From assembly GCF_009707865.1 (NCBI RefSeq), contig NZ_WMBA01000009.1, positions 62,001 to 126,000 of the forward strand: a stretch of 64,000 nt of DNA, read 5' to 3'. Shown in pieces: positions 1 to 64,000 of the stretch (positions are counted from its first letter, which is position 1; every line of letters begins with the position of its first letter). Below the pieces are notes generated by a model. The model ran no database searches, had not been told where the DNA came from, and saw nothing but the letters and a program-made list of their open reading frames with translations. This DNA comes from Amycolatopsis pithecellobii (lineage in GTDB: Bacteria; Actinomycetota; Actinomycetes; Mycobacteriales; Pseudonocardiaceae). Made by a program: the position numbers and the translations under genes.

Positions 1-395
1 TCCTCCGCCTCGAAGCGGAGGTCGCCACCGTCACGCAGGAATGTCCTGATGAGGTTGCGGACGAGGACCTGCTGCGGCACGAAAGCGCCCTCGGCGTCCT
101 CGTAGTCGTCCATGTTCCATTCGCGCTTTTCGCCGTCGATGATCAACAGCATCGCCGCGTCCGAGGAGTCCTGGCTGGGTCCTTCGACCACTTCTCCCAC
201 TCCCCACTCGCGCAGCATACGCACGCCGCCGGCGTCCAGCGCCCCAGCCCGCTGCCGGTTTTCGACGTAGTCGCGACTGTGCTTTTCCAAGATGACGCAC
301 CCGATTCCGCTGCGCAGGAGGAAGGTGCCGAGCGCGAGCCCGGCGACTCCGCCGCCCACGACGACCACGGTGGTGCTCTCGTCTGCCTGAGTCAT
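1..395 (-). CDS. FAD-dependent aromatic hydroxylase, PobA/UbiH-like (3' end outside window)
   Basis: The ATG at 395 opens a minus-strand reading frame that runs off the window edge, so only about 131 N-terminal residues are visible. It begins with a Rossmann FAD-binding segment (VVVVGGGVAGLALG, residues 10-23), followed by the stretch NRQRAGALDAGGVRMLREWG, which resembles the start of p-hydroxybenzoate hydroxylases. The family uses FAD and NAD(P)H to hydroxylate aromatic acids in the cytoplasm. The substrate cannot be read from this fragment. An AraC-type regulator lies just upstream on the same strand, an arrangement common for aromatic-catabolic hydroxylases. The C-terminal catalytic half is not visible. 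Confidence 0.8.
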   Translation of the reverse strand, partial: MTQADESTTVVVVGGGVAGLALGTFLLRSGIGCVILEKHSRDYVENRQRAGALDAGGVRMLREWGVGEVVEGPSQDSSDAAMLLIIDGEKREWNMDDYEDAEGAFVPQQVLVRNLIRTFLRDGGDLRFEAE

Positions 396-488
396 GTGCA
401 CCACTGTGCGGCCCGCCGATGATTGCTGTCTCCCGATAACTGGACGTGCCGTAACGGAAACCCGCCAATCTTGCGGCGCCGGGGTCTT

Positions 489-1274
489 CTACTCGCCGCG
501 GTCGCGTAGCTCGGCCTGGTAGCGCCCGGGGGTCTGCCCGACGACGGCGGTGAACGCCTCGATGAAGGTCGACGGGTTCGACCACCCGCAGATGATCGCG
601 GTGTCGGTGACGGAGTCGCCGGAGGTGAGCCGGATCAGTGCGTGGTGGATGCGCAGGATGGTGCGCCAGCGGTGGAAGCTCATGCCGAGGTCGGTGTGGA
701 ACAGCCTGCTGAGGGTGCGTTCGCTCGCCCCGACGGTCTGTCCCAGCTCGGTCAGCGTCATGTTCCGGCCGGGATCGGCATGCAGGAGCTCGGTGACGGC
801 ACGCAGCCGGTCGTCGCGGGGTTCGGGCAGATGCAACGACTGCTCGGGAATCTCACCGAGTTCGTCGAGCACCACCGCGCGCAGCCGCCGGTCGGCGTCG
901 GCGGATTTCGCCCTGCGGCCGGTCAGCGCCAGAATGCCTTCTCGCAACAGCGGGGACACCGCGAACACACACGGGTACCCCACCAGGTCGCCGCACTCGT
1001 CGGCCGGGACAGCCAGCAGGCGGGCGTCGGTCCGGCCGTAGAAACGGTGCGAGTGCTCGAAACCGGGCGGCGTCCAGGTGACCCGGTTGGCGGGAGCCAC
1101 CCACGTGCCGTACGCGGTCGTGGTGGCGAAGGCCCCGGCTGCCGCATACACCAGCTGCCCGTGCGGGTGGGTGTGCTTTTCCAGGTGAAAGCCGTGCGGG
1201 ATCCAGCCCGCACCCTGCGGCGTCATCCCGCCCGGTTTCCCGGACGAAAAGGAAGGTTGGCGGGTTTCCTGCAT
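489..1274 (-). CDS. AraC-family transcriptional regulator
   Basis: This is a 261-residue regulator. The N-terminal half contains a cupin-like effector domain (HPHGQLVYAAAGAF near residues 37-50, then a WTPPG turn). The C-terminal hundred residues hold the two helix-turn-helix units typical of AraC proteins (TELGQTVGASERTLSRLFHT, then DTAIICGWSNPSTFIEAFTA), ending in the usual GQTPGRYQ motif. It lies 93 bp upstream of the flavin hydroxylase on the same strand and may control it. The ligand is unknown. A neighbouring gene reads divergently from about 1.33-1.44 kb, so the intervening DNA probably carries promoters for both directions. Confidence 0.88.
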   Translation of the reverse strand: MQETRQPSFSSGKPGGMTPQGAGWIPHGFHLEKHTHPHGQLVYAAAGAFATTTAYGTWVAPANRVTWTPPGFEHSHRFYGRTDARLLAVPADECGDLVGYPCVFAVSPLLREGILALTGRRAKSADADRRLRAVVLDELGEIPEQSLHLPEPRDDRLRAVTELLHADPGRNMTLTELGQTVGASERTLSRLFHTDLGMSFHRWRTILRIHHALIRLTSGDSVTDTAIICGWSNPSTFIEAFTAVVGQTPGRYQAELRDRGE

Positions 1275-1440
1275 CAGGTGTCAGGTTACCGGTGGTACCG
1301 CACCTACGGGAACGGAAATGATCGCCGTATGAGCAACAACTCACCGGCCGGGGAGAACTCGTGAGCGGGTACCGGCGACCGCGCCACCGGCGGATGTTGT
1401 CGCTGACCGTCAGTGGGCGCGAACGGTCAGCCCCCACTTC

Positions 1441-2160
1441 GTGTCGATCACGTTGGCGGGCAAGGACTTTCAGCACCTGGAGCAGGTCGGGTACGACCAG
1501 TGGGGCCGCCTCTTCTTCGCCGGTCCCGGTCAACGCGAGGTCGCGCTGCCCAGCAGCGAGAGGTGGATGCTCCAGCAGGCGGTGCAGTCGGGCAAACGGC
1601 GCGCCCGTGTGCGGTCCTACTCGATCAGACGCTTTCGACCGGAGATGTCCGCGTTCGACATCGAGATCTCCGTGCACGAAGAGCACGACGCCGGCCCCGG
1701 AGCGGCCTGGGCACAGGCTGCCGAGCCCGGCGATGTGGTCGCCTTCCTCGACGAGGGATGCGGCTACCTGCCCACGACCGACGCCGCCTGGCAGCTTCTC
1801 GTCGGCGACGAGAGCGCGTTACCGGCGGTGCTGGCGATCGCGGAGCAGTCCGCCGGCGCACTGTCCACAGAGGTCTTCCTCGAAGTGCCCGACAGTGAGG
1901 ACGTACGCGACATCGCCGCGCCACCGAACACGAAGATCCATTGGTTGCCGCGCAACGATTCCGCGATGAAGCCGGGGACGCTCGCGCTGCGCGCGGTGCG
2001 TGACGCGGAGCTGTCTGGAGGGCCCTTCTACACCTGGGTCGCCGGCGAGTCGGCGCTCGCCACCGGCGTCCGCAGGCATCTGGTCAACGACCGCGGCGTC
2101 CCCAAGCCCGACATCACGTTCCGCGGCTACTGGCGCCACGGCAGGGCCAGCCTCGGCTGA
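1441..2160 (+). CDS. Siderophore-interacting (SIP-type) FAD/ferredoxin-reductase-like protein; 5' end doubtful
   Basis: The 239 residues look like the siderophore-interacting flavoprotein family, which reduces ferric siderophores in the cytoplasm using NAD(P)H. The FAD-binding part is recognisable (RSYSIRRF near residue 60), and the C-terminus carries the family ending GYWRHGRASLG. The GTG at 1441 is the first usable start in this frame. However, the translation directly upstream in the same frame (ARTVSPHF at 1417-1440) is the conserved SIP beginning, and no start codon exists between it and a stop at 1330. A credible ATG at 1329 lies in another frame. A small indel between 1329 and 1440 is therefore likely, and the gene may be frameshifted. 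Confidence 0.8.
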   Translation: MSITLAGKDFQHLEQVGYDQWGRLFFAGPGQREVALPSSERWMLQQAVQSGKRRARVRSYSIRRFRPEMSAFDIEISVHEEHDAGPGAAWAQAAEPGDVVAFLDEGCGYLPTTDAAWQLLVGDESALPAVLAIAEQSAGALSTEVFLEVPDSEDVRDIAAPPNTKIHWLPRNDSAMKPGTLALRAVRDAELSGGPFYTWVAGESALATGVRRHLVNDRGVPKPDITFRGYWRHGRASLG

Positions 2161-2196
2161 TCACCTCATGACGACGTACCAACGGGAGGAACACGC

Positions 2197-3228
2197 GTGA
2201 AACTCAGTCTGATGGACCTCGGTGACCGGATCGCCGATCCGGTCACCGGTGCCGACCCCACCCCAGCCGAACGCCACCGCGCGATTGTCGAAGCGGCCGC
2301 GGTCGCCGACGAGGCCGGATTCCACGGTGTGCACATCGGCGAGCACCACGGCCTCGACTACATCTATTCGGCACCACCGGTGATCCTCGCCGCGATCGCG
2401 GAGCGGACCAGGAACCTGCGACTGTCCACAGCGGTCACACTGGCCGCGAACCTCGACCCGGTCCGTGCCGCGGAGGACTACGCCACCGTGGACGTGCTCT
2501 CCGGCGGGCGCTGTGAGGTCGTCGTCGGACGAGGGAACATCTTCGCCGCCACCTTCACCCTGTTCGGTCAGCGAGTGGAGGATTCGGCTGAGCTGTTCGC
2601 CGAGCGGGTGGAGCTGCTCATCCGGCTCTGGAGCGGCGAAACCGTGAACTGGCCCGGCTCACGGCACCGCGCCGCGATCACCGGGTTCGAGCTGCAGCCC
2701 CCGCCGACCGGCGGCGTGCCGCTGTGGGTGGGCGGCGGCTCCTCGGTGGCGACGATCGAGCTGGCCGCCCGGCTCGGTCTGGACCTGATGCTGCCCAGCG
2801 TGTTCGGCAACCCCGCGAACTTCAAGCCGATGGTCGAGTCCTACCGCGAGAAGTTCGCCGCCTACGGGCATGCCAGGGAGCCGAAGGTGGGGGCGGCCTG
2901 GCTTGTGAACGTCGGCGAGACCAGCCAAGGCGCCCGCGCCCGCTGGGAACCCCGGTACCGCACCTACTTCGAAAGCATGGCGCGGATGCTGACCCGGGCG
3001 AACCCCGAAACGCCACCGTTCGCCGGGTTCGACTTCGAGCACGTCACCACCCACGGGCCCGCGCTCGTCGGCAGCCCGGACGAACTCGCCGACCGGTTGA
3101 ACCGTGGGGCCGAGCTGCTCACCGCCGACACCAACCTGATCTCTCTCAACGTGGGTGGCCTGCCCACCGGGGAATTTCTCGACATGATCGAACTCATCGG
3201 TGAGAAGGTGATTCCACAGCTGCACTGA
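2197..3228 (+). CDS. Luciferase-like (LLM class) flavin-dependent monooxygenase
   Basis: This 343-residue TIM-barrel oxidoreductase belongs to the bacterial luciferase-like superfamily, which uses FMN or F420. The family hallmarks are visible: ADEAGFHGVHIGEHHG near residues 38-53, LAAIAERTRNLRLSTAV near 68-85, DVLSGGRCEVVVGRG near 103-117 and GVPLWVGGGS near 172-181. The GTG start is supported by a GGGAGGA ribosome-binding site at 2184-2190. It lies 36 bp after the siderophore-interacting gene, so co-transcription is possible. The substrate cannot be assigned; distant relatives act on alkanes, sulfonates or F420-linked alcohols. Confidence 0.87.
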   Translation: MKLSLMDLGDRIADPVTGADPTPAERHRAIVEAAAVADEAGFHGVHIGEHHGLDYIYSAPPVILAAIAERTRNLRLSTAVTLAANLDPVRAAEDYATVDVLSGGRCEVVVGRGNIFAATFTLFGQRVEDSAELFAERVELLIRLWSGETVNWPGSRHRAAITGFELQPPPTGGVPLWVGGGSSVATIELAARLGLDLMLPSVFGNPANFKPMVESYREKFAAYGHAREPKVGAAWLVNVGETSQGARARWEPRYRTYFESMARMLTRANPETPPFAGFDFEHVTTHGPALVGSPDELADRLNRGAELLTADTNLISLNVGGLPTGEFLDMIELIGEKVIPQLH

Positions 3229-3262
3229 AGCCGTTCCGTGGCGGAGAGGCGGTGGCACATCC

Positions 3263-3583
3263 ATGTACGTCAAGGTGGCGAGGACTCCGGCGCGGCCCGA
3301 GCCGAGCGTCGAGGAGAACGACGACTGCACACGCCTGCACGTCGTGACCGAAGGCCTCGACGAGGCGGCCGTGGGAGCCGTGCTCGCCGGCGGCGGACTC
3401 GGGCGGCCGGGCACACCCGGCCAGGTGTGGCTCGACGTCGCCGCCCTCCGCGCACGAAGCCGCGGCGCCGCACGCGACTGGCCCGAGCGCTTCGCCGCCA
3501 TGATCGCCTACGCAAGGCGCTGCGGCTGGTTGAGCCCCGACGGGGGTCTGGCCGCCGCCCACATTGCCGCCAACAGCGAGTAG
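3263..3583 (+). CDS. Small hypothetical protein
   Basis: This is a 106-residue open frame starting 34 bp after the luciferase-like gene, with an ATG start and only a weak ribosome-binding site. I do not recognise a domain. The sequence is soluble, has high-GC codon use like its neighbours, and ends in a plausible folded segment (WPERFAAMIAYARRCGWL). It could be the last gene of the preceding operon. It is the last chromosomal-looking gene before the degenerate mobile-element remnant. Confidence 0.5.
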   Translation: MYVKVARTPARPEPSVEENDDCTRLHVVTEGLDEAAVGAVLAGGGLGRPGTPGQVWLDVAALRARSRGAARDWPERFAAMIAYARRCGWLSPDGGLAAAHIAANSE

Positions 3584-3810
3584 CGCAGCTCGTTACCCCG
3601 CTCCTGCCGCGGACTTCGAGGGGACAAGAGTGGACTGCACGATCAGTGGAAACCTGGCGGGCGGCCCCACGAGCGCGGCACCGATTATCAGTCGGCAAGC
3701 CGGACCAGCGCACCTGCCACAAGGAATAGTGCAGACTTCTAATACTGACCCTTCACCAGTACGCCCAGCGCGAGAACGCGCTACGGGCAAAGGAAAACGT
3801 GGATTTCGGG

Positions 3811-4640
3811 TCATGCCGCGCGGCGGGGATCGATGACCGCGGGCCGGTTGCTCGGGGCTGACTCCGGCGCGACCGGGGGCGTGGTATTCACCCGCGCCAA
3901 CCGTCGGATCTCTTTGGCACGCCCCGGAATTGCGGGCGAGAGTTTCTCGGTGACGGCGGTGAACGCGGGTGCTTCCTCGCTGTCGAGCACCAGCCGCGCA
4001 GCGACGTGGAAACGGCCCAGGTTCGCCAGATCGTGCTCGGAGAGCCGGGGCGTGGTGTGCCGGGCCAGATCCCGAGCGTCCTCGGGCGAGGCGGAGAAAA
4101 TCACCGTGCTGCGGGCGTTGGTGGAAATGCCCTCTTCCAGCTCACGGGGCAACTGCCGCAGATACTGATGGGCCAGTGTCATCGACATCCGATAACCCCG
4201 TGCTTCGGCGAGCATGTCCTCCATCGGATAGGCCAAATTCAGGAAGTTGTGGCACTCGTCGATGTAGAGCGAGGCATCGCGCCGGTCGCGTTGCGGTATC
4301 CGTGCCCGCCGGGTGGCGGCCTGCCAGGTGCGTGCCACCACGATCGATCCGATCAACCGCGCGGTATCCATCCCGAGCGCGTCCTTGCCCAGCCGCGCCA
4401 GGCAGATGCCGCCGTCGAGCACCGCGTCCATGTCCACTGTGGACTCGCCACCGGCGAGCGAGGCTCGCACGAACGGCCGCAGCAACAGGCCGCGGAGCTT
4501 GTTCATCAACGGCGCTACAACTTGCGCCCGGCTGGCCTCGGAGAGGTCGTCGTACCAATGCCAGAAACCGGTGAGGACGCGCAGGGTCAACAGCCCCAGC
4601 GGCCGGAGAGAGCGATGCACGAAGAACTCGCCACGCAACG
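3811..4640 (-). pseudogene. TraG/VirD4-like conjugation ATPase, C-terminal remnant
   Basis: About 275 residues resemble the C-terminal half of actinobacterial type IV secretion DNA-transfer ATPases. They include a Walker B-like strand (ASLYIDECHNFL), followed by the long helix ARGYRMSMTLAHQYLRQLP and the SPEDARDLARH segment. The Walker A part and everything upstream are absent: around 4625-4665 the family-like sequence stops abruptly where a plus-strand DUF2637 protein begins. The minus frame stays open to 4791, but those residues are antisense to the DUF2637 gene and do not look like family sequence. This is a 5'-deleted pseudogene. Confidence 0.75.
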
Positions 4641-4659
4641 GTTTCCCCGGGCGGTCACC

Positions 4660-5472
4660 AGCCCGCCGTACTGGCGGCTGCGCGACTACGCTGTGCCGTG
4701 GCTGCGTCAGGTGGCGCGACTGCTCATGGTGGGCACCGTTGTCGCCAACGCGGCTGCGGCGTGGCCGGACGCCGTGGCGGTCGGCCTGCATTGCGCCGCC
4801 CCGGTGATGCTGTTGGCGATGGTGGAGGCGGGCCGAGCGGTGCTCCTGCGCCGATTCACGCCCGCCAACACCGTTGCCAGGGACGCGATTCCCTGGGAGA
4901 GGTGGGTTCTCTCGCCGTGGCCAACATTGGTGCTGTGGCGCCGGCTGGTGTTGTGGCGGATTCTCAACTACGACACGGCCATTGAGACCGAACTTGCGGT
5001 TCGCCGCACCGTTGCCATACTCCGCGCCCGCGACGGTCGACGCCGGCGACGCGAAGCGCCTCTGGACATCGTCTGGATGTTGCGCACGGGCGAACGGATA
5101 AATGAGGCATGCTCAAGGGTTGAAGGCCGCAGTAACCACATCGACCAACTGCCCATTGTCGACCCACATCACCACGATGACCGGCGGGTTTCGGATCCTG
5201 GTGTGGGTTCCGAAGCCGATGTGACCGACGACAAACTGGATCAGGCGAAGGAACTGAATCGCCGGCACTGGTTCGAAACAGGCCGTCCGGTCTTGGCGGA
5301 AACAGTCCGGAAAGCCCTCCACGTCAGCGCGGCACGCTCGCGCGACCTTGCTCGAGCGGTCCGCGACTCGGATCGCCTCGCACTGTGGGACCGGCAACCA
5401 GGGGAACGTGCCGCCTCAGACATTCCATCAAGGACAGGCGAAATCAGGAGCGAGTATGAATGCCAAGCCTGA
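4660..5472 (+). pseudogene. DUF2637-type membrane protein, 5'-truncated
   Basis: From about 4660 the plus strand encodes a DUF2637-like protein: membrane segments (VARLLMVGTVVANAAAAW, then LHCAAPVMLLAMVEAGRAVL), a basic linker, and a C-terminal helix-turn-helix-like stretch (LDQAKELNRRHWFETGRPVL). Such proteins accompany FtsK or TraG transfer ATPases in actinomycete elements. The N-terminus is missing; the frame is open far upstream only because it reads antisense through the ATPase remnant. The stop lies 15 bp inside the excisionase gene, an overlap that suggests the original operon order survives on this side of the deletion. Confidence 0.7.
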
Positions 5473-5674
5473 CAACGTTCGGCACCTCACCGAACCCATG
5501 ACGGTGCCCGAGATTCTGGCGGCTCTTGGTGGTCGCGTTTCCCGTGACACCTTCTACAAGTGGCGGCAGACCGGAAAAGCGCCGCGCTGCTTCTCACTGC
5601 CGAACGGAGAACTGCGTTGCCACCGCAAAGATTTCAATGCCTGGCTGGAGTCTCTTGAGGACCAGGCGGCATGA
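5456..5674 (+). CDS. Excisionase-like helix-turn-helix protein
   Basis: This 72-residue protein has a MerR/AlpA-type winged helix (TVPEILAALGGRVSRDTFYKWRQ), followed by the short wing (PRCFSLPNGELRCHRKDFNAWL). That is the standard layout of recombination directionality factors in actinomycete integrative elements. The ATG at 5456 is preceded by AGGAGCG and overlaps the DUF2637 stop by 17 bp. Its TGA overlaps the integrase ATG at 5671, the usual xis-int coupling. The gene looks intact, although the partner integrase is ruined. Confidence 0.85.
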   Translation: MNAKPDNVRHLTEPMTVPEILAALGGRVSRDTFYKWRQTGKAPRCFSLPNGELRCHRKDFNAWLESLEDQAA

Positions 5675-6827
5675 ACACGACTTTCAACGTCTGCTTTGGA
5701 CAGATCCAGAAAAAGCCCGGCTGACGGCGCCCGTACGGCGTCCGCTGGGTGACAGACAAGAAGGAACACTCGTCTTGGTTTGCCAACAAGACACCAGCAG
5801 AGTTCCGGCGCACAGAGTTGATGCGAGCAGCGCGCCGGGGACAGGAATTCGACATCGACAGCGGACTCCCTCTGTCCGAACTCAAGCGACAGAATTCGGT
5901 GCCCTTGCTGGGGGTGAGCAAGTCGTATCTGGATATGAAATGGCCGCGGGTCGCGGCGACCTCGCGCTCGGGCATCGTCGACGGCCTGGCCTCGGCATGT
6001 GCGGCATTTGTGAAACCAGACCGCGGGCAGCCGGAGCTGCGGATGCTGCGACGCGCCCTGGTCTGTCAGCTACTTCCCCCCTCGGCACGGGCGCAGCCAA
6101 TATCGCCGGAACACCAGGAAGCGGTGTCATGGCTCGAACGTCACTCCCGCCCAATTTACGACCTTACGGACTTGTCAGTGGTCCGTGAGTTGCTCGATGC
6201 GCTCACCGTCAAGTTCGACGGAACTCCCGTCGCGGCGAAGTTGTATAGGCGCAAGAGGTCGGCTGTGTTCAACATGCTCGACTATGCGGTGGAGGAGAGC
6301 TTGTTGCCCGACAACCCCATCCGCCGTGTCAAGCACTCGGTGCCAAAACCCATCGGGCAGGTCGATCCGGGTGTGGTGGTGAGTTCCCGGCAGGCGCGAG
6401 AGCTCTTGGCAGCTGTCTCGTACTCTGGTCGGCGCGACCCGGAAACGCGGCGCGCGGCTGGTGGCGTTCTTCGCCACCTTGTACTACACGGCGGCACGTC
6501 CCGCCGAGGCGATGGCGCTCCGCGACACACGCTCGGGGCGGGGCGAACTTGCCCTGGGGGAGAGCCGGCCCTCCGCGGGCAAGAGGTGGACCGACTCCGG
6601 CGACGTACACGATCGCCGTGGCCTGAAGCACCCCCCTCCGAACGAGATACGGTATGTGCCGATCCCGCCGATGCACGTCGCGCTCCTGCCGGGTGCCACC
6701 GACGGAAGTCGCCGCGCGGGCGGGGCGCTCGGTCGATGTGCTGCTGAAGGTCTACGCGAAGTGCATCCACGGGCAGCGCGATCGTCTTAATTCCCTCATC
6801 GACGCGGCGCTGGAGGGCGAGTGGTGA
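5671..6827 (+). pseudogene. Tyrosine recombinase (integrase), inactivated
   Basis: Starting from ATG 5671 (ATGA overlap with xis), the family N-terminus MNTTFNVCFGQIQKKPG is followed by an in-frame TGA at 5722-5724, after which the same frame continues as family-like sequence. The frame is lost at about 6430-6460: the next conserved block (FFATLYYTAARPAEAMALRD, containing the first catalytic arginine) is in another frame. A further break at about 6690 joins YVPIPPMHVALL directly to the C-terminal block RSVDVLLKVYAKCIHGQRDR. The segment that should carry the H-x-x-R box is deleted. The gene ends at TGA 6825-6827. It cannot make an active recombinase. Confidence 0.85.
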
Positions 6828-6959
6828 TCTCCGATCTGTCCCGTGACTGTCCCGCGAACGCTGACAGACGCCGAGGGACAGCGACTGACAGTCACCGTCC
6901 ACGAGATCAGCGATCGTGAGCTTATGGCCAGGTCAGAGTGCATTTTCTGGCATCTATCC

Positions 6960-7004
6960 AGGTGGGCCGGGCGGGGCTCGAACCCGCGGCCAAGGGATTA
7001 TGAG
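6960..7004. repeat. attL: left copy of the 45-bp tRNA-derived attachment repeat
   Basis: The 45 bases are identical to 26924-26968, which cover the 3' half of the tRNA gene from just outside the discriminator base through the T arm to the anticodon loop. No tRNA 5' half follows here (the next bases are GCATCC), so this is a duplicated target and not a gene. It marks the left end of an island about 20 kb long. Confidence 0.93.
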
Positions 7005-7063
7005 GCATCCGTCCAGTGAGACGTGTGGCGACTACCTGGGATAACGCTCGACTTGGGGTCGTG

Positions 7064-7119
7064 TTTGGGTGCGAAAGAGGCGCTGTTCGACCCTGGTTCG
7101 CACCCAAACTCGCACCCAC
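7064..7119. promoter_or_regulatory. Integrase arm-type sites beside attL
   Basis: A perfect 12-bp inverted repeat (TTTGGGTGCGAA at 7064-7075 and its complement at 7097-7108) is followed by a second direct TCGCACCCA at 7111-7119. The same nonamer occurs beside attR at 26855-26863, with a one-base variant at 26867-26875, and decayed copies lie beside the third att. The position, 60-115 bp inside the core, fits arm-binding sites of a tyrosine recombinase. That role is inferred from position and repetition only. Confidence 0.65.
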
Positions 7120-7217
7120 GGACATCGACTTCCGGGTGACTCGTTGGCAGGATGTAACGTTTGCGGGACGCACGGCGACCCTGACCTGCTGGGGGTCGAC
7201 AGAGGGAGTCGCTAGAG

Positions 7218-8699
7218 TTGCCTGCTGTGATTACGGGTACGTTGAAGAGCAAGATCGACCGGGTCTGGGACGCGTTCTGGTCTGGGGGAATTTCCAACCC
7301 GCTCGAGGTGATCGAACAGATCACTTACCTGCTGTTCTTGCGGCGGCTGGACGACCTGCAGACCTTGAAGGAGCGCAAGGCGCAGCGCACGCGCGAGCCG
7401 GTCGAGAACCCGATCTTCCTGCGCAAGGACGAGCACCTGCGCTGGAGTCGGTTCAAGAACGACGACCCCGACGTGATGTACAAGGTGGTCTCCGAGGAGG
7501 TCTTCCCGTTCCTGCGCGGCCTCGGCAACGCGCTCGGCGGGGACAGCTCCACGTACTCCGAGCACATGAAGGACGCCCGATTCACCGTCCCGACGCCCGC
7601 GCTGCTGGCGAAGGTCGTCGACATGCTCGGCGACATCCCAATGGAGGACCGCGACACTAACGGCGACCTCTACGAGTACCTGCTCTCCAAACTTGCGACC
7701 TCCGGGACGAACGGTCAGTTCCGGACGCCGCGCCACATCATCAAGACGATGGTCGAGATGATGGCGCCGAATCCTGGCGACGAGATCTGCGACCCGGCCT
7801 GCGGCACGGCCGGCTTCCTGGTGGCCGCCGCGGAGTACGTCCGAGAGCGGCACTCCGACGCGCTGCTCAAGGAAAGTCAGCGCAAGCACTTCCACCGGTC
7901 GATGTTCCACGGCTACGACTTCGACTCCACCATGCTCCGCATCGGCAGTATGAACATGCTGCTGCACGGCATCGAGTCACCGGACATCCGCTACCGCGAC
8001 TCGCTGTCTGAAGGTGCCAGCGAGGACAGCGCGAAGTACTCCCTGATCCTGGCCAATCCTCCGTTCGCGGGATCGCTGGACTACGAGACCACCTCGAAGG
8101 ACCTGCAGCGGGCCGTGAAGACCAAGAAGACGGAGCTGCTGTTCCTCGCACTGTTCCTCAAACTGCTCAAGATCGGCGGCAGGGCCGCGGTGATCGTCCC
8201 CGACGGAGTGCTGACCGGTTCCTCGAAGGCACACAAGGACCTGCGGAAAACGCTGGTCGAGGACCAGAAGCTCGACGCTGTGGTGAAGCTGCCGTCGGGG
8301 GTGTTCAAGCCGTACGCTGGCGTGTCGACGGCGATCCTCTGCTTCACCAAGACCAACGACGGCGGCACCGACGAGGTCTGGTTCTACGACGTTCAGGCCG
8401 ACGGCCTTTCGTTGGACGACAAGCGAAATCCGGTGGAGGCCAACGACCTCCCCGACGTCCTTGAACGCTGGAAGGCCCACGCCACCACCGAACGAGCCCG
8501 CGCACGCACGGAGAAGTCCTTCACTGTCCCGAAGGAAGAGATCGCCGCCCAGGGCTACGACCTGTCGATCAACCGCTATAAGGAGATTGTCCACGACGAG
8601 GTAGAACATCGACCCCCGGTGGGCATCATCGCCGAAATAGAGACGCTGAACGACGCGATCGCGAAAGGCATGGCCGAACTGAAGGCGAGGCTGTCATGA
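7218..8699 (+). CDS. hsdM: Type I restriction-modification methyltransferase subunit HsdM
   Basis: This 493-residue N6-adenine methylase has the HsdM N-terminal helical domain (IEQITYLLFLRRLDDLQ, residues 32-48), the SAM-binding motif I DPACGTAGF (about residues 192-200) and the catalytic NPPF motif (about 280-283). It modifies the adenines of the sequence recognised by HsdS and also forms the core of the R2M2S restriction complex. The start is taken as TTG 7218 with GGGAG at 7204-7208; GTG 7227 is an alternative. Its stop overlaps the hsdS ATG by four bases. It is the first gene of the hsdM-S-R operon. Confidence 0.95.
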   Translation: MPAVITGTLKSKIDRVWDAFWSGGISNPLEVIEQITYLLFLRRLDDLQTLKERKAQRTREPVENPIFLRKDEHLRWSRFKNDDPDVMYKVVSEEVFPFLRGLGNALGGDSSTYSEHMKDARFTVPTPALLAKVVDMLGDIPMEDRDTNGDLYEYLLSKLATSGTNGQFRTPRHIIKTMVEMMAPNPGDEICDPACGTAGFLVAAAEYVRERHSDALLKESQRKHFHRSMFHGYDFDSTMLRIGSMNMLLHGIESPDIRYRDSLSEGASEDSAKYSLILANPPFAGSLDYETTSKDLQRAVKTKKTELLFLALFLKLLKIGGRAAVIVPDGVLTGSSKAHKDLRKTLVEDQKLDAVVKLPSGVFKPYAGVSTAILCFTKTNDGGTDEVWFYDVQADGLSLDDKRNPVEANDLPDVLERWKAHATTERARARTEKSFTVPKEEIAAQGYDLSINRYKEIVHDEVEHRPPVGIIAEIETLNDAIAKGMAELKARLS

Positions 8700-9862
8700 A
8701 TAGCGCTCAACTTGGTGACGTCGCGTTGATCAACCCACGTGGTGACGCGGTCGCCGCCCATGAGCGTGTCTCTTTCGTTGGTATGGCGCAGCTCGATGCC
8801 GAGCAAGCTGTAGCGAGGCCATTGGAGACCAGACTGTTCGCAGAGGTGTCAAAGGGCTACACGATCTTCCGGGACGGCGATGTGCTCGCTGCGAAGATCA
8901 CGCCGTGCTGGGAAAACGGCAAGATTGGCCAAGCCAGACTGGACAATAAGATCGGAGTCGGATCCACCGAATTTCACGTGGTTCGTCCGGGTGTAGAACT
9001 AGACGAACGTTATCTACTGCACTTTCTACGGCAGCCGGCGATCCGCGCCAGTGGTGAATTGCGAATGACCGGCAGCGCTGGCCAGCGGCGAGTACCCGCG
9101 GCCTTCCTGCGGGACTTGAGGGTTCCGGTGCCGAGTCTTGATGAGCAACGGCGGATTGCTGGGATTCTTGATCAGGCCGATGCCATCCGCGCCAAGCGCC
9201 GCCAGGTCCTCGCCCACCTCGACGCCCTAACCCAGTCCATCTTCCGAGGCATGTTCGCAGAGGCGCCTGTGACTACGACTGTCGAACACATAGCCATCCG
9301 CATGCGGACAGGGCCTTTTGGAAGCCAACTGCTCCACAGCGAGTTTGTCGACGACGGTGCCGTCGCCGTACTTGGGTTGGATAACGTAGTCGCCAACGAA
9401 TTCAGGTGGGCTCAGCGTCGCTACATCACCGATGCGAAGTACGAGAAACTCAAACGTTACACAGTACTTCCCGGTGATGTACTGATCAGCATCATGGGAA
9501 CCACGGGTCGGTGTGTCGTAGTTCCCGAGAACATAACCACGGCGATAAACACAAAGCACATCTGCGCTGTCACTGTTGATCGCGAGAATTTTGATCCGAT
9601 CTTTCTTCGGGGATGTTTCTTGTGGCACCCAGAGTCCCGCGTCCATCTGCATCGGCAGACCAAGGGATCAGTCATGGATGGACTGAACATGGGCATCATC
9701 AAGGAGATGCCTGTGCCGGTGCCGCCTCTGGGGTCCCAGCGGGAGTTCGCTGCTCGCGCCTATCAGGTCGAGGTTCAACGGGCGCTTGTGCGGCGGGCGT
9801 TGGACGCAGACAATGAACTCTTCGCGTCTTTGCAGGGTCGGGCGTTTCAGGGGGAGCTTTAG
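8696..9862 (+). CDS. hsdS: Type I restriction-modification specificity subunit HsdS
   Basis: The 388 residues contain two target-recognition domains, roughly residues 1-150 and 195-345. Each is followed by a conserved coiled-coil spacer: LDEQRRIAGILDQADAIRAK near 143-162, and the shorter QREFAARAYQVEVQRALVRR at the C-terminus. Each recognition domain reads half of a bipartite target, and the helices set the spacing. The ATG overlaps hsdM by four bases (ATGA), so translation is probably coupled. Both domains look complete. The recognised sequence cannot be predicted from this reading. Confidence 0.94.
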   Translation: MNSAQLGDVALINPRGDAVAAHERVSFVGMAQLDAEQAVARPLETRLFAEVSKGYTIFRDGDVLAAKITPCWENGKIGQARLDNKIGVGSTEFHVVRPGVELDERYLLHFLRQPAIRASGELRMTGSAGQRRVPAAFLRDLRVPVPSLDEQRRIAGILDQADAIRAKRRQVLAHLDALTQSIFRGMFAEAPVTTTVEHIAIRMRTGPFGSQLLHSEFVDDGAVAVLGLDNVVANEFRWAQRRYITDAKYEKLKRYTVLPGDVLISIMGTTGRCVVVPENITTAINTKHICAVTVDRENFDPIFLRGCFLWHPESRVHLHRQTKGSVMDGLNMGIIKEMPVPVPPLGSQREFAARAYQVEVQRALVRRALDADNELFASLQGRAFQGEL

Positions 9863-9865
9863 ACG

Positions 9866-12800
9866 ATGGGGAACTTCGACTTCGTCGGGGCTGCTCTGCC
9901 GGTTGTGCGCGACGACTGTGCCAAGGCGGAGTCGTATCTGGCTACCGATCCGCGTTCGGCGTGTTTCTACAGCCGCCGGGCGGTCGAGCGGCTGGTCAAG
10001 TATCTCTTCGATGTGGTCGGCCTCAAGGAGCCGTACAAGAAGGATCTCAACGCGCACATTCACGACGCGGCGTTCAAGGCGGTCACCGGGCCGGCGATTA
10101 CCAAGAAACTCAACCTCATCCGCCTGGCCGGGAACACGGCGGTGCACGAAACCCGCGCGGTTCGCCCGGACGTGGCGACCGCCGTGCTGCGGGAGTTGCA
10201 CCATGTGCTGATCTGGGCTGCCTTCCACCACTCCCCGAATCCGCAATCGGTCCCGGTCGAGGCCGCGTTCGACCCGGAGCTGGCAGGCACCTCAGCGCCG
10301 CTGTCGCACGATCAGGTCAAGCGGCTCGAAGAGAAGTTCGCTGCACAGGACACGGCGCGTGCGAAGGAACTGTCCGAGAAGGATGAACTGCTTCGCGCGC
10401 ACGAGGCCGAGATCGCCAAGCTCCGGGAGCAGATCGAGGCCGCGCAGGCGGCCAAGACCGCCACCGACGACCGAGACTACAACGAGGCCGACACCCGAAA
10501 CCTGATCATCGACGTATTGCTGGGCGAGGCAGGCTGGTCACTTGACGCCGACCGCGACCGAGAGTATCCGGTCACCGGGATGCCCCCGGACGGCGGGCTG
10601 GGCTACGTCGACTACGTGTTGTGGGGCGCGGACGGCCTGCCGCTAGGGGTCGTCGAGGCAAAGCGCACCAACAAGAGCGCTGAAGTTGGTCGCACCCAGG
10701 CCAAGCTCTACGCCGACTGCCTGGAAAACCAGTTCGGCCGCCGCCCGGTAATCTTTTACACCAATGGCTACGAACACTGGATTTGGGACGATTCGGCCGG
10801 GTACCCGCCACGCGAAATCCAAGGCTTCTACACGCGAGACGAGCTGGAACTGCTTATCCAGCGCAGACTGACCCGGCAGCCGCTATCCACCGCACCGATC
10901 AACCGCGACATCGCCGGGCGGCCCTACCAGGAAAGCGCGATCAAGGCTGTCGGGGCCGCGTTCGAGGCCAAGCAGCGTCAGGCTCTGCTTGTGATGGCCA
11001 CCGGATCCGGGAAGACCCGTACCGTGGTCGCACTGGTCGACCAGCTGATGAAAGCCAACTGGGCCAAGCGGGTTCTGTTCCTCGCCGATCGCACTGCGCT
11101 GGTCAACCAGACCGTCAACGTGTTCAAGCAGCAACTGCCGTCGGTGCCCGTCGTGAACCTCGTGACGGAGAAGAACGTCGACGCGCGGGTATGCGTGTCC
11201 ACGTATCCGACCATGCTGAACCTGATCAACGAGCTGGACGGTGTCCGGAAGTATGGGCCGGGCTACTTCGACCTGGTCGTGATCGACGAGGCGCACCGGT
11301 CCGTGTTCGCGAAGTACGGCGCCATCTTCGATTTGTTCGACAGCCCGCTGCTGGGCCTCACCGCCACGCCGAAGGACGACGTCAACCGCAGCACTTACCG
11401 GCTGTTCAACCTTGAGGACGGCGTGCCCACCGACAGTTACTCGCTGGAGGACGCCGTCAACGACGGCTGGCTCGTGCCACCGAAAGGCGTGTCCATCGGA
11501 ACCAAGTTCCTCCGCCAGGGCATCCGGTACGCGGACCTCTCCGAGGAGGAGAAGGACGAGTGGGACGCGCTCGACTGGGGCGAGGAGACACCAACCCCCA
11601 CCGAGATCGACGCCCAGGAGATCAACCGCTTCCTGTTCAACAAGGACACCGTGGACAAAGTCCTCGCCACCCTCATGGAGAGCGGCTACAAAGTTGCCGG
11701 TGGCGACCGTCTCGGCAAGACGATCATCTTTGCGATCAGCCAGCGGCACGCCGAGTTCATCCAAAAGCGCTTCGACGAACAATGGCCCGAGTACGGCGGC
11801 ACTTTCGCGCGCACAATCACGCACGGCACGCCGTATGCGCAAAGCCTTATCGACGACTTCTCACAAGCCGACAAGGCACCGCACATCGCAATCTCCGTGG
11901 ACATGCTCGACACCGGCATCGACGTGCCCGAGGTCGTCAACCTAGTGTTCTTCAAGCCGGTATGGACCACGTCGAAGTTCTGGCAGATGATTGGACGTGG
12001 CACCCGGCTACGCCCCGATCTCTTCGGGCCGGGCAAGAACAAGACGGACTTCCTCGTCTTCGACTTCTGCGGCAACCTCGAGTTCTTCAGCCATGGCATG
12101 CCGACCGTCGAAGGGGCGGTGCAGAAGTCATTGTCGCAGAGGCTGTTCGAGGCGCGGCTTGACGTCGTAACTGCGCTCGACCATCACGGGCTTGAGGCCG
12201 GACTCCGGGAGAGCACGGCGGCAACGCTGCACGAGTTCGTTGCCGGGATGAACCTCGACAATGTGCTGGTGCGGCCGCACCGCCACGCCGTCGAGCGGTT
12301 CGCCGATCGGGACGCGTGGATATCGCCGTTGTCCGACGAGCGCACCGTAGCGGTGCGCGAACTCGCCGGCCTGCCCTCGGCGAACAGGGATGAGGATGAA
12401 GACGCGAAGAGATTCGACCTGCTCATTCTGCGCCGCCAGCTTGCCCAGGTCGAAGGAGACGTCGCGACTGCCGAAAGGGTGCGAGAGAAAGTCCAGGACG
12501 TTGCCGACGCGCTCTTGCGCATGGTCCCGTCCATCCCGTCCGTGACGGAACATCGCGAACTCATCGAGGCCGTTGCCGGTGATCAGTGGTGGGTCGATGT
12601 CACCCTGTCGATGCTCGAACACGCACGGCTGCGGTTGCGGGCCCTCGTACGGCTGGTCGAGCCAGGCAAGCGCGATCCGGTGTACGCCGATTTCACCGAC
12701 GAACTCGTCGCGCCGACCGAGGTCACATTGCCCGGAACTGCTCCCGGCATCAACCTAGAACGTTTCCGCGTCAAGGTGATGGCGTGTCTCGAGCAGCACA

Positions 12801-13234
12801 CCGATCATGTCGCGCTGCAGCGGCTGCGCCGCAACAAGCAGCTCACACCCGAGGATCTGATGTCGCTCGAGGACATGCTGCTGTCCTGCGGGGTAGGGCA
12901 GCGTGACGAGCTGGAGTCTGCCGCTGAGCGAACCGGGGGCCTCGGCTTGTTCATCCGCTCGTTGGTCGGGCTCGACCGTGCGGCCGCCAAAGAAGCATTT
13001 GCCGACTACCTCGACGGTGGGCGGTTCACCGCGGACCAGATCCGCATCGTCAACATGATCATCGACGAGCTGACGTCGAACGGGGTCGTAGAGCCGCGAC
13101 GGCTTTACGAGTCGCCATACACCGACTACGCGCCCACCGGGATCGACGTCGTCTTCCCCATCGAGCACGTGGAAATCATTGTCGACACGCTCCAGTGGAT
13201 CAGGCGCACAGCCCTCCCGGCTAACGTTGCCTAA
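9866..13234 (+). CDS. hsdR: Type I restriction enzyme subunit HsdR (DUF4145 N-terminus)
   Basis: This 1122-residue protein is the translocating nuclease. Residues 1-130 form a DUF4145/HEPN-like helical domain (CFYSRRAVERLVKYLFDVVG). A coiled-coil region follows at about 145-200. The nuclease domain ends in the catalytic strand LGVVEAKR (about 258-265). The SF2 helicase has Walker A ATGSGKT (about 377-383), DEAH (about 472-475) and the later GLTATP and GRGTRLRPDLF boxes. It starts three bases after hsdS. In the assembled complex it pumps DNA with ATP and cuts unmodified DNA at a distance. The reading frame is complete, so the system is predicted to be active. Confidence 0.95.
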   Translation: MGNFDFVGAALPVVRDDCAKAESYLATDPRSACFYSRRAVERLVKYLFDVVGLKEPYKKDLNAHIHDAAFKAVTGPAITKKLNLIRLAGNTAVHETRAVRPDVATAVLRELHHVLIWAAFHHSPNPQSVPVEAAFDPELAGTSAPLSHDQVKRLEEKFAAQDTARAKELSEKDELLRAHEAEIAKLREQIEAAQAAKTATDDRDYNEADTRNLIIDVLLGEAGWSLDADRDREYPVTGMPPDGGLGYVDYVLWGADGLPLGVVEAKRTNKSAEVGRTQAKLYADCLENQFGRRPVIFYTNGYEHWIWDDSAGYPPREIQGFYTRDELELLIQRRLTRQPLSTAPINRDIAGRPYQESAIKAVGAAFEAKQRQALLVMATGSGKTRTVVALVDQLMKANWAKRVLFLADRTALVNQTVNVFKQQLPSVPVVNLVTEKNVDARVCVSTYPTMLNLINELDGVRKYGPGYFDLVVIDEAHRSVFAKYGAIFDLFDSPLLGLTATPKDDVNRSTYRLFNLEDGVPTDSYSLEDAVNDGWLVPPKGVSIGTKFLRQGIRYADLSEEEKDEWDALDWGEETPTPTEIDAQEINRFLFNKDTVDKVLATLMESGYKVAGGDRLGKTIIFAISQRHAEFIQKRFDEQWPEYGGTFARTITHGTPYAQSLIDDFSQADKAPHIAISVDMLDTGIDVPEVVNLVFFKPVWTTSKFWQMIGRGTRLRPDLFGPGKNKTDFLVFDFCGNLEFFSHGMPTVEGAVQKSLSQRLFEARLDVVTALDHHGLEAGLRESTAATLHEFVAGMNLDNVLVRPHRHAVERFADRDAWISPLSDERTVAVRELAGLPSANRDEDEDAKRFDLLILRRQLAQVEGDVATAERVREKVQDVADALLRMVPSIPSVTEHRELIEAVAGDQWWVDVTLSMLEHARLRLRALVRLVEPGKRDPVYADFTDELVAPTEVTLPGTAPGINLERFRVKVMACLEQHTDHVALQRLRRNKQLTPEDLMSLEDMLLSCGVGQRDELESAAERTGGLGLFIRSLVGLDRAAAKEAFADYLDGGRFTADQIRIVNMIIDELTSNGVVEPRRLYESPYTDYAPTGIDVVFPIEHVEIIVDTLQWIRRTALPANVA

Positions 13235-13678
13235 CGCATAACATTATTGTCGCTTGCAGCACCCTCTGGCCGATAACGGCGCTCGAATTTAGGTGCTCCG
13301 GACAAACCGGCGCGCAGAGCCGATGGCGGCGGCGAGTGAGCCCCCGGTTCGACGGTGGCTAAATGCTGCCTTGCTTCGTTATGTCCGCCGCAGCGCAGCT
13401 GCTTTCATTTAAAGATCAAATGCGCGAACTGTGAGAACCTGTCTCCCGAAATCAACCTCGTGCGCCGGGCTGGGCTCGAGGCTGCGGTCAAGGGATTATG
13501 GCACCCGTCCAGCGGGGCGTGGGGCGACTACCTGCGTCGATGCTCGACCGAGGGTCGTGGTTGGGTGCGAAAGAGGCGTCAAGTGAGGGGTTCGCACCCA
13601 AAGTCACGCCCACAGCATGCTGTAGTGGTTGGTGACGAGCATGATCCAGCTTCGGCGGTGAGTGCAGGATCTCAGCCG
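13235..13678. other. Non-coding gap containing a third, decayed att site
   Basis: This 444-bp stretch lies between hsdR and the AlbA_2-type gene. The first 225 bp show no gene or strong structure. From 13462 it carries a diverged copy of attL plus its arm region. The remainder, to 13678, looks like downstream sequence of the minus-strand gene. A plus-strand open frame across this gap has no ribosome-binding site and reads antisense into the neighbouring gene, so I do not call it. Confidence 0.7.
13462..13610. repeat. Third att-like copy with left-arm DNA (decayed)
   Basis: Positions 13462-13500 align with the attL core; the anticodon-loop end CAAGGGATTATG (13489-13500) is exact, while the T-arm side is mutated. 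The alignment continues for about 100 bp past the core, including the blocks GTCCAG and GGCGACTACCTG, the inverted repeat TTGGGTGCGAA / TTCGCACCCAA (13561-13571 and 13591-13601) and a damaged second arm copy. It is therefore a second left end of the same kind of element, not a chance similarity. Confidence 0.8.
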
Positions 13679-15058
13679 CTAGTCTTGGCGGTCGTCCGAT
13701 CCGTCGTGGTCCTCGTTAAGGCCGGGCGAGATCATTTTGCGGATCGCTGGCCCAAGGTCATGCTCGCGGTCGACGGCGACAGACAGGGCTCCCTCGTAGA
13801 CGTCATGATGACCGCGCGCAGTAGCCCTCCAAGTGGCTTCGATGCGCTTCAGCGTCGGATCGTCGACCACGAGAACCAGGCCGTTGCTGCTTTCAAAAGT
13901 TCCCTCAGGTCGCAGTTCTCTGAGCGGCAACGTGAGATCGACGGATCCGCCGTTGGTGAAGGAAACCGAGCCGTTGCCGTCATTCGCAACTGGTGGAAAG
14001 TACGGCATCTGAACAACGTTTGACGGATCTCTCCACAGTAGACTTTCCGCGAGCGCCTGTGGTCCCCAAGTACGTGGCTGTGCTGGGAGTTTTCGTATAC
14101 CTGCGTCGTCGGTCTGTACTCGGTGTAGCCCGCGCACCTCGCCGTTAAGGTGGATGGTCAACTCGACGCCTTCGAGGAAGGTACGTCGCAAATTCTGGAT
14201 GCGCACTCGAACACATGGCCACACTCGACTGACGACGTCATCCACGGCTTCCGGCCACGACTCGCCGAGTTGTTCTTCCCAGCGTTCGATTTCGGCCACG
14301 TACTTGTCGTATGTTCGTGGCTCGGGCCGCATAGTTGCGGCGACAATTTGGGAAACTATGATGTCGCTGTAGCCGGAAGCCTTACGGTGAGCATCGCGGT
14401 AGGCGTCGAGCAGTTGTTGTTTGCGTGCGCCTCGATATTGATCTAGTGCAGCCGACGCGTCTGGAGCGGCAATTGCAGAACCGACAATGGTCACAGCAAG
14501 ATCCGCGGTGTGCCGGACTTGACGGGCGCGGTTGAGCAGGACGCGCACCTCGTCACCTTTGGCCTCGCGGGTCTCGCCATCCGTACGGACGTAGATTCCA
14601 CCATCCTTTAGGTTTTCAGGGCCATCCTTGTGGCACGTCCACACCGGATCGCCGTGCCGGGGCGGGTCGACGACGACCACGATAACGTCGTGAACGGCAT
14701 CGACACGAATACGCTCGAAGTCCCAGCCAGGGGCATCCGCGCTGGCAAACTTCCTGACAGTCCGTTCCAGGTCTTTGGCCTCGAAGAAGGGAATTCCGGT
14801 CACCGCGTCTTTTGCCACACCCAGCACGAGCAAGGCGTGACCGCCGAAGCGACGTGCAGCACGCTCTGGTAGGCGGTTGGCGGCACCGAGGATGAACTTC
14901 GCTACTTTCGCTCGGCCGGGCTCGGTGGTCAGGTCGACGTCGGATTTCAGTTCCAAAAAGTAGCGTTCGGCGCGGTCGTCCACCATGCCGAGTGCCGCGA
15001 TGAACTCGGCCCACTCGCGCTGGCCCTTGGGAAGACGAGTCAGATCGAGTTCGGTCAT
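13679..15058 (-). CDS. AlbA_2 / Schlafen-like putative DNA-binding protein
   Basis: The 459-residue product has an N-terminal AlbA_2-like domain: RYFLELKSDVDLT (about 32-44), KVAKFILGAANRLPERAARR (about 51-70) and GHALLVLGVAKDAVTGIP (about 73-90). The rest is a divergent alpha/beta region I cannot assign. AlbA_2 domains are related to Schlafen nucleases and occur in regulators and in phage-defence genes. I start at ATG 15058; ATG 15097 in the same frame is possible. The gene stands alone between the decayed att and a broken regulator, with its own leader on the right. A defence role is inferred only from domain and location. Confidence 0.6.
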   Translation of the reverse strand: MTELDLTRLPKGQREWAEFIAALGMVDDRAERYFLELKSDVDLTTEPGRAKVAKFILGAANRLPERAARRFGGHALLVLGVAKDAVTGIPFFEAKDLERTVRKFASADAPGWDFERIRVDAVHDVIVVVVDPPRHGDPVWTCHKDGPENLKDGGIYVRTDGETREAKGDEVRVLLNRARQVRHTADLAVTIVGSAIAAPDASAALDQYRGARKQQLLDAYRDAHRKASGYSDIIVSQIVAATMRPEPRTYDKYVAEIERWEEQLGESWPEAVDDVVSRVWPCVRVRIQNLRRTFLEGVELTIHLNGEVRGLHRVQTDDAGIRKLPAQPRTWGPQALAESLLWRDPSNVVQMPYFPPVANDGNGSVSFTNGGSVDLTLPLRELRPEGTFESSNGLVLVVDDPTLKRIEATWRATARGHHDVYEGALSVAVDREHDLGPAIRKMISPGLNEDHDGSDDRQD

Positions 15059-15432
15059 GAGATCGACTCTAGCTGAACGACCCAACTCCTTGGGCATACG
15101 GCCGGGTTCCTGGTCATGCTTGTCGGCGCGTTCTCAGATCGAACCAGCGTTACGAGACTTTGCGAGGTCGTTGCGCCAACCCGAAGCTGTCCCGGCGAAC
15201 GAGGCAAAAGCTCAGTTTCCTGTTCGGCTACGACGAGGTGTCATTTCCGGTGCGGCGTCGTTCATCACCGCCGACTTCCACCTCTCCGCCATACTCAGCA
15301 GTCTTAAGACTGGACACTCGGCGGGCTACGCAAGGATAGGTACGGGGCCTGCGTCGACCACAATGGATGATCACGACCCACACGCGCTCAAGATCCAAAT
15401 GAGACGCGCCCTTACTGTAATGATGAAGGTTG
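15059..15432. other. Non-coding gap upstream of the AlbA_2-type gene
   Basis: This 374-bp stretch separates the start of the minus-strand AlbA_2-type gene from the end of the minus-strand XRE-TPR pseudogene. It should contain the promoter of the former. I find no convincing gene, strong hairpin or repeat in it. The base composition is somewhat more AT-rich than the chromosomal genes, as elsewhere in the element. Confidence 0.5.
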
Positions 15433-16649
15433 CTACAATCTGTTACCCGTTGAGTTGTCAGTCGGACTGCCGTGCGTTGCCGTGACCTTCGCGTGCAAGC
15501 GGCCAATCCTCCGAGCCTGTCTCACCGAGCCGATCCCATCCGTGAGGTCGTTTGCTATTGCGATCTGCTGCGCCGCTTGCTGGTACTCGTTTTGAGCGCC
15601 TAGCGCAGTTGCGAGGTCTACACGGAGGCTTGTCTCGGCTCGCGTGAAGGAACGGTCCATGTTGCCGAGGGCTGTTGTTAGCACCTCGACCGCCTCCGCG
15701 TCACCCATGCGCGCGAGAGCATGTCCTCGCCATCGGGCGAGGTGGATGTCGTCTAAAACGACGTATGGACCGGCGTTGGTGGGGCCATCGGCGGGTAGAA
15801 GGTGGCTGGCGTGATCAAATGCGCGGAGACTTGCTGAGTGTTGGCCACGTGCCGCAAGGACTTCGCCGTGTGCGGCGGCCAACCATGCGCGTAATAACCG
15901 GCTTGCTGATTTCTCGACTCTGGCGCGAGTGGTTGAGAGCAGGTCGTCAGCTATATCAGCCTTCCCGAGATCGACTAGGACAAAGGCTTGCTCTGCTTCC
16001 GTGTGGGCCTTGAACTCATCATCGCCCGATTCATTCACCGCTGCTTTGGCGCTTTCGTACTGTCGCCACGATTCGTGTAGGCGCCCAAGATCGAGGGTTT
16101 GCCAGCCTGCCAGCGTGCCCAGTTCGGCGCGGATCGTAGCGAGTTGTTGGCGAGTTCCCGGCGTGAGACTTGATGACAGAAGAAGGGCGACCTGCCGAAT
16201 CTTCGCGTCGACTTCTTCGCGAGTGACCGGCGCGCCGAGTTGTCTGTCCATTCGGCGAATCGCATCAAGCTGATCATGAAGCAACGCAAGGATTGATGCA
16301 TCCACTCGTCGGCCGTGCTGAGCATGCGGTGTAGCTCCTGCTCTCCTTCCCTGTACGGCTCGTCCGATGTGGACGCAAGTGGGGACAGGAGTTCGTGGAT
16401 GCTGACGCCAAAAAGGCGCTCAAGTAGGCGTGAGGTTGCTGCGCCCGGGGTCCCGATACGAGATCCGTCTGGCTTACGCCCTGCAATCAACCGTTTGAGG
16501 TTTCGCTCGCTCAGTGTCCCGCGTTCGCCGACCTGACGGGCGAACCGTTCGGCGTACTCGACGAACTCCGCGAGCGTCTCTTCCCGCTCCCAGATCTTTT
16601 GTTCGAGTACCGTGCGGGGCGCGCGCCCGCGGTTGCGTCCGTTCGTCAC
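15433..16649 (-). pseudogene. XRE-type regulator with TPR-like C-terminus, frameshifted
   Basis: Two overlapping minus-strand frames together make one regulator of about 405 residues. The first (from ATG 16649) encodes the helix-turn-helix part, including TLSERNLKRLIAGRKPDGSR. The second (ending at 15433) encodes a TPR-like domain with the segments EAEQAFVLVDLGKADIADDL and HLARWRGHALARMGDAEAVE. The break is near 16305, where the first frame wanders into STADEWMHQSL and the second resumes at DASILALLHDQLD. The intact paralogue at 23103-24236 has both halves in one frame. It is either a real indel or, less likely, a recoding site. Confidence 0.75.
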
Positions 16650-16763
16650 CGTCGGTCCTCTCCTCCCCGCGGCGTGCCGCGATCTGTCCCCGTGTTGGCC
16701 CGCTGTTGGCCTTCCGCACCGGTGCGCTGATTGGCAAGCTGATATTGGTTCTCATGTAACTAT

Positions 16764-16799
16764 AGTCGCTGCTAGACATGCATTGTCGACAGTGACTAC
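16764..16799. promoter_or_regulatory. Imperfect palindrome in the divergent promoter region
   Basis: A 36-bp imperfect palindrome centred on ATGCAT (16779-16784) has outer arms TAGTCGCTG and CAGTGACTA, matching at eight of nine positions. It lies between the XRE-TPR pseudogene (minus) and the zinc-motif gene (plus), where promoters for both must be. It is a candidate operator for one of the element's regulators. Confidence 0.4.
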
Positions 16800-16839
16800 G
16801 TCGGCTGATTGAACCTTGGCGGGGAGAGGTGAGGGGCCT

Positions 16840-17217
16840 ATGAGTTTGACTCGACTGCTGCTGGCACGGCCGGTTGAGGGCACTGTCGGGGAGCGACAAC
16901 GCGTGACGCACCTTGTGTACGTGCCGGAGGCGCGGAATCGGGCTTTACTCGCGCGGGCGTGCTGTGGGCAAGCGTTCGGTCCGGGCGACCTGGAGTTGCT
17001 CGACGGGGTCGCGGGCATGCCATGTGAGGCGTGCTTGCGTCACGCTCCCATCAATAACGCTGAAGGGGTGCTCACAGACGGGGACCTGATCGTGAGCCGT
17101 CTGACTGGCCTAGAGGCGCAGGTTGAGCTTCTTGCTGAATTGGTTGACCGGGTGGGTAAGCGTCTTTCACAGGCGACGATCACCTTTCCTGGCGAGCAGT
17201 CCAATGTGGAGGGTTGA
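16840..17217 (+). CDS. Hypothetical element protein with a C...C-x2-C zinc-like motif
   Basis: This is a 125-residue protein of unknown function. It contains cysteines in ARACCGQAF and in the downstream MPCEACLRH (about residues 47-70), a spacing like a small zinc-binding module. A C-terminal amphipathic helix follows (LEAQVELLAELVDRVGKRL). The ATG at 16840 is preceded by a good GGAGAGGTGAGG ribosome-binding site. It is the first gene of a compact plus-strand operon (zinc-motif protein, GntR, two small paralogues), separated from GntR by three bases. Confidence 0.6.
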   Translation: MSLTRLLLARPVEGTVGERQRVTHLVYVPEARNRALLARACCGQAFGPGDLELLDGVAGMPCEACLRHAPINNAEGVLTDGDLIVSRLTGLEAQVELLAELVDRVGKRLSQATITFPGEQSNVEG

Positions 17218-17220
17218 GAG

Positions 17221-17502
17221 ATGGCGGATGTGTCCGCGTTGAAGTCGATCTATCAACTCGACGGTCCGCCCGGCTATCTCTACGAAGTGATGGCGCAGCA
17301 TCTGGCTGCTCGTATTGAAGCTGGCGAGTTGTCACCCAACACGCTGCTTCCGTCCGAGCGGCGTTTGGCGGCTGAGTATGGCGTTGCGCTCGGTACGGCT
17401 CGGCATGCCACGCGCCTGCTCCGTGTCCGTGGGCTTGTTGTGACCATCCCGTCGAAGGGAACGTATGTCGCCCAGCGACAAGGAAGGTTGGACGGTGATT
17501 GA
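17221..17502 (+). CDS. Short GntR-family winged-helix regulator
   Basis: The 93 residues are essentially a bare GntR DNA-binding domain: YEVMAQHLAARIEAGELSPN, then LPSERRLAAEYGVALGTARH and the wing GLVVTIPSKGTYV. There is no effector domain. Such short GntR proteins are common regulators of conjugation genes in actinomycete plasmids and integrative elements, KorSA of pSAM2 being the known example. It starts at ATG 17221 directly after the zinc-motif gene and overlaps the next gene by eight bases. Confidence 0.85.
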   Translation: MADVSALKSIYQLDGPPGYLYEVMAQHLAARIEAGELSPNTLLPSERRLAAEYGVALGTARHATRLLRVRGLVVTIPSKGTYVAQRQGRLDGD

Positions 17503-17848
17503 TCTGCCCAAACACATGTACCGACTGGGCAAAGTGCTGGAGAAGGAGCACCACACGCTCGCCGAACGCCAGGATGACGGCCACGAGGCCATAGATCAGT
17601 TCGCCCGGCTCGGTGACTACCTCCTGGAGACCGGTGTCAATGTCCTGAGCGAAGTCCCCGAGCTTGACACAAGGAACCTGGAAGACGCCGCGCTGGCCGT
17701 CAGGTCCGTTCTCGCTGATCGACTGCGGGAACCACCATCTCGCGCATACGAGATCCGGCGAAAGGCTCGTACCTGGCGCTTGGGCGGAATCACTGTTTCG
17801 GTTTTCGCCGAGCGACGCGTCCCGGCTGTATCGGAGGGCCAGTCATGA
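17495..17848 (+). CDS. Small helical protein, member 1 of a tandem paralogous pair
   Basis: The product has 117 residues and no recognised domain. I use the GTG at 17495, which has AGGAAGG seven bases upstream and overlaps the end of the GntR gene; an ATG at 17465 is in frame but has no better signal. The core L-x2-RQD-x4-EA-x4-RLG-x2-LL-x2-G-x-N-x-L is shared with the next gene, so the two are tandem paralogues. The sequence predicts a helical bundle and no membrane segment. The four-base overlap with the next gene suggests coupled expression and perhaps a complex. Confidence 0.6.
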   Translation: MIDLPKHMYRLGKVLEKEHHTLAERQDDGHEAIDQFARLGDYLLETGVNVLSEVPELDTRNLEDAALAVRSVLADRLREPPSRAYEIRRKARTWRLGGITVSVFAERRVPAVSEGQS

Positions 17849-18282
17849 CGCTGGAGTTGGAACATCTGGAGACCGTGATCGATACCGTCGTTCTTCCGCT
17901 GACCAAGCGGCAGGACGTTGCCGAGGAGGCGACGACGGATTTACGACGGCTCGGCTGTTTCCTGCTGACGGTGGGTCAGAACATTCTCCGTGCGGGTGGC
18001 TTGAGCCGGACTGACCTCGCAGCGGCCATTGTGACCGTGGAAACGATGATCGAGGGGGAAGCGCCGGACGGGTCGACTCCCGCGTTGAGCCCGATCATTG
18101 ACACTCAGCTCAAGCAGTTGCACGACGTGCGGTCGACCATTGTCGACAGCGCTACGGCGCTCGACCACGGCACACCTCGCTATGCGGCGGTTCTCGCGTC
18201 GTTGGATGGTGTCATCGCCGCAGCGACAGGGTTGCAGGCGCTCTTGGGTTTCGCCCCGGCTCTGATACCCACCGATACCTAA
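17845..18282 (+). CDS. Small helical protein, member 2 of a tandem paralogous pair
   Basis: The product has 145 residues and no recognised domain. Residues 18-50 carry the same spaced pattern as the preceding protein (TKRQD, EEATTDL, RLGCFLL, VGQNIL), followed by a helical C-terminal half ending in a hydrophobic stretch (GLQALLGFAPAL). The ATG overlaps the upstream stop (ATGA). A strong hairpin follows the stop at 18288-18319, so this is the last gene of the operon. The role in the element is unknown. Confidence 0.6.
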   Translation: MTLELEHLETVIDTVVLPLTKRQDVAEEATTDLRRLGCFLLTVGQNILRAGGLSRTDLAAAIVTVETMIEGEAPDGSTPALSPIIDTQLKQLHDVRSTIVDSATALDHGTPRYAAVLASLDGVIAAATGLQALLGFAPALIPTDT

Positions 18283-18287
18283 GGAGA

Positions 18288-18319
18288 CTTCCGGCCCTTC
18301 TCCGATGAAGGGCCGGAAG
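18288..18319 (+). terminator. Hairpin after the small-protein operon
   Basis: A perfect 13-bp stem (CTTCCGGCCCTTC at 18288-18300 and its complement at 18307-18319) with a six-base loop starts six bases after the stop of the last operon gene. There is no T run, which is normal for actinobacterial terminators. Confidence 0.7.
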
Positions 18320-18578
18320 CCCGGGGCCAGCCCGCCGTGTGGGTATTCCGGTGTGAATCGGCGGGCTGACTTCGCCATCCTGGGGCATACCTGACGGGGC
18401 CTCTTTGGACGGTGGCGCCTTGCCGCGTCAGGTCGTTCAGGGCCGCGACCGGCCGCGTTCCGTAACCACGCGCATGTTCTCCGAGTGCCGTTCTGGGCTT
18501 CCCCAAGGGCTGTTATGCCGGGAGCGCCGACAACCCGTCCCACCCGTCACGAGGCGTGTTCGTGCAGGTGGGAAGCCG

Positions 18579-18621
18579 CAGTGGCCCGTCACGCTGGATG
18601 TCTTGGTGTGACGGGCCACTG
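18579..18621 (-). terminator. Hairpin after the FtsK-type transfer operon
   Basis: A perfect 14-bp stem (CAGTGGCCCGTCAC at 18579-18592 and its complement at 18608-18621) has a 15-base loop. It lies just downstream of the minus-strand FtsK-type gene, which ends at 18638, and probably terminates that operon. Confidence 0.65.
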
Positions 18622-18637
18622 TGCCGGGTGAGACGGG

Positions 18638-20767
18638 TCATGGGTCGCCGGAATCCGCGTCCGCGTCGGGCCGGTTTCCGCCCCGCCATGCATCGATCGC
18701 CGATCGAAGGTCGGCCGTGGCGTAGCCGCGTACCTGCCGGGTCATCCCATCGGCGCCCGGGATGCGTCGTCGATCGGGACGGCAGCCGAGGTCACCCATC
18801 TGCCGCCCAAACGCGGTCGGCTCGATTCCGAGCGCCTCGGTCAACTCGGCGGTGGGCACGAACTCCCGCTCGTCGAGGTCATCCCCGAGATAGTCCACAA
18901 CGGACGCGAGCGGCTCCGGTAACGGTTCGGCCGTTTCCCGAGGTGCGGCAGCGCCGAGCGCGCGGGCAGCGGCCGCCTGATCGAGCTGCGGCGGGGGCAT
19001 TTGACCGGCCGCGTGCCCGGACAGGGTTCCGGCTGCCTCGCGGAGTCCCCGGCCTTGTTCGCAGATCGTTCGCCAGTCCTCGTTGGGCATGTAGTAGGTC
19101 CGGACCGTTATCGCGAGCGAGTCGTCCCCGGCGGCCGTGTCGCCGTCCGGGCGGAGGATGCCGACGCCTTTGTGCGACGGCAGGAGGCGGCTGCTGTCGT
19201 AGCCTCGGGTGTTCATTTGTTCGCCGAGCACGATGTTGCTGTCTCGCCAGTCCATCACCCGTAGCGCGAACCGTGATCCGAGCACGGCACGTAGCCCGGA
19301 CGGGATGGTTTTCGAGTCGGGTCGTTGGGTGGCCAGCACGAGCACGATGCCGGCGGCTGGTCCTTTCTTCGCCAGCCAGGTGAGTAGTTCGCCGATGTAC
19401 TCGCCCGCTGTGAGTTTCTTTCCTTGTATGTCAACGGGTGTGCGGTCTTCGAGCGGTACTTGTACTTCGTCGATGAAGATCGCGGTGATGGGCATGTTCA
19501 GGTTCGTGTCGCGGGAGATCGCGGGAGTGATCTTCGATTCCGGGCACACGATGTCGTCGAGGTCGCGCATGCGGCGGTACCGGCCTTGAACCTCGCCGAC
19601 CAGTTCGACAAGCCAGTCCTTGAGCGCGAGGACATGTTCGGGTTCATCGCCGGACATGAACCGGTAGGCGACTTGTCCGGCCGCGTCCCAGTCCTTTCCA
19701 GCCTTGAAATCGGCTACGTACAGCCGCGTCCACGCATCGAGGATCAGCCCGGCAGCAGCCAGCCTGGCGGCGAACGTCTTGCCCTGTCGTGGAATCGCGC
19801 CGACGAGGAGCGATGTCCACACCAGTGGCAAGTCGATTCGTCGATTCCTCGCGTCGCGTCCAAAAGGGACTGGTTGCCATGCGTCCCACTGTTCGACTCC
19901 AAGGAGTGGGGTCGGCAGGGGAGGGGACGAGTACGGGTCCTCGTCCGCGACCCACATTGCGACCCGTCCGGCATGGCCGCGGTTGCCGCGTACCCGCTCG
20001 ACGATCAACTGCACCTCATCGACGGCAAGTGCCGAGGCAAGTGCCTCGCGGTTCTTCACCACGTCGGCGGCTTTGCGGGTAGCGGGCAAGTCCACGGTGA
20101 CCGCCCATCCATCCCCGACACGCGTCGCGCGTTCGACCAGCCGCAGCACCTCGTCCTTGCCGATCAATTTCGCGTCCCGGAACGCATCGACCAGCACTTG
20201 CGGGTCCATCGTCCATGTGAGCGTGCGAGGTCCGGCGAGTGTCGGTTTCCGTCCGGGGCTCCCATCCTTACGCCTGCCCAGGATCGCGAACGTCGCCGAG
20301 ATCACTCCTGCGGCGATCCATAGTGGACGGTAGCCCCATAAGACAACCAAGACTACTCCTGCCACGAGTGCGATGGAGGCAAGCGCAACGGTTACGCGCC
20401 AACGGAACAGCGTCAGTTCACGAATTTCGATAAACTTGTCGGCGAACTTCTCCTGTAACTCGGCGGCTTCTCGGTAGTCCCGCACGGTGACCCAGCGCCG
20501 CCACCCGCGCGCCGCGAGCACCACGCCGCGAACGACCGCGCCGAGGTAACGCCACGGCAGCTTGAGCGTCGCCACAACGAGATCCTTCGAAGCTTGCCGC
20601 GCTTGAGCCCTGTCCCGCAGCACGCGGGGAACTCGGGGTGATCGTTGCCAGCGCCGGACAAGCCGCTCCCATCTCGTGCGCCGACGAGGTTGATGCAACG
20701 TGTCGTCGACCAGTTCGGCGTCATACACCGGCTCGGCCTTCTCGACCGCGCGTTCAGTCGCGTTCAT
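18638..20767 (-). CDS. FtsK/SpoIIIE-type conjugative DNA translocase (TraB/TraSA-like)
   Basis: The 709-residue protein has two membrane segments (about residues 122-165). A motor domain follows with Walker A GAIPRQGKT (323-331) and Walker B AIFIDEVQ (about 429-436), and a C-terminal winged-helix-like region (PTAELTEALGIEPTAFGRQM). In actinomycete elements a single FtsK-like pump moves double-stranded DNA between hyphae, replacing a full type IV secretion system. The ATG at 20767 has GGGAGG upstream and overlaps the end of the DUF2637 gene by 14 bp. It is the last gene of the minus-strand operon starting at 22379. The motor motifs look intact. Confidence 0.92.
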   Translation of the reverse strand: MNATERAVEKAEPVYDAELVDDTLHQPRRRTRWERLVRRWQRSPRVPRVLRDRAQARQASKDLVVATLKLPWRYLGAVVRGVVLAARGWRRWVTVRDYREAAELQEKFADKFIEIRELTLFRWRVTVALASIALVAGVVLVVLWGYRPLWIAAGVISATFAILGRRKDGSPGRKPTLAGPRTLTWTMDPQVLVDAFRDAKLIGKDEVLRLVERATRVGDGWAVTVDLPATRKAADVVKNREALASALAVDEVQLIVERVRGNRGHAGRVAMWVADEDPYSSPPLPTPLLGVEQWDAWQPVPFGRDARNRRIDLPLVWTSLLVGAIPRQGKTFAARLAAAGLILDAWTRLYVADFKAGKDWDAAGQVAYRFMSGDEPEHVLALKDWLVELVGEVQGRYRRMRDLDDIVCPESKITPAISRDTNLNMPITAIFIDEVQVPLEDRTPVDIQGKKLTAGEYIGELLTWLAKKGPAAGIVLVLATQRPDSKTIPSGLRAVLGSRFALRVMDWRDSNIVLGEQMNTRGYDSSRLLPSHKGVGILRPDGDTAAGDDSLAITVRTYYMPNEDWRTICEQGRGLREAAGTLSGHAAGQMPPPQLDQAAAARALGAAAPRETAEPLPEPLASVVDYLGDDLDEREFVPTAELTEALGIEPTAFGRQMGDLGCRPDRRRIPGADGMTRQVRGYATADLRSAIDAWRGGNRPDADADSGDP

Positions 20768-21455
20768 GAACGACCTCCCGAAGTTCGGCCGCAAGCCGTG
20801 AAGACAGGCCACGTGAACAGGAGGTCACCTCACGGACCCAGGCGGGCGTGATCTTCACATCCGGTGTCCAAGCCCGTCCCGCCTCGGCAAGGTAGTCCTC
20901 GAACGACTTCCGCGGCATTGGCTGTCGCGGTTCATGAACGGCGGGCTCCGACGACACCACAACGGCTGCCTCGGTGAGCTTGTCCCGCAGATCGGTGATC
21001 GCCTCGGCCGCAGCGAACACGACCAACGGCGGCACCGAATGCAGCACCACGCCCGAGAGTGACCCGGCCGCATACGAAGACCACGTGTTCATCACGTACG
21101 TTGCCGCGATGGTCAGCCACTTGGCGCACCGCACCCACCGTCCTGTTTGGACCCGGTACCGGGCGGTGACTTGCTCGGCGCGGAGAACAGCAAGCAGCAC
21201 AAGCGAAACGGTGGGGTCGAGTAGCCACGCTGTCAGCCACGGCAGCGACCACGGCGCCGAATCCGCTGCTGCGAAGTGCTGAACGTTGGCCATCGTGAAC
21301 GCCAGTCCGAGCCCGATTCCGGTCCAGCACAACCGGTCCACTTGCGTCCGGACTCGCTCGACGTACAGGGCAGCCACATCCGGACGGGCACGATGTCGAC
21401 GAACCTCTGCCGCCTCGGCGGCTTCTTGGGCGAGCTGTTGCGCACGCGTGGTCAT
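20754..21455 (-). CDS. DUF2637 membrane protein
   Basis: The 233-residue protein has an N-terminal helical region rich in alanine and arginine and four or five hydrophobic segments in the middle (IGLGLAFTMANVQHF, LTAWLLDPTVSLVLLAVL, WLTIAATYVMNTWSSYAAG, GVVLHSVPPLVVFAAAEA). A soluble tail ends it. DUF2637 proteins sit next to FtsK-type translocases in most actinomycete integrative elements and are thought to help transfer or spreading; the exact role is not established. The ATG at 21455 has GAGGAGG upstream and overlaps the preceding stop (ATGA). The degenerate element to the left encodes a truncated relative at 4660-5472. Confidence 0.88.
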   Translation of the reverse strand: MTTRAQQLAQEAAEAAEVRRHRARPDVAALYVERVRTQVDRLCWTGIGLGLAFTMANVQHFAAADSAPWSLPWLTAWLLDPTVSLVLLAVLRAEQVTARYRVQTGRWVRCAKWLTIAATYVMNTWSSYAAGSLSGVVLHSVPPLVVFAAAEAITDLRDKLTEAAVVVSSEPAVHEPRQPMPRKSFEDYLAEAGRAWTPDVKITPAWVREVTSCSRGLSSRLAAELREVVHERD

Positions 21456-21766
21456 CGCCGCCTCCTCGTGGTGCCCAACTCCGTCACCGTCAAAGCCCGG
21501 GTGAGGACATAGGCGGCTACCAGGTCGGGAAGCGCGAGCACCCCGAGCCGCAACGTCAGGTCCGCCGTGTGCGTGACGACGAGCCACTGAACGCCGACCA
21601 TGCCCGCCGCCACCAACAGCACCCGACCGGCCAGCGACACCACACGAGCACTCGCCCGCGCGGTCTCGGCCGCCCGGCGAGCCCGACGAGCACCAGACCG
21701 CCACACCACTACAAGCGCCAGCAGTCCACCGACACCGATCGCGACCTCTGTAGGCGTCACGTTCAC
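21452..21766 (-). CDS. Small membrane protein of the transfer operon
   Basis: The 104-residue product has one clear N-terminal membrane segment (VAIGVGGLLALVVVW), a basic alanine-rich helix (ARRARRAAETARASARV) and two further hydrophobic stretches (LLVAAGMVGVQWLVV and LALPDLVAAYVLTRAL). The GTG start overlaps the whiB-like stop (GTGA), and its TGA overlaps the DUF2637 ATG. Such small membrane proteins are frequent between WhiB and DUF2637 genes in related elements and may be Spd-like (spread) proteins; that assignment is inference. Confidence 0.7.
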   Translation of the reverse strand: MNVTPTEVAIGVGGLLALVVVWRSGARRARRAAETARASARVVSLAGRVLLVAAGMVGVQWLVVTHTADLTLRLGVLALPDLVAAYVLTRALTVTELGTTRRRR

Positions 21767-22104
21767 CGCGCACCCCCTTCCGGCCGATTCCGGCGCCAAC
21801 GCCAAAGTCGGTGCACTGCGCGCCGGTCGGTGTCGGCCAAGGCGCCCCACACGCCGACGGTGTGCTCACCGGCCGTGCGCAATTCGAGTTCCAGGCACTC
21901 ATCGATCACGGGGCAGCCCGCGCACATCCACGCGGCCAACTCCCGGTCTGGCACGTCCTCCCCGGACAGTTCGGGTATCTCGTCCCGATCGAACATCCAG
22001 AAGCACAAGCCCTCACGGGTAACCACGTCGGCGAGCACTTCGTCCGGTACGGGGGCCAGGCGGTCAAGCCGCTTGGCGATCTCGGCGTAATCGTCGGGGG
22101 TCAT
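21763..22104 (-). CDS. WhiB-family iron-sulfur regulator
   Basis: The 113-residue protein carries the WhiB cysteine set: C34, C61, C64 and C70 (the last three as C-x2-C-x5-C). It also has the turn GVWGAL at residues 84-89, where most family members have GVWGG. WhiB proteins bind a [4Fe-4S] cluster and act as sigma-factor-associated regulators restricted to actinobacteria and their phages. It is encoded within the transfer operon, overlapping the excisionase-like gene upstream by four bases and the membrane-protein gene downstream. A role in controlling transfer is plausible but unproven. Confidence 0.9.
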   Translation of the reverse strand: MTPDDYAEIAKRLDRLAPVPDEVLADVVTREGLCFWMFDRDEIPELSGEDVPDRELAAWMCAGCPVIDECLELELRTAGEHTVGVWGALADTDRRAVHRLWRWRRNRPEGGAR

Positions 22105-22379
22105 GCCGCACCCCCGGTCAGGCGTTCGACCTCGCGCGCGGTGCGACGCTCGGCAGCCAGCCGCGCGACATCGACACACCCGCCCGACTCGGCAGCCTCG
22201 TTGATCAGCTTCTTCAGAGCGGCGGCCGGTACGACGTATCGAGTGCGGACCCGGACTGCCGGGAACGCGTCATCACGGATCGCTCGGTAGAGGGTGGCGG
22301 CGTCGACACGCAGAATGCGCGCCGCTTCCTTGACTGTGTAGAACGCCGGTCGCCCGGCGTCGGGCATAGCGGTACTCAT
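22101..22379 (-). CDS. Excisionase-like helix-turn-helix protein
   Basis: The 92-residue protein has an AlpA/MerR-type winged helix (YTVKEAARILRVDAATLYRAIRDDAF, residues 14-39, split here only for description) and a wing with TRYVVPAAALKKL. It is the first gene of the minus-strand transfer operon, preceded by the operator palindrome at 22408-22433, and it overlaps the whiB-like ATG (ATGA). Usually the excisionase sits beside the integrase. Here it is 3 kb away, so it could be either the directionality factor or an operon regulator. Confidence 0.8.
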   Translation of the reverse strand: MSTAMPDAGRPAFYTVKEAARILRVDAATLYRAIRDDAFPAVRVRTRYVVPAAALKKLINEAAESGGCVDVARLAAERRTAREVERLTGGAA

Positions 22380-22407
22380 CGAAGAATTCCTTTGATCAGA
22401 AGAGCCT

Positions 22408-22433
22408 ATATCGGCTAAATAATGAGCCGATAT
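22408..22433. promoter_or_regulatory. Operator-like palindrome between divergent regulators
   Basis: A perfect 9-bp inverted repeat (ATATCGGCT at 22408-22416 and AGCCGATAT at 22425-22433) has an eight-base AT-rich spacer, 29 bp upstream of the transfer operon. A related half site, ATCTCGGCT, occurs at 22512-22520 just before the XRE gene. The divergent position suggests that the XRE protein at 22545 or the excisionase-like protein binds here. Confidence 0.6.
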
Positions 22434-22544
22434 CAGCGCAAATTGGCATATGAAAGGTCCAAAAGCGCGACGCTGCGTGCTGGCTGCGCCGCGGAAAGCG
22501 ATTAGGCGCTAATCTCGGCTCCTAGGCGGAGCACGGAGGAATAG

Positions 22545-22934
22545 GTGACGGAGAATTGGGCGGCGGTCTCGAAGGCCATCAACGAGCGCGTTGCCGAGCT
22601 CGGATGGAAGCAGCGAGAGCTTGCCGAGTATTCGCACGTCTCGCAGGCCATCGTTCGGGAGATCCAGCACCACACCGTGGAACGTCAGCGCAGCGCGCGA
22701 ACGCTCGAAGCCCTGTCGCTTGCGCTCGGCTGGCACCGCGGCCATCTCGCCGCCGTGCTGCATGGGCGTAAACCCCTTGCACCAGGCCAAACCGGCGACG
22801 AACCGATCGATCAGATCAACTCGCGGCTCGGCGCCATCGAAGATCGCCTGAGCGAGATCACCGACCGCCTCGACACGATCAGCGAGAGGCTGACGATCTT
22901 GGCCCGAGCGAACGGCCGGCCGGGCGGGGGATAG
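22545..22934 (+). CDS. XRE-family regulator with C-terminal coiled coil
   Basis: The 129-residue protein has an N-terminal helix-turn-helix (RVAELGWKQRELAEYSHVSQ, then AIVREIQHH). A coiled coil of heptad-like repeats follows (RLGAIEDRLSEITDRLDTIS), probably for oligomerisation. The GTG at 22545 is preceded by GGAGGA four bases away. The gene is divergent from the transfer operon and shares a regulatory region with an operator palindrome, so it is a good candidate for the element's repressor. No effector domain is present. Confidence 0.82.
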   Translation: MTENWAAVSKAINERVAELGWKQRELAEYSHVSQAIVREIQHHTVERQRSARTLEALSLALGWHRGHLAAVLHGRKPLAPGQTGDEPIDQINSRLGAIEDRLSEITDRLDTISERLTILARANGRPGGG

Positions 22935-23033
22935 GCGCTGGATGACTTCCCGCCGCTGCGGTGCTGGTGCGTTGATTCCGTTTCCGTCCATGCTCCAAGG
23001 AAACGGCAGATCAAGCCTTTTCCGCAGGTGGCT

Positions 23034-23068
23034 CGGGTTAACTCGGTTACCATTAACTCCAATTAACT
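23034..23068 (+). promoter_or_regulatory. TTAAC repeat cluster before the XRE-TPR gene
   Basis: Within 35 bp there are three copies of TTAACT or TTAAC, with partial dyad symmetry, in an AT-rich patch 35-70 bp upstream of the XRE-TPR start. This is the most AT-rich spot in the gap between the two regulators and probably covers the promoter or an operator. Confidence 0.4.
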
Positions 23069-23102
23069 TCGCAGTTCAGCACGGTTATTCAGGGGCTGGC
23101 TG

Positions 23103-24236
23103 ATGGCTGCCACAAAGCTGCAAGCGACTCGGAAACTGCTCGGGTACAAAGCCGAGGACGTCATCCGGCAGCTGACCGCGCGCGCCGACCAACTGAACAT
23201 CCCTGTCATGACGCGAACGAGCTTGAAGACGAAGCTGTCTGAGTGGGAGAACGGGCATTCAGCGGTCAGCGAGCCGTACCAAAAGCTGTTCCGGGACGTC
23301 TATGGCCGGACCAACGAGGAACTCGGCTTCCCACCCGAACTTGAAGACGGCGACGCGGCGGAACTGCGCGCCCGCCTTGCTGTTGCCCGCAGTGTCGACG
23401 CTGAGACGATCGAGCGTTTTCGTCAGCAAGTTGACGATGCCCGCCACGTCGACCGCAAGTACGGCGGCGTCATTCTCCTCGACCAACTCCGCAGCCTGAT
23501 CAAACAGCTCGAACAGCTTCTCGGCTACAGCACGGTTCATGAACACCGCGCCGCACTGTCACGCGTGCTCACCGAAGCGTCCACTTTGGCCGGATGGATC
23601 TCGCTCGACCGCAACGCCATCGTGCAAGCCTGGAACCACTACGAACGCGCCAAATCCGCCGCACGCGAAGCAAACGATCAGCCCGCACTCGCCCACGCCA
23701 CCGCTGAGCAAGCGTTCGTGTTGGTCGACCTCGGCGAGAACATTCAAGCCGCCGAACAGCTCGCCCACGCCCGCGCGGTTGGTTTAGGTGCTGTGCCGCC
23801 TCTCCTGCAGTCCTGGCTGGCCGCTGCCTACGGTGAAGGGAACGCAGTTGTCGGCCAACGCGACGAAGCGTTGCGCGCGTTCGATGATGCCGTCGACGGG
23901 TTGCCGGCTGATCCCGTCGACCCGGCCCTGCCGTTCCTGTTCCTCGGTGACTCACACCTCGACCGCTGGCGCGGCAACGCTCTCGCTCGGCTCGGAGACC
24001 CGGACGCGATTGACCAGCTCACAGAAGCGTTGCCGCGCCTGCCTGCCGCGTTCGTCCGCGCGAAGGTAGGCATGCTGGTCGACCTCGCGTACGCGCACGG
24101 CGCCGCAGACGACAGAGACGGCGCGCTGCGCTACTCGCGCGAGGCGCGCCGCCTCGGGATGCAGATCAAGTCAGACCGACATCTGCGCCGCCTGCAAGGC
24201 CTGGTCCTGCCCGGCGGGCCGTCAAGCCTCACGTGA
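23103..24236 (+). CDS. XRE-type regulator with TPR-like sensor domain
   Basis: This 377-residue protein has an N-terminal DNA-binding region (LGYKAEDVIRQLTARADQLN, then TSLKTKLSEWENGHSAVSEP) and a long helical TPR-like C-terminal domain (about 110-370) with repeats such as AEQAFVLVDLGENIQAAEQL and HLDRWRGNALARLGDPDAID. Proteins of this build act in peptide- or signal-responsive regulation in actinomycete elements. The same C-terminal signature occurs in the broken paralogue at 15433-16649, so the element once carried two. The last 15 bases overlap the convergent Nudix gene. Confidence 0.82.
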   Translation: MAATKLQATRKLLGYKAEDVIRQLTARADQLNIPVMTRTSLKTKLSEWENGHSAVSEPYQKLFRDVYGRTNEELGFPPELEDGDAAELRARLAVARSVDAETIERFRQQVDDARHVDRKYGGVILLDQLRSLIKQLEQLLGYSTVHEHRAALSRVLTEASTLAGWISLDRNAIVQAWNHYERAKSAAREANDQPALAHATAEQAFVLVDLGENIQAAEQLAHARAVGLGAVPPLLQSWLAAAYGEGNAVVGQRDEALRAFDDAVDGLPADPVDPALPFLFLGDSHLDRWRGNALARLGDPDAIDQLTEALPRLPAAFVRAKVGMLVDLAYAHGAADDRDGALRYSREARRLGMQIKSDRHLRRLQGLVLPGGPSSLT

Positions 24237-24770
24237 GGCCAGGTAATACAGCAGCGCAACCAGGGTGCCGGACCCGAGCAACTCCTGACGCTGGGCCAGC
24301 TCCGTGACGCGCGACAGCGGCACCCACTCGACCCGGCCCACCTCCTCAGTGTCAGTCGGGTCACCAATGTGCTTCGCCTCGCGCCATAAGTACACGTCAA
24401 CCGGAGCCGTCACCTGCCCAGGCAACGGCTCGAAGCTGACCAGATGCTGCGCCTCACCGACCGGCTCCCAACCGCTCTCCTCAGCCGCCTCACGCGCCGC
24501 CGTCGCCGCCGCGTTCTCGCCGTCGTCGACCATCCCACCAAGCAGCTCATACCCCCACTGCTCCGTGGCAAAGCGATAGCGCCACAACATCAACGCATGG
24601 TCCCGCTCATTCACAATCAACGCGATCGCGATCCGCGCCAGATGAACGACGTGGTAATCCCAGCGCTGCCCGTTCGGTGCCTCGACGTCTGTCAGCCCGA
24701 CCTTGACCCACCTGTTGTCGTAGACCAGCCGCTCCCCGAACGTCCGCCACGACCCATGCTCCTCAGCCAC
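24222..24770 (-). CDS. Nudix hydrolase, possibly a Pif-like immunity protein
   Basis: The 182-residue protein contains a full Nudix box: G79-x5-E85-x7-R93-E94-x2-E97-E98-x-G100-W101. It can therefore coordinate a divalent metal and hydrolyse a nucleoside diphosphate linked to another group. GTG 24770 is used; an in-frame TTG at 24800 would add ten basic residues. A Nudix motif protein, Pif, confers transfer immunity in the element pSAM2, so this gene may exclude a second incoming copy. That role is by analogy only; a house-cleaning or ADP-ribose hydrolase is equally possible from sequence. Confidence 0.85.
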   Translation of the reverse strand: MAEEHGSWRTFGERLVYDNRWVKVGLTDVEAPNGQRWDYHVVHLARIAIALIVNERDHALMLWRYRFATEQWGYELLGGMVDDGENAAATAAREAAEESGWEPVGEAQHLVSFEPLPGQVTAPVDVYLWREAKHIGDPTDTEEVGRVEWVPLSRVTELAQRQELLGSGTLVALLYYLASREA

Positions 24771-24830
24771 GGGTGGAAGCGTACGACGGGCCGCGCGCAA
24801 GAGTTGCTATGCCTAGGACAGCGGGCAAGC

Positions 24831-25558
24831 TCACGAAACAGGCGGTGCAGAATCGAGCATCTGTGCTTCCCAACCCTGCCAATCGAGCATCTTGCCAGAT
24901 GCGACGAGTGTCACAGCCTTGAGAGCGGCAGCACGTATGAACGCGTCCAAGTTATTTACGAATTGCTTCACGCTCTCGGGTCGTTTTCCATCGCGCATCC
25001 GTAGGACCTTCACATCGAGGGCTCCTCCGTGAGCTACGGCGCTTCTTGCGTCGTAGGCTGATTGAATAAAGCGACGTATCTGTGGCTTGTCGGGATCGTC
25101 GGAAAACAAGGCCGCGCGCTGGGATGCGCGATGTCGCAATTCGCTTCTATCCTTGGGTTGATCGTTCAGATAAAGGGCTTCCGCTGCTATGACAAGGTCC
25201 ACCAGCTGATCTTCTGGTTCTGTGCGTAGCGGGCTGTCTCGAATCCGGCGCAGTGCTGTCTTGAGTGCCTGACTTCTCTTGGTGTTCAAACGTTGAAGTG
25301 CATTGAATAGGGAGCCTAATTCATTAATATTACCGATCTCGATGGTCCTTGTATCATCGCTGAATGGTAGCGTGACTCCGGTTCGAAATAGTCCGGTCGC
25401 GACCGAGTGTAGGATCGAGTTATTCCCCTGGCGACAAGGAAGGGTGCACCATATGCCTCCTTGCAGGCGGTCAGTGCGGCCGTAGTGAAACTTAGGAAAG
25501 CCTCGTGCAGCGCCTTTCGCTCGTCGCCTTCGTTTTCGGTACCTTCACGTTCTGTCAT
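24831..25558 (-). pseudogene. Apea/HEPN-like protein gene, frameshifted, coupled to int
   Basis: ATG 25558 overlaps the integrase stop (ATGA) and opens a frame of 80 codons (MTEREGTENEGDERKALHEA...). A second frame, open from 25544 to the stop at 24831, carries the recognisable part: SVATGLFRTGVTLP, then QLVDLVIAAEALYL, LRHRASQRAALF and SAYDARSAVAHG. This resembles the C-terminal Apea-like HEPN domain, with the R-x4-6-H type signature (RSAVAH). The shift must lie between about 25430 and 25500. HEPN domains are RNase-like and frequent in phage defence. As sequenced, only a truncated product could be made unless recoding occurs. Confidence 0.6.
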
Positions 25559-26841
25559 CGCCGGGTGTCCGCTCGATCGATTCGAGGCATACGTGAACCA
25601 AGGAGTTCGGCCGCCTTGCGGTCGCTGGCCGCGACCCAGGCCGCGTAGACACGAAGGGTCGTTGCGCCGCCGCCCCCGTGGCCCAGCCGACCGGCAACCG
25701 TTCGCAAGTCAACGCCAGCTGTCAGGAGTTCAGTTGCCGAGAAGTGACGTAACGCGTGGATATGGGTCTTGATCGGTGGGTTCAACCGCTCGGCCATCTT
25801 CTTGTACCGACGTGAAATGGCATCAGGGGAGTACGGCACTGACGCGTCGGCCTTCCTGGCGCTCATGAAAACGAACATGTCGTCTGTCAGTCTCACGTCG
25901 ACCTTGGCGAGTTCCTCCCGGCAATGCTCCTTGTGTGCGCGAAGGAGGGCAACCGTCTCGGAGTCGAGGGCTATGCGACGCATCTGGTGCGTCTTTGTGT
26001 CCTTCTCCTTGCCCTTTCCCTTGCTTTGAACGTACGTGCGGCGGATCTCGAGGACCTCGGCCTCAAGGTCGACTCGCGACCAGCGGAGGCCAGTGACCTC
26101 GGCGCGGCGCATGCCGGTCGTCATCACCAGCCACACGAGGGTGCCCCAGTCCTCGCTCATTTCGAAAGCAGCCTCGACAAGACGCGCAGCGTCGGCGGGT
26201 GATGGGGGATCGGGCTCAGGCGCCTTCTGCTTTGGCCGCTTGGCGATTTTGGCCGGGTTGGACGAAATCCATTCCCATCGGACGGCGGCGTCAAGAACAC
26301 CGCTTATGATCGAGTGGATTTGGCGGACCGTGGATGCCGCCATTGGCTTGCATTTGTGAGGCTCGCACTTTGAAACAACGCAGTCGTGTTCGCTGTCGGC
26401 TTTGTGCTTCTCGATGAAGGGCTTGCCGTCGCAGCGCTTCCGGCAACGGCGTAGCTGGGAGTAGAGATTTTCGAGGTCGCGGGCGCCGATCTTGCTCACC
26501 GACGTATTGCCGAGAATTGGCTTGATGACGCGATCGATATATCCCATGTATCCGTCGCGAGTGCTTTGCTCGATATCGGCCGTGCGCAGCCACTCATCGA
26601 TTGCGTAACTCAGTTTCACCGACGACGCGGTGGAACGTTGCTTGATGACGTGCGCCCGGAACTCCGTCAGTTTGTTCTCGGCGCGGCGCCAGGCGGCATC
26701 ATCGGTCCCGTTGATCGTCTCGCGCAGGTACGACCGGCGGTTGGTGACCGGATCAGTCCCGGCGTAGAGGACCACGCGGAGGCTGTTGCCGCGCTGCTCG
26801 ATGCGGCCGCGCTGGCGGGATTCAGGGCGTGTTCGAGCCAT
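25555..26841 (-). CDS. int: Tyrosine recombinase (element integrase), intact
   Basis: The 428-residue integrase has an N-terminal arm-binding region and a SAM-like core-binding domain. A cysteine-rich insertion at about 133-164 (CRKRCDGK, then CVVSKCEPHKC) is typical of actinomycete element integrases. The catalytic residues are present: R245, H362, R365, H388 and the nucleophile Y399. I start at ATG 26841 because the family-like sequence begins there; the longer frame to 26883 reads through the arm sites. The gene starts 83 bp from attR and its stop overlaps the start of the HEPN-like gene. It should catalyse integration and excision at the 45-bp repeat. Confidence 0.95.
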   Translation of the reverse strand: MARTRPESRQRGRIEQRGNSLRVVLYAGTDPVTNRRSYLRETINGTDDAAWRRAENKLTEFRAHVIKQRSTASSVKLSYAIDEWLRTADIEQSTRDGYMGYIDRVIKPILGNTSVSKIGARDLENLYSQLRRCRKRCDGKPFIEKHKADSEHDCVVSKCEPHKCKPMAASTVRQIHSIISGVLDAAVRWEWISSNPAKIAKRPKQKAPEPDPPSPADAARLVEAAFEMSEDWGTLVWLVMTTGMRRAEVTGLRWSRVDLEAEVLEIRRTYVQSKGKGKEKDTKTHQMRRIALDSETVALLRAHKEHCREELAKVDVRLTDDMFVFMSARKADASVPYSPDAISRRYKKMAERLNPPIKTHIHALRHFSATELLTAGVDLRTVAGRLGHGGGGATTLRVYAAWVAASDRKAAELLGSRMPRIDRADTRR

Positions 26842-26854
26842 CACCCTAGGATAC

Positions 26855-26875
26855 TCGCACCCAGGGCCGCACCCA
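26855..26875. promoter_or_regulatory. Integrase arm-type sites beside attR
   Basis: TCGCACCCA (26855-26863) and CCGCACCCA (26867-26875) lie in tandem between the int start and the attR core. The same nonamer occurs twice beside attL, in the same spacing order. The position immediately upstream of int also suggests that the integrase may regulate its own transcription. Confidence 0.6.
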
Positions 26876-26923
26876 ATGATCAACTTAGTCGATCCATATG
26901 AACGTGTCTGTGCAGGTCAACCA

Positions 26924-26968
26924 AGGTGGGCCGGGCGGGGCTCGAACCCGCGGCCAAGGGATTATGAG
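26924..26968. repeat. attR: right copy of the 45-bp attachment repeat
   Basis: Identical to 6960-7004. It spans the 3' half of the tRNA gene from three bases outside the discriminator position to the anticodon loop, so element insertion leaves the tRNA intact. Confidence 0.93.
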
Positions 26969-27000
26969 TCCCCTGCTCTGACCAACTGAGCTACCGGCCC
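26927..27000 (-). tRNA. tRNA-Met (CAT anticodon), integration target
   Basis: The minus strand folds as a complete tRNA: acceptor GGGCCGG with CCGGCCC, D arm GCTC/GAGC, anticodon arm GGGGA-CTCATAA-TCCCT, T arm GCGGG-TTCGAGC-CCCGC and discriminator A, without encoded CCA. The anticodon is CAT. Elongator tRNA-Met is the simplest call. A lysidine-modified tRNA-Ile reading AUA has the same anticodon and cannot be excluded by eye. An initiator tRNA is unlikely because the first acceptor pair is G-C. The 3' half serves as the element's attachment site. Confidence 0.93.
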
Positions 27001-27131
27001 CAGGGCGCAGGACACTATCTCGCCCTGGCCGTACGAGTCGTCAACATACCGCACCGCCGGGGAGGCGGGGACCTCCTGCCCCTGCCGTATCGTGCCCAGG
27101 CGGTTCTGGCGCCGAGTGGGAAGGGCATCGG

Positions 27132-28097
27132 GTGGGCAAGGTCGTGGTGCTGTCGACGGGCGGGACGATCGCCTCGCGGCGGAATGGGCGTGGCGCGAGC
27201 GTCGCCACCGATGAGGTGGGCGCGTTGCTCGGGCGCCTGCCCTTCGATACCGGCGTGGCCGTGGAGGGCCGGGATCTGCTCAGCGTCGGAAGTTACCTCC
27301 TCACCCCCGCCGACATGGCCGGCATCGCCCGTGCGATCCGCCGCGCGCTCGATGACCCCGGCGTGCTCGGCGTCGTCGTCACGCACGGCACGGACACCAT
27401 GGAGGAAACCGCTTTCCTCGCCGACCTCGTGCATTCCGACCCCCGTCCCGTCGTCTTCACCGGCGCCCAGCGTCCCGCCGACCTGCCCGACACCGACGGG
27501 CCACGCAACCTCGCCGACGCCATCACCGTCGCCGCGAACGAGCAGGCCCACCACCATGGCGCGCTCATCGTGTTCGACGGCGCGGTCTTCGCCGCCCGCG
27601 GCACCCGCAAGACGCAAACCCTTGCCCCAGCGGCGTTTTCCACCCCGGACGGCGGCCCGATCGGGCTGGTCCGCACGGGTGGCGTCCGGTTGACCGCCGC
27701 CCCGGCCCCACGCGTGCCCATCAAACTGTCCGAAATGGACGCACAAGTGGACATCGTCGCGCTGTACCCGGGCGCCGGCACCGCCGCGCTCGAGGCCGTG
27801 GTCACCGACGGCGCCACCGGTGTCGTACTGGAAGCCACCGGCGCGGGCAACGCGAACCCGCGCATCTCCGAGGCCGTCGCCCGCCTCACCGCGACCGGTG
27901 TCGTGATCGCCCTCTCCACCCGCGTGCATGCCGGGCCCATCGCCGCCCTCTACGGCAACGGCGGCGGCGCTGATCTCGTCGAAGCCGGCGCCATTCCCGC
28001 CGGCCTGCTCCGCCCGTCGCAAGCCCGGATCTTGCTCACCGCGCTCCTGGCGAGCGACCCGGCACACGCCGCCGAAAACTTCGCCCTGCACACCTGA
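27132..28097 (+). CDS. L-asparaginase (type I-like)
   Basis: The 321-residue enzyme hydrolyses L-asparagine to aspartate and ammonia. The catalytic motif TGGTIAS is at residues 9-15 (nucleophile T12), and the second motif HGTDTMEET is at 85-93 (T87 and D88). There is no signal peptide, so it is cytoplasmic. The GTG start at 27132 is the first base of the conserved N-terminus GKVVVLSTGG. It is the first chromosomal gene right of the tRNA, 131 bp away. Confidence 0.9.
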   Translation: MGKVVVLSTGGTIASRRNGRGASVATDEVGALLGRLPFDTGVAVEGRDLLSVGSYLLTPADMAGIARAIRRALDDPGVLGVVVTHGTDTMEETAFLADLVHSDPRPVVFTGAQRPADLPDTDGPRNLADAITVAANEQAHHHGALIVFDGAVFAARGTRKTQTLAPAAFSTPDGGPIGLVRTGGVRLTAAPAPRVPIKLSEMDAQVDIVALYPGAGTAALEAVVTDGATGVVLEATGAGNANPRISEAVARLTATGVVIALSTRVHAGPIAALYGNGGGADLVEAGAIPAGLLRPSQARILLTALLASDPAHAAENFALHT

Positions 28098-28161
28098 TCT
28101 CCGCACTGACGCGGCAGGCGCAATACTGTCGTCGGTCTATCGGCACTCCGGAACGGTGATC

Positions 28162-28662
28162 ATGGGCGTGAACCAGCGGGCACAGATCCGCATGACCGAC
28201 GACGAGATCGCGCGGTTCGTGACGCGCAGCCGCACCGCCACGATGGCGACGCTCGGGCCGGACGGCACGCCGCACCTGATCGCGATGTGGTACGCGGTGC
28301 TGGACGGGCAGCTCTGGTTCGAGACGAAAGCCAAGTCGCAGAAGGTGATCAATCTTCGCCGGGACGACCGGATCACCGTGCTGATCGAGGACGGCCAGAC
28401 CTACGACAAGCTACGCGGCGTGTCGATCGAGGGCCATGGGGTGATCAGCGACGACCCGGACGACATCTGGCGCGTCGGGGTCAACGTGTGGGAGCGCTAC
28501 AACGGGCCGTACAGCGAAGACGTCAAACCGGCCGTCGAGGCGATGATGAACAAGCGCGTGGTCGTCCGCGTCGAGGAAAAGCGGACCCGCTCGTGGGACC
28601 ACCGGAAGCTGGGCCTGCCGGAGGTTCCGATCGCCGGCACGACGGCGGAATTCCTCGGCTGA
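28162..28662 (+). CDS. PPOX-class (pyridoxamine oxidase-like) flavin/F420-binding protein
   Basis: The 166-residue split-barrel protein resembles actinobacterial PPOX-class F420- or FMN-dependent reductases: SRTATMATLGPDGTPHLIAM (about 21-40), LWFETKAKSQKVINLRRDDR (about 51-70) and RGVSIEGHGVI. Family members reduce small molecules such as biliverdin analogues or nitro compounds; the substrate here is unknown. The ATG at 28162 is chosen by alignment to the domain start; the frame is open further upstream without family sequence. It follows the asparaginase gene by 64 bp. Confidence 0.85.
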   Translation: MGVNQRAQIRMTDDEIARFVTRSRTATMATLGPDGTPHLIAMWYAVLDGQLWFETKAKSQKVINLRRDDRITVLIEDGQTYDKLRGVSIEGHGVISDDPDDIWRVGVNVWERYNGPYSEDVKPAVEAMMNKRVVVRVEEKRTRSWDHRKLGLPEVPIAGTTAEFLG

Positions 28663-28669
28663 GCAAGGC

Positions 28670-29443
28670 TCACACGACGAGCTTGGTGCGCAGCCGTTCG
28701 ACGTCGTCCGCGCCGAAGCCGTGCGTTTTGAGCCACGGCAGCACGCCGCCGTGGCGCCGGTCGATCTCGCTCAGGAACGCGTGCATCGTCTCCGGCCGCG
28801 GCCGGTGCACGTCGTCGCTGGTGTGCCGCGCCAGATCCCCGGCGTACGTGGGTGACGCCCGCAGCCGCGCGAGGACACCGGCGATCCGGTCTGCGCTCGT
28901 GGCGTAGTCCTCGATCACGGCGTCCCGTTCCACCCCGACCGCGGTCAGCGAAAGTGCGACCACGACGCCGGTGCGGTCCTTGCCCGCGGCACAGTGCACC
29001 AGCGTCGCGTTCGGCGAACCGGTGATCGCCCGCAGCGCGGCGACCACGTTTTCCGGGCGGTCCTCCAGATAACCCAGGTACAGCGCGCACATCGGGTCGT
29101 CCGGGTACCGCGCAAGCGCTTTCTCGCGCCGCGTGTACAGCGCGTCCGCCGCCGCGTCCGTCATCTGACCGCGCTCGGGCAGCATCGACAGGTGCAGGTG
29201 CCGCACCCCGCCGACCGACCGCAGCGGCCCCGGCCCTTCCGCCTCGACTTCGTTGGTACTGCGCAGATCCACCACCGTGCGCAGGCCGAGTTCGTCCACG
29301 AGCAGCTTGACGTCGGCGGGCGTCAGGCCCTGCAGGTTGTCCGAACGCAGGAGCCGTCGCTCGCCGATCGTCCGGCCGTCGTCGGTGGGCAGACCGCCCA
29401 CGTCACGGGCGTTCGCCGCCCCTTCGAGTTCGAGCCACCGCAT
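28670..29443 (-). CDS. Tyrosine-specific protein phosphatase (PtpB-like)
   Basis: The 257-residue phosphatase has the P-loop signature HCAAGKDRTG (H150 to G159; nucleophile C151, R157), like secreted or cytoplasmic PtpB-type phosphatases of actinobacteria that accept phosphotyrosine and phosphoinositides. The N-terminus NARDVGGLPTDDG is family-typical. The ATG at 29443 follows GTGGGC and fits the domain start. The stop lies eight bases from the stop of the convergent PPOX gene. No signal peptide is visible. Confidence 0.88.
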   Translation of the reverse strand: MRWLELEGAANARDVGGLPTDDGRTIGERRLLRSDNLQGLTPADVKLLVDELGLRTVVDLRSTNEVEAEGPGPLRSVGGVRHLHLSMLPERGQMTDAAADALYTRREKALARYPDDPMCALYLGYLEDRPENVVAALRAITGSPNATLVHCAAGKDRTGVVVALSLTAVGVERDAVIEDYATSADRIAGVLARLRASPTYAGDLARHTSDDVHRPRPETMHAFLSEIDRRHGGVLPWLKTHGFGADDVERLRTKLVV

Positions 29444-29454
29444 GCCCACATCGT

Positions 29455-30186
29455 CTATCGCACGGCGGAACCGGCCAAGCGAGCGTCCGGGCGAACCGGG
29501 GTCGGCGCGGCGGGCCGGCGCAGCCGCAACGTGCCCGCCAGCCCACGCCGCCGCAACCACGGCGACCAGGCCAGCATCCCGATATGCGCGGCGATCGCGT
29601 GCCCCGCGACGGTCACCACCGACAGCAGCGACGCCGGGTCGTCGGTGAGGTAAATCACCACGATGACGAGCTCGATCACGGCCACCGCCGCGAGCCGCAG
29701 CCGGGGCGCCATGATCGGCACCAGCGCACCGGCCGTCGCGAAGAACCCGTAGCTGACCCCGATGTCGAGCCAGTGCGCGTCGCTCAGCGGCAGCCAGCCC
29801 TGCCGCAGCGCCACGAGCACCGGCAGTTCCGTCACGAGCGTGGCGATCACATGCCCGCTGGCGAACACCGCGAACGTCCAGCCCGCGCCGATCCGGCGCT
29901 CCAGGGGAGCGACCGCGAGCGCGAAGATCAGCACGTACACCAGCCAGCCGGAGCCGTCGATCCACAGCGCGCTGCCGATCAGGCTCACCACCGGCCGGTG
30001 CCACAGGTTGTGCGCGTCCGTACTGGCCCAGGCGAGCAGCCGCGCGGACACCGACTCACCGACGGCACGCTGCAGGATTGTCGTCGCCAGCAGCACTATG
30101 AGGTACCAGAAGGTGAACGGCGTCGCCGACGGGCCGGGCAGCAGTCCCGCCGCCCGAGCCGTCCACGACCGACGATCAGGGTGCAC
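29455..30186 (-). CDS. Rhomboid-like intramembrane protein
   Basis: The 243-residue membrane protein has six or so hydrophobic segments. It carries a candidate rhomboid serine motif, G143-V-S145-Y-G147, and histidines H196 and H201 in a later segment (VTVAGHAIAAHIG). This matches the serine-histidine dyad layout of rhomboid proteases, so proteolysis is possible, though many actinobacterial members are only rhomboid-like. The GTG at 30186 starts the protein. It lies 11 bp upstream of the phosphatase gene on the same strand, a likely two-gene operon. Confidence 0.75.
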   Translation of the reverse strand: MHPDRRSWTARAAGLLPGPSATPFTFWYLIVLLATTILQRAVGESVSARLLAWASTDAHNLWHRPVVSLIGSALWIDGSGWLVYVLIFALAVAPLERRIGAGWTFAVFASGHVIATLVTELPVLVALRQGWLPLSDAHWLDIGVSYGFFATAGALVPIMAPRLRLAAVAVIELVIVVIYLTDDPASLLSVVTVAGHAIAAHIGMLAWSPWLRRRGLAGTLRLRRPAAPTPVRPDARLAGSAVR

Positions 30187-30244
30187 GATCCCAGTCTGCT
30201 GGGCTCATCCTGATAACGGACTGAGAGTCGGCATAGTGATTGCT

Positions 30245-31261
30245 ATGCGTCTCGCGTTCGGAGCCCGGTTCGATGTCGGTGCGGGTTACGTCAACACACC
30301 CAGCATCGGCGTCCCACCCGCCCAGGTCGCCGACGCCGTCGCAGCCGCGGTGGACGTGTGGCGTCGCGGCGGGGCCGTGCCCGCGGACTTCGACGAACCC
30401 ATCGCCACAGCCCGCGCCGGCTTCGGGGACCTGATCGGTGTGCCCAGGGACCGGGTCGCGATCGGTGCTTCGGTGTCACAGCTGCTGAGCGTCGTCGCGG
30501 CCGGATTGCCCGCGGGCGCGCGCGTGCTCGTCGCCGAGGGCGAGTACACGAGCGTCACCTTCCCGTTCGCGACGGTGCCGGGCGTGACCGTCACCGAGGT
30601 GCCACCGGCGGAGCTGGCGTCCACTGTGGACGGACACGATCTGGTGGCGGTGAGCGTCGTGCAGTCGGCCGACGGCGCACTGGCCGACCTCGGCGCGCTG
30701 CGGGCGGCGAGCGAAGCCGCGAACGTGCCGGTCGTGCTCGACGCGAGTCAGGCGGCGGGATGGCTGCCGCTGCGGCTCGACTGGGCCGACTGGGTGGTCG
30801 CCGCCGGGTACAAATGGCTGCTGTCCCCGCGTGGCTCGGCCTGGCTCGCCGTGCATCCCCGGGTGCTCGAGCGCGGCAGGCCCGTCAGCGCGGGCTGGTA
30901 CGCGGGCGAGGATCCGTGGCAGTCGTTGTACGGACTGCCGGTGCGGCTGGCCGCGGGCGCCCGCCGGTACGACTTGTCGCCGGTCTGGCTCGCGCACGTC
31001 GGGGCCGCGGTCGCGTTGCCCTACCTGGCTTCGCTGGACCTCGAAGCGGTCCGGGCGCACTGCGTGCGGCTCGGTGACGCGCTGCTCGACGGGCTGGGCC
31101 TGCCCCCGCGTGGCTCGGCGATCGTGTCCTTCGACGCGGATGTCGCACGGCTGGCGGCCGCCGGGGTGGTCGCGAGTGCCCGTGCGGGCAAGGTGCGCGC
31201 CGGTTTTCACCTCCACAACACGCTCGACGACGTGGCACGGATACTGCGTGCGGTGACCTGA
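30245..31261 (+). CDS. Class V aminotransferase (cysteine desulfurase-like PLP enzyme)
   Basis: The 338-residue PLP enzyme resembles class V aminotransferases: VPVVLDASQAAGWLPL (aspartate contacting the pyridine nitrogen), then VAAGYKWLLSPRG with the Schiff-base lysine, and RAGFHLHNTLDDVARIL at the end. It lacks the long active-site loop with a catalytic cysteine expected of SufS, so it may be an aminotransferase or kynureninase-like enzyme. The ATG at 30245 is used. It is divergent from the rhomboid-like gene with 58 bp between the starts. Confidence 0.83.
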   Translation: MRLAFGARFDVGAGYVNTPSIGVPPAQVADAVAAAVDVWRRGGAVPADFDEPIATARAGFGDLIGVPRDRVAIGASVSQLLSVVAAGLPAGARVLVAEGEYTSVTFPFATVPGVTVTEVPPAELASTVDGHDLVAVSVVQSADGALADLGALRAASEAANVPVVLDASQAAGWLPLRLDWADWVVAAGYKWLLSPRGSAWLAVHPRVLERGRPVSAGWYAGEDPWQSLYGLPVRLAAGARRYDLSPVWLAHVGAAVALPYLASLDLEAVRAHCVRLGDALLDGLGLPPRGSAIVSFDADVARLAAAGVVASARAGKVRAGFHLHNTLDDVARILRAVT

Positions 31262-31309
31262 GCCCGATTCCCGCACCTTCGCCGGGGCGTTCCAGTACGG
31301 TGTTCCCTC

Positions 31310-31927
31310 GTGGTTGCTCCGCAGTATCCGCCGGCGCACGGCGGCACCGCGCCGATGCCGCGGATCCCGGCGGATCCGGTCCGTGGCCGTGCCTGGCTGT
31401 TCAGGTCGCTCGGCCTGGTCGCCGTCGCCGTGGTGGCCGGGCTCGTCTGGTGGCTGGTCCGGCACGAGTCCGCGGCGCCGCTCGCGCAGCCGCCGGCCAA
31501 GGAATTCGCCTTCACCGCGGCCAAAGGGCCGGTCGCCAGCACCGACTGCGCCGCGAAATCCACCGACGACGTGAAGAAGTGGTTCGGCACCCACCCGTGC
31601 CTCGGCCTGTCCCGCGCGCTGTATACGACGAGCGCGTCCGGCGCGAAGGCACTGGTGTCGGTCGTGGCCGTGACCATGCCGACGGCCGGTGACGCGAACC
31701 AGCTCAAGGCACTGGCCGACCGCGACGGCACGGGCAATGTCACCGACCTCGTCCGCGACGGCACGGCGAAGATCTCCGGCGCGCCCAAACTCCTCGACGG
31801 GCAGTACGCCTCCCGCGTCACCGGCAACCGGGTGACGATCGTGCTGTCCGCGTTCTTCGACGGCCACCAGGACGAGGCCACCCTGACCCGGGTCAGTACC
31901 GAAGCCCTGAACCTGGCGCCGAACTAG
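31310..31927 (+). CDS. Membrane-anchored hypothetical protein
   Basis: The 205-residue protein has a short proline-rich cytoplasmic N-terminus, a single membrane anchor (LGLVAVAVVAGLVWWLV, about residues 34-50) and an extracytoplasmic domain of about 150 residues with two cysteines (STDCAAK and THPCLGL) that could form a disulfide. I do not recognise the domain. GTG 31310 starts it. Its stop overlaps the end of the convergent DUF4439 gene by four bases. Confidence 0.7.
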   Translation: MVAPQYPPAHGGTAPMPRIPADPVRGRAWLFRSLGLVAVAVVAGLVWWLVRHESAAPLAQPPAKEFAFTAAKGPVASTDCAAKSTDDVKKWFGTHPCLGLSRALYTTSASGAKALVSVVAVTMPTAGDANQLKALADRDGTGNVTDLVRDGTAKISGAPKLLDGQYASRVTGNRVTIVLSAFFDGHQDEATLTRVSTEALNLAPN

Positions 31928-32865
31928 CCGGCAGGCACCCCGATCAACGCCACGGCGGCGGGGGATTCGCCCGCCGCCTGGCGCCATCGGGTGCCGCGCC
32001 GTGCCGAACCCAGCAGCGCCGTGAGCGCGACCGCCCGCAGCGCGGTGTCGTCGGTGCGCGCCAGCACACCGGCCCACGCCACCGCCGTGTCGGACTCCGC
32101 GGTCGCCACCACGCTCTTCGCCGACGTCGCGTCCGTGACCGGTTTCGGTGTCACATAAGCGGGTTGGGGCCCGTTGGGGGTGGCACCGGCGGCGTCGAGC
32201 ATCCGCACGCACGCGTCGCGGCGGTCGTGATGCTCGTTCGCGCCGTCCGCGACACCCGGGCCGTAGTTGGCCGGCAGGAACGCGCTGACCAGCCCGTACA
32301 CCCAGACCGCGGCGTGCTCGGCGTCCAGTGCCTGCTGCAGCGGGCCGATCGCTTCTTCCGGCACGGACCCCACGGGCGTGACGGCCCCCGGGTCGGCGCC
32401 AGGGCCGAGCCGGTCGTCCAGCTGCTGCAGGCCCGCGCATCCGGCCGCGACCGCGGCCACCAGACCGGCGCGGTAACCGTCCGAACCGGGCACCAGGCGC
32501 TCGGCCTGTTCACGCGCTGTCGCCAGCCGCTGCTTGAGTGCCGAGAGCCCGCCGCCGTCCGGAGTGATCACCGGTGCGGTGGCGCTCGGCCGGTTGAGCC
32601 GGTCCACCTCCGCCTGTAGCACCCGCGCGTGCTCCCCGCGCGCCGTCGCGACCTGCCGGGCCAGTGCCGCTTCCGCGGACGATCCGGTGGCCAGCGCGTT
32701 CGCCGCCGCGGCGTCCGCCGCCGCGGCGTCCGCCGCCGCCTGCCCGGCCAGCGGCGCGAGGGGGTCCGGCTCGTCGGAATAGCCGGTTCTGCACGCGGCG
32801 AGCGGTACGGCCATGGCCGCCAGCGCGCTCAGCCGCAGGACGTCGCGACGGGTACGGGGGCTCAC
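31924..32865 (-). CDS. DUF4439 ferritin-like lipoprotein
   Basis: The 313-residue protein begins with a twin-arginine-like signal and lipobox (RTRRDVLRLSALAAMAVPL, then AAC), so it is predicted to be exported and lipid-anchored. An alanine-rich helical linker precedes the ferritin-like four-helix domain (ALDAEHAAVWVYGLVSAFLP, then ANEHHDRRDACVRML). The metal-ligand glutamates and histidines are present in both helices, though function is unknown. GTG 32865 is chosen; an in-frame GTG at 32886 is possible. It is divergent from rimP with about 108 bp between them. Confidence 0.8.
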   Translation of the reverse strand: MSPRTRRDVLRLSALAAMAVPLAACRTGYSDEPDPLAPLAGQAAADAAAADAAAANALATGSSAEAALARQVATARGEHARVLQAEVDRLNRPSATAPVITPDGGGLSALKQRLATAREQAERLVPGSDGYRAGLVAAVAAGCAGLQQLDDRLGPGADPGAVTPVGSVPEEAIGPLQQALDAEHAAVWVYGLVSAFLPANYGPGVADGANEHHDRRDACVRMLDAAGATPNGPQPAYVTPKPVTDATSAKSVVATAESDTAVAWAGVLARTDDTALRAVALTALLGSARRGTRWRQAAGESPAAVALIGVPAG

Positions 32866-32973
32866 GTCGCGCCATCCTGCCAGCACCGCCCCCGACCACG
32901 GGCGGTGACCGGGCCCTACAAGTTAAGCTGGTCGCTCATCGACAACAGATTCAACAGGAGAGAGAGCGCCAAG

Positions 32974-33510
32974 GTGCCAGGAGAACTCGCCGGCAAACTC
33001 GAGCCCATCGTGGCCGAGGCGGTGGCCGGTGCTGGTTTCGACCTCGACGCGCTCGAAATCCAGCAGGCGGGGCGGCGCAAGCTGGTGAAGGTCGTGGTGG
33101 ACGCCGACGACGGCGTCGGACTCGACGAGGTGGCCGAGTGCAGCCGCACGGTGTCGGCAGTGTTGGATTCCCATGATCACCTGATCGCGGGCGCCTACAC
33201 GCTCGAAGTGACCTCGCCGGGTGTGGACCGACCGCTCACCAGGCAACGGCACTGGCGACGCGCGAAGTTCCGGCTGGTGAAGATCACTCCGCACGAGGGC
33301 TCCGCGGTCGTCGGCCGGGTCGGGTACGCCGGGCCCGAGGCGGCGCGGGTGCTCGTCGACGGGCGGATCCGCGACGTGGCCTACCGCGACGTGGCCAAGG
33401 CGGTCATCGAAATCGAGTTCAAGCAACCGCCGACGGAGGACCTGAAACTGCTGGAACAAGACGCCGCGGAGCAGACCGGGGCCGCCGGGACGGAGGAGGA
33501 GCCGAAGTGA
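32974..33510 (+). CDS. rimP: Ribosome maturation factor RimP
   Basis: The 178-residue protein is needed for maturation of the 30S subunit. Typical segments are [20 protein letters not shown] (about 9-28), [20 protein letters not shown] (about 33-52) and [13 protein letters not shown] (about 82-94). GTG 32974 has AGGAG at 32956-32960. It heads the conserved rimP-nusA-ylxR-infB-ylxP-rbfA operon. Its stop overlaps the nusA GTG by four bases. Confidence 0.95.
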
Positions 33511-34529
33511 ACGTGGACATCGCCGCGCTGCGCGCGATCGAGCGGGACAAGGACATCCCCTTCGACACCGTCATCGAAGCCATCGAGACCGCGCTGCTGA
33601 CCGCGTACAAGCACACCGAAGGGCATCAGCCGCATGCCCGCATCGATATCGACCGCAAGACCGGGTACGTGCGCGTCCTCGCGCATACAGTGAGTGAGGG
33701 CGGTGACATCGAGGAAGAGTGGGACGACACGCCTGAGGGTTTCGGCCGGATCGCCGCCACCACCGCCCGCCAGGTCATCCTGCAGCGTTTGCGCGACGCC
33801 GAGCACGAGAAGACCTACGGCGAGTTCTCCGCGAAGGAGGGCGAGATCGTCGCGGGGGTCATCCAGCGCGACGCTCGTGCCAACGCCCGCGGCATGGTGA
33901 TCGTCCAGGTCGGGGACATCGAGGGCGTGCTGCCGCAAGCCGAGCAGGTGCCCGGTGAGTCGTATCAGCACGGCAGCCGGATCAAGGCCTATGTGGTGAC
34001 CGTGTCGCGCGGCAGCCGGGGCCCGCAGATCACGTTGTCGCGCACACACCCCAACCTCGTGCGCAGGCTGTTCGCGCTCGAGGTGCCCGAAATCGCCGAC
34101 GGCACAGTGGAAATCGCCGCCGTCGCGCGTGAGGCGGGGCATCGGTCCAAGATCGCCGTCCGCTCGACGGTGCCCGGCGTCAACGCCAAGGGCGCGTGCA
34201 TCGGGCCGGTCGGCGCGCGCGTGCGCAACGTGATGAGCGAGCTGGCCGGGGAGAAGATTGACATCATCGACTACTCCGAGGATCCGGCCCGCTTCGTAGG
34301 GAATGCATTGTCACCGGCGAAGGTTGTATCGGTGACCGTGGTGGACGAGCGTGCGAAGACGGCCCGAGTCGTGGTGCCCGATTTCCAGCTGTCACTCGCG
34401 ATCGGCAAGGAAGGGCAGAACGCCCGCCTCGCCGCGCGGCTGACCGGCTGGCGAATCGACATCCGCAGCGACGCGGCCGGCGAGTCCGACCCGTCACCAC
34501 GGCCTGCGACAACCGGTTCGGCTGAGTGA
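33507..34529 (+). CDS. nusA: Transcription termination/antitermination protein NusA
   Basis: The 340-residue factor binds RNA polymerase and modulates pausing, termination and antitermination. It has the N-terminal RNA polymerase-binding domain (about 1-110), an S1 domain (about 115-190, including [20 protein letters not shown]) and two KH domains (about 205-325, with [19 protein letters not shown] and [20 protein letters not shown]). The acidic C-terminal repeats of proteobacterial NusA are absent, as is normal in actinobacteria. The GTG start overlaps the rimP stop. Confidence 0.96.
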
Positions 34530-34552
34530 CAGGCCAGGAGCTAGACTCGACC

Positions 34553-34921
34553 ATGGTTGCTGGCCCGGATTCGGGTAACGCGCGCAAAGAACACCGGGAG
34601 GCACCGGTCCGCATGTGCGTGGGATGCCGGAAACGGGCCTCGGCCGGTGCGTTGCTCCGAGTTGTCGTGCGGGACAGGCAGGTGGTCGTCGACGAACGTC
34701 GGCGGCTTCCGGGCCGGGGTGCCTGGTTGCATCCCGAACCGGCTTGCCTGGCCAAGGCCGAGCGGCGCCGGGCGTTTCCCAGAGCGTTACGAAGCTCTGG
34801 AACACTCGACGTGACGGCCGTGCGGCGGTATCTCGGGCGCACGCCGGAGGAATGGGCAGGGGATGTTCCCCCGCCCGGACGAACGAAGGAAGCAGGTCGA
34901 CCCGTCATGAGTCAGCCGTGA
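34553..34921 (+). CDS. ylxR: YlxR/RnpM-family RNA-binding protein
   Basis: The 122-residue small RNA-binding protein has the family signature RMCVGCRKRASAGALLRVVV (about 21-40) and LPGRGAWLHPEPACL (about 52-66). Relatives in Bacillus interact with RNase P RNA. ATG 34553 has AGGAG 14 bases upstream; the overlapping GTG 34526 is an alternative start that would couple it to nusA. The C-terminal tail is longer than usual and low in conservation. Confidence 0.88.
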   Translation: MVAGPDSGNARKEHREAPVRMCVGCRKRASAGALLRVVVRDRQVVVDERRRLPGRGAWLHPEPACLAKAERRRAFPRALRSSGTLDVTAVRRYLGRTPEEWAGDVPPPGRTKEAGRPVMSQP

Positions 34922-35003
34922 AGCTGAAGCCATGAACGCGCGACGATAGGACGAGGTCAGCGGGTCCCTTACCGCCGGCTGGCCTCACCAGTTGAGGAGA
35001 GCA

Positions 35004-37943
35004 GTGGCAGGCAAGGCCCGCGTGCACGAGCTCGCGAAAGAGCTCGGTGTCACCAGTAAGGAAGTTCTCGCCAAGCTCAAGGAGCAGGGCGAGTTCGTCA
35101 AATCCGCGTCTTCCACCGTCGAGGCACCCGTTGCCCGGCGGTTGCGGGACGCGTTCACCGCCGGAGGCAAATCCGGTGGGAAGGGCGGGGGCCGTAAACC
35201 GGTTCCCGGTCCCTCGAACGGCAACGGCGGCGCGCCCGCGCCGTCCCGTATCCCGGACAACCGGCAGGACCGGCCGCGCCCGAACGCGGTGCCTGGTCCT
35301 CGTCCCGGCCCGCGGCCCGCTCCCGCGCCGCAGCAGGACAAACCGCGCCCGCAGCCGCAAGAGCAGCAGCAGCCGGAGGTCCCGGCCGCCAAGGCGGAGC
35401 CGCAGTCGAAGCCGCAGGGTCCGCGGCCCAGCCCGGCACCATCGTCCGGTGGTTCGGTCGTACCCCCCAAGCCACAGGGCCCCAAGCCCGGTGGCCCCAA
35501 GCCCGGTCCGCGCACCCCGCGGGTCGGCAACAACCCGTTCGGCGTCGGCTCCGGTGCTCCCGCGCCGCGGCCCGCCGCGCCGCGTCCCGGTGGTGGTCCT
35601 GGCAGTGACCGTGGTCCGCGTCCCGGTGACCGGCCCGGTGGCGAGCGTTCCGGTGGCGACAGGCCCGCGTCGGCGCCGCGTCCCGGCGGCGGCAATCGGC
35701 CGAACCCCGGCAACATGCCGCCGCGGCCGAACCCGGGCATGATGCCCGGCCGCACGCAGCGTCCGTCCGGTCCCGGTGGTGGCCGGGGTGGTCCTGGCGG
35801 CGGTCGTGGCGGTGCCGGAGCCGGTCGTGGTGGACCCGGTGGCGCCGGTCGTGGCGGTCCCGGTGGTGGCGGCGGCGGTGGTTACCGCGGCGGCGGTCCC
35901 GGTGGTGGCGGTGGCGGTGGCTTCCGGGGTGGTCCCGGTGGCGGCGCGCCCGCCGGCGGCGGTGGTTTCCGTGGCGGTGGCGGCGGCGGTGGTCCGCGTG
36001 GCGGCGGTGGCCGCGGCGGCGCGGCGGGTGCCTTCGGCCGTCCCGGTGGTCCCTCGCGCAAGGGCCGCAAGTCGAAGCGGCAGAAGCGCCAGGAGTACAT
36101 GGACAACATGCAGGCGCCCAGCGTCGGCGGCGTGCGGTTGCCCAAGGGCAGCGGCGAGACGATCCGCCTGCCGCGTGGTGCCTCGCTGACCGATTTCGCG
36201 GAGAAGATCGACGCGAACCCGGCTTCGCTGGTGCAGGTGCTGTTCCACCTCGGTGAGATGGTGACGGCCACGCAGTCGGTGTCCGACGAGGTCCTCGAGC
36301 TGCTCGGCTCGGAAATGAACTACGACGTGCAGGTGGTCTCCCCCGAGGAGGAGGACCGCGAGCTGCTCGGCACCTTCGACATCACCTACGGCGAGGACGC
36401 CGGTGACGAGGAGGACCTGCAGGTCCGGCCGCCGGTCGTGACCGTCATGGGTCACGTCGACCACGGTAAGACCCGCCTGCTGGACACCATCCGGAAGACG
36501 AAGGTGCGCGAGGGTGAGGCCGGCGGCATCACCCAGCACATCGGCGCCTACCAGGTGGCGACCGAGCTGGAAGGCAACGAGCGCCTGATCACGTTCATCG
36601 ACACCCCGGGTCACGAGTCGTTCACCGCTATGCGTGCGCGTGGTGCGAGCTCCTCGGACATCGCGGTGCTCGTGGTCGCCGCCGACGACGGCGTCATGCC
36701 GCAGACGGTGGAGGCGATCAACCACGCCCAGGCGGCCAAGGCGCCGATCGTGGTCGCGGTGAACAAGATCGACAAGGAAGGCGCGAACCCGCAGAAGATC
36801 CGCCAGCAGCTCACCGAGTACGGGCTCGTGGCCGAGGAGTACGGCGGCGACACCATGTTCGTCGACATCTCCGCCCGCGAGAACATCAACATCGAAGGGC
36901 TGCTGGAGGCGATCCTGCTGACCGCGGACGCGGCGCTGGATCTGCGGGCCAACCCCGACATGGAGGCGCAGGGCGTCGCGATCGAGGCGCACCTGGACCG
37001 TGGCCGCGGTCCCGTGGCCACCGTGCTGGTGCAGCGCGGCACGCTGCGGGTCGGCGACTCGGTCGTCGCCGGGGACGCCTACGGGCGCGTCCGGCGGATG
37101 GTCGACGAGTACAACGAGGACGTCACCGAGGCGCTGCCCTCGCGTCCGGTGCAGGTCATCGGGTTCACCTCGGTGCCAGGCGCCGGTGACACGTTCCTGG
37201 TCGTGGAGGAGGACCGCGTCGCCCGCCAGATCGCCGAGCGGCGGCAGGCCCGGATCCGCAACGCCCAGAACGCGGCGCGGCGCAAGAGGGTCAGCCTGGA
37301 GGACCTGGACTCCGCGTTGAAGGAGACCTCGACCCTCAACCTGATCATCAAGGGTGACAACTCGGGTACCGTCGAGGCGCTCGAGGCGGCGCTACTGCAG
37401 CTGGACGTCGGTGACGAGGTCGAGCTGAACGTGGTGCACCGCGGCGTCGGTGGGGTGACCGAGTCGGACATCGACCTGGCCACCGCGTCCGACGCGATCG
37501 TGCTCGGGTTCAACGTGCGGGCCCAGGGCAAGGCGACCGAGCGGGCCAACCGTGAGGGCGTCGACGTCCGGTACTACACGGTGATCTACCAGGCGATCGA
37601 GGAGATCGAGCAGGCACTCAAGGGCATGCTCAAGCCGGAGTTCGAGGAGGTCGAACTCGGCAAGGCGGAGGTCCGCGAGGTCTTCAAGTCCTCGAAGTTC
37701 GGCACCATCGCCGGTTGCCTTGTCACCTCCGGTGAGATCCGGCGCAACGCCAAGGCCCGCCTCCTGCGTGACGACGTGGTCGTCGCGCAGAACCTGCCGG
37801 TCAGCTCGCTGCGGCGGTTCAAGGACGACGTGGTCGAGGTCCGCGACGGCTACGAATGTGGTCTGACTTTGGGGTCCTACAGCGACATCAAGGTCGGCGA
37901 CGTGGTCGAGACCTACGAGCAGCGCGAAAAGCCGCGCGCGTAA
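35004..37943 (+). CDS. infB: Translation initiation factor IF-2
   Basis: The 979-residue GTPase positions initiator tRNA on the 30S subunit. Residues 1-50 form the IF2_N helical domain ([20 protein letters not shown]). About 55-355 is a very long proline-, glycine- and arginine-rich linker. The G domain starts with GHVDHGKT at 483-490, followed by DTPGHESF and NKID. Domains II to IV complete the protein. GTG 35004 has GAGGAGA at 34994-35000. The glycine-rich part (35770-36050) is nearly all GGC or GGT codons and forms imperfect repeats. Confidence 0.97.
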
Positions 37944-37949
37944 GTAGTC

Positions 37950-37991
37950 GGTAGTACCCGGGGCCGGTTTCCACCGGCCCCGGGTCGTACC
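37950..37991 (+). terminator. Strong hairpin after infB
   Basis: A 12-bp perfect GC stem (CCCGGGGCCGGT at 37957-37968 with its complement at 37973-37984) on a TTCC loop, extended by partly paired flanks, follows the infB stop. It sits directly before the ylxP start, so it may attenuate instead of fully terminating. Confidence 0.75.
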
Positions 37992-38003
37992 TTGGGGAAA
38001 CCG

Positions 38004-38297
38004 TTGTTCGTTGGAGCGCTCGAATTCGACCTGCTGCTGGGCGATATCCGGTCGCTGAAGCAGAAACGCTCGGTCGTGCGGCCGCTGGTGGCCGAGCTGC
38101 GCAAGCGGTTCGAGGTGGCGGTCGCCGAGGCCGGGCACCTGGATCTGCACCGGCGCGCCCTGCTCGGCGTCGCCGTGGTCGCGGCCGACAGCGAGCATGT
38201 TCGTGACGTGCTCGACGAGTGCGAGCGGTTCGTGGCGGGCAGGCCCGAGCTGGAGTTGCTGTCCACGCACCGGCGCCTGCTCGGGCCCGAAGACTAG
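38004..38297 (+). CDS. ylxP: DUF503 protein (YlxP-like)
   Basis: The 97-residue protein has the family pattern [20 protein letters not shown] at its N-terminus and [20 protein letters not shown] in the middle. The family is almost always encoded between infB and rbfA and has been linked to ribosome biogenesis, but the biochemical role is unclear. I start at TTG 38004, which gives the usual FVGAL beginning and has GGGGA just upstream. The in-frame TTG 37992 is possible. Confidence 0.87.
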
Positions 38298-38311
38298 AGA
38301 AAGAGGAGATG

Positions 38312-38764
38312 ATGGCCGATCCGGCGCGTGCGCGGAGGCTGTCCAAGCGGATCTCGCAGATCGTGGCCTCGGCCATCGAGCACGAGATCAAGGACCCGCG
38401 GCTGAACAACGTCACGATCACCGACACCAGGGTGACCGCGGACCTGCACGACGCGACCGTGTACTACACGGTGCTGGGGGAGAACCTCGAGTCCACTCCG
38501 GACTTCGCGGGCGCGGCCGCGGCGCTGGAGTCGGCTCGCGGTGTGTTGCGCAGCAAGGTCGGCCAGGGCACCGGCGTGCGGTTCACCCCGACGCTGACGT
38601 TCGTCGCGGACAAGATTCCCGAGACGGCGCAACAGATCGAGGACCTGCTGGCCAAGGCACGCGAGGCGGACGCGGAAGTGGCGCGCCGGTCGGCGGGTGC
38701 CCGCCACGCGGGGGACCCCGACCCCTATCGAGTTCCCCGCGAAGACGAAGACGACGAGGACTGA
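38312..38764 (+). CDS. rbfA: 30S ribosome-binding factor RbfA
   Basis: The 150-residue KH-like factor binds the 5' region of 16S rRNA during late 30S maturation and cold adaptation. Recognisable parts are [19 protein letters not shown] (about 11-29), [20 protein letters not shown] and the final strand [12 protein letters not shown]. The two adjacent ATGs at 38309 and 38312 follow GAAAGAGG; the second has better spacing. The acidic tail (DEDDED) is typical of actinobacteria. Confidence 0.95.
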
Positions 38765-38773
38765 CGGTGTGAG

Positions 38774-39796
38774 TCAGGGCTTGCGGGCCACCATCAGGTC
38801 ACGCAGGATCGCCTGATCCACCCGGTGCGCGAAGTCGCCGAGTTCCCGTACTTCCAGCCCGGCCCGGGTGAGGATCTCGGCGACCTCTTCGCGTTTGGTG
38901 ACGTGCGTGTTCCACGAGATGCCGAGCGCCCCGCCCGAGCGCAACGTGCGGACCCACGCCGGGACGGCCGCGCTGAGCAGCTCGCGCGGGCTGCGTTCCA
39001 GCTCGCCGGTGCGATGGCTGCCGTGCTGGACGCCGTACGGCGCGTCGGTGACGATCACGTCCACCGAACCGGCTTTGAGCAGCTTCGCGCCGGTGATGGT
39101 GTCGCAGTTGTAGTAGGTGATCCGCCGGATGTCGCCCGCTTTGTAGTCTTCCTTGGTCAGACCGAAACCGAGCTCGAGTCGCTGCCCCAGCTTCACCTTG
39201 TCCCGCCGCAGCTGCCCGGAGTCGGCGGTGTGCTTGATCCGCTTCGTGCGCAGCCAGGTCTTGATGAACTGCTCGTAGGCTTCGAAATCGCGCCTGTCGA
39301 GCTCGATGCCGGTCGCGTCGAGCCCGTAGTTCATCGCCTGGTTGAGCGTGGTTCCCCTGCCGCACAACGGATCCAGCACGTGCACCGGTCCACTGAGGAA
39401 TGTCCGTGGGTCCGAAGTGGACAGCAGGGTGACGTTCAGCAGCAGCTTCGTGAACAGCTCGTTGGTCTTGCCGGCGTACTTCTGGATCGTGAGCAGGTCC
39501 GAGCCGAACTTGTCGAGCGGGGCGATTCCGGCCGGACGCAGCAGATCCCCGGTCAGCTCGAACAATGCGTAGAGCGCGGAGAGGTTCGACAGCAACGCGA
39601 TGTCCTCTTCGGACAGTCGTTCGGTGGTGGAGAACGTCACGTAGCTGACGCCGCCGAGGCGTCGCTCGCTGATCTCGTGGAGCGCGGTGCTGAGCGCCTC
39701 ACCGAACACGGCGAGTTCGGCGCGCAGGAGCGCGGCCGAGGAGTCGGCGTAGACCCGGTTGGCCGAGGGGTAGAGGAGGATCCCGTAGTCGAACAT
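38774..39796 (-). CDS. SAM-dependent RNA/DNA methyltransferase (TRM11-like)
   Basis: The 340-residue methyltransferase has motif I DPLCGRGTT (142-150) and the catalytic motif TDAPYG (about 249-254), like the N2-guanosine and THUMP-linked Trm11-type family. The N-terminal 130 residues are not a clear THUMP domain, so the substrate could be tRNA or another nucleic acid. Its stop is nine bases from the rbfA stop (convergent). It is divergent from the DHH phosphoesterase with 68 bp between them. Confidence 0.82.
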   Translation of the reverse strand: MFDYGILLYPSANRVYADSSAALLRAELAVFGEALSTALHEISERRLGGVSYVTFSTTERLSEEDIALLSNLSALYALFELTGDLLRPAGIAPLDKFGSDLLTIQKYAGKTNELFTKLLLNVTLLSTSDPRTFLSGPVHVLDPLCGRGTTLNQAMNYGLDATGIELDRRDFEAYEQFIKTWLRTKRIKHTADSGQLRRDKVKLGQRLELGFGLTKEDYKAGDIRRITYYNCDTITGAKLLKAGSVDVIVTDAPYGVQHGSHRTGELERSPRELLSAAVPAWVRTLRSGGALGISWNTHVTKREEVAEILTRAGLEVRELGDFAHRVDQAILRDLMVARKP

Positions 39797-39864
39797 CGCA
39801 GAGGAGAATATCGGGCCCCGCGGTGCGGGCAGCGGTGGGAGACCGGTGGGGGTAGCTTGCCGTC

Positions 39865-40842
39865 ATGCGCTCTTCGCCGCTCGACCTTCTGCGCGCCGCC
39901 ACCGACGTCACCTTGCTCGCCCACGTCCGCCCCGATGCCGATGCGCTCGGCAGTGCACTGGCGCTCGGCCGTGCCCTGCATCAGCGTGGCGCCAAGGTGC
40001 GGGTGTCGTTCGCCATGCCCGCCGAGGTCCCGGAAAGCCTGCGTGGGCTGGACGCGGGCAGTCTCGTGGTGCCGGCCGCGGAAGTCCCTGTGTCGGGCCC
40101 GCTGCTGATCTGCTGTGACACGCCCGTGCCGCAACGACTCGGTTCGCTCGCCGACCGGGTCGAGGCGACGAAATCCGCCGGCGGGGCGGTGCTGGTGGTC
40201 GATCACCATGCGTCGAACACCCGCTACGGCACGCATCATGTCGTCGACGAGACCGCCGAGGCGACCGCCGTGCTGGTGCTGGACCTGCTCGACGAGCTCG
40301 GGGCGCCGCTCGACGAACCGATCGCGCGGTGTCTCTACGCGGGGCTGATGACGGACACGAGTGGTTTCCGCCGTGCGAAGCCCTCGACGCACCGGGCTGC
40401 CGCGCGTCTGCTCGAGGCGGGCGTGGACCCCGAGCGGCTCGCCCGGGAGATCGTCGACGATCACCCGTTCGCATGGCTGCCGATGCTGGCGAAGGCGCTG
40501 GACACCGCCCGGCTGGACCCGGCCGCGGCGCAGGGATACGGGCTGGCGTATGCGTTCGTGACCCTGGATGCGGCGGCGGACGTGCGGCTGGAAGAGGTCG
40601 AAGCGGTCGTCGACGTGGTCCGGTCGGTCCGGGACGCCGAGGTCGCGGCGGTGTTCAAGCAGCAGGGCCCGCGAGAGTGGACGGTGTCGCTGCGCGCGAT
40701 CGGAAAGATCGACGTCTCCGCCGCGGCACGCACCCTCGGCGGCGGCGGCCACCGCCTGGCCGCAGGCTGCACCGTCCACGGCACGGACGCCGAGGTACTC
40801 GCCGCGGTGCGCAACGCACTAGCAGCCGCCCCGCTGCTGTAA
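39865..40842 (+). CDS. DHH-family phosphoesterase (NrnA-like oligoribonuclease/pAp phosphatase)
   Basis: The 325-residue enzyme carries the DHH family motifs: HVRPDADALGSALAL (about 19-33), DTP (about 89-91), VDHHASN (about 112-118), DTSG and the DHHA1 C-terminal motif GGGGHRLAAG (about 293-302). NrnA proteins degrade very short RNAs and 3'-phosphoadenosine 5'-phosphate; the mycobacterial homologue also attacks cyclic dinucleotides. This gene is conserved after rbfA in actinobacteria. The ATG start is at 39865. It is followed by the repeat array at 40885. Confidence 0.93.
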   Translation: MRSSPLDLLRAATDVTLLAHVRPDADALGSALALGRALHQRGAKVRVSFAMPAEVPESLRGLDAGSLVVPAAEVPVSGPLLICCDTPVPQRLGSLADRVEATKSAGGAVLVVDHHASNTRYGTHHVVDETAEATAVLVLDLLDELGAPLDEPIARCLYAGLMTDTSGFRRAKPSTHRAAARLLEAGVDPERLAREIVDDHPFAWLPMLAKALDTARLDPAAAQGYGLAYAFVTLDAAADVRLEEVEAVVDVVRSVRDAEVAAVFKQQGPREWTVSLRAIGKIDVSAAARTLGGGGHRLAAGCTVHGTDAEVLAAVRNALAAAPLL

Positions 40843-40884
40843 CCAGCGCCGGGCACACAGCGCTTACCCCGGTGTGCTGCCCTT

Positions 40885-41103
40885 GCGCGAGTTGCACGTT
40901 GCGTGCGCGCGAGTCGCACGTTGTATGCGCGCGAGTTGCACGTTGTATGCGCGCGAGTTGCACGTTGTATGCGCGCGAGTTGCACGTTGCGTGCGGCCGA
41001 GTTGTGCGTTCCGTGCGACGGGAACGCGCAACTCGCGTGGCAGGAACGTACAACTCGCGCATCCGGAACGCGCAACTCGCGCTACCGGAACGCGCAACTC
41101 GCG
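40885..41103. repeat. Intergenic array of a ~20-bp unit in two orientations
   Basis: Six units of about 20 bp based on GCGCGAGTTGCACGTT followed by a four-base spacer (often GTAT) run left to right. The orientation then reverses and four units of the form GGAACGCGCAACTCGC follow. The whole could fold into one long imperfect hairpin. It fills the space between the DHH gene and the MATE gene. The same unit recurs at 49794-49904. Confidence 0.9.
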
Positions 41104-41131
41104 GTGGGGGCGTGGCGGTTAACCTGCTCTG

Positions 41132-42442
41132 GTGCAGATGATCGCCGAGCGGGCGCCGGCCAAGAAGGTTTTCGCGCTCGCGATTCCCGCGCTCGGGGTG
41201 TTGTGCGCCGAACCGCTGTACGTACTCGTGGACACCGCCGTCGTCGGGCACCTGGGAGCGCTGCCGCTCGCGGGGCTGGCGCTCGGCGGGGTCATCCTGT
41301 CGCAGATCTCCACCCAGCTGACCTTCCTGTCCTACGGCACCACCTCGCGCACCGCCCGGCTACACGGCGCGGGCCGCCGCGAGGAGGCCGTCAGCGAAGG
41401 TGTGCAGGCCACCTGGCTCGCCATCGCCGTCGGACTCGTGCTGGTGCTCGCCGGGCAACTGCTGGCCGCGCCGATCGCGAAGGCGCTTTCGGGCAGCGAC
41501 GACATCGCCGCCGCATCGGTGTCCTGGTTGCGGATCGCGCTCTGCGGGGCGCCGCTGATCCTGGTCACGATGGCCGGCAACGGCTGGATGCGCGGCGTGC
41601 AGGACGCCGCCCGCCCGCTGCGCTACGTGTTGCTGGGCAACGGGATTTCCGCCGTCCTGTGCCCGGTGCTGGTGTACGCGGCCGGCTGGGGGCTCGAAGG
41701 GTCCGCGGCGGCGAACGTCGTCGCGCAGGTGATCTCGGCCAGCCTGTTCCTGCGGGCACTGGCCGCCGAGCGGGTACCGCTGCGGCCGCGCCCCGCGGTG
41801 ATGCGCGCGCAACTGAGCCTCGGACGAGACCTCGTGCTGCGGTCACTGGCATTCCAGGCCTGCTTCATCTCGGCCGCCGCGGTCGCCGCCCGCACCTCGA
41901 CCGCGGCGGTCGGCGCGCACCAGATCGTGTTGCAGCTGTGGACTTTCCTGTCGCTGGTGCTGGACTCGGTCGCGATCGCGGCGCAGTCACTGGTCGGCGC
42001 CGCACTGGGCGGCGGCCGCCGGCACCAGGCGAAGGGGGTGGCCGCACAGATCACCGGTTACGGTCTGATCTTCGGCTGCGTATTGTGTGCCGTGTTCGCC
42101 GTCGTGTCACAGGTTTTGCCGCACGCCTTCACATCAGATCCCGGTGTACTGCGGGAAATCCCGAATGCTTGGTGGTTTTTCGTTGCGCTGCAACCGATCG
42201 CGGGCGTGGTGTTCGCGCTCGACGGGGTCCTGCTCGGCGCCGGTGACGCCGCGTTCCTGCGCACCGCGACGCTCGTCAGTGCCGCGATCGGGTTCCTGCC
42301 GCTGATCTGGATTTCGCTCGCGTTCGGCTGGGGGCTCGCCGGGATCTGGACCGGGCTGTCGGCGTTCATGGTGCTGCGGCTGGCGGCCGTGCTCGCGCGA
42401 TGGCGTTCGGGCCATTGGGCTGTCGTCGGCGCGGTGCGCTGA
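41132..42442 (+). CDS. MATE-family efflux transporter (DinF-like)
   Basis: The 436-residue protein has twelve predicted membrane segments and a DinF-subfamily beginning (KKVFALAIPALGVLCAEPLY, then VLVDTAVVGHLG). MATE transporters export cationic drugs or metabolites using sodium or proton gradients. This gene is found in the same place, between rbfA-DHH and truB, in many actinobacteria. GTG 41132 is the first start; ATG 41138 is two codons later. No ribosome-binding site is obvious because the repeat array ends close by. Confidence 0.92.
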   Translation: MQMIAERAPAKKVFALAIPALGVLCAEPLYVLVDTAVVGHLGALPLAGLALGGVILSQISTQLTFLSYGTTSRTARLHGAGRREEAVSEGVQATWLAIAVGLVLVLAGQLLAAPIAKALSGSDDIAAASVSWLRIALCGAPLILVTMAGNGWMRGVQDAARPLRYVLLGNGISAVLCPVLVYAAGWGLEGSAAANVVAQVISASLFLRALAAERVPLRPRPAVMRAQLSLGRDLVLRSLAFQACFISAAAVAARTSTAAVGAHQIVLQLWTFLSLVLDSVAIAAQSLVGAALGGGRRHQAKGVAAQITGYGLIFGCVLCAVFAVVSQVLPHAFTSDPGVLREIPNAWWFFVALQPIAGVVFALDGVLLGAGDAAFLRTATLVSAAIGFLPLIWISLAFGWGLAGIWTGLSAFMVLRLAAVLARWRSGHWAVVGAVR

Positions 42443-42559
42443 AAGTGCAGTGCGCCAAGTCATTCGGGCCGTCCCTCACCCGGAAACCCTGCCGGCGCCG
42501 GTAAATTCTCCGTGGCGCAGGCGATCACAGCCCCGTACCCGACTCCGCTGGGAGGCCCG

Positions 42560-43894
42560 ATGGTGGCGTCCACGCAGGCACCCGTGACCGGCAAGGCAAG
42601 CCGCCGGTCGTGGCTGGTCTGGTTCGTCGCGGCGCTCGTCTACCTCCTCGCCGTGTTCCACCGCACCTCGTTCGGGGTCGCGGGACTCGAGGCCGCGGAC
42701 CGGTTCGGTGTCGGCGCCGCCGCACTCAGCGCATTCACCGTCCTGCAGGTCGGCGTCTACGCGGTCATGCAAATCCCCACCGGCGTGCTGGTGGACCGCT
42801 ACGGCCCCCGCCGGATCCTCATCGCGGCGCTGTTGTGCCTGGCGCTGGGCCAGGTACTCACGGCGTTCGCGACCTCCTACGGTCTTGCCCTGCTCGGCCG
42901 GGGCGTGCTCGGGTTCGGGGACGCGATCACGTTCGTCAGTGTGCTGCGCCTCAGTGCGGCCCACTTTCCAGGCCGCCAGTACACCGTCGTCATGTCGCTC
43001 ACGTCCGCCATCGGGTTCGTCGGCAACCTGGCCGCGACCGTACCGCTCACCCTGCTGCTCGACGGTCCCGGCTGGCTGCCGACGTTCCTGGTGGCCGGCC
43101 TCGTGACCGCGCTGTACTCGGCCGTAGTCGCGGCACGCGTCAGGGACACCCCGGCCGGGCACCCCGCCACACCGGTGCCGGTGGACCGGCGCGAGCTGCT
43201 GCGGCAGATCCGCTCCGCGTGGCGCGTGCCCGGCACCCGGCTCGGGTTCTGGGTGCATTTCTCGACGGGTTTCGCGCCGACCGTGCTCACCCTGCTGTGG
43301 GGCGTGCCGTTTCTCGTGCGAGGAGAGGGGATCGCACCGGCGACGGCGAGCGCGCTGCTGACGGTGTTCGTGTTCGGTGCGATGTTCGTCGGCCCGGTGG
43401 TCGGTGGCCTCGTCGCGGCGCGGCCGGGGCTGCGGATGCCGTTGGTGGCCGCGTATCTCGGCGGCGCGACGGCCGTTTGGTCGCTGCTGCTGAGCCTGCC
43501 CGGCCCGCTGCCCGTCGCGATCCTGTTGCCCTGCTTCGCTTTCCTGGCGCTCGGCGTGCCGGCCTCGACGATCGCGTTCGCCCTCGCGCGCGACTACAAC
43601 CCGCTGCACCGGGTCGGCACCGCGACGGGTCTGGTGAACGTCGGCGGGTTCAGTGCGACGACTGTCGCCGCGCTGCTGGTGGGGGTGCTGTTGCAGTACA
43701 CCGGCAGTTTCCGGATCGCGCTGCTGGCCGTGGTCGCGGTGCTGGTCTACGGCACGTTCCGGCTGCTGGTGTGGTGGCGCCGGGCCCGGGCCGAGCTGTT
43801 CGCGGCGCAGGCACGCGGGGAACAGGTGCCGGTGCAGGTGCGCCGCCATGCGTGGGACACCCCCGCAGGGCGCCCGGCCTCGGCCGCCGCCTGA
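42560..43894 (+). CDS. MFS transporter
   Basis: The 444-residue transporter of the major facilitator superfamily has twelve predicted membrane segments. The loop 2-3 motif appears as GVLVDRYGPRRIL (about 75-87). The substrate is unknown; the family includes sugar, drug and metabolite carriers. I prefer ATG 42560, which has GGAGG just upstream, over the GTG at 42512 that would add 16 residues. It is transcribed with the flanking MATE and truB genes, separated by short gaps. Confidence 0.88.
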   Translation: MVASTQAPVTGKASRRSWLVWFVAALVYLLAVFHRTSFGVAGLEAADRFGVGAAALSAFTVLQVGVYAVMQIPTGVLVDRYGPRRILIAALLCLALGQVLTAFATSYGLALLGRGVLGFGDAITFVSVLRLSAAHFPGRQYTVVMSLTSAIGFVGNLAATVPLTLLLDGPGWLPTFLVAGLVTALYSAVVAARVRDTPAGHPATPVPVDRRELLRQIRSAWRVPGTRLGFWVHFSTGFAPTVLTLLWGVPFLVRGEGIAPATASALLTVFVFGAMFVGPVVGGLVAARPGLRMPLVAAYLGGATAVWSLLLSLPGPLPVAILLPCFAFLALGVPASTIAFALARDYNPLHRVGTATGLVNVGGFSATTVAALLVGVLLQYTGSFRIALLAVVAVLVYGTFRLLVWWRRARAELFAAQARGEQVPVQVRRHAWDTPAGRPASAAA

Positions 43895-43918
43895 AGCACC
43901 CCGATAAAGTGTGCGGTC

Positions 43919-44821
43919 GTGCCCCCGAAGACCCCACCCCCGCCGCCTGGTCTGCTCGTCGTCGACAAGCCGCCGGGGATGACCTCGCATGACGTCGTCG
44001 CCAGGGTGCGGCGGATCATGGGCACGCGCAAGGTCGGCCACGCCGGCACGCTCGACCCGATGGCGACCGGGGTGCTGGTGCTGGGCATCGAGCGGGCGAC
44101 GAAGCTGCTCGGTCATCTGGCGCTGGACCGCAAGACGTATCTGGCCACGCTGTCCGTCGGGGTCTCGACCACCACCGACGACGCGGAAGGCGAGCAACTG
44201 TCCACTGTGGACATCGATGCGCTCGCGGCGATCACCGACGAGCGCATCGCCGCCGGGATTGCCGCGCTCACCGGCGAAATCGAGCAGGTGCCCAGCGCGG
44301 TGAGTGCGGTCAAGGTCGCGGGCAAGCGCGCCTACGCCCGGGTGCGTGCGGGGGAGGACGTGGCGCTGTCGCCACGCAAGGTGACCGTGTACCGCTTCGA
44401 TCTGCTGGCCACCCGCCGCGAGGCGGACCGCATCGAGCTCGACGCGGTGGTCGAATGCTCGTCGGGCACCTATGTCCGCGCGCTCGCCAGGGATCTTGGC
44501 GCCGCGCTCGGTGCCGGCGGGCACCTCGCGGCACTGCGGCGGACCACGGTCGGCCCGTTCACCCTCGCCACCGCCAGGACGCTCGAACAACTCGAAGCGA
44601 AACCCGAGCTGTCCCACGACCTGAGCGCCGCCGTCGCCGCGGCCTTCCCGCGCTACGACGTCGACGCCGCCACCGCCCGTGCCGTCCAATATGGACAGCA
44701 GGTCCGGGCGTCCGGTCTGGACGGCACCTACGGGGTCTTCGGTCCCGACGGACAAGCGGTGGCGCTCGCTGTCGACGCCGGTGGTGTGGCCCGCTCGGTG
44801 GTGGTCCTCGACCCCGCCTAG
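43919..44821 (+). CDS. truB: tRNA pseudouridine-55 synthase TruB
   Basis: The 300-residue enzyme isomerises U55 in the T loop of tRNAs. The catalytic motif GHAGTLDP is at 40-47 with nucleophile D46, and the family segments LLVVDKPPGMTSHDVV and YVRALARDLG are present. The GTG start at 43919 is followed by a proline-rich N-terminus. It precedes ribF by nine bases, the usual actinobacterial pair. Confidence 0.96.
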   Translation: MPPKTPPPPPGLLVVDKPPGMTSHDVVARVRRIMGTRKVGHAGTLDPMATGVLVLGIERATKLLGHLALDRKTYLATLSVGVSTTTDDAEGEQLSTVDIDALAAITDERIAAGIAALTGEIEQVPSAVSAVKVAGKRAYARVRAGEDVALSPRKVTVYRFDLLATRREADRIELDAVVECSSGTYVRALARDLGAALGAGGHLAALRRTTVGPFTLATARTLEQLEAKPELSHDLSAAVAAAFPRYDVDAATARAVQYGQQVRASGLDGTYGVFGPDGQAVALAVDAGGVARSVVVLDPA

Positions 44822-44830
44822 AGTGGCGCC

Positions 44831-45787
44831 GTGCAGAGGTACCGAGGCTTGGCGGATCTGCCCGGTGGCTGGGGCCGGTGCGTGGTCACGATCGGCGTGT
44901 TCGACGGGGTGCATCGCGGGCATCAGGCGCTCATCGGCAAGACGGTCGAGATCGCCAAGACCCGTAACCTGCCCAGTGTCGTGCTCACCTTCGACCCGCA
45001 CCCGTCCGAGGTGATCCGTCCCGGCAGCCATCCGGCGCAGCTGACCACCTTGCGGCGCAAGGCCGAACTGGTCGAGCAGCTGGGGATCGACGTGTTCACG
45101 GTGCTGCCGTTCACCGCCGAGCTGATGCGGCTGCCCGCCGAGGAGTTCGTACACGAGCTCCTGGTCGACCAGCTGCACGTGGCCGCCGTCGTGGTCGGGG
45201 ACAACTTCACGTTCGGCGCCGGGGCCGTGGGCACCGTGCCGCTGCTGCGCGAGCTCGGCAAGCGGTTCGGGTTCGCCGCCTTCGGCACCGATCTGCAGGG
45301 TGAGCGTGACGACGACACCGAGATCACCTTCTCCTCCACCTACGTTCGCTCGTGCATCGACGCCGGTGACGTGGCGGCCGCCGCCGAGGCGCTCGGGCGC
45401 CCGCACCGGCTGGAGGGCATCGTCGTCCGCGGGGCCGGGCGCGGCCACGACCTCGGTTATCCCACCGCGAACCTGTCCACTCCGCGGTTCGCCGCCGTGC
45501 CTGCCGACGGGGTCTACGCGTGCCGGCTGGTCCGGGCGGCCGAGCCGCACCGGCGACTTGCCGCCGCGGTCTCGGTCGGCACCAACCCGACGTTCTCCGG
45601 CCGCGAGCGCACGGTCGAGGCGTTCGTGCTCGACGTCGACGAGGACTTCTACGGCCAGCATGTGGGCCTGGACTTCGTCGGCCGCCTCCGCGACCAGATT
45701 CGCTTCGCCACCCCACCCGACCTGGCGGAGCAGATCGCCGACGACGTCATCCGTACGAGGGAAATTCTCGGTCTGCACCCGGAGTGA
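44831..45787 (+). CDS. ribF: Bifunctional riboflavin kinase / FAD synthetase
   Basis: The 318-residue enzyme makes FMN and then FAD from riboflavin and ATP. The N-terminal adenylyltransferase domain shows VVTIGVFDGVHRGHQALIG (about 18-36) and VLTFDPHPSEVI. The C-terminal kinase domain shows GRGHDLGYPTANL and the later SVGTNPTFSG. The GTG start is nine bases after truB. A hairpin follows the stop. Confidence 0.95.
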   Translation: MQRYRGLADLPGGWGRCVVTIGVFDGVHRGHQALIGKTVEIAKTRNLPSVVLTFDPHPSEVIRPGSHPAQLTTLRRKAELVEQLGIDVFTVLPFTAELMRLPAEEFVHELLVDQLHVAAVVVGDNFTFGAGAVGTVPLLRELGKRFGFAAFGTDLQGERDDDTEITFSSTYVRSCIDAGDVAAAAEALGRPHRLEGIVVRGAGRGHDLGYPTANLSTPRFAAVPADGVYACRLVRAAEPHRRLAAAVSVGTNPTFSGRERTVEAFVLDVDEDFYGQHVGLDFVGRLRDQIRFATPPDLAEQIADDVIRTREILGLHPE

Positions 45788-45806
45788 GTGCTTTTGCGAA
45801 GCACTC
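45786..45806 (+). terminator. Hairpin after ribF
   Basis: An 8-bp perfect stem (GAGTGCTT with AAGCACTC) on a five-base loop begins at the ribF stop codon. It is weak but well placed for ending the truB-ribF transcript. An apparently new promoter region follows, before the helix-turn-helix gene. Confidence 0.55.
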
Positions 45807-45904
45807 GGTGAAAATGCACTGCCGGATCGGGCACTTTTGGCAAGATGCGGGGGACACCGGGGGCCACCGGGTGTGCGAGGGGAGTAAAGGGGAGAGCAGC
45901 CAGC

Positions 45905-46384
45905 GTGGAGGACCACAAAATCGTCCAGCGCAATATCGCATTGCAGCGGCAGTGGTATGGGGAGCCACTGGGGGACAGAGTGCGCCGGCTCGTGGTCGCC
46001 TTCGATGTCTCGCAGGCGTACCTGGCCGAGGTGCTGGGGATCAGCGCGCCGATGCTCAGCCAGGTGATGAGCGGCAGACGGGCGAAGATCGGCAATCCGG
46101 TCGTGCTGGCCAAGATGATCATGCTCGAGCGCAAATGCCTGATCCCCGACGTCGCGGCGGGCCGCAAGGAAGCCCTGCTCGCCGCGCTCGAGGACGTCAA
46201 GGCCGCGCGGCCGACGGTCGGCCGTGACAACATCCCGGTCGCGGCGGTCACCGACGACCGGCTGGCGCTGGCCGCGTTACGGGAGGTCGCCGAAGACGAG
46301 GACCTGACCGAGGCCGCCAAGCGACTCGACGAGGACTTCCCGGCGATCGCGGATCTGCTGCGCCGGGCAGGCCAGCAGGGCTGA
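45905..46384 (+). CDS. XRE-like helix-turn-helix DNA-binding protein
   Basis: The 159-residue protein has a helix-turn-helix near residues 33-60 (DVSQAYLAEVLGISAPMLSQ, then VMSGRRAKIGNP) and a helical C-terminal half. Genes of this kind are found beside ribF and rpsO in Pseudonocardiaceae; the target is unknown. GTG 45905 is preceded by GGGGAGAG about ten bases upstream. The next gene, thpR, begins three bases after its stop. Confidence 0.8.
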   Translation: MEDHKIVQRNIALQRQWYGEPLGDRVRRLVVAFDVSQAYLAEVLGISAPMLSQVMSGRRAKIGNPVVLAKMIMLERKCLIPDVAAGRKEALLAALEDVKAARPTVGRDNIPVAAVTDDRLALAALREVAEDEDLTEAAKRLDEDFPAIADLLRRAGQQG

Positions 46385-46387
46385 CCC

Positions 46388-46894
46388 GTGGCGTTGTTCT
46401 CCGCGGTGCTGCCGCCGCCCCAGGTCGCCGAGTCGCTGCGGATGTACCTGGAACCGCTGTGGGCCGAAGACCCTGCGCCGCGCTGGGTGCCGCCGGCTCA
46501 GTGGCATGTCACGCTCGGCTTCTACGGCCAGGACGACCCGGCGACCCGCATCCCGTGGCTGACCTCGGCGCTGACCGGCCGACGCGCACCGATGGTGCGG
46601 CTGGAAGGGGCGGGCACCTTCGCCCACGTGCTGTATGTGGGCGTGGCCGGCGACGAGTTGACTGAACTGGCGGCCGCGGCGGGCGCGGGTGACGAGCGCC
46701 CGTACCTGCCACACCTGACGGTCGCGCGCACCCGCGAGGAGGCTCCGGCGGAGCTCGAGCGGCGGTTGTCCGGTTTCGTCAGCGAGCCATGGACGGCAAC
46801 CGAGGTCGTGCTGATGCGCAGCGACCGCACCCGCGCCGGCGCGCGGTATTCGGTGCTCGCGCGCGTTCCCCTCGTGTCCCGTCAGGCCTGCTGA
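46388..46894 (+). CDS. thpR: RNA 2',3'-cyclic phosphodiesterase (2'-5' RNA ligase family)
   Basis: The 168-residue protein of the 2H phosphoesterase superfamily has both H-x-T motifs: H40-V-T42 and H109-L-T111. The family hydrolyses 2',3'-cyclic phosphate RNA ends, and some members ligate half-tRNAs with 2'-5' bonds. The GTG start is three bases after the helix-turn-helix gene. Length is normal. Confidence 0.88.
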   Translation: MALFSAVLPPPQVAESLRMYLEPLWAEDPAPRWVPPAQWHVTLGFYGQDDPATRIPWLTSALTGRRAPMVRLEGAGTFAHVLYVGVAGDELTELAAAAGAGDERPYLPHLTVARTREEAPAELERRLSGFVSEPWTATEVVLMRSDRTRAGARYSVLARVPLVSRQAC

Positions 46895-47016
46895 GAGGCT
46901 GCCTGTTACCCTGGACAACTGGGTCCGGCTGCAGTCCGTGGCGGCCGTGACCGACTCACCCGGCGCGGTCGCGCGTCCGGGCCGCACGGCACAGGAAAAT
47001 CCAAGGAGAACCCAGC
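46895..47016 (+). promoter_or_regulatory. rpsO promoter and leader
   Basis: The gap between thpR and rpsO carries a TACCCT -10-like element at about 46910 and about 100 bases of GC-rich leader with several possible stems. AAGGAG lies just before the rpsO start. In other bacteria S15 binds its own leader RNA, but no specific structure is identified here. Confidence 0.4.
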
Positions 47017-47286
47017 GTGGCGCTGTCCACCGACGAGAAGAAGTCGATCCTCACCGAGTACGGCCTGCACGACTCGGACACCGGATCCCCCGAGGCCCAG
47101 GTGGCTCTGCTGACCAAGCGGATCATCGGCCTCACCGAGCACCTCAAGGAGCACAAGCACGACCACCACTCGCGTCGTGGGCTCCTGCTGCTGGTCGGCC
47201 GTCGCCGCCGGCTGCTCGACTACGTGAAGAAGGTCGACATCGAACGGTACCGGTCGCTGATCCAGCGACTCGGCCTCCGCCGATAG
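47017..47286 (+). CDS. rpsO: 30S ribosomal protein S15
   Basis: The 89-residue protein has the standard S15 pattern: [20 protein letters not shown] (about 3-22), [20 protein letters not shown] and [20 protein letters not shown] (about 49-68). It binds 16S rRNA in the central domain. GTG 47017 follows a good AAGGAG. A strong hairpin follows the stop, and pnp lies downstream. Confidence 0.97.
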
Positions 47287-47295
47287 CACCGCCCC

Positions 47296-47327
47296 GAGGG
47301 GGAGTGACCGCCCGGTCGCTCCCCCTC
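47296..47327 (+). terminator. Hairpin after rpsO
   Basis: The stem GAGGGGGAG (47296-47304) pairs perfectly with CTCCCCCTC (47319-47327) and is extended inward by GAC/GTC. It begins ten bases after the rpsO stop. The remaining 180 bp before pnp would then be the pnp promoter and leader. Confidence 0.7.
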
Positions 47328-47506
47328 GCCACATAACCGCAAGAAAGAGGAAGGCGAACCGCACGAGGGCAAGTCCGCCGGTCCTCGGTAGTGGCTTCCG
47401 GGAGTCGTTCCCGGGGGCTTCGATCGAAGACCGGCCTCGTTCCTCGGGCGCTGCCCCGGACGGATGGGGCACATGTTCGCCGCATGAACGAGGAGAAACA
47501 CAGAAA

Positions 47507-49744
47507 ATGACCGAAGCAGGCGGACACTCGGTGCACGAAACCGAAGCCGTCATCGACAATGGCAAGTTCGGCACCCGCACGATCCGCTTCGAGACCGGAA
47601 GGCTCGCGCGCCAGGCTGCCGGCGCCGTCGTGGCCTACCTCGACGAAGAAACCATGCTGCTGTCGGCGACGACGGCGTCGAAGCACCCGAAGGAACACTT
47701 CGACTTCTTCCCGCTGACGGTGGACGTCGAGGAGCGGATGTACGCCGCGGGCCGGATCCCGGGCGCGTTCTTCCGCCGCGAGGGCCGTCCGTCCACGGAC
47801 GCGATCCTGACCGCGCGGCTGATCGACCGGCCGCTGCGCCCGTCGTTCACCGACGGCCTGCGCAACGAGATCCAGGTCGTGGTCACGGTGCAGAGCCTGC
47901 ACCCCGAGGACCCGTACGACGTGCTGGCGATCAACGCCGCGTCCGCGTCCACCCAGATCGGCGGGCTGCCGTTCTCGGGTCCCATCGGCGGCGTGCGCGT
48001 CGCGCTGATCGAGGGCCAGTGGGTCGCGTTCCCGACCTGGAAGCAGCTGGAGACGGCCACCTTCAACATGGTGGTCGCGGGCCGGGTCGTCGGTGACGAC
48101 GTGGCGATCATGATGGTCGAGGCCGAGGGTACCGAGCACACGCTCGACCTGATCGCCGCCGGTGCCACCGCGCCGGACGAGCAGACCGTCGCGGACGGCC
48201 TGAACGCGGCGAAGCCGTTCATCCGGGTGCTGTGCGAGGCCCAGCAGAAGCTCGCCGAGGTGGCCGCGAAGCCCACCGGTGACTTCCCGGTGTTCCCCGC
48301 CTACCAGCAGGACGCCTACGACGCCGTCGCCGCGATCGCGACCGACGACCTCGCGAAGGCGCTGACGATCGGCGGCAAGCAGGACCGTGACAACGCCACC
48401 GACGAGGTCAAGGCCGCGGTGCTGGCCAAGGTCGGCGTCGGCGAGGGCGAAGCTTTCGCCGGGCGTGACAAGGAGATCGGCGCGGCGTTCCGTGCGCTGA
48501 CCAAGAAGCTGATCCGCCAGCGGATCCTGCGCGACAAGGTCCGCATCGACGGCCGTGGCCTGACCGACATCCGCAGCCTGTCGGCCGAGGTCGGGCTTGT
48601 CCCGCGGGCACACGGCTCGGCGCTGTTCGAGCGCGGCGAGACCCAGATCCTGGGCATCACCACGCTGAACATGCTCCGCATGGAACAGCAGATCGACTCG
48701 CTGTCCCCGGAGACCACCAAGCGCTACCTGCACCACTACAATTTCCCGCCGTTCTCGACCGGGGAGACCGGCCGGGTCGGCTCGCCGAAGCGGCGGGAGA
48801 TCGGGCACGGCATGCTCGCCGAGCGCGCGCTGGTGCCGGTGCTGCCGAAGCGGGACGAGTTCCCGTACGCGATCCGGCAGGTGTCCGAGGCGCTGGGTTC
48901 AAACGGGTCCACCTCGATGGGCTCGGTCTGCGCCTCGACGATGGGCCTGTTCAACGCGGGTGTGCCACTCAAGGCGCCGGTCGCGGGCATCGCGATGGGG
49001 CTGGTGTCCGATGAGGTGGACGGCAAGACCGAGTACGTCGCGTTGACCGACATCCTCGGCGCCGAGGATGCCTTCGGTGACATGGACTTCAAGGTCGCCG
49101 GCACCAAGGACATCATCACCGCGCTGCAGCTGGACACGAAGCTCGACGGCATCCCGTCGGAGGTTCTCGGGGCCGCGCTCAAGCAGGCGAAGGACGCGCG
49201 CCTGACGATCCTCGAGGTCATCGCCGAGGCCATCGACGGACCCGACGAGATGAGCCCGTACGCCCCGCGCGTGACGAGCGTGAAGATCCCGGTCGACAAG
49301 ATCGGCGAGGTCATCGGGCCGAAGGGCAAGATGATCAACTCGATCACCGAGGAGACCGGCGCCGACATCTCGATCGAGGACGACGGCACGATCTACGTCG
49401 GTGCGGCAGACGGCCCCTCGGCGGAGGCGGCGATCGGCAAGATCAACGCCATCGCGAACCCGCAGCTGCCGAAGGTGGGCGAGCGGTTCCTCGGCACCGT
49501 GGTGAAGACGGCCGCGTTCGGCGCGTTCGTGTCGCTGCTGCCGGGCAAGGACGGCCTGATCCACATTTCCAAGCTGGGCAACGGAAAGCGCATCGGCAAG
49601 GTCGAGGACGTGGTCAACGTGGGCGACAAGCTCCGCGTCGAGATCGCCGACATCGACAACCGCGGCAAGATCAGCCTCGTGCTCGTCAAGGACGAAGAGG
49701 ACGCGAAGGCCGAGAAGCCGGCCGAGGCCGAAGCGGCTCAGTAA
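47507..49744 (+). CDS. pnp: Polyribonucleotide nucleotidyltransferase (PNPase)
   Basis: The 745-residue phosphorolytic 3'-5' exoribonuclease has two RNase PH domains (first about 15-240, second about 345-560, including [17 protein letters not shown]), a KH domain (about 595-655, [15 protein letters not shown]) and an S1 domain (about 660-735, [20 protein letters not shown]). It acts in mRNA decay and in (p)ppGpp-linked RNA processing in actinobacteria. ATG 47507 is preceded by GAGGAGA. A strong terminator follows. Confidence 0.97.
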
Positions 49745-49758
49745 GGCAACCCGAGTAC

Positions 49759-49787
49759 GGCCCGTCCGAGCATGTCTCGGACGGGCC
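49759..49787 (+). terminator. Terminator hairpin after pnp
   Basis: A perfect 12-bp stem (GGCCCGTCCGAG with CTCGGACGGGCC) on a five-base loop is followed by TTCTCC, 15 bases after the pnp stop. Confidence 0.85.
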
Positions 49788-49793
49788 TTCTCC

Positions 49794-49904
49794 GCGCGAG
49801 TTGAGCGTTGGGAGCGCGCGAGTTGAGCGTTGCGTGCGGCGGGAACGCGCAACTCGTGCGTCGGGAACGCTCAACTCGCGCGGCGGGAAAGGTCAACTCG
49901 CGCG
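49794..49904. repeat. Second intergenic array of the ~20-bp unit
   Basis: Two forward units (GCGCGAGTTGAGCGTT) followed by three inverted units (GGGAACGCGCAACTCG and variants) occupy the space between the pnp terminator and the peptidase gene. The unit and the forward-then-inverted layout match the array at 40885-41103. Confidence 0.88.
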
Positions 49905-49944
49905 GATATTCGCAAGCCGATCCGGACTGTTTAATGAAGGAACC

Positions 49945-52477
<2,533 letters not shown>

Positions 52478-52516
52478 CCCGGGTCGGGGCTAGCGACTGT
52501 TTCGAATGTGGTTTGC

Positions 52517-52567
52517 GTGGCGGTGCGGGTGGCGGACCCTCAGTCCCGCCCGCCAGCCCGACCGCCA
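52517..52567 (+). terminator. Large hairpin after the dapB operon
   Basis: Two GC-rich arms of 19 bases pair at 16 positions (GTGGCGGTGCGGGTGGCGG at 52517-52535 with 52549-52567). They lie about 40 bases after the last operon gene. Probably a terminator or RNA-stabilising structure. Confidence 0.55.
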
Positions 52568-52603
52568 CCCCTGGCGGACGCGCTTCGCGCGGCAGCGCTT
52601 CTG

Positions 52604-52709
52604 CACCACGTCGGCGCTGTCCTCGCGAGGAACCACCTGAGAACTCGGCAGCAGAGTGTCAGCTGACGGCCCACAGCAAGCGGCTCCGCCGCTGCTGAAA
52701 CACGAGCTA
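52604..52709. repeat. Dispersed 106-bp repeat, copy 1
   Basis: This copy matches 57468-57573 at 100 of 106 positions with no gaps. Its right end is the stop codon of the minus-strand gene at 52707. Just inside (AAGCGGCTCCGCCGCT) it carries a hairpin that would lie directly after that stop in the transcript. Confidence 0.9.
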
Positions 52710-53228
52710 GGTGTGTATCCAGTGCGCGAAGACGGCGGGAAACGCCGCGAGCACGCAGTACCGCACGAACCGCCCGGCCAGGCCCAGCGTCACGAACGTC
52801 GGCATCGGCATTTTCACCAGTCCCGCGAGCACGGTGGTCGCCATGAACGGCGGGAGCCCGAGGACCGAGCTGACCCCGTAGGTGCCGGCCATCCACTTCG
52901 GATGCCGGTGACACCGCTCGCGGATCAGGTCCACCTTCGCCCGCAGCCATTTCGTCCGCGCGTGCCAGCGCTCGCGCAGCCGGCTCGGCGGGCGCTGCCG
53001 GTGCAGCCGGTCGTGCAGGAACGGTGGCAGTTTGATGGACCCCCGCGCGGCCAGGTAGTACAGCAGTTTCCCGGCGATCTGCCCGATCGCGACCGCGGCG
53101 CCGATCAGGTACCACGGCGCGGCCGGTTCGCTGGACACCAGCCCGAGCACGAACACCTCGATGCTGATCACCGGGATCAGGGCGGACCCGAGCGCGACAC
53201 CCAGCGTCAGGCAGAACCAGCCGAGCAT
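52707..53228 (-). CDS. VTT/DedA-like membrane protein
   Basis: The 173-residue integral membrane protein resembles the VTT (SNARE-associated, DedA-like) family: an N-terminal hydrophobic domain (LGWFCLTLGVALGSALIPVI), GQIAGKLLYYLAARG, an amphipathic basic loop, and the C-terminal segments YGVSSVLGLPPFMATTVLAG and LGLAGRFVRYCVLAAFPAV. DedA relatives include flippases. ATG 53228 has GGGAGG upstream. Its TAG stop is the last codon-sized piece of a 106-bp dispersed repeat, so its natural 3' end may have been replaced. Confidence 0.78.
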   Translation of the reverse strand: MLGWFCLTLGVALGSALIPVISIEVFVLGLVSSEPAAPWYLIGAAVAIGQIAGKLLYYLAARGSIKLPPFLHDRLHRQRPPSRLRERWHARTKWLRAKVDLIRERCHRHPKWMAGTYGVSSVLGLPPFMATTVLAGLVKMPMPTFVTLGLAGRFVRYCVLAAFPAVFAHWIHT

Positions 53229-53366
53229 CGCGCCTCCCAGGGATGTCACTCGAACAAACGTTAAGGGGACACGGCGGCGTGCACAGGGGGGTTCACCGTA
53301 CTCTTGGCTTCCTGTTGACCACCGGGTGGTCATCTTCCGGCCATCTGATCCTGGAAACCTGGCGCG

Positions 53367-53864
53367 GTGCGTGCCGAAGACAAGGGAATACCCACCCGGT
53401 TCGCGGCCTTCTGCGCCGCCGTGGTCCGGCCGTTGCCGGTGCCGGTCCCGCCCAGTTTCGTCGGTTACGCGATCATCAACGGCTTCACCTTCGGGGTGGA
53501 TCTGGCCATTCTGACGTTCACCCGATCGGGGCTCGGGCTGCCACTACCGGTTTGTGTCACCGCCGGTTATCTGATCGCTTTCGGGTTGAGTTTCGTCCTC
53601 AACCGCGGTCTCAACTTCCGCTCCCATGCCCCGGTCGGCGGGCAGACCCTCAAATACGCCGTCGCGGTGGGCATCAACTACCTGGTCTTCATCCTCGGTG
53701 TCGGCGCCGGCCTCGGCCTGCTCGGCATCGAATACCACCTGTCCCGCCTGCTCGCCGGCGCCGGTGAGGCCGTTTTCATGTATTGCGTGATGCGCTGGGT
53801 GGTGTTCGCCGACGCGAAAGAGGGGACCCGATCGCGAGCCGTGTCACGCGGGCAACCAAGATAG
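53367..53864 (+). CDS. GtrA-family membrane protein
   Basis: The 165-residue protein has four membrane segments and a GtrA-like pattern (FVGYAIINGFTFGVDLAILT, LIAFGLSFVLNRGLNFRSHA, then a terminal segment with MRWVVFAD). GtrA proteins help move lipid-linked sugars across the membrane. The GTG start is at 53367. The next gene is a polyprenol-phosphate-mannose-type GT87 transferase, so the pair probably acts together in cell-envelope glycan assembly. Confidence 0.85.
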   Translation: MRAEDKGIPTRFAAFCAAVVRPLPVPVPPSFVGYAIINGFTFGVDLAILTFTRSGLGLPLPVCVTAGYLIAFGLSFVLNRGLNFRSHAPVGGQTLKYAVAVGINYLVFILGVGAGLGLLGIEYHLSRLLAGAGEAVFMYCVMRWVVFADAKEGTRSRAVSRGQPR

Positions 53865-53920
53865 GGGGCGCCGCGTCAGTTTCCTGGATACTTCTCGTGG
53901 CTTTGGGACCTGGGAGAAGA

Positions 53921-55246
53921 GTGTTGAATTCTGTCGTCTCGACCTGGAGGCACGGGAGTACCGGTGCGCGGCTGCGCCTCGGGCTCCAGCTGGCGCTCGC
54001 GCTCGGCCTGTTCTGCGCGCTGGCGTACTACGCGCACGGCATCGTCAAGTGGCCCACCGATGTCGACGTGTACCGCCTCGGCGCGGACACGTTCCTCAAG
54101 GGACAGTCGATCTACACGCAGCTCCCGGTGTCGCCGGTCGGTGGTGCCCTGCCTTACACCTACCCGCCGTTCTCGGCGGTCATGTTCGTCCCGCTGGCGA
54201 TCGTCCCGCCCGCGATCGGCTACCCGCTGCTGACCGGGCTGACCTGCCTGTGCCTGTTCCCGATCGTGCTGGCCTACCGCAAGAGCTCGCCGGAGCTGAG
54301 CGGTCTGCTTACGAAGCCGTGGATGGTCGTGGCGGGTGCCTGCGTCCTGGTCGTCGCGCACCCGGTCGCGAACACGATCTTCTGGGGCCAGATCAACGTC
54401 ATCCTGATGATGCTGGTCGCTCTGGATGTGCTGTGGCCCAACCCGAAGTGGCCGCGGGGCGCGCTGATCGGCATCGCGGCCGCGATCAAGCTGACTCCCG
54501 CCGGGTTCGTGTTGATCTTCTTGCTGCGCAAGGACTTCCGCGCGGTGGTGACGAGTTTCCTGAGCTTCTGCGCGTGCACCGCGATCGCGTTCGTGCTGAT
54601 GCCGCACGATTCGTGGCTGTACTGGACCGACCGGGTCTTCCACGCCACCGGTATGAACATCGGCCCGATTCACGCGAACGAGGCCGTCATGTCCAGCTAC
54701 GAGAAGCTGGGCCTCGCCGGGCACACACTGACCCTCGTCGGCGGGGCCAGCGTGCTGGCCGTCGTGGTGATGACGTGGCTGGGCACACGGCGTGCGCTCG
54801 ACGACGGCAACCTGCCGATGGCGCTCGGCGTGACCGCGACCGGGGTGCTGCTGGTGTCGCCGATTTCCTGGTCGCACCACTGGGTTCTCGCGCTGCCCAC
54901 GGCCGCGCTGATCATGGTCATGGGATACCAGCGGCACAAGTTCTGGCTGCTGTTCTCGGGCTGGGCCGGCGTGCTGATCCTCTGGCTGGCGCCGCACTAC
55001 CAGGTGCCGCTGGAGTACCAGATCTGGAGTTTCGCGCAGAAGGTCGCAGGGTCGAGCTACCAGATCATCGCGGTGATCTTCCTGGTGGTGATGACGGTGC
55101 GGTGGTTCCGGGGCAGGCGGTCAGCCGGCCAGCTCGAGGTCGAGCTGCCCCGTCAGACGGAGCTCGCGGAGCCGGCGCTCGCCGGTGTCGAGGGTGCGCA
55201 CCGTCCCGTCCGGACGCCAGCCGGCGCGGCGGAAGAAGGACAGTGA
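53921..55246 (+). CDS. GT87 family (DUF2029) mannosyltransferase-like membrane protein
   Basis: The 441-residue protein has about ten membrane segments. Its N-terminus YYAHGIVKWPTDVDVYRLGA contains the catalytic-type aspartates, followed by YTYPPFSAVMFVPLAIVPP, FWGQINVILMMLVALDVL and WSHHWVLALPTAAL. These match alpha-(1,2)-mannosyltransferases that use polyprenyl-phosphate-mannose. GTG 53921 follows GGGAGAAG. The last 42 codons are read antisense through the convergent GNAT gene and do not resemble the family, so the original stop may have been lost. Confidence 0.87.
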   Translation: MLNSVVSTWRHGSTGARLRLGLQLALALGLFCALAYYAHGIVKWPTDVDVYRLGADTFLKGQSIYTQLPVSPVGGALPYTYPPFSAVMFVPLAIVPPAIGYPLLTGLTCLCLFPIVLAYRKSSPELSGLLTKPWMVVAGACVLVVAHPVANTIFWGQINVILMMLVALDVLWPNPKWPRGALIGIAAAIKLTPAGFVLIFLLRKDFRAVVTSFLSFCACTAIAFVLMPHDSWLYWTDRVFHATGMNIGPIHANEAVMSSYEKLGLAGHTLTLVGGASVLAVVVMTWLGTRRALDDGNLPMALGVTATGVLLVSPISWSHHWVLALPTAALIMVMGYQRHKFWLLFSGWAGVLILWLAPHYQVPLEYQIWSFAQKVAGSSYQIIAVIFLVVMTVRWFRGRRSAGQLEVELPRQTELAEPALAGVEGAHRPVRTPAGAAEEGQ

Positions 55247-55678
55247 CGCCGAGTCCGACTCGGCGACCCAGCTGATGCCGCGTTCGGCGCCGCGCTGACG
55301 GAGTCCCCGCGCGGCGTCCGCGAGCAGGCGCCCGCCGTGACCGCGGCGGCCCCAGCGGGGTTCCACGAGCAGCGTCGCGATCAGGCCGGTGCGGTCGGCG
55401 TCCTCGGGGAGCGTGCCCGACGCGTTCGCCACCTCGTCCTCGGGCGCGGGCCCGGCCACGCAGAAACCGACCGTGAACTCGCCTTCCGTCGCGACGTACA
55501 CCGTCGTGGCGGGATGTGCGATCGCCTCCGCCCAGTGCTGTTCGATGCTCTCGTCGAGGGCGGCGATGGCCTGCTCACCCAGCAGATCGGCGTAGGCAGT
55601 GCGCCAGGTGACACGCTGGATGCGGGCGATCTCCGGCGCGTCGGCGACGACGGCGGCTCGGACTCGGGCGGTGCTCAT
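55121..55678 (-). CDS. GNAT-family N-acetyltransferase
   Basis: The 185-residue acetyltransferase has the acetyl-CoA loop LLVEPRWGRRGHGGRLL (about 107-123; a Q/R-x2-G-x-G/A version) and the C-terminal ESDSASLSFFRRAGWRPDGT. The acceptor is unknown. ATG 55678 is the best start. Its 3' end overlaps the end of the GT87 gene by 126 bp on the opposite strand, an unusually long convergent overlap. Confidence 0.85.
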   Translation of the reverse strand: MSTARVRAAVVADAPEIARIQRVTWRTAYADLLGEQAIAALDESIEQHWAEAIAHPATTVYVATEGEFTVGFCVAGPAPEDEVANASGTLPEDADRTGLIATLLVEPRWGRRGHGGRLLADAARGLRQRGAERGISWVAESDSASLSFFRRAGWRPDGTVRTLDTGERRLRELRLTGQLDLELAG

Positions 55679-55790
55679 GCCAGAACGGTAGCTGTCACGC
55701 GAAGCGTGTCCGTTGAGGGTGGCGGTGGGTGAGGGGCCGGCGCATAGCGGCCCCATTTTCTGTCGGTGGGTACTGGCACGATGACTCCCG

Positions 55791-56993
55791 ATGGACACGA
55801 TGAGCATCGCGGTGGCGCGCCGGATCGCGCTGGCCGCACAGGGGTTCGCGGACGCCCGGCCCGAAGTGGTGACGCGGCGGCATCTCAAGCGGGTGCTGTC
55901 GCGGGTGCAGCTGATCCAGCTGGACTCGGTGAACGTCGCGGTGCGGGCGCACTACGCGCCGCTGTTCTCGCGGCTCGGCGCCTACGACCGCACCCTGATC
56001 GACGAGGCGGCGTGGACGCACAGCGCGCGCAAGCCGCGGATGCTGGTGGAGACGTGGGCGCACGAAGCCAGCCTGATCCCCGTCGAGGACTGGCCGCTGT
56101 TGCGCTCAGGCGCCAAGCGCCCCGGCTGGTGGCGCAACTACGCGCGGCTCGCGGACCAAACCCCCGGCCTGGTGGACGACATCCTCGCCGTTGTCAAGGA
56201 GCAGGGCCCGATCGGTGCGGGCGGGATCGAGCGCGAGGTCGCAGGGGAGTCGAAGCGCACGCCCGGACCGTGGTGGGACCGGTCGGAGGTGAAGAAGGTC
56301 TGCGAATGGCTTTTCGGCATGGGGCAGCTGACCACCGGGACGAGGCGGTCGTTCGAGCGGTTGTACGACCTGACCGAGCGGGTGGTCCCCGCGGAAATCC
56401 TGGCGCGCCAGGTGTCGCCGGAGGAGGGCGCGCGCGAGCTGATCGCCCGCTCGGCCGCGGCGCTCGGCGTGGCCACCGAACCGGATCTGCGCGACTACTA
56501 CCGCCTGGGCCCGGACGTCAGTCATCAGGCGGTCGCGGACCTGGTGGAGTCCGGCGTGCTGGAGCCCGTCCGGGTCCGCACCTGGCGGGCGCCGGCGTAC
56601 CGGTTCTCCGGCGCGCGGTCGCCACGCAAGGTCGCCGGACGGGCCCTGCTGTGCCCGTTCGACCCGCTGATCTGGGAGCGCGGGCGGACGGAGCGGCTGT
56701 TCGACTTCCGGTACCGCATCGAGATCTACGTGCCGGAGCCGAAGCGGGAGTACGGGTACTACGTCTTCCCGTTCCTGCTGGACGGTGAGCTGGTCGCGCG
56801 CGTGGACCTGAAATCCGACCGGGAAGCAGGCCTACTGCGGGTGCACGGCGCCTTCGGCGAACCGGACATCGACCGGCCGCGGGTGGCCGCGGAACTCGCC
56901 CGGGAGCTGCGCGTGATGGCGGAGTGGCTGAGCCTGGACGGCGTCGTGGCCGGGGAGCGAGGTGATCTGGCGGCGGCGCTGCGCAAGGCCTGA
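55791..56993 (+). CDS. YcaQ/AlkX-like winged-helix protein (putative DNA crosslink glycosylase)
   Basis: The 400-residue protein belongs to the winged-helix DNA-binding domain family that includes E. coli YcaQ (AlkX), a glycosylase that unhooks interstrand DNA crosslinks. Typical parts are LIQLDSVNVAVRAHYAPLFS (about 40-59), ARKPRMLVETWAHEASLIP (about 79-97), KRTPGPWWDRSEVKKVCEWL and CPFDPLIWERGRTERLFDF (about 287-305). Relatives protect antibiotic producers from alkylating products. The ATG is at 55791. Confidence 0.87.
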   Translation: MDTMSIAVARRIALAAQGFADARPEVVTRRHLKRVLSRVQLIQLDSVNVAVRAHYAPLFSRLGAYDRTLIDEAAWTHSARKPRMLVETWAHEASLIPVEDWPLLRSGAKRPGWWRNYARLADQTPGLVDDILAVVKEQGPIGAGGIEREVAGESKRTPGPWWDRSEVKKVCEWLFGMGQLTTGTRRSFERLYDLTERVVPAEILARQVSPEEGARELIARSAAALGVATEPDLRDYYRLGPDVSHQAVADLVESGVLEPVRVRTWRAPAYRFSGARSPRKVAGRALLCPFDPLIWERGRTERLFDFRYRIEIYVPEPKREYGYYVFPFLLDGELVARVDLKSDREAGLLRVHGAFGEPDIDRPRVAAELARELRVMAEWLSLDGVVAGERGDLAAALRKA

Positions 56994-57113
56994 GGCCGGG
57001 GACTTTCGTGCGGAACAGGGTCGCGATCGGGCAGTCGTGCCGGGCGTCCGGGCCGGCCGCGACGAGACTGCTGCCGCAAGCGTGAACGCGCTTGCGGAAG
57101 GAGGAGATCCGAA

Positions 57114-57404
57114 ATGAACTCCGCACAACTGACGCGCCGCAGGATCCGGGTTGTGGCCGGTTCCGTGCTCGCCGGGGCGCTCGCCGCGACGAGCCTGGGC
57201 CTGGGCTTGGTACCCGCCACGCTGGCGGGCCAGGGCCCTGGCGTGCTACTGGGTGCTGGTCTGCCTGGGGGCAATTTCCGCGTCGACGGGCTGCCGCCGG
57301 GGAATTTCCGCGTCGACGGGCTGCCGGCGGGCAATGAGCGGGCGGTTGCGATCGGCACGGTCAGTCCGCTGTCGATCAACCCCACGCCGGGCCGTACGGG
57401 CTGA
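57114..57404 (+). CDS. Small secreted repeat peptide
   Basis: The 96-residue protein has a strong AAGGAGGAG ribosome-binding site, a basic N-terminus (QLTRRRIRVVAG) and a hydrophobic signal segment (SVLAGALAATSLGLGLVPAT). The mature part contains a perfect ten-residue tandem repeat, GNFRVDGLPP GNFRVDGLPA, encoded by two nearly identical 30-bp DNA units (57270-57329). No known domain. It stands alone, in the same direction as the YcaQ-like gene upstream, and is followed by the second copy of the 106-bp dispersed repeat. Confidence 0.7.
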   Translation: MNSAQLTRRRIRVVAGSVLAGALAATSLGLGLVPATLAGQGPGVLLGAGLPGGNFRVDGLPPGNFRVDGLPAGNERAVAIGTVSPLSINPTPGRTG

Positions 57405-57467
57405 ACGAACGATGCGGGGGACGCCCGGCCAGGCGTCCCCCGCATCCCCCGGAAACGTATGCCGATA

Positions 57468-57573
57468 CACCACGTCGGCGCTGTCCTCGCGAGGAACCAC
57501 CTGAGAATTCGGCAGCAGCGTGTCAGTTGACGGCCCACAGCAAGCGGCTCCGCCGCTTATGAAACACAAGCTA
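57468..57573. repeat. Dispersed 106-bp repeat, copy 2
   Basis: It matches 52604-52709 with six substitutions and no gaps. As in copy 1, the last three bases are the TAG stop of a minus-strand gene, here the DUF4097 gene, and the internal hairpin lies just beyond that stop. Confidence 0.9.
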
Positions 57574-58476
57574 TTCGGTCGCGCGGGTGATCACGGCCGC
57601 GCCCATCCCCGTGCGGGCGCGGACTTTCAACGGAACGTCGCCTTCCGGCTGCTCCATACCGACCTCCAGCTCGCTGGACACCTTCCCGGAGCCGGACGAC
57701 AGGTCGACCTCCGCGGCCACCCCTGGCCGCACCCCGACGCGGATTTCGCCGGAGCCGGTGATCAGCTCGAGTGAGCCGTCCGCCGCGCCGGCCACGGACA
57801 GGTCGCCGCTGCCACTGCGGGCCATGATCTCGCCCGACGCGGCGCCGACCCACACGTTCCCGGTTCCCGTCACCACCGTCGCCGAACCGGACAGTGACGC
57901 CACCTCGACGCTCCCGCTGCCGGTCCGCAGCTGCAACCCGGCGAGCGTCGGCCCGAGCTGGATCCCGCCGGACCCGGTGCGCACGATCGCCGCCCCCTCG
58001 GTCTGGTCCAGCTTCACCTCGCCGGCTCCGGTCAGCACATCGGCCCGTCCGGACGTGCCGGTGACCGTCACGTCCGCCGACCCGGCGCGGATCTCCAGCG
58101 ACGAGCCGGCCGGTGCCCGTACCTTCACCGCGATCGGAGTGTTCCGCAGTGGCAACGCTTTCGGCGCCCGCACGACGAGCCGCTTGCCGGTCAGCTCGAT
58201 ACGCGTCTGCTCCACCGCCTCGGCCGGCGTTCCGCGCAGCTCCCCGCCGAACTGGTCACCGAACCGCTCGTTCACCCAGTTCAGCAGGGTCGTCACGCCC
58301 TGCGCCCACGGCTCGCCGGCCTGCGGCGCATGCCGCAGCTCCACGAACGTCTCGCCCTCCTCGGCGGTCAGCTCGATCTCGATCTTCCCGAGCGTGACAC
58401 TGACGTCGAGATCGAGCGGCCCTTCCGCGGCGAACGTCTCGGTGCGAATGACGTCTTCCGCCTGTGCTCCGGTCAC
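57571..58476 (-). CDS. DUF4097 beta-helical repeat protein
   Basis: The 301-residue protein begins with a small domain (DVIRTETFAAEGPLDLDVSV) and then a run of short beta-strand repeats of the form GSGSVEVASLSGSATVVTGT, typical of DUF4097 beta-helices. It has no signal peptide. The gene follows the ribbon-helix-helix gene on the same strand with two bases between them, a pair frequently seen in actinobacteria. Function is unknown; regulatory or adhesin-like roles have been suggested for the family. Its stop lies in the 106-bp repeat. Confidence 0.82.
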   Translation of the reverse strand: MTGAQAEDVIRTETFAAEGPLDLDVSVTLGKIEIELTAEEGETFVELRHAPQAGEPWAQGVTTLLNWVNERFGDQFGGELRGTPAEAVEQTRIELTGKRLVVRAPKALPLRNTPIAVKVRAPAGSSLEIRAGSADVTVTGTSGRADVLTGAGEVKLDQTEGAAIVRTGSGGIQLGPTLAGLQLRTGSGSVEVASLSGSATVVTGTGNVWVGAASGEIMARSGSGDLSVAGAADGSLELITGSGEIRVGVRPGVAAEVDLSSGSGKVSSELEVGMEQPEGDVPLKVRARTGMGAAVITRATE

Positions 58477-58478
58477 GA

Positions 58479-58991
58479 TTATCCCTTCACCCAGCCGTGC
58501 AAGTGCGAGGCGGTCTGCCTACCCGGCTTGCTCTTGCGCTCGCCCTGCGGGAGTCCGGCGCCGTGCAGCGCGCCCTGGACCGCCTGCGAGATGAACGTGT
58601 TGAGCGAGACCCCCTGTGCGGCCGCGGCCTGCTCGGCCTGCCCCTTGATCTGCTCCACCATGCGCAGCGTCATGCGCGCGATGTTGTCGCTGCCCTCGCC
58701 CGGTGCGGGTGGGGGCGGCGGAGGTGGCGGGGCGGTCTCTTCGCCCGAGCCGGCGCCGGTGACCACGACGCGCACGTCGCGGCCGTCGAGACGCACCTCG
58801 ACGACATGGTCGGGCAGTTGCGTGGTGACTTCGGCGGCGAGGTCGGCGAGCGCGTTCATCAGCGCCAGCCGGACCGCCGGTTCCAGCGCTGCCGAGAGCA
58901 CCGCCGCCGCCCGCCGGGTCTGCTCGTCCCCTGCGGACGCCGTCGCGGTCAGGTCCTCACGGAGGCCGGCGATGTACGGCGACAAATCCAT
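58479..58991 (-). CDS. HicB-like ribbon-helix-helix protein
   Basis: The 170-residue protein has an N-terminal alpha/beta part (ALEPAVRLALMNALADLAAE, then VVEVRLDGRDVRVVVTGAG), a proline-rich linker (nine consecutive prolines) and a C-terminal ribbon-helix-helix segment (ARMTLRMVEQIKGQAEQAAA, then VSLNTFISQAVQGAL). It resembles HicB-type antitoxin regulators without a HicA toxin nearby. It probably autoregulates the two-gene operon with DUF4097. The ATG is at 58991. Confidence 0.78.
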   Translation of the reverse strand: MDLSPYIAGLREDLTATASAGDEQTRRAAAVLSAALEPAVRLALMNALADLAAEVTTQLPDHVVEVRLDGRDVRVVVTGAGSGEETAPPPPPPPPAPGEGSDNIARMTLRMVEQIKGQAEQAAAAQGVSLNTFISQAVQGALHGAGLPQGERKSKPGRQTASHLHGWVKG

Positions 58992-59106
58992 GACACCACT
59001 ATGACGTCACAGATGGTGTCAGTCAAGGTGTCACGTGGCGTCGTCCCGGAACTGTCGTCCCCGCCGGTTACGCTGCGAGAGCCGAACGAGGGGAAGGAGT
59101 GCGAAC

Positions 59107-59859
59107 GTGGCAGAGACCGTTTCGCCGAAGGTGCAGTTGATCGCGAAGACCGAGTTCTTCCCGCCGGACGACGTGCCGTGGTCCACCGATGCCGACGGCG
59201 GCCAGGCGCTGGCCGAGTTCGCCGGCCGCGCGTGCTACCAGTCGTGGAAGAAGCCCAACCCGAAGACGGCGACCAACGCCGGCTACATCGACCACATCAT
59301 CGAGGTTGGGCACCTGTCGGTGCTCGAGCACGGCACGGTCACCTTCTACATCACCGGGATCTCCCGCTCGCTCACCCACGAGCTGATCCGCCACCGGCAT
59401 TTCTCCTACTCGCAGCTTTCCCAGCGCTACGTCCCCGAGCGCGACGCCGCCTTCGTCGAGCCCGACGTGATCGCCGACGACCCGGTGCTGCACGAGAAGT
59501 TCCTCGCCGCCGCGCAGAAGAGCGTCGAGGCCTACAACGAGCTGCTCGCCGGCCTGGAGGAGAAGTTCGCCGACGCGCCGAGCGCCACCTTGCGCCGCAA
59601 ACAGGCCCGGCAGGCGGCGCGGTCGGTGCTGCCGAACGCCACCGAGACCCGCATCGTCGTCACCGGTAACTACCGCGCGTGGCGGCATTTCATCGCGATG
59701 CGCGCGACCGAGCACGCCGACGTCGAGATCCGCGCGCTGGCCGTGGAATGCTTGCGGCAGCTGCAAAAGGCCGCCGGGAACGTGTTCGCGGACTTCACCA
59801 TCTCGACCCTGCCGGACGGCACGGAGGTCGCCTCCAGCCCCAAGGTTCTCGAAGGGTGA
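59107..59859 (+). CDS. thyX: Flavin-dependent thymidylate synthase ThyX
   Basis: The 250-residue enzyme makes dTMP from dUMP using FAD and methylene-tetrahydrofolate. The ThyX signature [11 protein letters not shown] is at 95-105, and [20 protein letters not shown] near 178-197 carries the conserved C-terminal catalytic arginines. GTG 59107 follows AAGGAG. It is the start of the thyX-dapA region of actinobacteria. The next gene overlaps its stop by four bases. Confidence 0.96.
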
Positions 59860-60254
59860 AGCGGCTTGCGATCGACGTCGAGCCCGCGGAGTACGCGGTC
59901 GCCCGCCTCGCCGCGGACGCCCCGGTGCCCACCGGCCTGCTGGCGCCCGACGGGGACGGTCTGGTCTCGGTGACCCGGACCGGCGGCGAGCTGTCGGTGA
60001 TCTGCGCCGCCGCGGACGCACCGGAGGGTGCGCGGGTGGAGGCCGGCTGGCGCCTGCTGACCGTGCGGGGCCCGCTCGCCTTCACCCTGACCGGCGTCAT
60101 CGCGGCGCTGGCGAACGAGCTCGCCTCGGCCGGGATAGCCCTGGTCACGCTCTCCACCTTCGACACCGACCACGTGCTGGTTAAGCAGCGGGACCTGACG
60201 CGTGCCGTGGAGGCCCTCACCGCGGCCGGCCACGAGGTGCACCTGCCTGCGTAA
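59856..60254 (+). CDS. ACT-domain protein (CASTOR-like)
   Basis: The 132-residue protein appears to contain two ACT-like folds. The second is clear: [20 protein letters not shown], then [20 protein letters not shown]. It has the pattern of the small ACT proteins that bind amino acids. The GTG overlaps the thyX stop (GTGA), so translation is coupled. A role in sensing lysine or a related metabolite is possible because of the neighbouring genes, but not shown. Confidence 0.8.
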
Positions 60255-60274
60255 CCTCCATCTCAGCGTGCTTG

Positions 60275-60310
60275 AACTTTGAAGTTCGGGGTACCTAAAC
60301 TTCAAGTTTG
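60275..60310 (+). promoter_or_regulatory. Two tandem palindromes upstream of mntH
   Basis: GAACTTTGAAGTTC (60275-60288) and AAACTTCAAGTTT (60298-60310) are perfect palindromes of nearly the same sequence, with centres about two helical turns apart, 20-55 bp before the mntH start. They are likely binding sites for one dimeric repressor, most simply a manganese- or iron-responsive MntR/DtxR-type protein. The regulator itself is not in this window. Confidence 0.7.
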
Positions 60311-60329
60311 GGCGACGAGGGGTGCGGGC

Positions 60330-61568
60330 ATGGCGCTGACGGAAACGGTCCGGCCGCGACTGGCGCGGATGCGGGCCGGGTCGATGCTGCTGGGGCCGGC
60401 GTTCGTCGCGGCCATCGCGTATGTCGACCCCGGCAACGTCGCGTCGAACATCAGCGCCGGCGCGCAGTTCGGCTACCTGCTGGTCTGGGTGATCGTCGCG
60501 GCGAACCTGATGGCCGCGGTCGTGCAGTACCTGTCGGCGAAACTGGGCCTGGTCACCGGGATGTCCTTGCCCGAGGCGGTGCGCGAGCGGACGCCGCGCG
60601 CGGGCAGGCTCGCCTACTGGGCACAGGCCGAACTGGTCGCCATCGCCACCGACCTGGCCGAGGTCGTCGGCGGGGCGATCGCGCTGAACCTGCTGTTCCG
60701 GCTGCCGTTGCTGGCCGGCGGGGTGATCACCGGCGTGGTGTCGATGGGCCTGCTGCTGGTGCAGGACCGGCGCGGCCAACGCCCGTTCGAGCGGGTCGTC
60801 ACGGGGCTGCTGGCCGTCATCGCGATCGGCTTCCTGGCCAGCGTGTTCGTCGAACCGCCGTCCGGGCCCGGGGTGCTCGGCGGTCTGGTGCCGCGATTCG
60901 ACGGTGCGGAGAGCGTGCTGATCGCGGCGGCGATGCTGGGCGCGACCGTCATGCCGCACGCGGTGTACCTGCATTCGGGGCTGGCCCGTGACCGCCACGG
61001 CCATCCGTCCGGACGGCTGCTCGCCCGGCTGCTGCGGGTGACCCGGTTCGACGTCGGCCTCGCGATGTTGCTGGCCGGCGCGGTGAACCTGTCCATGGTG
61101 CTGCTCGCTGCCACGGTGCTGCGCGGGCAGACGGGCGTCGACTCGATCGCGGGCGCGCACACCGCGATCGGCGAGCTGCTCGGTGGTGGGATCGCGCTGC
61201 TGTTCGCCGTCGGGCTGCTCGCCTCGGGGCTCGCGTCCACCTCGGTCGGTGCGTATGCCGGCGCGATGATCATGCAAGGCTTGCTGCGCAAGCGAATTCC
61301 GTTGCTGCTGCGGCGGTTGATCACGCTCACGCCGGCGATCCTGGTGCTCGCCGCCGGGGCGGACCCGTCGCGCGCGCTCGTGGTCTCGCAGGTGGTGCTG
61401 TCGTTCGGGATCCCGTTCGCGCTGGTGCCACTGGTGCGCATCACCAGCGACCGGGCGGTGATGGGCGAGCATGCCAACCATCGGATCACCGCGGCCGCCG
61501 CCTGGGGCATCGCCGGCGTCATCATCGTGCTGAATCTCGTGCTGATCTACCTGACCTTCGCCCGCTGA
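60330..61568 (+). CDS. mntH: Nramp-family divalent metal transporter MntH
   Basis: The 412-residue proton-coupled manganese/iron importer has about eleven membrane segments. The first-helix motif is DPGN (in YVDPGNVASNISAGAQFGYL, about 29-48), and the sixth-helix motif appears as ATVMPHAVYLHSG (about 205-217). ATG 60330 is preceded by GAGGGG and lies just after two operator palindromes. It separates thyX and the ACT gene from the kinase and dapA. Length and motifs are complete. Confidence 0.94.
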   Translation: MALTETVRPRLARMRAGSMLLGPAFVAAIAYVDPGNVASNISAGAQFGYLLVWVIVAANLMAAVVQYLSAKLGLVTGMSLPEAVRERTPRAGRLAYWAQAELVAIATDLAEVVGGAIALNLLFRLPLLAGGVITGVVSMGLLLVQDRRGQRPFERVVTGLLAVIAIGFLASVFVEPPSGPGVLGGLVPRFDGAESVLIAAAMLGATVMPHAVYLHSGLARDRHGHPSGRLLARLLRVTRFDVGLAMLLAGAVNLSMVLLAATVLRGQTGVDSIAGAHTAIGELLGGGIALLFAVGLLASGLASTSVGAYAGAMIMQGLLRKRIPLLLRRLITLTPAILVLAAGADPSRALVVSQVVLSFGIPFALVPLVRITSDRAVMGEHANHRITAAAAWGIAGVIIVLNLVLIYLTFAR

Positions 61569-61642
61569 GGCGGGGAACCGGCGTCGCGCCGGGCGGGTCG
61601 GAATAGCATCTCGCTGTCCGACCCCGGAGAAAGGCCGCGTAC

Positions 61643-63085
61643 GTGACCAACGAGCAGCTGACCCAGGCGACTCAGCCGGCACCCCGCGTGATCGCCGGAA
61701 GGTACGTGCTGCTGGGTGAGCTCGGACGGGGCGGCATGGGCATCGTGTGGCGCGCGGAGGACCAGGTCATCGGGCGCCGGGTCGCGATCAAGGAGCTGCG
61801 GCTGGCGTCGGGTGCCGAGGACACCGTGCACAGCGAACGTGTACTGCGTGAGGTCCGCACCGGCGGCAGGCTCAACGATCCGGCCGTGGTCACGGTCTAC
61901 GACGTGGTCTCCGAGTTCGGCGCCACGTACATCGTGATGGAGCTCGTCGAGGCGCCGACGCTCGCGGAGCTGGTGAGCCGGCACGGTCCGCTGCCGCCGA
62001 CGCAGGTCGCGTCGATCGCGCAGCAGGTGCTCACCGCGCTGCAGGCCGCGCACGACGCCGGGATCGTGCACCGCGATGTCAAGCCCAGCAACATCATGGT
62101 CGCGCCGAACGGCCGGGTGAAGCTCACCGACTTCGGGATCGCGCAGACGGCGGACGATCCGCGGCTGACCGTCAGCGGAACCATCATCGGTTCGCCCGCT
62201 TTCATGGCTCCCGAGCGGGTCGCGGGCAAGGAGGCCGTGCCCGCGTCGGACTTGTGGTCGCTGGGCGTGACGCTGTTCTACGCGGTCGAGGGCACGCTGG
62301 CGTTCGAGCGCCCCACCACCGCGGCGACCCTGCACGCGATCATGAACGAGGTGCCGTACCTGTCGCGGACCCAGGGCCCGCTGGCCTCGGTGATCATGGG
62401 CATGCTGATCGCCAGCCCGGAGGCCCGGATCTCCTCCACCCAGGCGCAGCACCTGCTCACGATGGCCGCGAACGCCCATACCCCGCCCGCCGCCTGGCCG
62501 GCACCGACTCGGGTCGCCGCCGAGCCCGCCAGGACGCGCACTCCGCTGTGGATCGCGGTGTCGGTGGCGGCCGCGGTCGCTTTGCTGGTCGGCGGTTTCC
62601 TCGCCGGGGCACAGTGGGCGCGGCCGGTCATCGATCCGGCGCTGCGCCCGACGCTCACCTACGGCGCGGGCGGGGACCTGCCGGACTTCCAGCTCGGCAG
62701 CTACCCGTGTGTCACGGTCGTCGTGCAGGGCCAGCAGAGCATTCCCAACGACTCCTGGGTGACCTGCGCCGATCTGCACTACGCGGAGTTCTTCGACAGC
62801 GCCACGGCTTACGACGGCAGCGGTTCCGACGCGGTGGAGGCGGCGTACCCGTCGAACCTGCGGGCCTGGGCCGAGACGCGGTGTGCGATGACGTTCCATT
62901 CGAACGCGATCCCGGACCAGGTCAGGGAAAGCTTCGTCTACCGGGCGCTCATCCCGTCCCCGCAGGCCTGGCGGACCCAGAAGGACGACCAGTACGCGAC
63001 CGCGCCCATCCGCAAGGTCTACTGCATGCTCGCCAAGGCCGACGGCTCGGCGTGGACGGGGCAGACCGCGGGCGAGCTGAAATAG
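61643..63085 (+). CDS. Membrane-anchored serine/threonine protein kinase (Pkn-like)
   Basis: The 480-residue protein has an N-terminal kinase domain (about 20-275): glycine loop GELGRGGMG (25-33), lysine K50 in VAIKEL, the catalytic loop HRDVKPSNIM (about 143-152), DFGIAQ (about 161-166) and APERVAGKEAV. A single membrane helix at about 305-325 (WIAVSVAAAVALLVGGFLAG) is followed by an extracellular domain of about 155 residues with cysteines in YPCV and VTCAD. It has no PASTA repeats, so the signal sensed is unknown. The GTG start is at 61643. Confidence 0.92.
   Translation: MTNEQLTQATQPAPRVIAGRYVLLGELGRGGMGIVWRAEDQVIGRRVAIKELRLASGAEDTVHSERVLREVRTGGRLNDPAVVTVYDVVSEFGATYIVMELVEAPTLAELVSRHGPLPPTQVASIAQQVLTALQAAHDAGIVHRDVKPSNIMVAPNGRVKLTDFGIAQTADDPRLTVSGTIIGSPAFMAPERVAGKEAVPASDLWSLGVTLFYAVEGTLAFERPTTAATLHAIMNEVPYLSRTQGPLASVIMGMLIASPEARISSTQAQHLLTMAANAHTPPAAWPAPTRVAAEPARTRTPLWIAVSVAAAVALLVGGFLAGAQWARPVIDPALRPTLTYGAGGDLPDFQLGSYPCVTVVVQGQQSIPNDSWVTCADLHYAEFFDSATAYDGSGSDAVEAAYPSNLRAWAETRCAMTFHSNAIPDQVRESFVYRALIPSPQAWRTQKDDQYATAPIRKVYCMLAKADGSAWTGQTAGELK

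Positions 63086-64000
<915 letters not shown>

Follow-up and report, generated by a model that had tools for sequence, protein, structure and literature searches.

Integrase-less modules lying in tandem with an integrative element at one target gene have been described in several bacterial groups. In streptococci, att-flanked elements without an integrase or transfer genes, called cis-mobilizable elements (CIMEs), form tandems with ICEs that share their target gene (PMC5704250, PMC7563491), and conjugative transfer of such CIME-ICE tandems has been observed, according to the review PMC5704250. Among actinobacteria, transfer of TR1 (a CIME) of Streptomyces scabiei requires TR2 (an ICE), the two being separated by an inner att, and an island of S. 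turgidiscabies contains three att sites (PMC8369830). The Frankia AICE Fean6303 is reported with attL, attL2 and attR, and its short and long forms were both detected by PCR (PMC3218068). At a Streptomyces tRNA-Arg gene, one to three AICEs or defective AICEs are accompanied by an old remnant, and the authors suggest that an intact integrase could mobilize the tandem (PMC9513070).

The locus described here, in a 64,000-nucleotide stretch of DNA (the window), is probably a further example of a CIME-ICE composite with an inner att, an arrangement already known in kind. We consider it probable (about 0.7) that the 3′ end of a tRNA-Met gene carries a stack made up of the remnant of an older element (element 1), an hsd module (M) as a CIME, and an AICE-like element, and that the last two are mobile as a composite. 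As described in PMC7563491, the streptococcal order of CIME, ICE and target gene and the 1.2-13 kb size class fit M; in contrast to those elements, the present one is actinobacterial, lies at tRNA-Met, carries a type I restriction-modification (RM) cargo and is described from its sequence. Fean6303, in the account of PMC3218068, is likewise a single AICE bordered by three direct repeats that extend into the 3′ end of a tRNA, but it uses tRNA-Arg and both of its left sites are functional, whereas here the inner one has decayed. TR1/TR2 likewise has an inner att between an actinobacterial cargo module and an ICE, but is far larger, with an 8-bp att outside a tRNA gene and other cargo (as presented in PMC8369830). 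The Streptomyces accretions described in PMC9513070 resemble the present locus in stacking elements and a remnant at one tRNA; the defective AICEs defined there retain traB, unlike M, which holds hsd genes only.

The third att site and its left arm

The att cores and left arms of the window are as follows.
6960 to 7004, + strand: outer left att core, same sequence as the 3′ part of tRNA-Met
7005 to 7119, + strand: outer left arm, with TGGGTGC at 7066 and GCACCCA at 7100 and 7112
13458 to 13500, + strand: third, decayed att core, differing from the tRNA in 9 of 44 columns
13501 to 13613, + strand: left arm of the AICE-like element, with intact repeats at 13562 and 13594 and a degraded third; 76% identical to the arm of the site at 6960
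26924 to 27000, - strand: outer right att core within an intact tRNA-Met gene (CAT), called by ARAGORN

Self-BLAST of the window returned a same-strand pair, 6962-7119 and 13460-13613 (158 columns, 77.8% identity, E 7.1e-28), which bears out the proposal of the earlier note that a diverged attL copy with its arm DNA lies in the same orientation at 13462-13610. The site was right, and those limits fall a few bases inside the ends of the alignment. In the same search, 26924-26968 on the tRNA side was identical to 6960-7004 at 45 of 45 positions, and the core forms the 3′ part of the tRNA-Met gene predicted at 26925-27000 on the minus strand. Compared with 3000 random non-overlapping pairs, core and arm together scored 143 (random maximum 39), and the arms alone (7005-7119 and 13501-13613) scored 98 (random maximum 37). 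The pairwise alignment thus extends well past the tRNA-like core, and together with the arm-only score it rules out a likeness limited to that core. The likeness ends where the last arm repeat ends, as 7120-7226 against 13614-13720 scored below the random mean, and no similarity was found between the 300 bp to the left of the cores at 6960 and 13458. The two arms, 24% diverged, are closer to each other than to any other arm copy (at most 68%). Such closeness (76% versus 68% or less) is also expected from local duplication.

The hsd module and its neighbours

Three groups of features surround these sites, belonging to M (6960-13457), to the AICE-like element (13458-26924) and to element 1.
7218 to 8699, + strand: hsdM, type I N6-adenine methyltransferase subunit (PF02384, 1.3e-65; PF12161, 1.3e-18)
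8696 to 9862, + strand: hsdS, specificity subunit (PF01420 in two stretches, 2.4e-15)
9866 to 13234, + strand: hsdR, restriction subunit of 1122 aa (PF04851, PF08463, PF04313)
13398 to 13457, + strand: possible decayed integrase-side arm of M, weakly aligned to tRNA-side arms
13679 to 15097, - strand: cargo gene, earlier read as AlbA_2-type, with no Pfam, NCBIfam or PADLOC match at the limits used
18638 to 20812, - strand: putative FtsK/TraB-like translocase, conserved backbone (NCBIfam FtsK 2.2e-6, TraB 6.1e-6; each scores far under the cut-off)
22101 to 22379, - strand: excisionase (TIGR01764, 36.4 bits against a cut-off of 28.8; PF12728, 45.1 bits)
24222 to 24800, - strand: NUDIX hydrolase, backbone (PF00293, 2.2e-16)
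25555 to 26883, - strand: tyrosine integrase, the only PF00589 match among the matches listed in its contig (C144)
26857 to 26875, + strand: integrase-side arm, with GCACCCA repeats at 26857 and 26869
4006 to 5472, + strand: DUF2637-containing protein, probably of element 1 (PF10935, E 1.4e-6)
5671 to 6827, + strand: broken tyrosine-integrase-like gene of element 1, located by tblastn with an ORF from genome G038

M is about 6.5 kb long and is flanked by the directly oriented att sites at 6960 and 13458. HsdM, HsdS and HsdR are encoded by open, full-length frames that overlap or abut, and thus form one type I RM operon; a simple gene caller placed only these three genes between the att sites. 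The earlier description of a complete hsdM-S-R operon between the two left-end copies is therefore accurate. No match to PF00589 or PF00239 was found in M, and tblastn with the window integrase as query detected no integrase fragment in 13235-13457. The earlier proposal that the operon forms a module of its own, bracketed by att sites and separate from the conjugative element, is supported. To the left of the inner site, 13398-13457 aligned to the arm on the tRNA side in three cases, namely G004 (p 0.0005), the window itself (0.0075) and G016 (0.017), and not in three others. Across the six reference arms the best-of-six p was 0.001 and the sum p 0.0025; two control stretches gave best-of-six values of 0.07-0.12 and single p values of 0.0075-0.015. 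The putative right-arm trace depends mainly on one of the six arms, that of G004.

The AICE-like element is inserted at the tRNA 3′ end and encodes both a tyrosine integrase and an excisionase. No replication initiator was seen among its scanned proteins, a subset of the ORFs. The product of 18638-20812 had no Pfam match and is 80% identical to its homolog in G005. Homologs of the cargo gene at 13679 are present in 13 of 385 other genomes of the family, with no arm beside them within the 1.5-kb flanks.

The 457-aa ORF of G038 (L177:10024-11397) matched 5671-6827 by tblastn in three pieces (63, 67 and 80% identity), with frameshifts and about 70 residues missing. This ORF scores 25.1 bits with PF00589 (E 1.7e-5), under the cut-off of 27.1, and is followed after 128 bp by a core/tRNA copy in its own genome; the window's own pieces had no Pfam match. 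The broken gene stops 134 bp short of the core at 6960, contrary to the earlier assumption that the entire structure begins there. A border to plain chromosome at this core is likewise ruled out by the broken gene, which is recognised as an integrase only through its below-cut-off relative in G038. A search for an additional core left of 6960 gave no significant match in the same genome.

At E ≤ 1e-50, none of the 18 other genomes of the genus contained hsdR, whose nearest named relatives are from Prauserella (80-81%). In the genomes searched, none joined this hsd operon to conjugative genes without the third att, and no second genome had this operon behind the arm. M, the AICE-like element and their composite are each known from a single genome. 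Mycobacterial hsd operons near tRNA-Leu were considered as a parallel and rejected: 28 of 80 hsdR loci were scanned for tRNAs, and among eight tRNA-bearing loci compared (L091, with a tmRNA, left out) the tRNA region was repeated in direct orientation at E < 0.01 in L101 only.

Arm repeats and related elements in the genus

The TGGGTGC/GCACCCA repeat is common to both left arms and to the integrase side of the AICE-like element. Two elements represent this integrase subtype, the window element and G005 C173, whose integrases are 87% identical. In both, the integrase side has two copies of GCACCCA, and the left arm has TGGGTGC together with GCACCCA. Where the integrase is 64-68% identical, ATGGAC takes the place of this repeat; it occurs two times on the integrase side in all seven elements and in each of the six left arms seen. 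The motifs were chosen post hoc, and their chance expectations are 0.03 and 0.05 per 130 bp. Arm repeats thus appear to track integrase subtype, and are predicted to be bound by the integrase. As the left arm of M carries its neighbour's repeat, this end of M is of the neighbour's type.

Two species of the genus have integrase-less modules behind a similar arm, one a type I RM system and one DISARM-like; a search of the G000, G011 and G016 modules gave no serine recombinase. An integrase fragment lies left of a further core in G005 (at two places), G001, G002, G003, G011, G016 and G017, which indicates that stacking is common.

Proposed order of events and mobility

Judging from the sequence, M would be derived from an integrative element of its neighbour's att subtype that later lost its integrase but kept its left core, its left arm and possibly a remnant of its integrase-side arm. 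The AICE-like element may then have inserted beside M, creating a hybrid inner site at 13458 that decayed afterwards. Recombination of 6960 with 26924, the outer sites, by the integrase and excisionase of the AICE-like element would then move this element and M as one 20-kb circle.

The cores have decayed unequally, with 9 of 44 columns changed relative to the tRNA at 13458 (a two-base gap counted) and 0 of 44 at 6961-7004. For cores of equal age, the chance that all changes fall on one is 0.004 for nine changes, or 0.008 with the gap counted once. The inner differences include the anticodon-loop end, where tRNA-targeting integrases of this type often cross over. That M is still mobile by itself, the neighbour's integrase recombining 6960 with 13458 so that hsd is gained and lost alone, is consistent with the two of three repeats kept in the inner left arm and with the lack of hsdR in the rest of the genus, but is quite improbable given this core and the absence of an intact repeat within 150 bp to its left. 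The free gain and loss envisaged in the earlier note is therefore not upheld, and a decayed inner core beside an intact outer one makes the 20-kb composite the more likely mobile unit. The core at 6960 could also have stayed perfect without recent integration, if it was converted by the tRNA gene or if selection maintained the outer site.

Of the two origins suggested earlier, tandem integration of a second, integrase-less element is the best explanation; plain left-end duplication is less likely given the 24% arm divergence and the end of the likeness at the arm repeats. Under duplication there would be a single element with hsd as ordinary left-end cargo, its core and arm copied locally or by homologous exchange. 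The window arms are each other's nearest relatives, as are the two arms of G005 (80%), which suits such copying, but the likeness is restricted to core and arm, roughly the span common to other species, and an integrase-side trace left of the inner site is unexpected for a copied left end; we regard this origin as unlikely. It is highly improbable that M was never an element, with hsd brought in between stacked elements through illegitimate or homologous recombination and its att bracketing incidental. This att was found at 0 of 80 hsdR loci of relatives at E ≤ 0.05 (80 kept of 232, several cut by contig ends), as this origin would have it, but hsdM begins about 100 bp past the arm, and in the two related species a similar arm is followed by defence genes without an integrase.

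Taken as a stack of element 1, M and the AICE-like element, the locus suggests that an immunity operon could join a conjugative element without a transposon, via stacking at a common tRNA site. Because the repeats track the integrase subtype, they may serve as a guide to the modules that a given integrase could mobilize. More speculatively, AICEs at tRNA-Met may serve as helpers for integrase-less defence modules that keep the att arms of one integrase subtype, such that type I RM, DISARM-like and PDC-S37 modules might be swapped at one chromosomal address by any AICE with matching repeats.

The hsd operon between two left-end copies

The third att copy and its surroundings comprise the following features, the core being the 3′ part of a tRNA-Met gene:

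6960-7004, outer left core, with its left arm at 7005-7119
6960-13457, module of hsdM, hsdS and hsdR, read as a cis-mobilizable element (CIME)
13458-13500, inner core, with its left arm at 13501-13613
13458-26924, AICE-like element; right of 13458 it encodes an integrase, an excisionase, a NUDIX protein and an FtsK/TraB-like translocase (weak match)
13679-15097 (-), cargo gene of this element beside the inner arm
26924-26968, tRNA-side core, inside the minus-strand tRNA-Met gene

All 45 bases of the tRNA-side core agree with 6960-7004. The earlier note had described a third att, a diverged copy of attL with adjoining arm, and this was confirmed by alignment within the window, where 6962-7119 and 13460-13613 match on the same strand over 158 columns at 77.8% identity (E 7.1e-28), with an arm-only score of 98 compared to a maximum of 37 among 3000 random pairs. 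The last arm repeat is the right limit of this similarity, and comparison of the DNA left of both cores (6960 and 13458) revealed no likeness. Full-length hsdM, hsdS and hsdR do lie between the two copies, and the evidence supports taking the operon for an att-flanked module. That it still moves separately today is doubtful, given the 9 of 44 columns in which the inner core departs from the tRNA (outer left core, 0 of 44). Elsewhere in the window, a 106-bp direct repeat (94% identical) occurs at 52604-52709 and 57468-57573, and related, partly palindromic repeats occur in both orientations at 40930-41103 and 49791-49908.

Junctions and integrase-less modules in other genomes

A search for the left arm at E <= 0.001 gave hits in 21 of 390 family genomes, in many through its repeats alone; within the genus, 3 of 19 genomes have it. 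Both counts include the window's own genome. Among the fetched loci (mostly 1.5 kb each side), the arm was joined to this hsd operon or to gene 13679 in the window only. In mycobacteria, relatives of the operon adjoin a tRNA-Leu (TAG) gene, which follows hsdR or precedes hsdM, at these fetched loci:

L097, 13410-13493
L104, 13588-13672
L099, 7278-7359

No direct flanking repeat was found in the fetched DNA of these loci. In a Nocardioidaceae MAG, a 23-bp tRNA-Leu-end repeat brackets an hsd-containing region (L101 1821-1843 and 23084-23106), and a genome from a different family of the same order has four tRNA-Met core matches across 84 kb (G108:C81 190100-274352).

Homologs of both the translocase and the integrase adjoin this core in G005, G075 C27, G002, G007, G012 C56, G027 and G058; in G017 the integrase is accompanied by part of the set only. 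Left-end cargo of the related G005 element includes a 1360-aa protein with ALF repeats and a pretoxin-HINT domain (L044 3752-7834).

Across the genus (19 genomes), cores lying next to each other on a single contig delimit nine segments with a length of 5 kb or more: the hsd module, the window AICE-like element, and those of G002, G003, G005 C173, G007, G011, G016 and G017. Not counted is a possible tenth segment in G011, which would extend over 55 kb beyond the module to a partial core match of 38 bases in the same orientation (L173 8241-8278; G011:C2:356240-356277). The integrase domain PF00589 was present in six of the nine and was not found in the hsd module, G011 or G016. The G011 module encodes a PDC-S37 protein, HsdM and HsdR. 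That of G016 encodes PDC-S37-like and GmrSD-like proteins, judged by Pfam architecture and identity, as well as DISARM-type proteins matching DrmD/DrmA, DrmA, DrmB and DrmC models. Because G011 and G016 have 6.1 kb in common at 92%, they represent one lineage and the hsd module a second, a number too small to support a preference for defence cargo among integrase-less modules. Neither G011 nor G016 is a perfect case: arm repeats were seen on the left side only in G011 and on the tRNA side only in G016, whose left arm was missed by the arm search, being too diverged. In G005 C11 the same arm type precedes a different gene set, in which three of nine proteins matched Pfam (metabolic and transport) and six did not; the scan for defence covered one of the nine.

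Proposed order of events at the left end

Of the three arm repeats, two survive in the inner left arm. The 60 bases preceding the inner core are similar to three of six tRNA-side arms, namely those of G004 (p 0.0005), of the window (0.0075) and of G016 (0.017), and showed no resemblance to those of G005 C173, G011 and G005 C11 (best-of-six p 0.001, sum p 0.0025). Control stretches gave best-of-six values of 0.12 (13300-13359), 0.07 (13240-13299) and 0.72 (6900-6959). Given the low p values, a trace of an integrase-side arm is likely here, but not certain, since single control values reach 0.0075. The inner junction seems older than the outer, and the simplest history would thus be that an hsd element decayed into a CIME, that an AICE then integrated beside it, and that both later moved and re-integrated together as a composite.

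Position 6960 itself probably marks the right-hand limit of an older element rather than plain chromosome, because a broken integrase-like gene (5671-6827), preceded by a DUF2637 protein, lies left of it. Its pieces had zero Pfam matches, and are 63-80% identical to a G038 ORF whose end lies 128 bp short of the same tRNA core and which is integrase-like yet under the Pfam cut-off (25.1 versus 27.1 bits).

Known parallels and arm repeats

CIMEs are defined as having lost integration and transfer genes while keeping attL and attR, and for CIME-ICE tandems accretion has been described and transfer observed (PMC5704250). Composites of the order CIME-ICE-target gene are catalogued in a survey of streptococci (PMC7563491). 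In Frankia, Fean6303 carries two left sites, and its excision yields two sizes (PMC3218068). TR1/TR2 of Streptomyces scabiei are reported as a CIME and an ICE separated by an inner att (PMC8369830), and Streptomyces AICEs stack at a tRNA-Arg (PMC9513070). The window arrangement is of a known kind, and this instance is new. Among the titles listed in literature searches, whether restricted to actinobacteria or general, none concerned a CIME carrying restriction or defence genes, which does not prove absence.

The integrase of G005 C173 is 87% identical to that of the window, and both elements carry GCACCCA twice on the integrase-side arm and TGGGTGC with one or two GCACCCA in the left arm. Integrases of G002, G007, G012 C56, G017, G027, G058 and G075 C27 are 64-68% identical to the window's, and these elements carry ATGGAC twice on the integrase-side arm (7/7) and in the left arm (6/6 seen). 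Chance expectations per 130 bp are 0.03 and 0.05, for motifs chosen after sequence inspection. Lone GCACCCA copies also occur beyond the tRNA, on its far side, in G002, G003 and G017, and left of the G002 distal core, where a window-subtype integrase fragment persists. This co-variation, together with general knowledge about tyrosine integrases, suggests that the integrase binds these repeats. Judged by their repeats, both left arms of the window are of the same type as the window's integrase. The tracking of integrase subtype by arm repeats is a useful addition to the known cases.
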